DNA of 37,789 nt from Sorangiineae bacterium NIC37A_2 (GTDB lineage: Bacteria; Myxococcota_A; Polyangia; Polyangiales; Polyangiaceae), in assembly GCA_002085155.1 (NCBI GenBank), contig NASX01000046.1, positions 1 through 37,789 of the forward strand, read 5' to 3'. Position numbers and translations under genes: made by a program. Of the stretch, positions 1 through 37,789 are shown in pieces; positions within the stretch are counted from its first letter, which is position 1; every line of letters starts with the position of its first letter. The notes under the pieces are model-generated. The model had not been told where the DNA came from. It saw only the letters and a program-made list of their open reading frames with translations, and did no database searches.

Positions 1-13
1 GGAAGGACCGAGA
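1..13 (-). other. Partial CRISPR spacer cut by the window edge
   Basis: Thirteen bases precede the first visible repeat. Spacers here are 32-33 nt, so this is the fragment of a spacer truncated by the window boundary. The array therefore continues to the left, and its leader-distal (oldest) end is not visible. Confidence 0.85.
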
Positions 14-3000
14 TTTCTCAGCTGCCTGCGCGGCAGTGAACGGCGCCTACGAGCTCGTAAAGGGTACTTGACATTTCTCAGCTGCCTGCGCGGCAGTGAA
101 CTACACGGTCGACCTAGCGACTCACACTGCTCTTTTCTCAGCTGCCTGCGCGGCAGTGAACTGGATGCCCGACCAGCGCATCTCGCTCACTGCTTTCTCA
201 GCTGCCTGCGCGGCAGTGAACCGTGCCGGAGCACGTGCGGACCATCGAGTACTTTTCTCAGCTGCCTGCGCGGCAGTGAACATTTGCGGCCGATGTCGAG
301 GGCTGCGTGTTCCATTTCTCAGCTGCCTGCGCGGCAGTGAACATCAGCGACGGAGCGGACAGCTACACGCTCACCTTTCTCAGCTGCCTGCGCGGCAGTG
401 AACCCTCCTCGAGCTCATCCGCGACGGTTCGGCTTTTTCTCAGCTGCCTGCGCGGCAGTGAACGATCAGGTGTAGAGCTGACCTCTGAGCATCCGTTTCT
501 CAGCTGCCTGCGCGGCAGTGAACTCGCGCCGAACATCGGAGCGGCCGACGGAGCTTTTCTCAGCTGCCTGCGCGGCAGTGAACAGCTTGACGGTGTTCCT
601 GTGAGGCATGCTCGCTTTCTCAGCTGCCTGCGCGGCAGTGAACACGTCAACGCCATCCCAGCCCATGTAGTCCATTTTCTCAGCTGCCTGCGCGGCAGTG
701 AACCGGCACGGCATGATCTCCAACCGCGAGCTCGATTTCTCAGCTGCCTGCGCGGCAGTGAACGGCTCACGGTGACGGATCTGCGCGACCCCGAATTTCT
801 CAGCTGCCTGCGCGGCAGTGAACCGAATGTGTTCTCGAATGTTCTCGCCTGCTAATTTCTCAGCTGCCTGCGCGGCAGTGAACAGTTTGAGTTGGCGCTC
901 CTTGAGCGCGGAATTTTTCTCAGCTGCCTGCGCGGCAGTGAACGAGGCGTGGGCTCGGGAGGTGCCTGGCATCGTTTTCTCAGCTGCCTGCGCGGCAGTG
1001 AACTTGTCCCCACATTTTCACCGTGCCGTCTTCGTTTTCTCAGCTGCCTGCGCGGCAGTGAACTCCGCGCTCTCCGGCTCGAACGGTGCGGCGAATTTCT
1101 CAGCTGCCTGCGCGGCAGTGAACAGTGCCTCCTTCGGAGGCGGTAAATTTATTTGTTTCTCAGCTGCCTGCGCGGCAGTGAACGCGATGACGAGGACGGG
1201 GCGGCCCCAGACGCTTTTCTCAGCTGCCTGCGCGGCAGTGAACAGCTCCGGGTGGAGCTCGGCGAAAGCCTCCCATTTCTCAGCTGCCTGCGCGGCAGTG
1301 AACGAGATCTCGGCGAACGGCGTCAAATTCAAGCTTTTCTCAGCTGCCTGCGCGGCAGTGAACGAGAGACACGACAGGGATCCAGACCCGCCCTCTTTCT
1401 CAGCTGCCTGCGCGGCAGTGAACTCCCATGCGGCGGCCCCTGCGGCGGCCCCTGCTTTCTCAGCTGCCTGCGCGGCAGTGAACCGCGATGAGCTCGGTGC
1501 CTATGGCCGCATGCGTTTCTCAGCTGCCTGCGCGGCAGTGAACTCGGGATCAATTGTGTAGGTCATGGCTTGGTCTTTTCTCAGCTGCCTGCGCGGCAGT
1601 GAACCCGACTGAGAGGGTTAGGCCGGTGAGGGTGAGTTTCTCAGCTGCCTGCGCGGCAGTGAACTCGGGGTGTTGGTCGCCCCCGCGCAGCCATTATTTC
1701 TCAGCTGCCTGCGCGGCAGTGAACATGCTCGCACGAAAGCCCCTCCGCCCGCGCTTTTTCTCAGCTGCCTGCGCGGCAGTGAACGGTACTCCTCGCCAGA
1801 GCGCGAGACCCGTAGCTTTCTCAGCTGCCTGCGCGGCAGTGAACGTCGTGCCCAAACGCCGATGAACTTTTGCCTTTTTCTCAGCTGCCTGCGCGGCAGT
1901 GAACACCGTCTCGGGAATGGACGAGGAGTCGCCCAATTTCTCAGCTGCCTGCGCGGCAGTGAACGCGCACCGGCATCCCAACGGAGGTGGATGGGTTTTC
2001 TCAGCTGCCTGCGCGGCAGTGAACGTGTGTCGATGTAATCGAGTGTATCGGGTCTTTTTCTCAGCTGCCTGCGCGGCAGTGAACGCGCCGGAACGCTGCG
2101 GCGCGCGAGTTGTTTATTTCTCAGCTGCCTGCGCGGCAGTGAACCTCTGCGGTCGCTACCGGCGCTCCTTCAAGCGTTTCTCAGCTGCCTGCGCGGCAGT
2201 GAACGATGACCGCCTATGAGATCGCCGACGAGCTCGTTTCTCAGCTGCCTGCGCGGCAGTGAACACGCCGCTCGAGCAAACAGCGAGGCCTCCCGTTTTC
2301 TCAGCTGCCTGCGCGGCAGTGAACAAACCGACGCCTGAGCCGTATCAAGACCTTTTTTTCTCAGCTGCCTGCGCGGCAGTGAACTCGAGAGCGAGATCCG
2401 TACAGTGTGCCCGATATTTCTCAGCTGCCTGCGCGGCAGTGAACGAATCGCTCGTCCGCCAGGTCGCACTCGACCATTTCTCAGCTGCCTGCGCGGCAGT
2501 GAACACAGTGTCGTTCAGCGCACTCTGTCAGCTTGATTTCTCAGCTGCCTGCGCGGCAGTGAACCGGGGGCGGTCTCGGCCTCGAGGGATTGGGTTTTTC
2601 TCAGCTGCCTGCGCGGCAGTGAACCAACGACTTCCCGACGCGCGATCCGATGTACTTTTCTCAGCTGCCTGCGCGGCAGTGAACCGTCCCCAAGGCGGGG
2701 CATATGCGGACTATGATTTCTCAGCTGCCTGCGCGGCAGTGAACCAGGCGTCCACCGTCACATCGGGGGCGGCGTTTTTCTCAGCTGCCTGCGCGGCAGT
2801 GAACGACGGCATGGCCGAAGCCGTCCGGCTGGATGATTTCTCAGCTGCCTGCGCGGCAGTGAACGAGGGTCAGTGCCCCGATAGTCTGGAGGAGTTTTTC
2901 TCAGCTGCCTGCGCGGCAGTGAACGGAGCTCGCCGACGAGCTCGGTGAGGGGCTCTTTTCTCAGCTGCCTGCGCGGCAGTGAACTGCGCGCGATTCCTGT

Positions 3001-3344
3001 CACTGACGCGACGGTGTTTCTCAGCTGCCTGCGCGGCAGTGAACGAGGTCGACCGTCCCGGCCAGCGCGTGCGACTTTTCTCAGCTGCCTGCGCGGCAGT
3101 GAACGCTGATGCGACCACCGCAACGGTGCCGTTGGATTTCTCAGCTGCCTGCGCGGCAGTGAACGACGCGCGTCCATGACGAGCCGTGGTGCGCATTTTC
3201 TCAGCTGCCTGCGCGGCAGTGAACTGCGAATCCGCGAGCTCGATTCGTTCGCTTTCTTTCTCAGCTGCCTGCGCGGCAGTGAACCCATTGCGACTCCGGC
3301 CGTCCTCACGCTCCTCTTTCTCAGCTGCCTGCGCGGCAGTGAAC
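14..3344 (-). CRISPR. Type I-F CRISPR array, 56 repeats and 55 complete spacers
   Basis: A 28-bp repeat (plus strand begins TTTCTCAGCTGCC and ends GGCAGTGAAC) occurs at 14, 74, 134, 194, 254, 315, 376, then every 60 bp from 436 to 1516, and every 60 bp from 1577 to 3317. All 56 copies look identical. Spacers are 32 nt, except 33 nt at 282-314, 343-375 and 1544-1576. On the minus strand the repeat starts GTTCACTGCC and ends GAGAAA, with an internal GCTGCC/GGCAGC-type stem. This is the orientation of known I-F crRNA repeats, such as that of Pseudomonas aeruginosa. Transcription is therefore leftward, the leader is on the right beside cas6f, and the newest spacers should be near 3285-3316. No duplicated spacer was noticed by eye. 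Frames open across the array are artefacts of the 60-bp period. Confidence 0.99.
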
Positions 3345-3475
3345 TAGACGGCGGCAAACTTAAGGGCCCGAGAACCCAAAGGAAAGCCCCGAAAGGTGCG
3401 TCTCTACCTTCCGGGGCTCGGCACTCCGTAAGCGCTCGAATTCGCGTATCTTTTGGACCGTCCGAAGAATTAGGA
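3345..3475 (-). promoter_or_regulatory. CRISPR leader region between cas6f and the first repeat
   Basis: These 131 bp separate the cas6f stop codon from the leader-proximal repeat, reading leftward. In I-F loci this interval normally carries the array promoter and the sequences that direct spacer integration. A terminator-like hairpin sits inside it at 3385-3418, leaving about 40 bp between hairpin and first repeat. No convincing -35/-10 pair or consensus IHF site was recognised, so the leader assignment rests on repeat orientation and position. Confidence 0.7.
3385..3418 (-). terminator. Hairpin between cas6f and the array
   Basis: AGCCCCGAAAGGT (3385-3397) can pair with ACCTTCCGGGGCT (3406-3418) around an 8-nt loop, 12 of 13 positions matching. 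On the minus strand the stem is followed by a T-rich stretch (TTTCCTTTGGG), as expected for a Rho-independent terminator of the leftward cas operon. It could instead be a structured part of the leader RNA. Confidence 0.55.
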
Positions 3476-4036
3476 TCAGAACCAGGGTAGCGTCGCGCTC
3501 TGACTCAGCCCGTATGCGTTGAAAGGCCCAACTGCCGGGCCCAACGCGGGACGGTGCTCGATAAAGAGCGGGAATCTATGTCCCGTGCTCTTACTGCCTA
3601 TGTTCAAGAAGGGCAGCTTCAGGGTTTCACGTGCCGTGTCCGGAATGCGAGAGCGAGCTTCCTCGTCGGTCCAACCGTGACGCCGCATTTGACGGCGGCG
3701 AACGCGATCCGGGTTGCTTTTCGCTTGCACACGTCTCACCTGCCGGTACTCGACGTCAACGGGGACCGCCGACACACCTTTCACATGAATATGGTCCCTC
3801 ATTCCCATAAGCCACTCTTGTGCCATGAGGAGAGCCAGATCAGATTCATTGCCGTGTAGTCGCAGCAACCGACCCAGTGTCGGCTTCTTCTCATCAACCT
3901 GGGGAAAGCTGACGCCAATCCCGGTCATTTGAAGGAGCGCGAGGTGGCGGTGAAACTTCGCGAAGAGGGCGTCCATCAACTGATGCGCCGGAAACTCCGG
4001 GTCCGGGAGAATCTCGATGTCGAGGTATCGGTCCAT
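3476..4036 (-). CDS. cas6f: Cas6f (Csy4), crRNA-processing endoribonuclease
   Basis: The 186-aa product matches the usual Cas6f length (187 aa in P. aeruginosa). The family cuts pre-crRNA at the 3' base of each repeat hairpin and stays bound to the 3' handle in the Csy complex. The catalytic residues fall at the numbers known from the Pseudomonas enzyme: H29 in AKFHRH, and S148 and S150 in the GSKSTG segment followed by HRFPLFIEH. An arginine-rich helix (about 108-119, DRVRRRQMRR) corresponds to the major-groove RNA-binding helix. The ATG lies 2 nt after the cas7f stop with a G-rich Shine-Dalgarno, so translation is probably coupled. It is the last cas gene before the array, the normal I-F order. 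Confidence 0.97.
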   Translation of the reverse strand: MDRYLDIEILPDPEFPAHQLMDALFAKFHRHLALLQMTGIGVSFPQVDEKKPTLGRLLRLHGNESDLALLMAQEWLMGMRDHIHVKGVSAVPVDVEYRQVRRVQAKSNPDRVRRRQMRRHGWTDEEARSRIPDTARETLKLPFLNIGSKSTGHRFPLFIEHRPALGPAVGPFNAYGLSQSATLPWF

Positions 4037-4038
4037 CC

Positions 4039-5073
4039 CTATTCCCCCTTTTCGGCCTCGCCGAACACGCCCCCTCGAATCAGGTTTGCCATAACGTAGT
4101 GCTGCTGCTCAGCCGCCGGCACCTTGTCCTTGAGGACCCACCCATCCAGCAGGGAGTAAAAGTCGACTCCTTGCTTTGGCTGGCGGTACGCCTTGCCCTG
4201 CGATGTGACCGATCCGTAAGGCTCCACGGCAATCGGCCCGAGGTCGGCTGAGTCAGGATACCAGGTGTCAATCGTACGAAGCGCGTTGCCAACCTTTTGC
4301 GAGTGAATCGCGGCCACGTCCTTGACGGAGTAGAGCGTCTTGCTCTTTTGACCCTTCTTTTCGCTACCCTTGTCGAGGATGAGCTCCTGCGAAGGAAAGA
4401 CTTCTTGCCCCTGACCCACCCGGACATGGGCGATCACTTCGAGGAGCACATGTCCATGACCTGCCAGCCCCTCAGCGATAACATCAGCTAACGCAGCAAC
4501 ATCCGCATTCTTCTCGAAAGCCCGAAGATTCAAGCTAAGCGCGTCAAATTTCCAGGAGCGATCTGCTGCGCCACCCTTGAGTCGATTCACGACAACCTCA
4601 ATGGCCTCCGCGCCGATGCGGTTTCGCCACAAGAAGCGCGCGTTGGCAATGTTCGCGGCGTAGCGTTCCGCCAAAGCGCCGAACCCATGCTCAGTCACAT
4701 ACTTAGAGACAGTTTGCCGTAGCTTCGCCTGATAGTCCGCGTCGTTGCAGGCGGACGGTGTGCCCGCGCCTCCTAGCACACGAAGGGTAAAGTAAACCCG
4801 CAGAGTATCAGCCTCGGAAGGCAACGTAGCCACGTCGACGCGCTGCAAGTTAGGGGATTGGATCGAGGCATCGAGTTTCGCAGGATCTTGCTCTTTGGCC
4901 TTGAGGCGATTCGAGATGGTGCCGCGGACCGACTTTTCGCGCACGGTAACAGGGGCCCAAGACGCAGAAGTTGAGCGCTGAGCCCAAGCGCCTGCGCTCA
5001 TGAGCGCGTCAGAGGGATCGATCTTTCGCTCGAAAGCGAGCACGGAGGCGGTCTTGATTTCACTTTTTGCCAT
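4039..5073 (-). CDS. cas7f: Cas7f (Csy3), Csy complex backbone subunit
   Basis: The 344-aa protein matches Csy3 in length and in its N-terminus ([20 protein letters not shown]). In the I-F surveillance complex six copies of Cas7f line the crRNA spacer and present it for target pairing. [22 protein letters not shown]-like opening is characteristic of the family, and an [19 protein letters not shown] segment lies in the middle of the protein. It starts 4 nt after the cas5f stop, with an AAGGA Shine-Dalgarno inside the end of cas5f, and is followed by cas6f after 2 nt. No frameshift or truncation is apparent. The assignment rests on family resemblance, size and position. Confidence 0.96.
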
Positions 5074-5077
5074 GGGT

Positions 5078-6046
5078 CTATTGTCCTTCTGCTGGAGAGC
5101 TCAATTGGGAGAAGTAGGGAGTTGTGGTGCGGTAGAGGCCTTCCTCGGGCTCGACCGAGTAAGTCCAAAGGATCTGCCGAAGATCTTGGATGCGGTGTGG
5201 ACTCTTCCACTCGCCGACGGTGTAGATGCCCTCGACGAACCGGAATGGCGTGACGCGGTCGCGAGCATTTTTAACGGTACCTGCCGGATAAGCCTCCGAG
5301 ATGGCGTGGAAGCCCGTGGAGATGGGCACAATCCAGCCGGGCTTGCGTCGCACTCGCCACTCACCAGCTTCACCCGAGCTCGGAGGATCGATGTTCAGGC
5401 TAGAAAGATCGAGCAGCGCGTCGAGCATCGTCGCGCTCGGCTCCTTCTTCATGAGTTCGCGATGGCGCTCCTCGAGCAACCGCTCACGGCTCACCAGGGC
5501 AAACCCTGGTAGCAGGCGCCGTCGCAAGCGCCGCATCATCTTGCTCTCTTCATCTTCCGAACCAGGCCAAAGGTGGAGTTCTGCGGTCACCGGGACTCGC
5601 GCATTCACCGGCGGAATCACACTGCCCCCGGCAATACGCATCGAAGCCGCAATCTCTCCGATGCGATGGGCTAGCTCTTCGGGATGGTGCCCCGAGTATA
5701 GTGCTGGACCTGAGACTCCGACGATCAGGCTCACATCGAGATGCACTCGTCCTTCTTCGACGAGAGCAGGAGGTTTGCCGTCGCTACCAAAGGGATTGCG
5801 CGAAAGGTGGAAGACATGGGTTCGTTTTCCTGCGGGCTGCGAAGCCTGCGCTTCGAACTTGTGACAGACAATCCCTACGCCTTCCAAGCTCAAGCCCAGC
5901 TCGGGCTGAACGGCGCGATGCAAGGCATGCACGAAGCCTAAAAATGCGCTTGGGGACGGGAAGCCCCAAAGCATCGGGCTCGAGATTGCGTTCGCGTTTT
6001 GAATGTTCAGGTGCGACAGCACCAGCACTGCCTCGGGCTCAATCAC
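5078..6046 (-). CDS. cas5f: Cas5f (Csy2), Csy complex subunit
   Basis: The 322-aa protein begins [20 protein letters not shown] and continues [21 protein letters not shown], a typical Csy2 N-terminus (RAMP-like fold, Pseudomonas protein about 327 aa). In I-F complexes Cas5f pairs with Cas8f at the crRNA 5' handle and takes part in target DNA recognition. Its start overlaps the end of cas8f by 8 bp, which suggests translational coupling and fixed stoichiometry. It appears complete. The family is divergent and has no catalytic residues, so the call rests on the N-terminal motif, length and operon position. Confidence 0.95.
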
Positions 6047-7349
6047 GGCTGTCCTCCAAGCTGTTCTCGAACGTGTTCAGTGTGCGAGCGAAATCCCCTT
6101 GCCATTGGCGATGCTCGTCGTCACTCATGGGTAGTTTCCCCTTTCCCCTTTTCAACTCCGAGTTGAACCAATCGGCAAAACGGCGACTAACCATGCGCGG
6201 CCAATCCCCATCGTGCTCGGCAGCAAAGGCCGCGTCTTGCTCGGTTCGCCCTGGATCGAGCCAATGTTTCTCCGCTTCGTGCAAAGTGCAGTTTGGATCT
6301 GCGCTCCACCCAGGATCTAGGGCCTGAATTGACGCCGCATACTCAACGGCTTCGTCACAAATTTCGTCAACGAGTTTGGCCCGGTATTGGCGAATAGCGA
6401 GATTGTTGTGCTCCGTCTTCTCGAGAAACTCGACCAGAGTGCGAACGAGCTCGCGCACCTGTTTGCTTCGTCCGAAGCGACTTCCAAATACGGAGTCACA
6501 ATTCAGCGGTGGCTTGGTCTCCACTGCCTCCCAATTCGGTGGAAGCGAGGGAAGGAGCCAATTCTCGCCATAGCGTTCGCTATTCAGTTGGCTGATATTC
6601 TGAGGTTTGGTTCCGCCAAATTTCTGAATCGCGAGATTCGGGTACTCACGATAGCCGTGACCAAACCCTTCGCCCTTGTTGCGTGCTTCGCGTGCGCTCT
6701 TGGCCGCTTCGCCGTAGCGATCTTCTCGCATGCGCTTCTGCGCCAAGTGCACGAGCGAAGTCGGAAAGAGTGGCCCGAGCAGGTGATAGGACCCATCAGT
6801 GAGCGGAAAGTACACCTGCTTTGCAAGGGTGTGGGATGCCGCTTGGGCACCACCTTCTGCAACCGAGGCGAAGGAATCGCGCCAGACTCTTGCCTCTGAT
6901 TCGTCGCTGCTCAATGCCGACAGCAATTCGGGCGCTTCCGAGAGGACCATCTCAAGCACAGATTTTCCGCGCCATTCGAGGCTGAGAAACTTGTAGACGT
7001 CGAGCGCCGCGGCATTGCCGACGACGTCGTCCGGCAAGCTCGCCGGATCAACGCTATGCGTGCCAAGTAGGCCTTCTGCCGCGGGCTTCGCCGGCCGCGC
7101 GCGAAGGTTGGTTCCCCTCGCATCCGGGTGAAGCGGTTTCAGAATGTGGGATGCCAGTTGGATTTGGCCCACTCGACGAGCTGCGTCGGCCAACCAAGCT
7201 CGTGGCTCGTAGGACCGCTCCAGTTCCTCACGCTTCTCAGATTCGTCGGGCTTGAGCTTGTCGAGCTTGGCCTGAAGACGTTCACGGATGAACGCTTCAA
7301 TGACCTCTCGTAACGAGCTCGGTTCGCTAGATTCTCCTGGTTCCCTCAT
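6039..7349 (-). CDS. cas8f: Cas8f (Csy1), large subunit of the Csy complex
   Basis: With the start at 7349 the product is 436 aa, close to the 434 aa of Pseudomonas Csy1. An upstream in-frame ATG at 7376 would add 9 residues. The 7349 ATG is preferred because GAGGTG lies just upstream. Cas8f binds the crRNA 5' handle with Cas5f and recognises the protospacer-adjacent motif. Visible features fit the family: an N-terminal helical stretch rich in Glu/Lys/Arg (about 11-50), then SHILKPLHPDARGTNL, and LLGTHSVD. Spacing to cas2-3 upstream is 42 nt, the largest gap in the operon. It overlaps cas5f by 8 bp. Confidence 0.95.
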   Translation of the reverse strand: MREPGESSEPSSLREVIEAFIRERLQAKLDKLKPDESEKREELERSYEPRAWLADAARRVGQIQLASHILKPLHPDARGTNLRARPAKPAAEGLLGTHSVDPASLPDDVVGNAAALDVYKFLSLEWRGKSVLEMVLSEAPELLSALSSDESEARVWRDSFASVAEGGAQAASHTLAKQVYFPLTDGSYHLLGPLFPTSLVHLAQKRMREDRYGEAAKSAREARNKGEGFGHGYREYPNLAIQKFGGTKPQNISQLNSERYGENWLLPSLPPNWEAVETKPPLNCDSVFGSRFGRSKQVRELVRTLVEFLEKTEHNNLAIRQYRAKLVDEICDEAVEYAASIQALDPGWSADPNCTLHEAEKHWLDPGRTEQDAAFAAEHDGDWPRMVSRRFADWFNSELKRGKGKLPMSDDEHRQWQGDFARTLNTFENSLEDSRD

Positions 7350-7391
7350 AACACCTCGTTCAACAACCAGACGCATAAGTTAAGCGCCTAC

Positions 7392-10300
7392 CTACTTGCA
7401 CTTCTTGAATCCTAGGGCTGGGTGATACTCCCAGCCGTGATCGTGGGGCTTCAACGCCAGGTATCCGTAGCGCTCAGCGCACGCCCGGGGGGCCATGTCG
7501 GTGCGCTCGCTCAGCTTCAGCAGCTCGTCTCGGTAGTCTGAGGGCCCCCAGGAGCGCACAGACGACGACGCGGGCAAGCTCACGCGGTGGAGTAACCTGT
7601 CATCTGGCCGAGGGCGCCAGCGGCCTTCAACGCGCTCAAAGAGCCGAATGTCCTCGGCGTCCTCATCTACCGGCAGCAGGCCGTACTCGCTTTCCTCGCC
7701 CTCTGACTTTCTGAACGGGTGGGCCTTTTGCAGCATGCCGGACAGAGGGGCACGCGTCGTCCACCATTGCGCAGCATGGAACCGGTTTGCTCCGGCCCGT
7801 TCGCCGAGTAGCTTTTTCCGAATAGCCGCGTGCTCGAGGTCGACAAGATTCTCGGAAGGCGCGAGTGCTAGCCGCTCCTGGATTCTGGGCGCGGCGTCAA
7901 GCGGACTCCACTGTTCGGGGAGGAGCACGGTTCGGAGATCGTGGCTCTTAAGAAGAACCTCTCCCTCAAATCCAGGTCTATGGAACGCGGGCTCCCCAGG
8001 CGAACTCGACACCGCCTTAATGTTCTCCGCGAGGACCATGATGTTCGGTGTGGAGCACGGGCCAGGCCGGTGACGGCGAATGCGCCCGGCTAGCTGAATG
8101 ATTGAACGCATGGACGATGGTTCTACGATCGCCCAGTCGTAGTCATGATCGCGCCCTACCTCGGCGATGGGTGAGGCGAGCACGACGAAAAGGTGATGCG
8201 TCGCGTCGGTGACTGCTAGGGCCTGCTGAATGTGCTGCAAACTGAAGACTTCAAGTTCCACGTGTCTCTTGAGCGTCACATCGAGCAGGTTCTCGGTGGC
8301 GGACCGCATCAAGAGGGGGTGTTTTGCGTGGTAGACGCAGAGGTGCAGCGTGTAGCCTTCGGGCATCTGGGAGCTAAAAAGACCTCGCGCTAAGAGGATA
8401 ATGGGCTCGATATTGGCCAGCCGAACAAGACCAAAGCTAACGTTCTTTTCCGTGACGGGGTCCGTTGTGTGATGCAACGAATGAAGCCGCACCAAGTGCT
8501 CAGGCAGCACGCTACCGAGCGCCGCACAAACGTCCTCCCGACTTGGATTGCCACCTTTATTTGAAGACTGTCGTAAGTTGGGCGCAATCAATTCGACCTT
8601 TCGGCGCTCAGGTTCCTTTCGCAATTGCGCCAGACGTTTTTCAACGAACTCCGCGTGACGCGAACGGAATGTGTCGGCGTTTTGATGGATCGAATGGTCG
8701 ACGCGAAATTCGTCGAACCACGCGCAAGGGATAGCGATGGCCCGCCCCACCTCGCCACGGTTCTTCTGAAAGGTTTCTCGCCCTGTTCGGTACGCGTCGA
8801 ACAGCGCCTCAATCAGGCCAGGTGGCAACGTGGCGGACGAAAGCACGACCCGACTCCCGAGGAGCCCAGCCCAGTGTACGAGTCGACTGAGCGCCGGAAG
8901 GTCCGCAACGTCAAAGTCGTCAGGCTCATCGAGGACCAGGTCGGAGCTGAGGAGCCGCAAGATAGGCGCAATCTGATGCCCGCCGCGTAGGCTTTCGGTC
9001 GCGGGCATGATGTGATCAATTGTGCAAACGAGTACTGGTGCTTGAAGCAACTTGTTGGCGCCCGAGTTGGTCCCCAACCACCGTTTCAGCGGGCCATCCT
9101 CCAAGTTTCCCTCGAAGTGCACATGGAAGCCTTCGGCTAGAAGTTCCTCTGCCGATTCGCTCCCATAGCTCTTCGATCCATCAGGTGATGGACTATTCTC
9201 CTTCGAAAGCGCAAAGAGCTCTTTGACCGCCGCGCCTCCGACCAAGACCGCCAGATCGTCGTCTCCCAAGCCAAGGCGTTCTCGGTAGGCTTCGCCAGTT
9301 TGGAGGGTCAGCGTCCGTAGCCCGAGCGCTACCGTAAAACGTGCGCCGCGCCGCGCGTCGGACAGGCCGTACAAGATGCGACCATTGGCGAGCGTTTTCC
9401 CACAGCCTGTGGACGCCATGTTCACACCGAAAAAACCATGATCTGCGGCTCGCTCGCGAAGCGACGACGCTAAGTCGAACGCCTTGTCTTGCCAGCGGAA
9501 ACGCTCGTCCGCGGTACGCTTTTGGAACGCTTTGCAGCGGGCAATTCGCGGAAGATCTCGCTCGATGCGCGGCAATGCTCGGGTGACTCGACGAGCGTGA
9601 GAGGCGACACCAGCAAGATGCTCATCCAGGCGCTGTTTTAGCTGGTTGGTCTTGCGGTCGGTGTTTGCAAAGAGCGGATACCCAGTATCCCCATAGCGCG
9701 GCTCACTATCGCAGCTCGAATAGTGATGGTCAGCCAGCATGAGAGCCAACCGAGAAATGTGCATGACGTAGCTGTCGTCGAGAAACGATGAGGCTCGTTC
9801 GATGAAACCAGGCCGTTCAAGCATTTTTTGGGCGCAGGCCGCCGCGCGCCGGCTCCAATCTCGGCTATCGAATGGGGTTCCGTAGGGAAAGTCCCAACAA
9901 GCAGCCCGATCTTTAGGTTCGGAGTCGGATCTCGCCCCGTTCCAGTCTGGCAGCAGAGGGAACAGAAGACTCTTGAGCGTCCCGACGTTGTTCTTGTTTG
10001 GGTCCCGCGAAACTGGGAGTCGATGGTGGCTGACGATGAGCCAGCCAATGGCCTGAGCGAGCGGGCCCAGATTCCTATCGCTGAACGGGCCCATGGGTGC
10101 CGGTTTGGCGTTGTCCGCTTTGAGTCGCAGAAGCGCCTCCGCACCCAGAAGAGCGTCACCTTGCGCGAGCCTATTCAGCCAATCACGGTCGCTATCCTTG
10201 CCAACAAAGGCCTCGAAAAGGCGGAGCGAAACCCATTCGTGCCGATACGCATCGGCAATCGGCACCTTTGATGTTAGCTTTTGCTGAAAGGCTGCGCTCG

Positions 10301-10682
10301 CTTTGCCAAAGTCGTGGAATAGTGAGCCCAACATCGCTAGAAGCTGGATATCCTCCAGGCTTTGCCAGCTATTTTCGTCCTTCGACCGCAGCACGTCAGT
10401 GCCAGTGCTATTGGTGGGTACCGTCCCCTGGTCGTTGAAACGACTCGCGTCGCCCACAATCCAAGCCAGCTCACTGTAGTCGTGACCTCGGATCCAATGG
10501 CAGGCAACCGAAGTGTTCTTCCGAGCTGTCTTCTTGAGCAGCTTGCGGAGCGTGTCGAGACCTGCCTGAGTGATGGACGTCTGCCAAGTTCGGTCGCCGC
10601 GCCGCTCAGCAAATTGGTCGAGGATCCGCCGAGTTTCGGAGAGAGCACGCTTCTCGCACTGGGAAACGATAAGAACGTTCAT
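7392..10682 (-). CDS. cas2-3: Cas2-3 fusion: Cas2 domain plus HD nuclease and helicase
   Basis: The 1096-aa protein is the Cas2-Cas3 fusion diagnostic of type I-F. Residues 1-90 (MNVLIVSQCEKRALSETRRI) are the Cas2-like adaptation domain. The Cas3 part has an HD nuclease motif (LFHDFGK, H123/D124), Walker A STGCGKT near 424-430, a DEPD box near 585, SSATLP near 615, and motif VI QLAGRIRRHR near 863-872. The family unwinds and degrades the displaced target strand after recruitment by the Csy complex, and joins Cas1 for spacer acquisition. The start at 10682 overlaps the cas1 stop as ATGA and matches the expected Cas2 N-terminus. A longer frame starting at 10769 was rejected because its extra 29 residues lie wholly inside cas1. 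All nuclease and helicase motifs look intact. Confidence 0.97.
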   Translation of the reverse strand: MNVLIVSQCEKRALSETRRILDQFAERRGDRTWQTSITQAGLDTLRKLLKKTARKNTSVACHWIRGHDYSELAWIVGDASRFNDQGTVPTNSTGTDVLRSKDENSWQSLEDIQLLAMLGSLFHDFGKASAAFQQKLTSKVPIADAYRHEWVSLRLFEAFVGKDSDRDWLNRLAQGDALLGAEALLRLKADNAKPAPMGPFSDRNLGPLAQAIGWLIVSHHRLPVSRDPNKNNVGTLKSLLFPLLPDWNGARSDSEPKDRAACWDFPYGTPFDSRDWSRRAAACAQKMLERPGFIERASSFLDDSYVMHISRLALMLADHHYSSCDSEPRYGDTGYPLFANTDRKTNQLKQRLDEHLAGVASHARRVTRALPRIERDLPRIARCKAFQKRTADERFRWQDKAFDLASSLRERAADHGFFGVNMASTGCGKTLANGRILYGLSDARRGARFTVALGLRTLTLQTGEAYRERLGLGDDDLAVLVGGAAVKELFALSKENSPSPDGSKSYGSESAEELLAEGFHVHFEGNLEDGPLKRWLGTNSGANKLLQAPVLVCTIDHIMPATESLRGGHQIAPILRLLSSDLVLDEPDDFDVADLPALSRLVHWAGLLGSRVVLSSATLPPGLIEALFDAYRTGRETFQKNRGEVGRAIAIPCAWFDEFRVDHSIHQNADTFRSRHAEFVEKRLAQLRKEPERRKVELIAPNLRQSSNKGGNPSREDVCAALGSVLPEHLVRLHSLHHTTDPVTEKNVSFGLVRLANIEPIILLARGLFSSQMPEGYTLHLCVYHAKHPLLMRSATENLLDVTLKRHVELEVFSLQHIQQALAVTDATHHLFVVLASPIAEVGRDHDYDWAIVEPSSMRSIIQLAGRIRRHRPGPCSTPNIMVLAENIKAVSSSPGEPAFHRPGFEGEVLLKSHDLRTVLLPEQWSPLDAAPRIQERLALAPSENLVDLEHAAIRKKLLGERAGANRFHAAQWWTTRAPLSGMLQKAHPFRKSEGEESEYGLLPVDEDAEDIRLFERVEGRWRPRPDDRLLHRVSLPASSSVRSWGPSDYRDELLKLSERTDMAPRACAERYGYLALKPHDHGWEYHPALGFKKCK

Positions 10683-11653
10683 GCTTTCGAACCCACCCCG
10701 ATCGCGATCTCCTTGAGAGTATCGATCATGAAGTCGAGCGCTTCGCTCCGCGTCAGGTTGTCCAAACAAGCAACGCGAAATTCCTGCTCGCTGTCCCCTC
10801 TCGCGGCAGAAATGAAGGCCTGGGGCAGAACGAGCGCATCCTTAATAAGGTCTGCGACGTCAAAGACGAGGCCGCCACGCCTGGTCTTGCCATGCATAAC
10901 GGCTAGGCCGTGCGGTAGACCGAGAACCCACGTTGCTGTAGCGGCAAGTCCATAGGCCAGGTAGTTTCCGTGATCCAGAAAGCTGTTTGCGGGATCTCCA
11001 CCCGCGCCTTGTCGCGCTCGCGAGAAATCTCCATACTTGGTTGCTCTCGCCGCGATCTTGTACAGACTCTTAGTGAGACGGGCTTCCTCGGTGAGAAGAA
11101 AGGTATTGTCGGGCGCATCATCCGTCGCTCGAGCAGACTCGGCGAGAAGCCGTTCCAGAGCCTCGGCCGACACCCCGAACCCAGAATCGCGAAAGGCGCG
11201 AAACTTGGTCCAGCGCTCAAAGATTTGTTCAAGCCGCGCGTGTTGAAAACGGCGAGCAGCGTCAAGACGAAGGGCGTCCGTGAACCAGAAGCGAACCCAG
11301 TGCTGAAGCAGATCCGTAGGCCGATACTCGCTTTGCGGCACAGACCATAAGACATCGAAATCGACCTCACCGGCGCTGAACAGGGGAGTCCCTCCTCCGC
11401 CCGCGAATCCTACAAGCACACCAGCTTTTGCGAACTCGCGCATCGCCGCTTGCGTTACGGACGTGCCGGTACCGAACAAGACAGCGGTGGTGTTGGCGAT
11501 AGGTATGTTCCAATAGAGAGATTTTTGCCCCTCCTCGGTCACGTATTCGACGCGCCCCCCGTTCACTAGGACTCGGCAGTGCTGCAAGTAATACAGATTC
11601 GCCCTCTTTGAGTGAAGAATCGTCTTGAGGTCAGAAGGAGAAAGATCCTTCAT
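10679..11653 (-). CDS. cas1: Cas1, type I-F spacer integrase
   Basis: Starting at 11653 the product is 324 aa, the normal I-F Cas1 length. The metal-binding residues land on the Pseudomonas Cas1 numbers: E190 (LLTEEARLTK), H254 (AVMHGK), D265 and D268 (FDVADL). That agreement supports this start over an upstream frame beginning at 11758. A purine-rich GGCGGGGGC precedes the ATG. Cas1 with Cas2-3 inserts new spacers at the leader end of the array. The stop overlaps the cas2-3 start (ATGA). It is the first cas gene of the operon, so the operon promoter should lie in 11654-11927. The G-rich loop AGGGGTPLF (about 85-92) is intact. Confidence 0.97.
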   Translation of the reverse strand: MKDLSPSDLKTILHSKRANLYYLQHCRVLVNGGRVEYVTEEGQKSLYWNIPIANTTAVLFGTGTSVTQAAMREFAKAGVLVGFAGGGGTPLFSAGEVDFDVLWSVPQSEYRPTDLLQHWVRFWFTDALRLDAARRFQHARLEQIFERWTKFRAFRDSGFGVSAEALERLLAESARATDDAPDNTFLLTEEARLTKSLYKIAARATKYGDFSRARQGAGGDPANSFLDHGNYLAYGLAATATWVLGLPHGLAVMHGKTRRGGLVFDVADLIKDALVLPQAFISAARGDSEQEFRVACLDNLTRSEALDFMIDTLKEIAIGVGSKA

Positions 11654-11927
11654 TGCCCCCGCCTTTGGACTGTTAGTGATGTGTGGCAGAAAATGACAGA
11701 GAGGACTGCTCCTCTCACGAGTTCCACTCTCGCTCTCGTCCTCCTCCCCTCGAGACAACCTGGATATGTTACGCGAACTGGCACCCAGACGAAATGCTTA
11801 TTGGTAGCGGGCGGCGGTGTGGTTGTTAGGGAAAAGGCCTGTTCCATGGCCACGGCAGAATCCCACGTCCGGAGACCCCATTCCCTAGACCCTTTGAAGC
11901 CCGCTGAACGCCAGTGCAGCTCCCCGG
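11654..11927 (-). promoter_or_regulatory. Intergenic region upstream of the cas operon
   Basis: These 274 bp separate the WYL regulator from cas1, both leftward, and must contain the cas promoter unless the operon begins at the regulator. It holds a 7-bp inverted repeat at 11699-11716. No clear sigma-70 promoter was identified, and no partial CRISPR repeat or anti-repeat was recognised on inspection. Confidence 0.5.
11699..11716. promoter_or_regulatory. Inverted repeat in the 5' region of cas1
   Basis: GAGAGGA (11699-11705), a 4-nt spacer CTGC, and TCCTCTC (11710-11716) form a perfect 7-bp inverted repeat 46 bp upstream of the cas1 ATG. It could be an operator for the neighbouring WYL regulator or an RNA hairpin in the cas leader. 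It lacks a T tract, so a terminator is less likely. Confidence 0.45.
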
Positions 11928-12878
11928 CTATAGGGGGCTCGGGTGGCTTTGAAGTGCTCCCTGGGCGAGCTGACGGACGAGCTCGGCGACGCGGGGACTC
12001 TCTGCCCGAGCTTCTTGTCCGAGGCCCACGACGAATCGGGCAACGACGATCAAACCACCGCGAGCTGACACCCGGATCTCTCCAGACGGCAAATCCTCAG
12101 CCGTCATTCCCGATGGCAGATTACGCCGCACCCATGATTTGATCGTCGGGCTGACCAAGAATGTGTGCCGCTCCGAGCTCGCGTCGTGAAAGCCGTCAGG
12201 GCTCTCCGCCAGAAAGGCGTCTACCTCGAGCGCCGGACATTCTCGATAACTTTGGGTCTCATCGATCTCAGCTCGCTGAATATCCTCTACCCGAAACCAG
12301 CGAAGGCCTTCGTTTCTGTGGCAGAACGCCGCGAGTCGACACGGGGGTCCCAGCAGCAGTCGGCTCGGTGAAACTGTTCTCGCGGAAAGCTCTCCGCGAC
12401 TTGCCGAGAAGTACCGAATCCGAACCGCGCGCCCGGAGGCAATGGCCTCCTGTATCGTGGGAATCGCCTGTTCTTCCTCCGGGCTCATAGGGAGAGCAAC
12501 GACCCCCGCGTTCAGTCGCGCTGCGCCCTCCGCTGGCAGGCCACGCCCGACTCGCCCCGCTAGTAGCGCTGAAAGGAGTTTGGCCCGTTTTTCGAGCGAA
12601 CTAATACGTAGTGCCGCCTCCAGTAACACCTGCCAATCCTCAGCCTTGAAGAGTACCCCTCCTGGAAACCAGCTCGGGGGGACGGACCAATAGACGTGCG
12701 GATGTTCTTCTTCCCGCTCCAACGGCATCCCGGACCGCTGCAGTTCTTCAAGCACCCTACGAATCCGACGTGGCTCGACCTCCGCTCGTCGGGCCAACTC
12801 CGCCTGTCTCCACGTTCTCTGCTCCACGAACGCTTGGATCACCAGAACCACGGTCTCATAGTTCCCGCGCGCACCCAT
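11928..12878 (-). CDS. WYL-domain transcriptional regulator
   Basis: The 316-aa protein has an N-terminal winged helix-turn-helix (about 10-75, with QAELARRAEVEPRRIRRVLEEL). A WYL-type domain follows (about 150-225): IASGRAVRIRYFSASRGE, then PSRLLLGPPCRLAAFCHRNEGLRWFRVEDI. The name-giving Trp-Tyr-Leu is altered (CRL), but the downstream R..WFRVEDI pattern is kept. The C-terminus resembles WYL C-terminal extensions. Such proteins often regulate phage-defence loci in response to nucleic-acid ligands. It is co-directional with cas1 and 274 bp upstream, so it may control the cas operon; that is inference from position. The ATG at 12878 (MGARGNYETVV) was chosen because the upstream residues do not look like a conserved domain. 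No strong Shine-Dalgarno is visible. Confidence 0.85.
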   Translation of the reverse strand: MGARGNYETVVLVIQAFVEQRTWRQAELARRAEVEPRRIRRVLEELQRSGMPLEREEEHPHVYWSVPPSWFPGGVLFKAEDWQVLLEAALRISSLEKRAKLLSALLAGRVGRGLPAEGAARLNAGVVALPMSPEEEQAIPTIQEAIASGRAVRIRYFSASRGELSARTVSPSRLLLGPPCRLAAFCHRNEGLRWFRVEDIQRAEIDETQSYRECPALEVDAFLAESPDGFHDASSERHTFLVSPTIKSWVRRNLPSGMTAEDLPSGEIRVSARGGLIVVARFVVGLGQEARAESPRVAELVRQLAQGALQSHPSPL

Positions 12879-12970
12879 TTCAGACGACAACCTGCCATGA
12901 ACATGTACGCCGGTCCATGCCCAGCTCAGCAAGCCGGGTCCCAGGCACGCGACACGCACGCCGGACTGAC

Positions 12971-12992
12971 ACGGAGCCGCGGCGCGCTCCGT
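12971..12992 (-). terminator. Hairpin just after the bestrophin stop
   Basis: ACGGAGC (12971-12977) pairs with GCTCCGT (12986-12992) over an 8-nt GC-rich loop. It lies 1 nt beyond the stop of the leftward bestrophin gene. There is no T tract on the minus strand, so it may be an attenuating hairpin or a weak terminator. Confidence 0.4.
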
Positions 12993-12993
12993 T

Positions 12994-13911
12994 TCACGTC
13001 AAGACGCCGCGGGTCGGACGCAGCGGCTCCGGTACGGTCTCATCGCCGAGCATCTCGCGCAGGTTCATTTCGATCGTGCGCGAGATCGCGTCGAGAGGGA
13101 GATCGTTGTCGTCTTCGCCGAACGGATCCTCAATCTCGTCACCGACCGCGTCGAGGCCGAGGAAGGTGTAAGCGATGATGAAGACGGCGATCGGGGTCAA
13201 GAAGTGGAGCGCGTCGATCACGCCGAACGGCAAAATGAAGACGTACATGGCCACCACCTGGTGAATGAGCATCGTGTACGAGTGGGGAATCGGCGTGCTC
13301 TTGATCCGCTCACACCCTCCCTGAATGTCCGTCAACTCTCGACAGAAGCGCATCGCCTCGACGAACGCGTATTCGCTGAAGCCGCCGGGTCGAGCCTCCT
13401 TCTGGAGCGCTCGGCTGAGGTCGAGCACGATCTGGTTTGCAGGGTTCTTCGAGCGCCCGGCGGCCTCGAGAGCTTCCTTGGACAAGTAGGGGGCGAGTTT
13501 GTCGAGTTCAAACTGATCGCGGAGCTGCATGCGGAGCGCATGGACAAATGCGACTTGCGTGTAGATGAGCTCGCGGCGCCTTTCGAAGCGTGCGCTCTCG
13601 AGAAAGACGAGCGTGTGGCGAGCGAGCGAGCGGCTCTCGTTCACGAGCCGTCCCCAGAGCTTCCGACCCTCCCAGTAGCGGTCGTAACTCGCGCTGGTGC
13701 GGAAACCGAGGAAGATACCGAGCGCAACACCGAGCAGCGACATGATGCCGACGGGAACGCTGAATCGATACTCGAAGTACTCCTCGATCACCGTCACGAT
13801 CAAACTCACGACGACGACGAAGAGCAGACGATAACGGACGCGAACGAGCGCACTTCCGCGAAGACTGAACAGAAGGCGCAGCCAGGTCGGTCGACGATCG
13901 AAGGTCAGCAT
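12994..13911 (-). CDS. Bestrophin-family (UPF0187) anion channel
   Basis: The 305-aa protein resembles bacterial bestrophin homologues (RFP-TM/UPF0187). Its start, MLTFDRRPTWLRLLFSLRGS, is followed by a hydrophobic segment (about 29-45) and IMSLLGVALGIFLGFRTSASYDRYWEGRKLWG, the best conserved motif of the family. A further membrane pair lies near 220-260 (YTMLIHQVVAMYVFILPFG and HFLTPIAVFIIAYTF). Near the C-terminus GLDAVGDEIEDPFGEDDNDLPLD matches the conserved acidic DEIEDPFG signature. Bacterial members form pentameric membrane ion channels (cation-selective in one characterised case, so the ion is uncertain). It is leftward, 63 bp downstream of the cNMP-domain gene. No functional link to CRISPR is implied. 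Confidence 0.93.
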   Translation of the reverse strand: MLTFDRRPTWLRLLFSLRGSALVRVRYRLLFVVVVSLIVTVIEEYFEYRFSVPVGIMSLLGVALGIFLGFRTSASYDRYWEGRKLWGRLVNESRSLARHTLVFLESARFERRRELIYTQVAFVHALRMQLRDQFELDKLAPYLSKEALEAAGRSKNPANQIVLDLSRALQKEARPGGFSEYAFVEAMRFCRELTDIQGGCERIKSTPIPHSYTMLIHQVVAMYVFILPFGVIDALHFLTPIAVFIIAYTFLGLDAVGDEIEDPFGEDDNDLPLDAISRTIEMNLREMLGDETVPEPLRPTRGVLT

Positions 13912-13974
13912 GGGGGGCCAAGAGCCCGCTTTCGCGGATTCGACTCGTGGCGCTACCGGAAGCCGGCGACCGGC

Positions 13975-16155
13975 TCAAGCCGACGCGAGAAGTTCGATGA
14001 ACGGAGGACAGGTCGCGAACAGCTCCTGCGCGACCATGCGCCCCGCGTACAGGACGAGGGAATTTTCTCGTGCCCGCACGGTGCCCGGCGCAGGGCTCGC
14101 CGAGAGCAGGGTATCGGCAAAGACGAAATCTCCGGGGCCGAGCTCGCGGGTCTCGCCGTTGGCGAGCTCGGCGATGAGCGACCCGGCTCCGACCACGTAG
14201 ATGCCGTCGAGGGGCTTGCCTGCCTGGACGATGGTCTCGCCGCTCCGGACATGTTTCACGGCGAGCTTGTCGAGGACCATGCTCCGGAACATCTCATCGA
14301 AGGACTCACCGAGCGGCCCCATGACCGCGCCCGCGAGGGCCTGATAGTTATCAGCCGCGGCGGAGAGCTCCTCAGCGACCCAGGGGCACATGGCGAGAGC
14401 CTGATTGAAGGGTTCGCGATCGAAGACGACAACGCGCGTCCCGAGATCAAAACCCACCACACGCAGATCGATGCCCGCTTCGAGAGATCCTTGTGTGAAG
14501 ATGACGCCGCCCTTGCGAACCGCGGCGCAGCTCGCGTCCGCGATGGTCGGCATGAGGTGGACGGTGCCGCGAGTGACAAGAGCCGCTGCAAAGGAGTTGA
14601 CCTCTTCGCCGGGGCTGAGCTTCACCTTGCGCGCCGTCGTCAGGAGCATCGTGAGCGCGTCCTTCGAGAACTCCCCGAGACCAGGGACCTCGAGCAGGTG
14701 AATCCCGTCAATGGTCGTGTCCGTGAGGCCGACCGGGAACAGTGAATCCGCCGGATCGCTCGGGCGCGACGGGCTCGTCGAACGGCGACTCGTCGGCGGG
14801 GGCATTTCGATCGGGCGCGCGGGAGGCGCACTGATCACAGCCCCGGGAGGACCCTCGGTCTCATCGGGATAGTCGTAATTCTCGAAGTGCAGCTCGGGCT
14901 CCCGCATGGAGTCGGGCGGCGGCGCGTGGAACGGCTTCGAGGGAGGCTCGATCGGGCGCGTCGGTGGCAGGCTCGCGGACGGCGCCGTCGGAAAGGGCTC
15001 AAAAGGCGGCGCCGAGGAGCGAACGTCCGGCGGCGGCGCAGTCGGGATCGGCTCGGGCTCGCCGCCTGGGGGCGCCGCAAGGCTGTCGGGCTTCTTGCTG
15101 GTCGGGCCAGCGGACGGCGTGCTCGAAATCTGGGGATAGAGGCGAAGACTCAAATCCACGCCGAGCTCACGTTCGATCTCGTTCGGCTCGTCCGAAGGAG
15201 GTCCGGGATCGTGCACAGCAGCGAACACCGCCGGCTCACGCCGATCGATGGCGCTCCGGATGTCGACAGGAGCGGACTCCGGTGGACCCAGGCTCTCGGG
15301 CGGCGGACCCGAGCTCACGGGACTCGGCGCGGGCATCGCCGGCGGCGGACGCGAACCATGTTCCCGTACGAAGGTCGGCGCCTCGTCCTCGAAGTCGACC
15401 TCGTCGCCGAAGGCCGGTGAGAGCGGATCGATCCAAGGGCCCGCATCCAGCTCGGGGCTCGTCTGGCGCTCTTCGGCAAAATCAAAGTTCGCGCTCGTCT
15501 CGACAGTGTCTTCCTGCGTGCGAATCGTGTCATTCGGAGCAGGGGGCGGCGGCAGGCGATTCGTCTCGCGATCGTCGGAGTCGAAGTTCGGAAGCTCATC
15601 GTCCGGCGAGGCGTACGCAGCGGAGGGCTCTTCCTGGTAGGCGCGACTGTCGTACTCGACGACCTCGGTCGCATCCGCCACGTCGAGCACCACCTCATCC
15701 TCGTCCTCTTCGAGGAGCTCGTCGTCTTCGACGATCTCCTCGAGCTCCTCGAAGTCGATGCTCGCTTCTGCGACCTCGAGCTCAGGAACTTCGTCGAGCT
15801 CCGCGTCGATTTCGAGGGGCGACGGCATACGGCCGCGGCCCAGCGGCGGAAGCGGCGGCACCGAAACCGAAGGAGAGCGCGACGAACGCGAGGTGATGAT
15901 CGGAAGCGTGATCGGGGTCTCGCTCGCGGTCGCCTCCTCGGCGGCGCGCGTCATGGACGCGACGAGCTGTAAGAGCTCGACGGAGCGATGGATTTTTCCG
16001 AGCTCCTCCGCCGCCTCCGCGGCGCGCTCGACCCACTTCACCGCGTCGCGCCATGAGTCGGCGGACCATTGAGCTTTAGCCGCTTGGAGGGCCCAGACGA
16101 CGTCCTCCGGATCTTCGGGGCTCGGCGGCGGTATGGATACAGAGGAGAAGCTCAT
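13975..16155 (-). CDS. Large protein with C-terminal cyclic-nucleotide-binding-like domains
   Basis: The 726-aa protein has three parts. Residues 20-75 are an Ala-rich helical segment (VVWALQAAKAQWSADSWRDA). Residues 90-475 are low complexity, first very acidic (ELEEIVEDDELLEEDEDE) and then Pro/Ser rich. The last 250 residues hold two cupin-like modules. The second (about 620-720) is a recognisable cyclic-nucleotide-binding fold: VRSGETIVQAGKPLDGIYVVGAGSLIAE followed by ELGPGDFVFADTLLSASPAPGTVRA. The first (about 490-600) is degenerate. No DNA-binding helix-turn-helix follows, so it is not a Crp-type regulator. A scaffold or signalling adaptor is possible. No TM segment was seen. It lies 34 bp downstream of ftsK on the same strand. 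Function unknown. Confidence 0.85.
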   Translation of the reverse strand: MSFSSVSIPPPSPEDPEDVVWALQAAKAQWSADSWRDAVKWVERAAEAAEELGKIHRSVELLQLVASMTRAAEEATASETPITLPIITSRSSRSPSVSVPPLPPLGRGRMPSPLEIDAELDEVPELEVAEASIDFEELEEIVEDDELLEEDEDEVVLDVADATEVVEYDSRAYQEEPSAAYASPDDELPNFDSDDRETNRLPPPPAPNDTIRTQEDTVETSANFDFAEERQTSPELDAGPWIDPLSPAFGDEVDFEDEAPTFVREHGSRPPPAMPAPSPVSSGPPPESLGPPESAPVDIRSAIDRREPAVFAAVHDPGPPSDEPNEIERELGVDLSLRLYPQISSTPSAGPTSKKPDSLAAPPGGEPEPIPTAPPPDVRSSAPPFEPFPTAPSASLPPTRPIEPPSKPFHAPPPDSMREPELHFENYDYPDETEGPPGAVISAPPARPIEMPPPTSRRSTSPSRPSDPADSLFPVGLTDTTIDGIHLLEVPGLGEFSKDALTMLLTTARKVKLSPGEEVNSFAAALVTRGTVHLMPTIADASCAAVRKGGVIFTQGSLEAGIDLRVVGFDLGTRVVVFDREPFNQALAMCPWVAEELSAAADNYQALAGAVMGPLGESFDEMFRSMVLDKLAVKHVRSGETIVQAGKPLDGIYVVGAGSLIAELANGETRELGPGDFVFADTLLSASPAPGTVRARENSLVLYAGRMVAQELFATCPPFIELLASA

Positions 16156-16189
16156 GGGGGCTCAGGGGAGACGCAAGGCGTAGCTCGGC

Positions 16190-18826
16190 CTACGGTACAA
16201 TCAGGACTTCGCGATCCTTTGAACCGCTGGGCGGTCCAACGTATCCTCGCTTCTCCATCATCTCGACCATCTTGGCGGCGCGATTGTAGCCTATGGTCAT
16301 CTTTCTCTGAAGCCAGGACGTCGAACAGCGCTGGGATTCGCGGACAATGAGCACGGCCTCCTCGAACCGGGGGTCCACCTTCTCCTCCTCCTCGCCGTCC
16401 TCCGTCTCCTCGGACCGCGCCAGGATCGAGTCCTGGTACTGCGGGGGAGCTTGTGCCCGAAGGTGGTCAGTGAGCGCACTCACCTCCTCCTCCGAGATGA
16501 ACGGGCACTGGACCCGCTGCGTGTCCGGCGCGCCGTTCATCTTCACGAGCATGTCACCACGACCGAGCAAGACCTCCGCGCCCTGTTCGTCCAGGATGGT
16601 GCGGCTGTCGACCTTCTGCGCGACGCGGAACGCGATGCGGGTCGGGAAGTTCGCCTTGATCATGCCGGTGATGACGTCGACGCTCGGTCGCTGCGTGGCC
16701 AAGATGACGTGCATACCGGCGGCGCGCGCCTTCTGGGCCAAGCGAGCCACCGAGACCTCCACCTCTTTGCCCTGTTGCATCATGAGGTCCGCGAACTCGT
16801 CGACGACGATCACGATGTACGGGAGGCGCTCGGGAGGAATCACTCCGTCCTGACCGACAGACGCGCCCGGGAGATCCACCACACTTCCGTCGGGGGCGAC
16901 CGCGGTCGCCGTCGGGGGCGTGCCCTTGGCCGTGAGCTCTCCAGCGATCACGCGCTCGACGTAGCGATTGTAGGTCCCGATGTTCTTGGTGCCGGCGTCC
17001 GCGAACAGCTGATAGCGCCGCTCCATCTCATCAACGGCCCATTTGAGCGCCGTCGCGGCCTGTTTCATGTCCGTCACGACCGGCAAGAGCAGGTGGGGAA
17101 TGCGGTCGAAGGGCGCGAGCTCGACGACCTTCGGATCGATCATGAGTAGCCGGAGCTCCTCCGGCGTCCGCATGAAGAGCAGACTCGAGAGCATCACGTT
17201 CAAGCCGACGCTCTTGCCCGCACCGGTCGCGCCCGCGACGATCACGTGGGGCATCGAAGCGAGATCGGCGTAGTAGGGGGCGCCCACGATGTCGCGTCCG
17301 AGCACGACCGGCAGTGGGGCCTTCTTTGCGAGCTCGACGAAGCGCGCGTCTTCGATGAGGTCTCTCAGATAGACAGGCTCGCGCCGATCGTTCGGAAGCT
17401 CGAAACCGATGCGGCTCTTGCCCGGAATCGGCGCGACGATGCGCACCTTGCGCGAGAGGCCAAGCGCCAAATCATCGGACAGGCCCGCGACCTTGCTCAC
17501 CTTCGTGCCCGCGCTCGGCGCGACTTCATAGGTCGTCACCGTCGGACCAGGATGGATCTCCTCAACTTTGCCGAGCACGCCGTAGTCCGCGAGCGTCGCC
17601 TCCAGGCGCGCTGCGTGCGCCAAGAAGACGCTCTTATCGATGCGCGCCGCCGAGGAGGGTGGCTCCTCGAGCAGAGCCGGGTTCGGAAGCTCGAACTTCG
17701 GCGTCTTCCGCTCCCGCGCCACGCGCCGCGTCGGCTCCGCGTCTTTCTTGCGAGCCACGATCTTCGGCTCCTCCGATGCCTCCTCGGACTCATCGTCCTC
17801 GGCCTCCAGCTCGTCGGTTTCCTCTTCGTCTTCGTCCGACGCGTCGCCTTCGGAGGCTTCTTCATCGACGGAGTCGCCCTCCGGCTCAGCGTCGTCGAGG
17901 ATCTCCCAGGAGCGCCCGCGGACCTTGGGGCCGCTTTCGGGACTCTTCTCCCGCGAGGCTCGCGCCTCGCGCGCGTCTTCGTCATCGAGAACATCGGACC
18001 AGAAGTCGATGTCCGGTTCTGGTCCGGTCGGGCGGCGCAAAGCTTCCACCACCGCGAGCGGAGGACGCCCCGTGCGCTCACTCGGGATCCACGGACCAAC
18101 CAGATCAGGCTGAAAGAAGACGCGCTCAGCTTCGCCTTCTTCAGGCACACCTAGCTCCGGCTCGAGGAGCTCCTCCTGCTCCCTCCGGAACTCCGAAGCT
18201 GTCCTCCAAGCTTCGACGACTCGAGCTGCGCGGGCCTTCACGGCCGCCGTGAGAGCTCGCGCGAGAGTGATGAGCTTTTCGTAAGCGGCCACCAGGGAGA
18301 ACGAGGCGCGCCCGATCCCGATCAGAAGTGAGGCCGTGGTCACGACGAGGACGGATCCGGGGGTCGAGAACAGACCGCGGAGAAGCTCGCCGAAGACGAG
18401 TCCAACGTTGCCGCCCATGGGGGCGCCCCCGAAGCAGCGCTCGCTGGGGAGGAGCACTTGGAGCAGGGAGGCCGTCAAAAGGAGCAGGATGACGTCCCCG
18501 GCGATGCGGAGGCCGAGGTCGCGCGTTTCGTTTTTGCGGAAAAATTGCGCTCCGAGGAGAGCGAGGTGGAAAGGGGCGAGCCAGGCCGCACCGCCAATGG
18601 ACAGAACCAGGACGCGGGCCAGGTTCGCCCCCACAATCCCCATCCAATCGCCGCCGCCCCCGCCAGGATCTTCGGGGTCGAGCCGAAAAGATGCGAGAGA
18701 GAGGAAGATGAAGGCAGATCCCGCCCCAAAGCAGAGCGCCAGGAGCTCCCGCCGGCGGTCAAAGAAGCGGGACCCCAAGCCGGCTTCAGGCTCGAGAGAG
18801 CGAGGGACAAAAGCCCGGGAGACCAT
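16190..18826 (-). CDS. ftsK: FtsK/SpoIIIE-type DNA translocase
   Basis: The 878-aa protein has the FtsK layout. An N-terminal membrane domain carries about four hydrophobic segments (residues 25-190). An acidic, Glu/Asp-rich linker follows (about 280-380), then the alpha/beta motor and a C-terminal gamma winged helix. Walker A is GATGAGKS (about 532-539), Walker B is VIVVDEFADLM (about 667-677), and the downstream ILATQRPSVDVITGMIKANFP is strongly conserved. The last 70 residues (LIVRESQRCSTSWLQRKMTIGYNRAAKMVEMMEKRGYVGP) match the gamma domain that reads KOPS-type sites. FtsK pumps chromosome-dimer and terminus DNA at the division septum and activates XerCD. The linker is shorter than in E. 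coli. No obvious Shine-Dalgarno precedes the ATG at 18826. Confidence 0.96.
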   Translation of the reverse strand: MVSRAFVPRSLEPEAGLGSRFFDRRRELLALCFGAGSAFIFLSLASFRLDPEDPGGGGGDWMGIVGANLARVLVLSIGGAAWLAPFHLALLGAQFFRKNETRDLGLRIAGDVILLLLTASLLQVLLPSERCFGGAPMGGNVGLVFGELLRGLFSTPGSVLVVTTASLLIGIGRASFSLVAAYEKLITLARALTAAVKARAARVVEAWRTASEFRREQEELLEPELGVPEEGEAERVFFQPDLVGPWIPSERTGRPPLAVVEALRRPTGPEPDIDFWSDVLDDEDAREARASREKSPESGPKVRGRSWEILDDAEPEGDSVDEEASEGDASDEDEEETDELEAEDDESEEASEEPKIVARKKDAEPTRRVARERKTPKFELPNPALLEEPPSSAARIDKSVFLAHAARLEATLADYGVLGKVEEIHPGPTVTTYEVAPSAGTKVSKVAGLSDDLALGLSRKVRIVAPIPGKSRIGFELPNDRREPVYLRDLIEDARFVELAKKAPLPVVLGRDIVGAPYYADLASMPHVIVAGATGAGKSVGLNVMLSSLLFMRTPEELRLLMIDPKVVELAPFDRIPHLLLPVVTDMKQAATALKWAVDEMERRYQLFADAGTKNIGTYNRYVERVIAGELTAKGTPPTATAVAPDGSVVDLPGASVGQDGVIPPERLPYIVIVVDEFADLMMQQGKEVEVSVARLAQKARAAGMHVILATQRPSVDVITGMIKANFPTRIAFRVAQKVDSRTILDEQGAEVLLGRGDMLVKMNGAPDTQRVQCPFISEEEVSALTDHLRAQAPPQYQDSILARSEETEDGEEEEKVDPRFEEAVLIVRESQRCSTSWLQRKMTIGYNRAAKMVEMMEKRGYVGPPSGSKDREVLIVP

Positions 18827-19068
18827 GTGGATAAAAAACCTACATTGGAATACCTTGGAAGTCCAGAATGTGCCTGTTCGGGTGAGTCGGACGTTCCTCG
18901 TCCCGGGAGGGCGGCGCCGGAGAAGCGCTCCTCAAAGGGCGCGCGTTTACCGCTCAAGTGAAGCGCTATTCTGTACTATCGTCTGAACTGGCCGTAGGGC
19001 GACAGGAAGAGTGATGAGGGCAAAGAGAGCCTCTCTGACTCCTCCTCGAAAAGGAACGGAAAGCACGA
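18827..19068. promoter_or_regulatory. Divergent intergenic region between ftsK and the HEAT lipoprotein
   Basis: These 242 bp separate divergent genes and should contain both promoters. A weak candidate for the rightward gene is TTTACC, about 15 nt, TATTCT, followed closely by TACTAT near 18975. No inverted repeat stood out. The call rests mainly on gene orientation. Confidence 0.35.
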
Positions 19069-20685
19069 ATGACAGGGCGACGGGGGATCAACAAGACAAC
19101 GAGAAACCTGGCGCTGGTCTTCTCCGCGGTCATCCTGACGGGGACCGTGAGTGGCTGTCGCGTCTCGAACGACGAGATCCACGGCTGGGCCCAGAAGAAG
19201 TCCGGACCGAAGAAGCTGACCGCGGTGCTCACGCACGACAAATATCCGCTCGACCTGCGCGTCGAAGCGGCGCTCACGCTCGCGACGATGAAGCCGCGCG
19301 GCGGTCGTGCTGTCGGCTTGCTCGGCGAAGACGGTGCCGTCGGACTCCTCGACTCTCTCGCTTCGCTCACCTCCGCGCGCCGCGAGCAGGTCATCGCGGG
19401 TATGGTGCCGCGGCTCGTCGAGGGCATGCAGAAGGAGCGCCCGGAGGGCGCGGCTGATCCGACGATCCCCTATAAAGACGCGACCTTCGCCCTCCTGTCC
19501 CACGACGGCGGTTCCCTGATCACAAGCCCCGAGGCGAAGGCCGAGCTCGAAAAGGCGCTCATCGCCTGGTGCCAGACGGACTTCGAGCAGCGCTTCGACG
19601 ACACCTCCCAGCTCTACGGTGTCGAACAGGTGCTCCGGCTCCTCCGCGCCGAAGGCGCCCGCCATTTGCCGAACCTGCTCTCCGCCGATTTCAAGCACGT
19701 CGCGGCGGTCTCGAACCTCGTTCACGAGCTCGGTGACGACGCGACCCAGCTCGAAGCGAGCAAACGACTCGTCGCGATCGCGACCTTCGTCGATTCGCCC
19801 GAGTGGACGAAACAGAAGGAAGAAGGTGTCCGCGCCGCGAACAAGGCGAGCGGCCTCACGGTCACCGACAAGCAGTTCGAGAAACAGCTCGAGGCGTATC
19901 AGGAAGAAGAAATCGTCCGCGTGTTCGGCGCGATGAAGACCGTGGGCCGCGCGCCCATCACGGAATATCTGATCGCCTACGCCAAAAACGAGGAGAAGGG
20001 CGAGAGCCGTCGAGCGGCCGCGCTCGCCGCGCTCGAAGGGAACCTCGACCGAAAGAACCCCGATCACGCGACCTTCGCCCTCGACTTCCTGTCGAACGAA
20101 AAGGCACCGAATACGCTGCGCGACCTCGCGGCGCGTCGCGTCGGAGAGCTCCCCCGCGAACAGGTGAGCACGCGCCTCTACGCGCTCTTCTCGAACGCCC
20201 GCTGGCAGGTGCGCTGGACCGCGGCATCGCTGCTCCTCAAGATGAGCGAAGCCAAACATCTCCCCGAGTTCATGGGTGAGCTCGGAAAGGTGAAGCAGAT
20301 GGCTCTCTCGGAGCCGCTCTCCTATGGCCCCTTGCTCCACGACGTGAAAGGCGAGGACCCGACGGCGGTGGTGGCTCGTTACGCGGGCAGCTCAAACCCG
20401 GTGCCGGTGCGTCTGAGCGCGCTCGGCTACTATTACGCCTACGGCGACTCCCGCGACGCGGCGAGCCTCGAACAATACACGAAGGACACCGCCAAGGTCC
20501 CCGCCTGCCCGCCGAAGGCCGAGGCCTGTGAATGGCAGTGCGTCATCACCGAGAAGGACAAAGAGGACAAGGACGTCCGCGTCGCCAAGAACGTCCAAAC
20601 CGTCGGCGATTACGTCCGCTATTGTATCTTGCCTTCTCTCACGAGTCGCACACCTGAGTCAGCCCAGCCGGAGGCGACTCCCTAA
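19069..20685 (+). CDS. HEAT-repeat-like lipoprotein
   Basis: The 538-aa product begins with a lipoprotein signal: basic MTGRRGINKTTRN, a hydrophobic core, and lipobox TVSGC with acylated Cys at residue 30. It should be exported and membrane anchored. The mature part is almost entirely alpha-helical, with repeated 30-40 residue units that look like HEAT repeats (for example LDLRVEAALTLATMK, and DLAARRVGELPREQVSTRLYALFSNARWQVRWTAASLLLKM). The last 70 residues contain four Cys (PACPPKAEACEWQC, and YCILPSL), possibly disulfide bonded. An AAGGAACGG Shine-Dalgarno precedes the ATG. A 9-bp hairpin follows the stop. It may be a scaffold for envelope protein interactions; the specific role is unknown. 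Confidence 0.82.
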   Translation: MTGRRGINKTTRNLALVFSAVILTGTVSGCRVSNDEIHGWAQKKSGPKKLTAVLTHDKYPLDLRVEAALTLATMKPRGGRAVGLLGEDGAVGLLDSLASLTSARREQVIAGMVPRLVEGMQKERPEGAADPTIPYKDATFALLSHDGGSLITSPEAKAELEKALIAWCQTDFEQRFDDTSQLYGVEQVLRLLRAEGARHLPNLLSADFKHVAAVSNLVHELGDDATQLEASKRLVAIATFVDSPEWTKQKEEGVRAANKASGLTVTDKQFEKQLEAYQEEEIVRVFGAMKTVGRAPITEYLIAYAKNEEKGESRRAAALAALEGNLDRKNPDHATFALDFLSNEKAPNTLRDLAARRVGELPREQVSTRLYALFSNARWQVRWTAASLLLKMSEAKHLPEFMGELGKVKQMALSEPLSYGPLLHDVKGEDPTAVVARYAGSSNPVPVRLSALGYYYAYGDSRDAASLEQYTKDTAKVPACPPKAEACEWQCVITEKDKEDKDVRVAKNVQTVGDYVRYCILPSLTSRTPESAQPEATP

Positions 20686-20697
20686 ACCCTCTCCTCT

Positions 20698-20719
20698 CCG
20701 GCGCGGCCCCCCGCGCCGG
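20698..20719 (+). terminator. GC-rich hairpin downstream of the HEAT lipoprotein
   Basis: CCGGCGCGG (20698-20706) pairs perfectly with CCGCGCCGG (20711-20719) over a CCCC loop, 12 bp after the stop codon. The following TCTCATGAATTCATTTTGG has only a weak T stretch. It is a likely terminator or attenuator separating this gene from the RHH-FHA gene. Confidence 0.6.
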
Positions 20720-20724
20720 CTCTC

Positions 20725-20734
20725 ATGAATTCAT
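20725..20734. promoter_or_regulatory. 10-bp palindrome before the RHH-FHA start
   Basis: ATGAATTCAT is a perfect palindrome lying 7 bp before the ATG at 20742. Ribbon-helix-helix proteins bind short palindromic operators, so autoregulation by the downstream product is conceivable. A 10-bp palindrome can also occur by chance. Confidence 0.25.
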
Positions 20735-20741
20735 TTTGGCG

Positions 20742-21557
20742 ATGAGCGAAAACAACAAGAAGACGCCCCGTACCTTCCAATGCCGTGACGCTCTTTGGGA
20801 AAAGTTCGAAGAGATGGCGCGTGAGCTCGAGTGCTCCGTCGACTATCTCATCAACGACTCCATGAAGCAGTACGCGCGCCAGCGCGGCTTCGCGCCGGCC
20901 GGTTCTGGCTCTGCCGCGAGCCGCCTCTCGAGCACCCCGCCGAAGCCGGAACTCTCTTCTCCTCTCGCTGCCTCTCCGAGGCCTCTGCCGGTTCCGAGCG
21001 CAGCGCCTCCGGCGCCCCCCGCGCCTCCCTTGGTCACGCCCACGACTGGCGTCCCGGTTCCGCCCGTCCCCCCGCCGATCCCCGGCCGCTCGATTCCGGC
21101 GCCTCCCGCCCCCCCGGGCGCCAGCGTCCGTCCTCAGCTCCCCTCCCTCGGGCCTCTCACCAAGCCCTCTGGACCCGGCGGAGCTCAGACGGTGCCCCTG
21201 CCCCCGAATCGCCTGCCCCCGCTCACCAGCGGCCAGGCCAAGCCGATCCCCCCGCCCCCCGGACAACAGCCCGCCCAGCGCACCCTCGTAATCCACTTCG
21301 AGGGCAATGCCTACCCGGTCCACAAGGACCCCTTCGTGATCGGGCGCGGCAAGCAGGTCTCAGATCTCACGATCCGCGACCCGAACATCTCGCGCCAGCA
21401 TGCGGCGATCGAATACCTGAACGGCTCCTATTGGATGGTCGACATGGGTTCGACCAATGGCGTCGAGTTCAACGGTCAACGCGTTCAGCGCAAGCAGATC
21501 AACAACGGCGAAGTTTACCGTATCTGTAGCCACGAACTCCTCATGTCGCTCACCTGA
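20742..21557 (+). CDS. Ribbon-helix-helix plus FHA domain fusion protein
   Basis: The 271-aa protein has an N-terminal segment (about 8-48, RTFQCRDALWEKFEEMARELECSVDYLINDSMKQYA) with the strand-helix-helix pattern of a ribbon-helix-helix DNA-binding domain. A Pro/Ala-rich linker spans about 55-180. The C-terminal FHA domain (about 185-270) shows the phosphothreonine-binding signature: FVIGRGKQVSDLTIRD, NISRQHAAIEY, and MGSTNGVEFNGQRV. FHA domains bind pThr peptides made by Ser/Thr kinases, which are abundant in myxobacteria. The architecture suggests a DNA- or nucleoid-associated protein that reads a phosphorylation state; this is inference. The ATG at 20742 was chosen over a TTG 6 bp upstream. 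It lies 56 bp after the HEAT lipoprotein, with a hairpin between. Confidence 0.88.
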   Translation: MSENNKKTPRTFQCRDALWEKFEEMARELECSVDYLINDSMKQYARQRGFAPAGSGSAASRLSSTPPKPELSSPLAASPRPLPVPSAAPPAPPAPPLVTPTTGVPVPPVPPPIPGRSIPAPPAPPGASVRPQLPSLGPLTKPSGPGGAQTVPLPPNRLPPLTSGQAKPIPPPPGQQPAQRTLVIHFEGNAYPVHKDPFVIGRGKQVSDLTIRDPNISRQHAAIEYLNGSYWMVDMGSTNGVEFNGQRVQRKQINNGEVYRICSHELLMSLT

Positions 21558-21629
21558 CCCGTTACAGCGCGCGCTCGCGCGCGGGCCAGCTTCGCGCTCC
21601 ACTCAGCCGGGCGCTCCCACCGGACAAAG

Positions 21630-23285
21630 ATGGTATCGATCGTTAGCGCCGCCCGCGACCTGAGTCGCATCCGAGAGGTCTCGACGGTGCTCGTTCGCCA
21701 CGGGTTCGGCGAAATCGTGATGCGACTCGGACTCGGCGGGAAGAAGTCCGACGAGATTCCGCGCGAGGGCGACACGAAGCAGACGGCTCGGGAGAGCGTC
21801 TCGAGCCGCATCCGCAATGTGCTCGAAGATCTCGGGCCCTCTTTCGTCAAACTCGGCCAGCTTGCCTCGACGCGGCCGGACCTGCTGCCCGCCGAGCTCA
21901 TCACGGAGCTCAAGAAGCTCCAGGACTCGGTCAACAACGTCCCCTTCCCGGAGATCCGGGATCAGATCGAGGCTTCGCTCGGCGCGCCCGTCGAGAGCTT
22001 CTTCGAGTCCATCGACGAGACGCCCCTCGCCGCCGGCAGCATCGCGCAAGTTCACCGCGCCCGTTTGAAGACGGACGACGGGCCCGTCGAAGTCGCCGTC
22101 AAAGTGCAGCGACCGGGCATCGCCACCAAGATCGCGAGTGACCTCGACATCCTGCATCTCTTCGCGACGCTGCTCGAGCGGACGATCCCCGAGACGCGCA
22201 TCTACTCCCCGATCGGTCTCGTCGAACAGTTCGATCAAGCGATCACCGCTGAGCTCGACTTCTGTCAGGAAGCGGAGAACGCCCGGCGTTTTGCGAAGAA
22301 CTTCGAGAACGTCCCCGAAGTCGTCTTCCCGAAGGTCTATCGAGAGGCCTCGAGCAAGCAGGTCATCACCCTCGAATACATCGACGGCCAAAAGCTCCAC
22401 GACGCCATCGCCCAGGGCTTCGAAGGGAAAGCCATCGCCCGGCTCGCCTTCCGCACGATGATCCAACAGATCTACGAGGACGGCTTTTTCCACGCCGATC
22501 CTCACCCGGGCAACGTCTTCATCCTCGGGACGCCGGAAGCACCGCAGCTTGCCATGATCGATCTCGGCATGGTCGGGCGCATGGGGCCGCGGATGCGCGA
22601 CTTGACGATCGATGTCGTGACCGCAGCGCTCCGACGCGATGACGAAGCGATCGCTCTCGCCCTCTACGAAATCGGTACTCCGACCAAGAAGGTCGACATG
22701 GAGGCTTACAAAGCCGAGGTCGCCTTCCTCACCGAAAAGCTCCTCGGAAAGAGCCTCAAAGAGCTCGAGATGAGCGAGCTGGTGCGGGACCTGGTCCGCA
22801 CCGCGACGAAGTACGGAATCACGATTCCGACCGACTTCGTCCTGATGGGCAAAGCGCTCGTTACCATCGAAGGCGTCGGAAAGGAGATCGACCCCGATTT
22901 CGACATCATGGAAGAGGCCCGCCCCCTCTTCGCGAACCTGCTCCGAAAGCGTTATTCCCCCGAGCGCATCGGGAGCGATCTGATCCGCCGCATCGAGCGC
23001 CTCGGCGGCCTCGGCTACCGCCTCCCTCAACAGCTCGAGGAAGTCTTAGACGACCTCCGCCTCGGCCGCCTCAAGCTTCAAGTCGAAGACCAGAAACACC
23101 AAGAAGGCCTCAAGAGCAGCGCGCGCCACCTCGCCGCTGCCGTCGTCGTCTCCGCTCTCGTGATCGCCTCCGCGCTCCTCTTCTCAGCGGGGCGCGATAC
23201 GCCAGCCTACGTCTTCCTCGTCTTCGCGCTGCTCGGCACGCTCATCGAAATGGCCCAAGTCGGCCTCGAGCGCCTGAAGCGCTGA
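21630..23285 (+). CDS. ABC1/UbiB-family atypical kinase
   Basis: The 551-aa protein shows the full UbiB/ADCK signature. The KxGQ motif is FVKLGQLASTRPDLLP (about 72-87). The Ala-rich nucleotide loop is AAGSIAQVHRA (about 134-144). VAVKVQRPGI has the ATP-binding Lys near 158. A glutamate-rich ELDFCQEAENARRF, the catalytic HADPHPGN (about 288-296) and the metal-binding DLGMVGRMG are also present. The C-terminus has two TM helices (about 495-545, HLAAAVVVSALVIASALLF and AYVFLVFALLGTLIEMAQVGL) typical of bacterial UbiB. The family supports ubiquinone or other isoprenoid-lipid metabolism through ATPase activity. There are no ubi genes nearby, so the quinone role is by family. It is separated from the FHA gene by 72 bp. 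Confidence 0.96.
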   Translation: MVSIVSAARDLSRIREVSTVLVRHGFGEIVMRLGLGGKKSDEIPREGDTKQTARESVSSRIRNVLEDLGPSFVKLGQLASTRPDLLPAELITELKKLQDSVNNVPFPEIRDQIEASLGAPVESFFESIDETPLAAGSIAQVHRARLKTDDGPVEVAVKVQRPGIATKIASDLDILHLFATLLERTIPETRIYSPIGLVEQFDQAITAELDFCQEAENARRFAKNFENVPEVVFPKVYREASSKQVITLEYIDGQKLHDAIAQGFEGKAIARLAFRTMIQQIYEDGFFHADPHPGNVFILGTPEAPQLAMIDLGMVGRMGPRMRDLTIDVVTAALRRDDEAIALALYEIGTPTKKVDMEAYKAEVAFLTEKLLGKSLKELEMSELVRDLVRTATKYGITIPTDFVLMGKALVTIEGVGKEIDPDFDIMEEARPLFANLLRKRYSPERIGSDLIRRIERLGGLGYRLPQQLEEVLDDLRLGRLKLQVEDQKHQEGLKSSARHLAAAVVVSALVIASALLFSAGRDTPAYVFLVFALLGTLIEMAQVGLERLKR

Positions 23286-23449
23286 ATGCGCAGACACCTT
23301 CGGTCTCTCACCCAGCCCCGAGCCCGGGTTCCGCCCGCCGCGTCGACCGACGGAGCGCGCGCCCCTCTCCTCGGGTTCACTCGCCCTCTGCGTCTATCCG
23401 TGAACAACCTCACTTGCGCGCGCGCCCGTTTTGGAGTGCGCTGCCCAGA

Positions 23450-23779
23450 ATGTTCATGCAACGCTCGCTCTCCACTCTCCTCTTCTGCTCCCTCGCGCTC
23501 GCCGCCTGCAGCAAATCGGGCGCTCCCGCCGAGGCCCCCGCCGAACCCGGCGACAGCCCGGTCCTCCCGGGCGCCGATGAGCCCTCGTCCGCCGAGCGTC
23601 CCTCCCTCACCGCCGAAGAATGCACAGACGGCGGCGGTGAAGTCATCGGCGATATCGGCGACGGCGCGATCCATCGCCCCGACTACCTCTGCGCCAGTGG
23701 CGCAAAGCCCACAGGCTCCATTCGCGCCCCCGAAGGCGGCCCCATCGCCATCGAAGGCCAGGTCTGCTGCCCGAAGTGA
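23450..23779 (+). CDS. Small Cys-containing lipoprotein
   Basis: The 109-aa product (or 107 aa from the second ATG at 23456) has a clear lipoprotein signal, MQRSLSTLLFCSLALAACSKS, with Cys after LALAA. The mature part starts with an Ala/Pro/Glu linker (about 24-50). A compact C-terminal domain carries four Cys (EECTDGGGEVIGDIGDG, YLCASG, and final VCCPK), probably forming two disulfides. Short Cys-rich secreted domains ending in CC are seen in myxobacterial exported proteins; the specific function is unknown. A longer frame from 23414 was rejected because the added residues precede the signal peptide. No strong Shine-Dalgarno is visible. Confidence 0.75.
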   Translation: MFMQRSLSTLLFCSLALAACSKSGAPAEAPAEPGDSPVLPGADEPSSAERPSLTAEECTDGGGEVIGDIGDGAIHRPDYLCASGAKPTGSIRAPEGGPIAIEGQVCCPK

Positions 23780-23836
23780 ACCTCGCCGGACCTGAGTGAC
23801 GCCTGAGCGCCGTGAGTCCCTTTCTCGGAATCCCCC

Positions 23837-24016
23837 AGCGCGCTGTGAGCCTTTTCTGCAGTCGCCTGTCAGCGCAGTGTGAGCCCCCTCCTTGGGAGTC
23901 GCCTGTCAGCGCGGTGTGAGCCCTTTTCTTTTTTGGGGTCGCCAGCGCGGTGTGAGCCCCCTCCTTGGGAGTCGCCTGTCAGCGCGGTGTGAGCCCTTTT
24001 CTTTTTTGGGGTCGCC
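23837..24016. repeat. Tandem repeat of five 34-37 bp units, two alternating types
   Basis: Units begin with AGCGC(G/A)GTGTGAG or a variant at 23837, 23871, 23908, 23944 and 23981. Two types alternate: one ends CCTCCTTGGGAGTCGCCTGTC, the other has a pyrimidine run then TTTTTTGGGGTCGCC. As a result 23871-23943 and 23944-24016 are a 73-bp duplication differing at one base. No gene is seen in 23780-24113; this repeat and the adjacent dispersed element fill most of it. Confidence 0.9.
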
Positions 24017-24053
24017 GATCCACCTGCCCGCAGGGGAGCTTTAACGGCGAGTG
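24012..24053. repeat. Dispersed hairpin-type intergenic repeat, copy A
   Basis: TCGCCGATCCA (24012-24022) and ACGGCGAGTG (24044-24053) recur at 37690-37700 and 37722-37731 with exactly the same 32-bp offset, and the intervening CT-CCCGCA is also shared. TCGCCG and CGGCGA are inverted repeats of each other, so the element can form a stem-loop. The flanking pyrimidine-rich CTTTCTTTTT-type sequence before it is shared too. Confidence 0.75.
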
Positions 24054-24071
24054 TCCGCCTACGCTCGGCCT

Positions 24072-24093
24072 CTCAGCGATTTTTTCTGCTGAG
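24072..24093 (-). terminator. Hairpin downstream of the EGF lipoprotein
   Basis: CTCAGC (24072-24077) pairs with GCTGAG (24088-24093) over a loop containing six T on the plus strand. It lies 20 bp beyond the stop of the leftward EGF gene. There is no T tract after the stem in the minus direction, so confidence as a terminator is low. Confidence 0.35.
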
Positions 24094-24113
24094 CCCGCTC
24101 TCTCAACCAGCCC

Positions 24114-25253
24114 TCAAAACTCGCCGTTCTCCGAGTTGAAGAACACCTGGTCGATCCAGACCCAGGTCGCTGACATCTCATCGTTCGAGGCGAGCTCACT
24201 GCGACAGTAGATCATGGCGCTCTGAGCGTTGCTCGCGGAGAGGTCGACTCCCGAGGTGACCATACGCCAAGTTCCGTCGTCGCTCGTGGCGCGCGCGATC
24301 GAGATCGTGGGACCGCCGTACCCGATGGGGTTCTCGCAGCCGGGCTTCGCGTAGTAGATGGGCTGGCAAGCGAACTTCCCGCCTCGGGTCCGCTTGTACT
24401 TCAGGCCCAGGTAATACCCTTGGTTGCCTTTGACCGGAACACAGATGGTGCTCGTGGCGTAGGTCTGATTGCGTGTGTTGACGATCTGAAGAGCGCCGGA
24501 GTCAGGACAGCTCTCCGAGTCGTCGTTCGAAACCCAGCTCACGCCATCCTCCGAGGACCACACGGCGCCCTGATTCTCCGCTGTGTGCTCGCCGACACTC
24601 TTCGCCGTATCGAGGCCTCCTTGAGCGACGAGGTTGGCTTTGCTCGGCTTGCGACAGGTGCAGCTTACGCCGTCCCCAAAGTACGGCACGTTGCAAGCGC
24701 AGCGGTAGGACCCCGTCTCATTCAGGCAAGTCGCGTGGGGACTACAGTCGTGCATGCCGATCTTGCACTCATCGATGTCCTCACACTGACCGACCTTGCC
24801 ACTGCCGGTATAGCCGTCATTGCATGTACACTTGAACGAAGACTCCGTATCGAGGCAGCTCGCATTTTCATCACAGTTGTGCGTTCCCTCGGCGCACTCA
24901 TCGATCAGGTCGGGACCCGGGTCAGCCCCTCCTGAGCTCTCTCCCCCGGACCCCTCGGCGCCGCCGGAGGCCTTCTTGCCGCCCGAGCCTTCCTCGACTT
25001 CACCTTCGGCGCCCGCGGCACCACCACTCGACCTGCGTCCGCCCGAACCCGCTCTCTGACCGCCGGAGGCCGAACCACCACTTGGTGCGCCGCCTGTCTT
25101 CGCGCCCCCTGAGTCCGAATCGTCTGAGCTTTCTCCCGCCGATCCAGCGGGGCTGAGCGGACTCGAGCAAGCTCCTTGATCCAGGAGAACGAAAAAGGCA
25201 CCGAGCGGTAGGAGCGAACGACCTAGACCCCAGAGGCGTGCGCGCGGAGACAT
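24114..25253 (-). CDS. Secreted or lipoprotein with two EGF-like domains
   Basis: The 379-aa protein has an N-terminal signal (GRSLLPLGAFFVLL) ending in QGAC, a plausible lipobox with Cys29. A Gly/Ser/Ala-rich linker runs from 30 to about 112. Two calcium-binding EGF-like modules follow, with the NxxC/DxDEC spacing typical of cbEGF: about 115-155 (DECAEGTHNCDENASCLD) and about 157-198 (DIDECKIGMHDCSPHATC). The C-terminal 180 residues form a beta-rich domain with conserved Cys pairs (SCPDSGALQIVN, CVPVKGNQGYYLGLKYKR), resembling a carbohydrate-binding jelly roll. Such proteins are common on myxobacterial surfaces, with a probable role in adhesion or matrix binding. It is an isolated gene between repeat-rich regions. 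Confidence 0.85.
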   Translation of the reverse strand: MSPRARLWGLGRSLLPLGAFFVLLDQGACSSPLSPAGSAGESSDDSDSGGAKTGGAPSGGSASGGQRAGSGGRRSSGGAAGAEGEVEEGSGGKKASGGAEGSGGESSGGADPGPDLIDECAEGTHNCDENASCLDTESSFKCTCNDGYTGSGKVGQCEDIDECKIGMHDCSPHATCLNETGSYRCACNVPYFGDGVSCTCRKPSKANLVAQGGLDTAKSVGEHTAENQGAVWSSEDGVSWVSNDDSESCPDSGALQIVNTRNQTYATSTICVPVKGNQGYYLGLKYKRTRGGKFACQPIYYAKPGCENPIGYGGPTISIARATSDDGTWRMVTSGVDLSASNAQSAMIYCRSELASNDEMSATWVWIDQVFFNSENGEF

Positions 25254-25458
25254 AGCAGCAGAGCAGTACCACGCTGCTCTTGAGACTCAACGGCCGGCCC
25301 CGCTGAAAGGCCGAACGAACGCGCCAGATCCACAGGCCGAGCGCGCTTTTTCAGACATGGGAAGCGATCTTAGAGAAAGCTTCTCATCCCTCCGTGGTCA
25401 CTCATCAGGACGTTGGTCGTTCGACCCCTTGTCCAAGGATCCGCCGATCAATACGAAA

Positions 25459-25484
25459 GCGCCGCGTTCTTTCGAACGCGGCGC
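25459..25484 (-). terminator. Rho-independent-type terminator of the GYF gene
   Basis: GCGCCGCGTTC (25459-25469) pairs perfectly with GAACGCGGCGC (25474-25484) over a TTTC loop. It is 64 bp beyond the stop of the leftward GYF gene and is followed on the minus strand by TTTCG. The 11-bp perfect stem supports a terminator although the T tract is short. Confidence 0.7.
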
Positions 25485-25548
25485 CTCGGGTTCTGTCTCT
25501 GGTTCTGTGAGTTCCGCGAAAACCTCACTCCCGCGGAGACACACGCTC

Positions 25549-26994
25549 TCAGAGCGTGCCGTTCATCGGATCGTAAGCGTCCGCCGCGCTCCCTGTCGAC
25601 TTGCTCGAGGTCTTCTTCGGCGCCTTCGCCGCGGAGGAGGAGACGCTCTTGGCAGCCTTGGTCGTCTTCGCAGCCGCCGTCTCCTTCTTGCCCTTGAGCA
25701 GGTCAGCGACGCGCGACGAAGGCTCAGCGGAAGAGGAAGCTGACGCAGACGAGGAGGGCTCCTCATCCTTCGGCAGCTCAGCGAGCTTCAGGCCCGTCGA
25801 GGGCGAAGGCGCGCTGCTCGAAGGACCGGTCTCAGGGGCTGCGTCGGACGGATACTTACCGTTCACCTTGCTGAGCCAGTTCTTCATGCCCTCGGGAGTA
25901 TCCGTATCGGGGGCAATCGCGCCCGCAGCGTTCACGCTGCCGGAAGAGCTCGCACCGACGCCATTGCGATAAAGGGCGAACATCGCGACGGCCGCTGCGA
26001 GCACTGCCACACCAGCGACGGGCAAGATCTTCTTCTTCGGCTTGGCGAAAGCCTCTTCGTCGTCCGACCCAATCTGAGGCAGGTCGTAAGGAGTGAGCGA
26101 AGGAGGAGCGACGGACGCAGCCGGACGAGCCGGGAGCGAACCGTGAGGAGCCAGCGAGCCGGGACCCATCGAAACCGGAGCCGCGGGAGCCAAAGAAGGT
26201 CCGTCGTTCCGGAGAGGAGGGCGAGCGCTCGGCGCGGCAGGAGCCAAGCTCGGGCCGTCGTTGCGAAGAGGAGGGCGACCACTCGGAGCTGCAGGAGCCA
26301 AAGAAGGTCCATCGTTCCGAAGAGGAGGGCGAGCGCTCGGTGCAGCGGGAGCCAGGCTCGGGCCGTCCGTGCGGAGAGCGGGAGGAGCGCTCGGTGCAGC
26401 GGGGCTGAAGCTCGGAGCCTCAGCGCGCGGAGCGATGCTGCCGGGACCGGGAATCGTAGCGCGGCTCCCAGGCGGAGGAGCGAGTGAGGGGCCATCGGAG
26501 CGAAGCGCAGGACGCTGGCTCACAACGACGCCACCGGGAGCCGAAGGATGAACGCTGACATGTTCGAGGCTGCTCTTGTCCGCCAGCACAGCACTCAGGG
26601 GGAGCCACTCGGTGTAGCCGGCCTGCCAGACGAGCGAGTCGGGATCGAGCGCGCCGAGCCGAAGCGCGTCCTTGAGCTGCTCGTAGGTCATCTGGCGCAC
26701 GTCGCCGGGGCTCACGTTTACCTGATACATCCCGGGCGGAAGGGATGCGACGGAAGTGCCGGCTTGCTCGTCTTCGGCGTCGAGCTCAGCGAGGACGCGC
26801 GCCAAGGGGAGCCAGGACGGGAAGGACGGCTGCCAGATCAACGTCTCGTCGTTGATCTGATCGGCCTCGTAGGCCTCTGCGAGTGCATCGAGGCTGAGGG
26901 ACGTCTGCTGTCCGTTGAGGACGACATGAAACTCTTCTTCTGGGTTCACTTCGAGCCGGCTCATGGTCTGCGAAGCGTTCACCGATACTGTCAT
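25549..26994 (-). CDS. GYF-domain membrane protein with 18-aa Pro-rich repeats
   Basis: The product, 481 aa from the ATG at 26994, has two GYF_2-type modules. The first is EEFHVVLNGQQTSLSLDALAEAYEADQINDETLIWQPSFPSWLPL. The second is MYQVNVSPGDVRQMTYEQLKDALRLGALDPDSLVWQAGYTEWLPL. A linker with about four near-identical 18-aa units (RPPLRNDGPSLAPAAPSA) follows. Then comes one TM helix (ILPVAGVAVLAAAVAMFAL) and a Ser/Lys/Ala-rich C-terminus. GYF modules bind proline-rich peptides, so the protein's own linker could be a ligand; this is inference. The start is uncertain: ATG at 26964 or an upstream start at 27069 are alternatives, and no Shine-Dalgarno decides. It is divergent from the coiled-coil protein gene. 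Confidence 0.82.
   Translation of the reverse strand: MTVSVNASQTMSRLEVNPEEEFHVVLNGQQTSLSLDALAEAYEADQINDETLIWQPSFPSWLPLARVLAELDAEDEQAGTSVASLPPGMYQVNVSPGDVRQMTYEQLKDALRLGALDPDSLVWQAGYTEWLPLSAVLADKSSLEHVSVHPSAPGGVVVSQRPALRSDGPSLAPPPGSRATIPGPGSIAPRAEAPSFSPAAPSAPPALRTDGPSLAPAAPSARPPLRNDGPSLAPAAPSGRPPLRNDGPSLAPAAPSARPPLRNDGPSLAPAAPVSMGPGSLAPHGSLPARPAASVAPPSLTPYDLPQIGSDDEEAFAKPKKKILPVAGVAVLAAAVAMFALYRNGVGASSSGSVNAAGAIAPDTDTPEGMKNWLSKVNGKYPSDAAPETGPSSSAPSPSTGLKLAELPKDEEPSSSASASSSAEPSSRVADLLKGKKETAAAKTTKAAKSVSSSAAKAPKKTSSKSTGSAADAYDPMNGTL
26186..26401. repeat. 54-bp tandem coding repeat in the GYF gene
   Basis: Four units starting at 26186, 26240, 26294 and 26348 repeat every 54 bp, in frame (18 codons), and encode the Pro-rich linker. 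Units differ at a few bases, mainly silent or Ser/Gly and Pro/Ala changes. Such in-frame repeats can expand or contract. Confidence 0.85.
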
Positions 26995-27203
26995 TCGGGC
27001 AAGCAGATCTCGGAGGGCGCTCGCACCGCTGGTCGAGAGATTTCGGTCACCACGCCATAATTCGCCCACAGAGAAATTTGTATCTGCGGATGTACGACTC
27101 CGCCCGACCTCGCCGGTGATTTTCCTCGGATCGGGAATTTATTACCGCCGGAATCTGCGAAAGGATGAGCGGGTCCCCGACGACCTGGGAGAGAGGATCT
27201 GTG

Positions 27204-27926
27204 ATGGCGAAGTTCGAGCTCGATGATGCCCCAACGAAGAAGTCTAAACCGACCGGCTGGCTCGCAGCCGCGGTAGTGCTCATCCTCGCGGGTGGTTTCG
27301 CCGGAGCCTACTACCTCCCCCTGAAGACAGCCCACGGGCTCCTGATGAACGAGCACGAGGCCCTCGCGAAGAAGACTCAAGAGCTCGACAGCGCCCTCAA
27401 GTCGAGCGGCGCCGATCTGAAGACGACCTTGGCAGAACGGGAAAAGCTCAAGCAGGCCCTGAAGGATGCGAGCGACAAAGAAGCGGAGTATTCGAAGGAA
27501 GTCGACGCGCTGCGCGCCTCCATCGACAAGGCCTTTGAGAAGCATGTCAGCGCTAAATACGTCACCATCGAGAGCGCCCCTGCGGGCGCTGCGGCCACTG
27601 CCAAGAGCAACCTGCTCTTCCGTCCGAACACCGCGAAGACGTTGCCCTTTGCGTCGAAGTTCGCCTGCAGCGTCACCCCGAGTCTCCTCGAAGGCTCTCG
27701 GGCAACGGTGACGGTTGAGGTCGCGCCGACCGAAGACAAGGATGGCTTCGCCAAGGCCTCCGAACAGGCCGCCGTGATCGCCGATCTGCTCCGGACCTCC
27801 TGCAAACTGAGCGCAAACCAGGTGGATTTGGCCGTGCGAGCGAGCAGCCCCGCAGGCGCCGTCACCCTGCGCGTCGAAACAACGGACAAGGCTCCGGCCT
27901 TCTCTCCCGCCACGCTCCTCAACTGA
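27204..27926 (+). CDS. Single-pass membrane protein with periplasmic coiled coil
   Basis: The 240-aa protein has a short basic N-terminus (MAKFELDDAPTKKSKPTG) and one TM helix (about 19-40, WLAAAVVLILAGGFAGAYYL). A long coiled coil spans about 48-120 (HEALAKKTQELDSALKSS, then LAEREKLKQALKDASDKEAEYSKEVDALR). The C-terminal globular domain is about 130-240. The C-terminal SEQAAVIADLLRTSC weakly recalls the OmpA/MotB helix, but the peptidoglycan-binding D and R residues are not evident, so the family is not assigned. The ATG at 27204 has GAGAGGA upstream. The in-frame ATG at 27165 was rejected because it adds residues before a well-placed Shine-Dalgarno. A stable hairpin follows the stop by 15 bp. 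Confidence 0.8.
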   Translation: MAKFELDDAPTKKSKPTGWLAAAVVLILAGGFAGAYYLPLKTAHGLLMNEHEALAKKTQELDSALKSSGADLKTTLAEREKLKQALKDASDKEAEYSKEVDALRASIDKAFEKHVSAKYVTIESAPAGAAATAKSNLLFRPNTAKTLPFASKFACSVTPSLLEGSRATVTVEVAPTEDKDGFAKASEQAAVIADLLRTSCKLSANQVDLAVRASSPAGAVTLRVETTDKAPAFSPATLLN

Positions 27927-27941
27927 CGCTGACCAAAACTG

Positions 27942-27972
27942 GCATCGCGGCCGAACCCAGGAGCCGCGATGC
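27942..27972 (+). terminator. Hairpin downstream of the coiled-coil protein gene
   Basis: GCATCGCGGC (27942-27951) pairs perfectly with GCCGCGATGC (27963-27972) over an 11-nt loop, 15 bp after the stop. No T tract follows, so this may be a Rho-dependent or processing hairpin rather than a canonical terminator. Confidence 0.5.
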
Positions 27973-28311
27973 TCACGGCGGGCTCACGACTCGACAAGAG
28001 CTCCGACGCTCTAACGTTCACCGAGCCCCACTGCTCTCTTCGCAGCCCATCGCTCCTTTGAGCGAGGCCGCGCGCGAAGACGTAGGCGCGGCTCTCCACG
28101 AGGCTCACAGTTCCCTTCGCGCTTCGCCCCGCTCGCCCGCATGTGTGCGCATTTCGTGGGTGTGCTTTTGATGGACTCGCCCTTGGATGAAGAAAAGCGC
28201 CGACCGCTCCATCCTCGAGCTCCCGCGCTCGCTTCAGGTTTCAGCGCTCCGCTCCTCGACCCGACCGCCGCGCACTGACCCGGTCCACTCACCGACGACC
28301 ATCGGTCTCGT

Positions 28312-28480
28312 CTCGGGCTTTCATCCGAACCGCGCTCATCCCAACCGCGCCCGCTCATCCGAACCGCGCTCCCCCCTCCAAGCCGCGCTCATCCGAAACG
28401 CGTCCGCTCATCCGAACCGTGCTCCCCTCCCTCCAAGCCGCGCTCATCCGAAACGCGTCCGCTCATCCGAACCGTGCTCG
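28312..28480. repeat. Degenerate tandem repeats of a CGCTCATCCGAACCG motif
   Basis: The motif (C)GCTCATCCGAA(C/A)CG recurs about eight times. Two longer units starting CTCCAAGCCGCGCTC at 28376 and 28431 are identical over 49 bp with a 55-bp period. No gene is seen in 27927-28609. Apart from the hairpin at 27942, this repeat and the palindrome at 28542, nothing else was recognised there. Confidence 0.85.
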
Positions 28481-28541
28481 AATGACTACTTCTGAGCTCT
28501 TCTGTTCTCCTCCCCCACCCAAAACCGCGATTGCGCGCACC

Positions 28542-28564
28542 ATTGTTGCTTTCTTTGCAACAAT
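28542..28564. promoter_or_regulatory. Perfect inverted repeat upstream of yceI
   Basis: ATTGTTGC (28542-28549), a 7-nt spacer TTTCTTT, and GCAACAAT (28557-28564) form a perfect 8-bp inverted repeat 46 bp upstream of the yceI start. Symmetry and position in a promoter region suggest an operator for a dimeric repressor such as a MarR- or LacI-type protein. No regulator gene is adjacent. Confidence 0.55.
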
Positions 28565-28609
28565 CATTCCCGTTTGAGCAGTATTGTTCTATTTATGAGG
28601 GGGCCCATA

Positions 28610-29137
28610 ATGAGACACATGTCCTGGCAACTCGATAATTCACACTCTCAAGTCACCTTCGCGGTGAAGCACATGATGATCAGCACCGTTCGCGGCAAGT
28701 TTGAAAGCTTCGCTGCTGACGCAGACATCGACCTCTCCGATCTCTCCCGATCGAAGGTTCGCGGCACCGCGCAGGTTGCCTCGATCAACACCGGTGATGC
28801 CCAACGAGACGGTCACCTCAAGTCCCCCGACTTCTTCGACGCGGAGAACTCCCCTGAGATTGTTCTCGAAAGTAAGAGCGTCAAAGTGAGCGGCGAGGAT
28901 CTGACGGTCGAAGCCGATCTCACGATCCGGGGCGTGACCAAACCCGTCACGCTGAAGGGTGAGTACTCCGGTCCCGCGAAGGACCCCTGGGGGAACAACC
29001 GCGTCGGCGTCAGCGTAGTAGCTGAGATCAACCGCGAGGACTTCGGGCTGAACTGGAATCAGGTGCTCGAGGCAGGCGGCGTCCTCGTCGGCAAGAAGGT
29101 CAAGATCGAGATCGACGCCGAATTCATCCAGAAGTAA
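28610..29137 (+). CDS. YceI-family protein
   Basis: The 175-aa product matches the YceI lipocalin-like family: WQLDNSHSQVTFAVKHMMISTVRGKF at the N-terminus, GDAQRDGHLKSPDFFDAENSPEIVL in the middle, and LTIRGVTKPVTL. The family is a small beta barrel that binds isoprenoid-type lipids and is often induced by stress or alkaline pH. No signal peptide is visible, so this form is probably cytoplasmic, unlike E. coli YceI. The ATG at 28610 was chosen because GAGGGG lies 7 nt upstream. ATG at 28619 or 28595 is possible. It is convergent with atpE, with a shared bidirectional terminator between. An 8-bp palindrome upstream suggests repression. Confidence 0.93.
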   Translation: MRHMSWQLDNSHSQVTFAVKHMMISTVRGKFESFAADADIDLSDLSRSKVRGTAQVASINTGDAQRDGHLKSPDFFDAENSPEIVLESKSVKVSGEDLTVEADLTIRGVTKPVTLKGEYSGPAKDPWGNNRVGVSVVAEINREDFGLNWNQVLEAGGVLVGKKVKIEIDAEFIQK

Positions 29138-29215
29138 CGGAAAGGTCGCGGGGAGAGCCGAGCTCCGAGAGCTCTCTCCGGACTTCCCTCTCCTGAACTT
29201 CACACAAAACACGAA

Positions 29216-29247
29216 AAGAGCGCGGCCGTGTATTCGCCCGCGCTCTT
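29216..29247. terminator. Bidirectional terminator between yceI and atpE
   Basis: AAGAGCGCGG (29216-29225) pairs perfectly with CCGCGCTCTT (29238-29247) over a 12-nt loop. On the minus strand TTTTCGTGTTTTG follows; on the plus strand CTCGTTTG follows. It lies 25 bp beyond the atpE stop and 78 bp beyond the yceI stop, serving the convergent genes. Confidence 0.85.
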
Positions 29248-29272
29248 CTCGTTTGTACTCAGGAGCGTTTGA

Positions 29273-29596
29273 TTAGATCTTGCCCTGGAGCAAGAACGCG
29301 ATCACGAACGCGAAGAGAACGAGCGACTCGATGAGCGCGAGGCCGAGAATCATCGGCGTCTGGATGCGGTCCGCAGCGCCGGGGTTACGGCTGATGCCCT
29401 CGAGAGCAGCAGCAGCAGCGCGGCCTTGACCCGTAGCGCCACCGAGAACAGCCAGACCGATCGCGATACCAGCGCTGATCGCGGCGAGGGCCTTCATATC
29501 GAACTCATTGGATCCGGCGCCTTCCGCAGCGAACGCGGGCGAGGTGCCGAGGGTGGTGATGGCGAGGGCGAAAAGCGCCTGCGGCTTCTTGAACAT
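29273..29596 (-). CDS. atpE: ATP synthase F0 subunit c
   Basis: The 107-aa protein has an N-terminal signal-like extension ([26 protein letters not shown]) before two TM helices: [26 protein letters not shown] and [21 protein letters not shown]. The polar loop [10 protein letters not shown] is typical, and the essential carboxylate is Glu in LALIES. The ion-path Gln in GATGQG and the Ser after Glu are present, a combination that occurs in both H+ and some Na+ types, so ion specificity is not assigned. An AAGGAG Shine-Dalgarno lies 11 nt upstream. It is the last gene of the F0 operon, followed by a strong bidirectional terminator. Confidence 0.97.
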
Positions 29597-29719
29597 GATT
29601 TTGTGCTCTCCTTATGACTCTTGGTTCTGCGGGGGACTCGGGTAGCGCCTTCCGGGGCGAATTTCCATGCCCGGGGCGGAAAAAAACTTACGCTTAACGA
29701 GGGGGACTGGAGGGGGCGC

Positions 29720-30484
29720 TCAGTGCGCCTCGTGCTCCGTCGCCAGGCCGATATAGATGCACGTGAGCAGGGTGAACACGAGCGTCTGCACGAAAAGGAC
29801 CAGGATCCCGAGGACCATGACCGGAAGCGGAACCAACACCGCCACCATGCCAAGGAAGATCGAGAGGATCAGGTGGTCCACGGCCATGTTCAGCATGAGA
29901 CGAACAGCGAGGGTGACAGGCCGCACCACGGTCGAAATGACCTCAATCGGGAAGATCAGCGGAGCCATGTACCACACAGGGCCCGCGAGATGCTTGATGT
30001 AGCCGAAGCCCTGCTCCTTGATTCCGTAGAGATTGAACATCACGAAGACCACAAGGGCGCAGCCGAGGGTGATGTTCAGGTTGCTCGTGGGAACGGGCAT
30101 ACCCGGGATGAGCGCGAGGGCGTTCGAGCAGAAGATGAAGAGGGCGGAGCCACCGATGATCGGGAAGTATTTCTTCGCTCGATCGGCGTCCATCACGCTC
30201 TTGGCCATTCCATAGAAGTACTCGAGGAACACTTCGAGGAAGGTCCGGAGGCTCAGCTTCGCTTCGGGAACGAGCGCGTCCTTGGCCGAGACCTGACCGC
30301 GCACCTTGAGGGCCATCAGCGTGATGAAAAACATCACGAGGACCGAAGCCGCGAGGGGCTCGAAGGACTGCCAGGTCGGCTTCTGACCGCCAACGAACGA
30401 CGCTCCGAGGAGCCCGGCGTTGTGCTCAAGGTTTTCCTTCATCATCCCGAGGAGGAAGGTGAGCCAGGTAGCGTGTTCAGGCAT
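29720..30484 (-). CDS. atpB: ATP synthase F0 subunit a
   Basis: The 254-aa membrane protein has the subunit a signature with the essential arginine in TM5: TLAVRLMLNMAVDHLIL, equivalent to E. coli Arg210 in the LxxRLxxNM pattern. Other conserved parts are PIIGGSALFIFCSNALALIPGMPVPTSNLN and the C-terminal VFTLLTCIYIGLATEHEAH. It forms the two ion half-channels beside the c-ring. The start overlaps the end of the atpI-like gene by 8 bp, so translation is coupled. A 123-bp gap separates it from atpE, with an independent Shine-Dalgarno for atpE. Confidence 0.97.
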   Translation of the reverse strand: MPEHATWLTFLLGMMKENLEHNAGLLGASFVGGQKPTWQSFEPLAASVLVMFFITLMALKVRGQVSAKDALVPEAKLSLRTFLEVFLEYFYGMAKSVMDADRAKKYFPIIGGSALFIFCSNALALIPGMPVPTSNLNITLGCALVVFVMFNLYGIKEQGFGYIKHLAGPVWYMAPLIFPIEVISTVVRPVTLAVRLMLNMAVDHLILSIFLGMVAVLVPLPVMVLGILVLFVQTLVFTLLTCIYIGLATEHEAH

Positions 30485-30902
30485 GGTCCGTCTCGTTTCG
30501 TAAAGAGGAAGCCGCGTTCGATTTCTGAAGAGGAGGGGCGGCGGGTGTCCGGAATGCGGAGGCGATCACGATTCCGAGCGGCAGTGCACCCAGGCCCACC
30601 GAAAAACCGAGCGCGCTGATACCTCCATATGAGAGAAGCAGATAGGCCAGGATGAACAACGTGATGAATTTCACGAAGACGACGAAGCCCCAGGAGGCTC
30701 CCCGTCCCGCAAGCAGTGCACCCACGGCGCGCGCCAGTGTGTAGAGATTTCCGAGGCCGAGCAGCGTGCCTGCAAAGGAAGCGAGAGCTTCATCCGCCAT
30801 GCGGAACCAGAGGAAGACGAGAGAGAGCAGGACTCCACACAGCGCGACCGCGACATAAGCGCGGCGCAGCATGGGGTCAGTGTTGGTCGTCTCTTCCATC
30901 AA
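30477..30902 (-). CDS. AtpI-like ATP synthase accessory protein
   Basis: The 141-aa protein has four hydrophobic segments (about 14-33, 38-60, 70-90 and 95-115), including SWGFVVFVKFITLFILAYLLL and GFSVGLGALPLGIVIASAF. This is the arrangement of ATP synthase I (AtpI) family proteins encoded upstream of atpB. They assist assembly or stability of the c-ring. Sequence conservation is low, so the call relies on topology and on its position directly before atpB, overlapping it by 8 bp. It overlaps the upstream atpZ gene by 26 bp. Confidence 0.78.
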   Translation of the reverse strand: MMEETTNTDPMLRRAYVAVALCGVLLSLVFLWFRMADEALASFAGTLLGLGNLYTLARAVGALLAGRGASWGFVVFVKFITLFILAYLLLSYGGISALGFSVGLGALPLGIVIASAFRTPAAPPLQKSNAASSLRNETDHA

Positions 30903-31152
30903 AGTACGCTCGTCGCTCTTTTTCCGCTTCGGCAGCCGCTCTCTGGGCCTCGCGGTTCGCTCTCTGAAGCGCTCGAACCACAGCTCGACCGCCGGCTGCC
31001 AGCCCGAACAGAAACCAGATAATGGTGAAAACAGACCCCGTCCCTAGCTTCTCATCGAGCCACTGCCCGACGAACAAACCGACCACCACGCTGAGGGCGA
31101 TCTCGAGACCGAGTGTTGAATAGGACCCGGCTGATTTCCAGTGCTGCTGCAC
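30877..31152 (-). CDS. AtpZ-like small membrane protein
   Basis: The protein, 91 aa from GTG at 31152, has the AtpZ/F0F1-ATPase accessory signature. SAGSYSTLGLEIALSVVVGLFVGQWLDEKLGTG is followed by SVFTIIWFLFGLAAGGRAVVRAL, two TM helices joined by the conserved GQWLDEKLGTG loop. AtpZ pairs with AtpI, and an AtpZI complex has been proposed as an Mg/Ca transporter. An upstream in-frame GTG at 31188 falls inside a candidate promoter, so the later start is preferred; it lacks a clear Shine-Dalgarno. It is the first gene of the F0 cluster and overlaps atpI. Confidence 0.85.
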   Translation of the reverse strand: MQQHWKSAGSYSTLGLEIALSVVVGLFVGQWLDEKLGTGSVFTIIWFLFGLAAGGRAVVRALQRANREAQRAAAEAEKERRAYFDGRDDQH

Positions 31153-31174
31153 GGTTTTGAACTGGCGCGCCCGA

Positions 31175-31201
31175 ATTATCACGCCCACCGCGCCCGGTCA
31201 A
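31175..31201 (-). promoter_or_regulatory. Candidate sigma-70 promoter of the F0 operon
   Basis: On the minus strand TTGACC (31196-31201) and GATAAT (31175-31180) resemble -35 and -10 elements, separated by 15 bp, slightly short of the ideal 17. Predicted transcription would begin near 31168, upstream of the GTG at 31152. The match is reasonable but unproven. Confidence 0.45.
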
Positions 31202-31272
31202 AGTAAAAGCGCCCGCAGAAAAAAGGCACGAAAGGGCGCCGAGAGGTCTCTCGTCGGTTCATCGATGGGACC

Positions 31273-31896
31273 TCAGGATTGCTCGTCGAGCCACGCCGCG
31301 AGATGGGGCAGAAGGGCCCGCGCCGCCTGGCCCCGATGACTGATGCGATTCTTATCTTCCAGGCTGAGCTCCGCCGTGGTGCGGCCACCAAACCCGGTCG
31401 GAGCGAAGAGCGGGTCGTAACCGAAGCCGCCGTCGCCTCTGAGTCCCTGGATGATGCGCCCCGGGAGCTCTCCTCGCGCAGACGCACGACGCTCGGGACC
31501 ATTTTCGCCCGGCACCGCGAGCACCAGCACCGAGACGAAACGCGCCGTCCGCTCCGCTTCGCCGACGCTCCGAAGGCGCTCGAGGAGCAGTACATTGTTC
31601 TCTGCGTCCGTCGCCGACTCTCCAGCGAAGCGCGCCGAGTAAACGCCCGGCGCGCCTCCCAGCGCATCCACCTCGAGGCCGCTGTCCTCAGCGAGCGCGG
31701 GGAGGCCCGTCGCTTCACACACCGCGAGCGCCTTCAGCCACGCATTTTCTTCGAAGGTCGCGCCGGTCTCTTCGACGCTGAAATCCGCCGGCACGCGCCC
31801 CTTGAGCGAGACGAGCTCAATCCGCGGATCGCTCAGCAAGAGGCGCAGTTCACGCACCTTCCCTTCATTTGTGGTGCCTAAGACGATCGTTGTCAT
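31273..31896 (-). CDS. rdgB: XTP/dITP pyrophosphatase (RdgB/HAM1 family)
   Basis: The 207-aa protein shows the HAM1 family signature: substrate loop GTTNEGKVRELRLLL at the N-terminus, FEENAWLKALAVCEATGLPALAEDSGLEVDALGGAPGVYSARFAG containing the metal-binding EDSGLEVDAL motif, and DGGFGYDPLFAPTGFGGRT followed by KNRISHRGQAARAL. The enzyme hydrolyses non-canonical purine NTPs such as dITP and XTP to keep them out of DNA. Its ATG overlaps the stop of the upstream histidine kinase as ATGA, so it is the third gene of a leftward operon. It appears complete. Confidence 0.97.
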   Translation of the reverse strand: MTTIVLGTTNEGKVRELRLLLSDPRIELVSLKGRVPADFSVEETGATFEENAWLKALAVCEATGLPALAEDSGLEVDALGGAPGVYSARFAGESATDAENNVLLLERLRSVGEAERTARFVSVLVLAVPGENGPERRASARGELPGRIIQGLRGDGGFGYDPLFAPTGFGGRTTAELSLEDKNRISHRGQAARALLPHLAAWLDEQS

Positions 31897-33428
31897 GGTT
31901 CGGGCTCGCTCTTGGCTTCGGGGATCGGGATCTCGAGCAAGAACCGAGACCCACCCTCCTCACGCCTCTCATAGCGCAAACGGCCGTGATGTACCTCAGC
32001 GATCTGCCGCGTCACCGCGAGACCGAGACCCGTGCCATGCTCCTTGGTCGTGAAGAAAGGATCAAAGAGCCGCTCCATCTGCCCGGGATCAATGCCAGGT
32101 CCCTCGTCTTCCACCGACAGCACGAGCAGATTGTCCCTCCGTCCAAGTCGGATCGACACGAGCTGTCCGGGGGGAGTCGCCTCCCTCGCGTTGCGCACAA
32201 GGTTATAGAGAGCTTGTCGGATCTGACCGGCATCCGCCGGAACCCAAGGGAGCCCTTCTTCAATCGTGACCTCGAGTTGGTGCCCGCTCCGGGTCAGGTC
32301 CCGGCGCATGAACTCCGCGGCACCGAGCACGACTTCCCCGAGATCCGTATCGGTGAGCTCCGGAGCGGTGCGCCGCGCCATCGAGAGGTATTGGTTGCTG
32401 AGGGCACTGAGGCGATCGACCTCGGCGCCGATCGCTGCGAGCAGCGATCGAGCTTCGCTCGGCCCTGGTCCGAGCTCATCGCCGAGTAGCTCGAGGTTCA
32501 AGGCGATCGATGAGAGCGGATTGCGCACTTCGTGGGTCACGTGGGCGGCGAGTTTTCCGATCGTGACGAGTCGCTCGGAGGCGAGCAACTGTTCGCGGGT
32601 GGCGGCGATGGCCCGAACCATTGCCTCGAAGGTCGAGGAAAGCTCGCCCACTTCGTCTCCCGTCTCGACCACCGGCTTGGGCGAGAGATCGCCGAGGAGG
32701 ACCGCTTCGGCGCGCTTCTTGACCCAGGTGATCGGGAGCACCGCTCGCCGCGCGTAAAGAGCCATCAAGATCCCGACCAAGAGCGCCACGAGCGCGCACA
32801 CGCTGAGCAAAATGAGGGCGACGCGCTCGCGCTCCTCCGCCGCCCGCACGAGCCCGTCGACGTAGTCGGAGATCTGCTTCTCAAAGCGAGCGAGGGCGCG
32901 AGAGACGCGCAGTCCCCGCAGGACGAGAGCATCCCGCGCCGCCTCCGCCCCAGCTCCGTCGTCCCGCTCCAGAGCAGCAAAGAGCTCAGCCACCTCTTGC
33001 CCGTCGAACGAGATCAACTCGCGGATATGCGTGAGCTCGCGGGCGAGCGCCTCGAACTCACTCGCGGAGATACGGTCTCCCTGGCCGAGGGCGGAGGCGA
33101 GATGAGCCTCGACCTCGGCGAGCTTCTGGGTCCGGCCGAGGCGGAGCTCCGTCTCATACCAGGCGCGTTTGGCCGCGGGGTTGTCGGTCTCGGTGACGTG
33201 ATTGAGCTGTGAGTTCCAGGTGTCTTGGTTCAGGACCAGGTCGCGCACCGAAAGCGCCAGGGGCAGATACTCTTGGCTCAGCACTCGCGTCTCCCGCGTC
33301 GCGCTGCGCAGCGAAAAGAGAGCCATTCCGCTGACCCAAACGAAGCCCAAGAGGACGATCAGGTACGAGACGACGATGCGCGAAACGAGCGAACGGGAGC
33401 GAGCCGACAGGAAATCGGAAAACCCCAT
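31893..33428 (-). CDS. HAMP-domain sensor histidine kinase
   Basis: The 511-aa protein has TM1 (about 14-38, RIVVSYLIVLLGFVWVSGMALF), then a helical extracytoplasmic domain to about 190. TM2 follows (about 200-225, VALILLSVCALVALLVGILMALYA), then HAMP (about 228-280, with GDEVGELSSTFEAMVRAI). The kinase core has the DHp box KLAAHVTHEVRNPLSSIALN with phosphoacceptor His, an N box NLVRNAREATPPG, G1 DEGPGID, and a G2 loop KEHGTGLGLAV. The four-helix-like sensor resembles 4HB_MCP-type periplasmic domains. Its start is 3 nt after the stop of the GAF kinase, with GCGGAG upstream. No response regulator is encoded beside it, so its partner is elsewhere. Confidence 0.95.
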   Translation of the reverse strand: MGFSDFLSARSRSLVSRIVVSYLIVLLGFVWVSGMALFSLRSATRETRVLSQEYLPLALSVRDLVLNQDTWNSQLNHVTETDNPAAKRAWYETELRLGRTQKLAEVEAHLASALGQGDRISASEFEALARELTHIRELISFDGQEVAELFAALERDDGAGAEAARDALVLRGLRVSRALARFEKQISDYVDGLVRAAEERERVALILLSVCALVALLVGILMALYARRAVLPITWVKKRAEAVLLGDLSPKPVVETGDEVGELSSTFEAMVRAIAATREQLLASERLVTIGKLAAHVTHEVRNPLSSIALNLELLGDELGPGPSEARSLLAAIGAEVDRLSALSNQYLSMARRTAPELTDTDLGEVVLGAAEFMRRDLTRSGHQLEVTIEEGLPWVPADAGQIRQALYNLVRNAREATPPGQLVSIRLGRRDNLLVLSVEDEGPGIDPGQMERLFDPFFTTKEHGTGLGLAVTRQIAEVHHGRLRYERREEGGSRFLLEIPIPEAKSEPEP

Positions 33429-33431
33429 GGG

Positions 33432-35261
33432 TCAACTCCGCTTCTTCTGGAGCGCATCGGGCAAGCGGATCAAAAAAGAGGCCCCGCTCTTCGTCTCCTC
33501 GAGCTCCACGCTGCCGCCATGCTCGGTGGCGATCCGGCGCACGATCGCGAGCCCGAGGCCCGTCCCGCCCTGTTTGCCCGAGGTCACAAAGGACTCGAAG
33601 AGCCTTGTAGCGACGTGGGGCGGGACGCCCGGCCCAGTGTCTCGCACCCGGAACAGGAGGTCCTGTCCGCTGGTCGTCGTCTCGACGGTGATGGTTCCGC
33701 CGCGATTTCCGATCGCGTCCGCCGCGTTGCGCACGAGGTTGACCAGCGCCCGCGTCATGCGCTCCGAGTCGAAATAGGCGACGACCTTGCGCTGGTGTTC
33801 GAAGCGAAGCTCTACGTTTTTTCCGGCCAGCTCCCGCTCGAGGAGCTCCTTCAGGTCACTCAGGAAACGGTCGAGAAGGACCTTCCGAACCAGGACCTTC
33901 GTCTCGCCTCGCGCAAAGGCCAAGACCTCCTGCTGCATGAGCCCGAGCGTCTCGAACTGCTTCAGGATCTGGGCCGCGTAACGCTCCCGGTCCGACTTGT
34001 CGGAAGCCTCGGTCATCAGCTCGACGTAACCGCTGATGGCCGCGAGCGGACTCCTGAGATCGTGCAGGACCTGGGACAAGAGCGTCCCGATCGCGCTCAA
34101 GCGCTCTTCCTGTTCCCGCGCTCGACTCGCATCAAACAGGCGCACCGCTGTCGCCACGTTCGCGGCCACTAGGCGCAGGAGTCCGAGGTCCTCGGCGGTG
34201 AAGGGCCCGTCTTGTTTGTTCAAGAGCCCGATCGCGCCCATCGGCCGCTGCTCGCCCTCGAGAGGCTCAGCGATCATGGAGCGGATGCGCACCGAGTCGA
34301 CGATGCGCTCTTCCTCGCGCCCGCGCCCAAGCCCCCGATCTTCACCGAGCGCCGCATCCATCTGCAGCGGCACCCCTTCGCTCAGGACACGCGCGAGCGG
34401 GCCGCTCGAGGCCGGGCTCACCGTAGTCGAAAAGGCGGCTGGGGATTCGGTGCGGAGCCCTGTCTGGGAGAAACGCCGGGTGAGCGCGAACTCGGCCACC
34501 TGACTCGAGTCAGGAGTCCGGAGCACGAGGAGGGCCTGTTCAGCTCCAGAAGCCCGCGCCAGGCGCTCGAGGACCGCGATCGCGAGCTCTTCGTGGGAGT
34601 GGGCGCGGGCGGTGGCTCGTTCGAGCTCGAACAGGAGCTCGAGGTCACGCACCCGGCGCATGAGCTGTTCTTGAGCCTGCTGCAGCTGCTGATTTTTCCG
34701 AATCAGCGTCACGAGCAAACGCGAGTTGTCGATCGCGACGGCCGCCTGCTTCGCGAGCACGCTCACAATCTCTTCATCTTCGTCAGAAAACGGCGCGCAC
34801 GTCTCGCCTTCATGACGCAAGACGAGCGCCGCGCCGATCGTGCGGCTCAGGTTGTTCTTCAGCGGCAGGAGCAGCGCCGCTCCCGTCTTTGACGAAGCGA
34901 TCGCCTCCCACTCCACTCGCTCCGAAAATCCACCCGCCTCGAGCCGAACGCCGCGCCCGGTGCGCGTCACCTGGCTCAGGGGGCCGTCCTCGAGCGGGAT
35001 GATGATTCGGTCGGCCGCGCCACCCTCGCTCCGGCTCACGAGCTCCTGGCGTCGTTCATCCAGGATGAAAAGATAGGCCGCGTCCGCCCGCACCAGCTCG
35101 CGAATTTTCGCGAGGACAAGCTCGAGGAGCTCATCGAGCTCGAGAGAAGCCCCGAGCGCCCCCGCCACCTCGCGCAATGCCCGTGCCACCTGTACCTCGC
35201 GGAGCAGAAGGGGGCCTTCCACCACGACACCGGCTTTCGCCTTTTGCTTCCGCGAGCTCAC
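33432..35261 (-). CDS. GAF-domain histidine kinase
   Basis: The product is about 609 aa from the GTG at 35261. An alternative GTG at 35312 would overlap the divergent acylphosphatase start. Two GAF-like domains are visible: about 30-175 (LLELVLAKIRELVRADAAYLFILD, then KTGAALLLPLKNN and VLAKQAAVAIDNSRLL) and about 205-365 (VRIRSMIAEPLEGEQRPMGAIGLLNKQDGPF). No TM segments were seen, so it is cytoplasmic. The kinase core has LLSQVLHDLRSPLAAISGYVEL with phosphoacceptor His, N box NLVRNAADAIGNRG, G1 DTGPGVPP, and GTGLGLAIV. It is the first gene of a leftward operon with a HAMP kinase and rdgB, and no response regulator is adjacent. The GAF ligand is unknown. Confidence 0.94.
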   Translation of the reverse strand: MSSRKQKAKAGVVVEGPLLLREVQVARALREVAGALGASLELDELLELVLAKIRELVRADAAYLFILDERRQELVSRSEGGAADRIIIPLEDGPLSQVTRTGRGVRLEAGGFSERVEWEAIASSKTGAALLLPLKNNLSRTIGAALVLRHEGETCAPFSDEDEEIVSVLAKQAAVAIDNSRLLVTLIRKNQQLQQAQEQLMRRVRDLELLFELERATARAHSHEELAIAVLERLARASGAEQALLVLRTPDSSQVAEFALTRRFSQTGLRTESPAAFSTTVSPASSGPLARVLSEGVPLQMDAALGEDRGLGRGREEERIVDSVRIRSMIAEPLEGEQRPMGAIGLLNKQDGPFTAEDLGLLRLVAANVATAVRLFDASRAREQEERLSAIGTLLSQVLHDLRSPLAAISGYVELMTEASDKSDRERYAAQILKQFETLGLMQQEVLAFARGETKVLVRKVLLDRFLSDLKELLERELAGKNVELRFEHQRKVVAYFDSERMTRALVNLVRNAADAIGNRGGTITVETTTSGQDLLFRVRDTGPGVPPHVATRLFESFVTSGKQGGTGLGLAIVRRIATEHGGSVELEETKSGASFLIRLPDALQKKRS

Positions 35262-35305
35262 GAGCCATATTCGACCACAGGCTCGAAGCGGTGTAACTAG
35301 GACTC

Positions 35306-35584
35306 GTGGCACTCAAGCAGCTCCAGCTCCATATTCGTGGACGGGTTCAGGGCGTCTATTTTCGGGCCTCTGCGCAGCGCGAAGCGCGTCGACTGGGCCT
35401 CTCCGGCTGGGTGAAAAACCGCCCCGACGGCTCCATCGAGATCGTGGCCGAGGGTGAAGAACTCAGCATCCGAGAGCTCTACGGCTGGGCACAGAAGGGC
35501 CCGACCGCTGCTCGCGTCGACCGCGTCGAGACACGCTGGCGCGGCTATACCGGCGAGTACGCCGATTTCCGCATCGTCGACTGA
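35306..35584 (+). CDS. acyP: Acylphosphatase
   Basis: The 92-aa protein starts with GTG and contains the acylphosphatase signature GRVQGVYFR with catalytic Arg20, followed by LGLSGWVKNRPDGSIEIVAEGE with catalytic Asn38. The family hydrolyses carboxyl-phosphate bonds of acyl phosphates. Length is typical. It is divergent from the GAF kinase, and the kinase's alternative GTG start at 35312 would overlap it. The stop TGA overlaps the ATG of the next gene by one base, so the two are probably translated together. Confidence 0.95.
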   Translation: MALKQLQLHIRGRVQGVYFRASAQREARRLGLSGWVKNRPDGSIEIVAEGEELSIRELYGWAQKGPTAARVDRVETRWRGYTGEYADFRIVD

Positions 35585-37557
35585 TGAGAGCTCGGCGCGC
35601 TGAGCTCTTCGGCACTGTCCTCTCCCTCGCCCTCCTCGTGAGCCCCGCTTGGGGAGATCGCGAAGAGAAGGAAACGACTCTCGAGGCCCCCGCTCGTCCG
35701 GCGGACATGCCGCTCGCGCCCTTGCCCGAGCCGCCGTCCCTGAAACTTCCGCCGCCACGCCCCCTCGCCATCGAGGCGATCGACCGCCTGCTCGGCGAAG
35801 TCGTCTCCCCCGATCCAGTCCTGCGCGAACGAGCGCGGAGACAGCTCCTCGAGGCCAAGCCGGACTGGGTCTCAGGGCTCGCCACGCGCATCGACAAGCT
35901 CGCCGAGCGCGGCGGACGCAAGGAGATGGGCGAGCTGGTGCAGCGCGTCCGTCGCACCAAAGGAATCGAAGACGAAGATTTCCTGCTGCGCGCTCAAGAA
36001 ACCCTCGATCTCAAGAGCCCACACGCCGAGCGCCTGCTGCAGATCCTGGCCATCAACCGCATGCTCGGCGCGATCGGTTCGGTCGAAGCTGTGCGCGAGC
36101 TCATCCGCGTCTACGCGCGCTTCGGCGACTTCATCCGCATCGACGTCCAGAATCAGCTCGATCGTCTCGGAGACAAGGCGCTCGCGGGGCTCGTCGAAGC
36201 CGAACAACACCCCGCGGAGATGATCCGCAAATGGGCCAAGCGGCAGCTCGATCTGCGTGGCAAAGCGATCGCTCACGCTCTCGTCCGCACCGACGATCCC
36301 GACGCCCTCGCCGATATCCTCGTCGCTCTCGGCCGCACGCGAAATCCCGACGCGAGCTCGATCTTGATCGGCTACGCTGCCATCGAACGCCTCAAGCTCC
36401 AGCTCGCCGCGCGCCAAGGGATCGCCCTGCTCGGCGAGTCCGCCGCCTGGGCGCTCCGCGACGCCTACCTCTCCACTACGGGGAAGCGCCCGCCTCGCGA
36501 GTGGACCTGGAAGCGGCTCGCCCGCGAGCTCTTCACCGAATACGACCGCCTCCGCCTCGAGCGCCTCTACTCGCTCTACGACAGCGCAAAGAAGGCCGAG
36601 ACGCGCGGCGATCTGGTCGCCATGAAGCGCGACCTCGACGACATCCTGCTCGACAATCCGCTCTTCGAAGAGCGCGAGAAGATGGCCCCGCTCTACTTGC
36701 GCTTCGCTCGCGAGTACCTGGAAAAAGATCCGGAGGCCGCGAAGAACGCCGCGAGACGCGCTGCGCGCATCGGCCAAGACCAAGATCGGAACGCCGCCGA
36801 AAGCCTGCTCCGGGCTCTCGAAGCCCGCGAGCTCGCCGCCGAGGGCATCTACGATCGCGGTCTGATCGATCTTGCGCTCGCCCTCGACCCGAAGAACCCC
36901 CTCGTCAAAGATCTCGAGTCTACCACCACGAGCCCCGTCGGTCTGAGTCCGTGGACGCGTTACGGGCTCGCCGGAGGTGTCGCCCTCGTTGCGCTCCTCG
37001 GTCTCGCTACGAGCCTCGGCGTCACCTGGCGCCGCAAGCGCGCTGCTGAACGAGCGGCGGAAGAGGGCCTCGAGGACGACGAGAGCTCCGACGAAGACGA
37101 GCGCTCCGACGACGACGAGCGCTCCGACGAAGACGAGAGTTCCGACGACGGAGAAGACGAGACGCTCGACGAACGCTTCGACGACGACGAGCGCTCCGAC
37201 GACGAGCGCTCCGACGAAGACGAGCGCTCCGAGGCCGACGGGAGCTCCGACGACGGAGAAGACAAGGCGCTCGACGACGAGCGCTCCGAGGCCGACGGGA
37301 GCTCCGACGACGGAGAAGACAAGGCGCTCGACGACGACCCTGACGATGCTCCGAGCGGAGACCTGCCCGAGAACAAAGAGCTCACAGCGCACTCCGACGA
37401 CGACGCTCCTCCTCCAGAGAGAGACGAAAACGAAACTCCAGAGGCTGCGGAGGGCTCACGGGGCGCCGACAACACCGAGCTGGGGGACCCGACCAGCCCT
37501 CCGAACGAAGACGGCGAGCTCGTGTTAACGCTGAAAGATCCCTCGAAGGACGACTGA
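35584..37557 (+). CDS. Exported helical-repeat membrane protein with acidic tail
   Basis: The 657-aa protein begins with a signal peptide (MRARRAELFGTVLSLALLVSPAWG). A long alpha-helical repeat region follows (about 60-430). It looks HEAT- or TPR-like, with LALDPKNPLVKDLES near 425-445 reading as a TPR end. One TM helix lies near 460-482 (YGLAGGVALVALLGLATSLGV). The C-terminal tail (about 490-650) is extremely acidic and low complexity, dominated by Ser, Asp and Glu, including a 19-residue unit present twice. If the signal peptide is cleaved, the helical region is periplasmic and the acidic tail cytoplasmic. The start is coupled to the acylphosphatase stop (TGATG). Function unknown. Confidence 0.82.
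   Translation: MRARRAELFGTVLSLALLVSPAWGDREEKETTLEAPARPADMPLAPLPEPPSLKLPPPRPLAIEAIDRLLGEVVSPDPVLRERARRQLLEAKPDWVSGLATRIDKLAERGGRKEMGELVQRVRRTKGIEDEDFLLRAQETLDLKSPHAERLLQILAINRMLGAIGSVEAVRELIRVYARFGDFIRIDVQNQLDRLGDKALAGLVEAEQHPAEMIRKWAKRQLDLRGKAIAHALVRTDDPDALADILVALGRTRNPDASSILIGYAAIERLKLQLAARQGIALLGESAAWALRDAYLSTTGKRPPREWTWKRLARELFTEYDRLRLERLYSLYDSAKKAETRGDLVAMKRDLDDILLDNPLFEEREKMAPLYLRFAREYLEKDPEAAKNAARRAARIGQDQDRNAAESLLRALEARELAAEGIYDRGLIDLALALDPKNPLVKDLESTTTSPVGLSPWTRYGLAGGVALVALLGLATSLGVTWRRKRAAERAAEEGLEDDESSDEDERSDDDERSDEDESSDDGEDETLDERFDDDERSDDERSDEDERSEADGSSDDGEDKALDDERSEADGSSDDGEDKALDDDPDDAPSGDLPENKELTAHSDDDAPPPERDENETPEAAEGSRGADNTELGDPTSPPNEDGELVLTLKDPSKDD
37219..37332 (+). repeat. 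57-bp perfect tandem duplication in the acidic tail
   Basis: Positions 37219-37275 and 37276-37332 are identical and encode two copies of a 19-aa unit starting DERSEADGSSDD. Upstream the same Ser/Asp/Glu theme repeats imperfectly (DDERSDEDE, GACGAGCGCTCCGAC motif). Perfect identity suggests a recent in-frame duplication. Confidence 0.9.
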
Positions 37558-37689
37558 GAACGCTCACACTGGGGGCGCAGCTGCGCCGCACCAGAGCCCC
37601 CGTCAGGCTCTCGATCGAGCTCCGATGCGCGGCGCGGCCTCGCTCTTCCGAACGCTCACCAAGCCCCCTGTCGTTCTTTCTTTTTGGAG

Positions 37690-37731
37690 TCGCCGATCCA
37701 ACTCCCCGCACCTTTGCCCCCACGGCGAGTG
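37690..37731. repeat. Dispersed hairpin-type intergenic repeat, copy B
   Basis: This copy matches 24012-24053: TCGCCGATCCA (37690-37700), then CT-CCCGCA, then ACGGCGAGTG (37722-37731), all at the same offsets as copy A. TCGCCG and CGGCGA can pair. It lies 133 bp after the acidic-tail gene, in the 232-bp gene-free right end of the window, where nothing else was recognised. Confidence 0.75.
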
Positions 37732-37789
37732 CCCGGGATGCCCTCGCTCAGCTGAACTCGCCCGCCCTCACCGCGCGCCCTCCCCCCCC

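What the first reader, a model, noticed from the sequence alone, without database searches (positions are those of the whole stretch)
11928..12878. WYL regulator beside cas1 as a possible dedicated I-F controller
WYL proteins are known to regulate several defence loci, but a WYL gene co-directional with and upstream of an I-F cas1 is a less familiar arrangement. The WYL motif core is altered (CRL in place of WYL), which might change ligand sensing. The 11654-11927 gap contains an inverted repeat that could be its operator.
Basis: partly seen in the sequence, partly recalled or inferred. Interest (0 to 1): 0.6.

Follow-up and report, generated by a model that had tools for sequence, protein, structure and literature searches.

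The report
Regulator gene heading CRISPR operons
A gene for a probable DNA-binding sensor sits directly in front of a bacterial CRISPR immune operon, and many of its relatives sit in front of other CRISPR types, so it is most likely a portable control gene for CRISPR of a kind already noted in print rather than a controller special to this one type.

Summary
A 316-residue HTH-WYL protein (11928-12878, minus strand) lies co-directionally 274 bp upstream of cas1 in a complete type I-F operon with a 56-repeat array. The core reads CRL. The inverted repeats of the gap are near chance level.

'Dedicated I-F controller' is only partly right. The protein belongs to a PafC-like WYL subfamily. Of 41 subfamily loci read, 36 had usable downstream sequence. 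In 20 of 36, cas genes follow on the same strand (17 directly, 3 after other ORFs): I-G 9, cas6 alone 4, MYXAN 3, I-E 2, I-C 1, I-F 1. In 14 of 36 none follows. Two of two other readable I-F loci of the phylum lack the WYL. 'CRL' follows the subfamily rule (W in 0 of 38, Arg for Tyr in 30 of 38). GC3 places the gene with the cas island.

Most likely it is a transcription factor switching the cas operon on a nucleic-acid-type signal; regulation, ligand and sign are inferred. CRISPR-linked WYL proteins of myxobacteria (2024) and a WYL upstream of I-F in Marinomonas (2021) are in print. New member of a known kind.

The parts
11928..12878 (-). WYL-domain regulator, 316 aa: N-terminal winged HTH, WYL (core C180-R181-L182), C-terminal extension
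   Evidence: PF13280 E 3.5e-12; start codon by 39 of 39 rows that reach it; profile match to PafC, PafBC and DriD chains
11654..11927 (.). 274-bp gap between WYL stop and cas1 start; possible cas promoter region
   Evidence: sequence; no sigma-70-like promoter found; inverted repeats near chance level
11699..11716 (-). 7-nt-arm hairpin, terminator-like, in the gap
   Evidence: 1 found in 11600-13050, 1.0 expected; 5 of 60 shuffles as good
11830..11845 (.). 16-bp near-palindrome GGAAAAGGCCTGTTCC, weak operator candidate
   Evidence: no second copy in the genome with up to 1 mismatch
12967..12996 (.). inverted repeat, 11-nt arms (10 of 11 pairs), 8-nt spacer, upstream of the WYL start and overlapping the bestrophin stop; operator or terminator candidate
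   Evidence: 2 of 60 shuffles as good on 200 bp, 0.075 on 150 bp; not shared with relatives
10679..11653 (-). cas1 (type I-F)
   Evidence: TIGR03637 E 5.9e-144
7392..10682 (-). cas2-3 fusion (cas3f); ATG at 10682 inferred from the model start, 4-bp overlap with cas1
   Evidence: TIGR02562 from residue 30 of the TTG ORF; PF21384 Cas2 domain
6039..7376 (-). csy1
   Evidence: PF09611 E 1.3e-128
5078..6046 (-). csy2
   Evidence: PF09614 E 6.7e-100
4039..5073 (-). csy3
   Evidence: PF09615 E 5.4e-150
3476..4036 (-). csy4 (cas6f)
   Evidence: PF09618 E 1.1e-64
14..3344 (-). CRISPR array, 56 repeats of 28 nt and 55 spacers of 32-33 nt; begins at the contig end, may be cut; strand inferred from the repeat and the cas operon

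Best explanation
A homodimeric HTH-WYL transcription factor of a PafC/DriD-like subfamily that travels with cas operons, usually as their first gene. Its winged HTH binds DNA at its own promoter and/or the 274-bp cas1 leader. Its WYL domain plus C-terminal extension binds a nucleic-acid-type ligand made during phage attack or DNA damage. Ligand binding switches transcription of the cas operon.

Shown here: domains, place, strand, GC3 of the cas island, repeated linkage of the subfamily to cas operons of several subtypes, and partly conserved arginines of the ligand face. Inferred: dimerisation, DNA binding, ligand and sign. I lean slightly to an activator because the nearest solved relatives are activators. 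The link to I-F is one recruitment by a regulator family that also accompanies other subtypes.
For: 1. Cas genes follow on the same strand in 20 of 36 informative subfamily loci, directly in 17 and after one or two other ORFs in 3 (L045, L050, L095).
2. WYL and cas6 overlap by 4 bp in the four cas6 pairs; in 13 of the other 16 the gap to the first cas gene or cas match is 12-275 bp, as in operons.
3. Control: 0 of 11 non-subfamily WYL hits in the genomes share a contig with a Cas1 hit, against 13 of 39 subfamily loci. Five of the 11 are in genomes without Cas1, so the control is small.
4. The cas label is clustered on the tree (6 changes; shuffled mean 11.7; 0 of 500 as low); near-copies help this.
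5. A case outside the order: L095, WYL ahead of an I-E operon.
6. GC3 0.64 matches the cas genes, not the flank.
7. Profile matches to solved PafC (2.8e-21), PafBC (2.8e-17) and DriD (1.5e-10), which are ssDNA-activated activators (PMC11804915 and PMC12340889, passages).
8. Arg equivalent to PafB R181 in 38 of 38 and to R211 in 37 of 38 rows.
Against: 14 of 36 informative loci have no cas gene downstream, among them the three closest by identity or score (L037, L038, L039, 42-47%). 14 of the 34 subfamily-bearing genomes searched have no Cas1 match at all. By tree path the nearest row is L041, which has only a Cas3-type HD gene next to it; the sister L045 (I-G) is moderately supported (82/93). 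Starred branches force only 3 changes of the cas label.

The dinucleotide signature does not separate cas island from flank for this gene (0.093 against 0.084). I-F does not need the gene. No shared operator was found.

Three of six PafB ssDNA-critical positions differ in the window protein (Y196 to R181, R204 to N189, R214 to D199), so an ssDNA ligand is unsafe. The AlphaFold model is too poor to use (mean pLDDT 46.6).
Confidence: 0.65

Rival explanations
1. One reading: a controller dedicated to I-F, acting through the inverted repeat in the WYL-cas1 gap, with ligand sensing changed by the CRL core.
For: Right place and strand, same GC3 as the cas genes; a 274-bp gap long enough for a promoter.
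Against: Relatives precede four other subtypes; two of two other readable I-F loci of the phylum lack it; a core without W and with Arg for Tyr is general in the subfamily; the gap repeats are near chance level.
Confidence: 0.12
2. A general stress or DNA-damage WYL regulator whose gene only happens to lie beside cas; the cas operon is not its target or is one of many.
For: 14 of 36 informative loci have no cas gene downstream; 14 of 34 genomes have no Cas1 match; the nearest solved relatives regulate DNA-damage genes (PMC11804915 and PMC12340889, passages).
Against: Repeated linkage in 20 of 36 in one orientation, mostly with short gaps; GC3 shared with the cas genes; 0 of 11 other WYL hits share a contig with Cas1.
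Confidence: 0.15
3. A post-transcriptional accessory that binds crRNA or a Cas complex, as WYL1 does for Cas13d, rather than a transcription factor.
For: Four relatives form a two-gene unit with cas6 alone, with 4-bp overlap and dN/dS of 0.44-0.60 for cas6 and 0.22-0.33 for WYL.
Against: The N-terminal HTH region is conserved (Q25, L28, A29, W64 invariant in 29 of 29), which a pure RNA accessory would not need.
Confidence: 0.08

Closest known systems
WYL proteins of myxobacterial CRISPR loci (PMC11237760, mSystems 2024; passages read)
   Same: WYL proteins found in different CRISPR subtypes of myxobacteria and grouped in the similarity network
   Different: In the main text 'I-F' was found only in a reference title and WYL only in one passage and its references; I could not check that its group is this subfamily (supplement not read)
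PafB/PafC and DriD, ssDNA-activated WYL activators (PMC11804915, PMC12340889; passages read)
   Same: Closest solved relatives by profile; HTH, WYL and C-terminal extension; arginines equivalent to PafB R181 and R211 kept
   Different: WYL Tyr replaced by Arg; PafB R204 and R214 positions are Asn and Asp in the window; linked to cas genes rather than DNA-damage genes
BrxR / CapW, defence-island WYL repressors (PMC9122601, PMC9122588; passages read)
   Same: HTH-WYL regulator ahead of a defence operon; the BrxR paper counts CRISPR-Cas as 21 of 210 BrxR-associated systems
   Different: Only a marginal sequence match (CapW E 0.29 for the window protein); the Trp said to be shared by CapW/BrxR-like proteins is missing in 38 of 38 rows here
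sll7009, WYL repressor of a Synechocystis I-D locus (from passages of PMC4012209 and PMC9122601)
   Same: HTH-WYL protein regulating a type I CRISPR locus
   Different: Sequence not compared here; other subtype and phylum
WYL gene upstream of the I-F genes of Marinomonas mediterranea (PMC8523701; section 7 and passages read)
   Same: WYL gene upstream of I-F cas genes
   Different: In what I read the protein is not tested as a regulator; the regulation shown is by PpoS/PpoR; its WYL family was not compared here
WYL gene beside cas1f on a Methylobacter plasmid (L104, NZ_CP091425.1)
   Same: WYL gene adjacent to I-F cas1
   Different: Divergent, and of the CapW/BrxR family (E 6.1e-47 to 7tb5, 3.9e-43 to CapW 7tb6), so a separate recruitment

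Membership tests
WYL domain superfamily (PF13280) | Match above the curated cut-off | tested here: met
   46.6 bits against cut-off 21.8
HTH-WYL-WCX transcription factors | N-terminal winged HTH plus WYL plus C-terminal extension | tested here: met
   By sequence only: profile alignments to PafBC cover positions 12-202 (HTH and WYL), to PafC 110-309 and DriD 89-296 (WYL and extension). The single-protein Pfam HTH hit is below cut-off (TrmB 19.7 of 25.6) and the structure model is too poor to test it
PafBC / DriD ssDNA-sensing WYL activators | Sequence relationship | tested here: met
   PafC 3.6e-13 with the single protein, 2.8e-21 with the profile
PafBC / DriD ssDNA-sensing WYL activators | All six PafB ssDNA-critical residues (R181, Y196, R204, R208, R211, R214) | tested here: not met
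   Window keeps the R181, R208 and R211 equivalents; Y196 is Arg, R204 is Asn, R214 is Asp (mapping by me, by spacing, from the alignment)
PafBC / DriD ssDNA-sensing WYL activators | ssDNA binding and activation of RNA polymerase | not testable with these tools
   Needs biochemistry
BrxR / CapW family | Close sequence relationship | tested here: not met
   CapW E 0.29, BrxR not listed at E up to 1 with the window protein; the Methylobacter WYL scores 6.1e-47 (7tb5) and 3.9e-38 (BrxR)
BrxR / CapW family | Conserved Trp of the WYL core | tested here: not met
   Trp in 0 of 38 subfamily rows
Myxobacterial CRISPR-linked WYL group (PMC11237760) | Sequence group found with several CRISPR subtypes | tested here: inconclusive
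   This subfamily is found with I-F, I-G, I-C, I-E and MYXAN, but identity with the published network group was not tested
Type I-F CRISPR-Cas | cas1f, cas2-3, csy1-4 and 28-nt repeat array | tested here: met
   NCBIfam cut-offs passed for all six; 56 repeats
Dedicated cas regulator | Binds the cas promoter and changes cas transcription | not testable with these tools
   No expression or binding data

The most novel reading that the evidence does not exclude
A branch of ssDNA-type WYL sensors has become a portable switch for adaptive immunity. The same regulator, with a re-tooled ligand pocket (Arg in place of the WYL Tyr, no Trp), is clipped in front of different cas operons (I-F, I-G, I-C, I-E, MYXAN). 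It turns them on when single-stranded nucleic acid appears, for example from phage replication or from Cas3's own DNA shredding, giving positive feedback. Its WYL-cas6 pairs would be a stripped-down version of the same switch.
Probability: 0.2. Interest if true: 0.65.

Novelty: new member of a known kind. Interest (0 to 1): 0.35.

Why it matters
How type I cas operons are induced is known for few systems. A regulator subfamily found ahead of operons of five subtypes would allow one test of whether adaptive immunity in these bacteria is induced by a common intracellular signal. The residue table gives the positions to test. The case also shows that different WYL families (PafC-like here, CapW-like in Methylobacter) were recruited separately beside I-F cas1.

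Tried and rejected
Operator search: inverted repeats upstream of the WYL gene in the 40 loci then held gave no motif that I could see shared. Four other loci had an individual repeat with p of 0.05 or less (L044, L053, L060, L073), all different. The half-site pattern of the 12967-12996 repeat is not enriched in the window (8 matches, the site itself included; 5.1 expected). The 11830-11845 palindrome has no second copy in the genome. No sigma-70-like promoter was found at 11600-13050.

CRISPR-RNA autoregulation (a degenerate repeat, or a spacer aimed at the cas promoter) was rejected for what could be tested. The best repeat-like match in the gap is 16 of 28, below the best match elsewhere in the window outside the array (18 of 28), and no spacer matched window 3370-37789 at 72% or more. 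The whole genome was not searched with spacers.

AlphaFold with two sequences gave pLDDT 46.6; no fold search was run on it. The Cas3-like_C_2 search was useless, ringing in 14 of 14 controls. The dinucleotide signature was inconclusive. The alignment was too divergent to scan viral contigs (error). The plasmid collection holds no close relative (2 weak hits under 30%). The one scan of named genome contigs works from short exact peptide patterns and found one relative (L036), so spread outside the phylum is hardly tested. Four WYL proteins of the own genome were used as tree outgroup, but two came out short (145 and 74 aa) and all four sit on very long branches, so the root is not informative. 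The translations of those four loci at the end are not used.

Rows dropped before counts: L044, L062, L063, L073 and L074 (under 1.5 kb of downstream sequence) from the cas-linkage count; L074 and L066 (fragments) from the residue table; L066 from the start-codon count; L074 from the tree. L095 is not in the tree, the residue table or the operator search. Subtypes of most linked loci rest on tblastn similarity to a few loci scanned with family models (L046, L049, L056, L058, L065, L095 and the window).

Full report
WHAT IS THERE. The window is one contig (C54) of a 5.0-Mb, 150-contig genome. On the minus strand run a type I-F operon and its array: csy4 3476-4036, csy3 4039-5073, csy2 5078-6046, csy1 6039-7376, cas2-3 7392-10682, cas1 10679-11653, and 56 repeats with 55 spacers at 14-3344. 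Upstream of cas1 on the same strand lies the WYL gene. The ORF list gives 11928-12959, but the column of the ATG at 12878 is M or V in 39 of 39 rows that reach it, so 11928-12878 is taken. The start of cas1 is taken as 11653 because the Cas1f model begins at residue 47 of the longer ORF. The gap is therefore 274 bp. A bestrophin gene (12994-13911) lies further upstream on the same strand.

WHICH WYL FAMILY. The protein passes the WYL model. With the single sequence its only significant solved relatives are PafC (3.6e-13) and PafBC (5.1e-12); CapW is at 0.29. With a profile of 29 homologs the order is PafC 2.8e-21, PafBC 2.8e-17, DriD 1.5e-10, BrxR 5.3e-7, CapW about 1e-4. PafBC and DriD are activators triggered by ssDNA (PMC11804915 and PMC12340889, passages). 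CapW and BrxR are repressors of defence operons (PMC9122588 and PMC9122601, passages). Nearness in sequence is a lead to mechanism, not a test of it.

THE ALTERED CORE. In 38 subfamily rows the W of WYL is Trp in none (Ala 17, Pro 7, Ser 4, others; Cys only in the window), the Y is Arg in 30, and the L is Phe in 25. So CRL is this subfamily's version, not an oddity of one gene. [quoted passage not shown] The subfamily has Cys in 34 and His in 38 of 38 at C186-H187. W is also missing in PafC and DriD in the alignments, where the Y is kept. I mapped the PafB residues whose change abolishes ssDNA binding (R181, Y196, R204, R208, R211, R214; singly or in sets; PMC11804915, passages) onto the alignment by spacing. 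R181, R208 and R211 are kept in the window (R167, R193, R196); Y196 is R181, R204 is N189, R214 is D199. D199 occurs in the window alone; 21 of 38 have Arg there. The pocket is still basic but clearly re-tooled.

LINKAGE TO CAS. A search of 144 relatives gave 37 hits of 94 bits or more outside the own genome, plus one split fragment; all other hits were under 50 bits. I read the surroundings of these 38, of L036, of L095 from a phylum-wide search and of the window: 41 loci. Five have under 1.5 kb downstream. In 20 of the remaining 36, cas genes follow downstream on the same strand. In 17 they are the next genes: the I-F window; I-G L043, L054, L056, L057, L058, L059, L066; I-C L046; MYXAN L049, L064, L072; I-E L065; cas6 alone L067-L070. 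In 3 other ORFs stand between: I-G L045 (2.1 kb, with an opposite-strand ORF), I-G L050 (one large gene) and I-E L095 (two ORFs). Sources are; most subtypes are by similarity. Two more loci (L041, L071) have only a Cas3-type HD gene next. Fourteen have no cas gene downstream; one of these, L055, has cas1 7.8 kb upstream. As a control, 0 of 11 other WYL hits in the 34 genomes share a contig with a Cas1 hit, against 13 of 39 subfamily loci; five of the 11 are in genomes without Cas1, and 14 of those 34 genomes have no Cas1 match. On the tree the cas label needs 6 changes against 11.7 in shuffles, so linkage was gained or lost several times. At E 1e-20 the subfamily was found in 21 of 377 genomes of the phylum, 20 of them in the same order.

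I-F IN PARTICULAR. I-F is rare in the phylum: Csy1 in 4 of 377 genomes, the own one included. The other three were read. G006 and G172 show cas1 with no subfamily WYL by tblastn, and G210 is cut before cas1. Of 20 plasmid records with a cas1f relative at E 1e-40 I opened 10. One, Methylobacter, has a WYL gene beside cas1, divergent and of the CapW/BrxR family. One has no annotation, and tblastn with the two WYL proteins found nothing in it. The other eight list no WYL gene within 3.5 kb; the plasmid gene table is incomplete. In Marinomonas a WYL gene upstream of the I-F genes is in print (PMC8523701, section 7). So WYL beside I-F is occasional, and more than one WYL family is involved.

ISLAND MEMBERSHIP. 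GC3 is 0.61-0.68 in the six cas genes, 0.64 in the WYL gene, and 0.73-0.83 in nine flank ORFs starting with the bestrophin. The break falls between WYL and bestrophin. The dinucleotide signature is undecided (0.093 to cas, 0.084 to flank). The bestrophin neighbourhood is not conserved in the five loci read, so the empty site could not be read.

OPERATOR. I saw no inverted repeat shared across the subfamily. The best candidate by anatomy is 12967-12996, with 11-nt arms like those of the BrxR box (11-bp arms, 5-bp spacer; PMC9122601, passage), but it overlaps the bestrophin stop and is only marginally better than shuffles (2 of 60). The gap repeats are near chance level.

HOW IT WORKS. Best reading: a regulator ahead of the cas operon, sensing a nucleic-acid-type ligand; 0.65 for regulation of this operon. 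Sign and ligand are open. Papers holding both WYL and type I-F were sought (6 found; passages read in two, PMC8523701 and PMC8616872; the other four seen in the listing only). None of the listed titles or passages read is a study of a WYL protein controlling an I-F operon, but the library holds open-licence papers only. One search lists CRP-cAMP and GalM as I-F regulators in Pectobacterium (PMC4499141, listing only). The myxobacterial CRISPR survey says WYL proteins occur in different subtypes and group together (PMC11237760, passage), so the general pattern is known. The I-F member, the residue pattern and the gene orders are added here.

Noticed in passing
L067 2999-4683, L068 3628-5297, L069 8735-10410, L070 9517-11138: WYL-cas6 two-gene units with a 4-bp overlap and no other cas match in the stretch read, in four genomes of one genus; three of the four (G106, G134, G139; 93-94% complete) have no Cas1 match in the whole genome and no other Cas6. 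dN/dS of WYL 0.22-0.33, cas6 0.44-0.60.
   Followed up: partly
L050 9068-11545 and L053 7004-9511: An 825-aa protein with RNA polymerase alpha-CTD and sigma-70 region 4 matches (L050; its 835-aa relative in L053 not scanned) follows the WYL gene; in L050 it overlaps WYL by 4 bp and is followed by I-G cas genes.
   Followed up: partly
L037 5800-9006 and L038 11853-14321: A 1068-aa protein without Pfam or PADLOC match (L037) and its relative (822-aa ORF, L038) lie downstream of two of the closest WYL relatives; possible unknown defence gene.
   Followed up: no
L047 4415-13365: WYL gene heads a three-gene stretch: 573 aa without match, a PD-(D/E)XK protein, and a UvrD helicase with PD-(D/E)XK.
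   Followed up: no
L041 8521-9315 and L071 10401-11063: Cas3-type HD domain alone directly downstream of the WYL gene; remnants or stand-alone nucleases.
   Followed up: no
L104 2406-4436 (Methylobacter plasmid): CapW/BrxR-family WYL gene divergent from I-F cas1: a separate recruitment of another WYL family.
   Followed up: yes
G000 contig C113 40340-41185: The own genome has a second, high-scoring cas1 in a 621-aa frame (size of a Cas4-Cas1 fusion, by comparison with L058); the WYL match on that contig lies about 36 kb away.
   Followed up: no
L045 10458-12578: 2.1 kb between the WYL gene and the I-G cas3 in the window's tree sister; it holds an opposite-strand ORF (11430-12086) with a relative downstream of the WYL gene in L044.
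   Followed up: no
window 23870-24015, 26176-26445, 37056-37334: Repeats: two 73-bp units 99% alike, 54-bp units, and an 18-bp-period low-complexity coding repeat.
   Followed up: no
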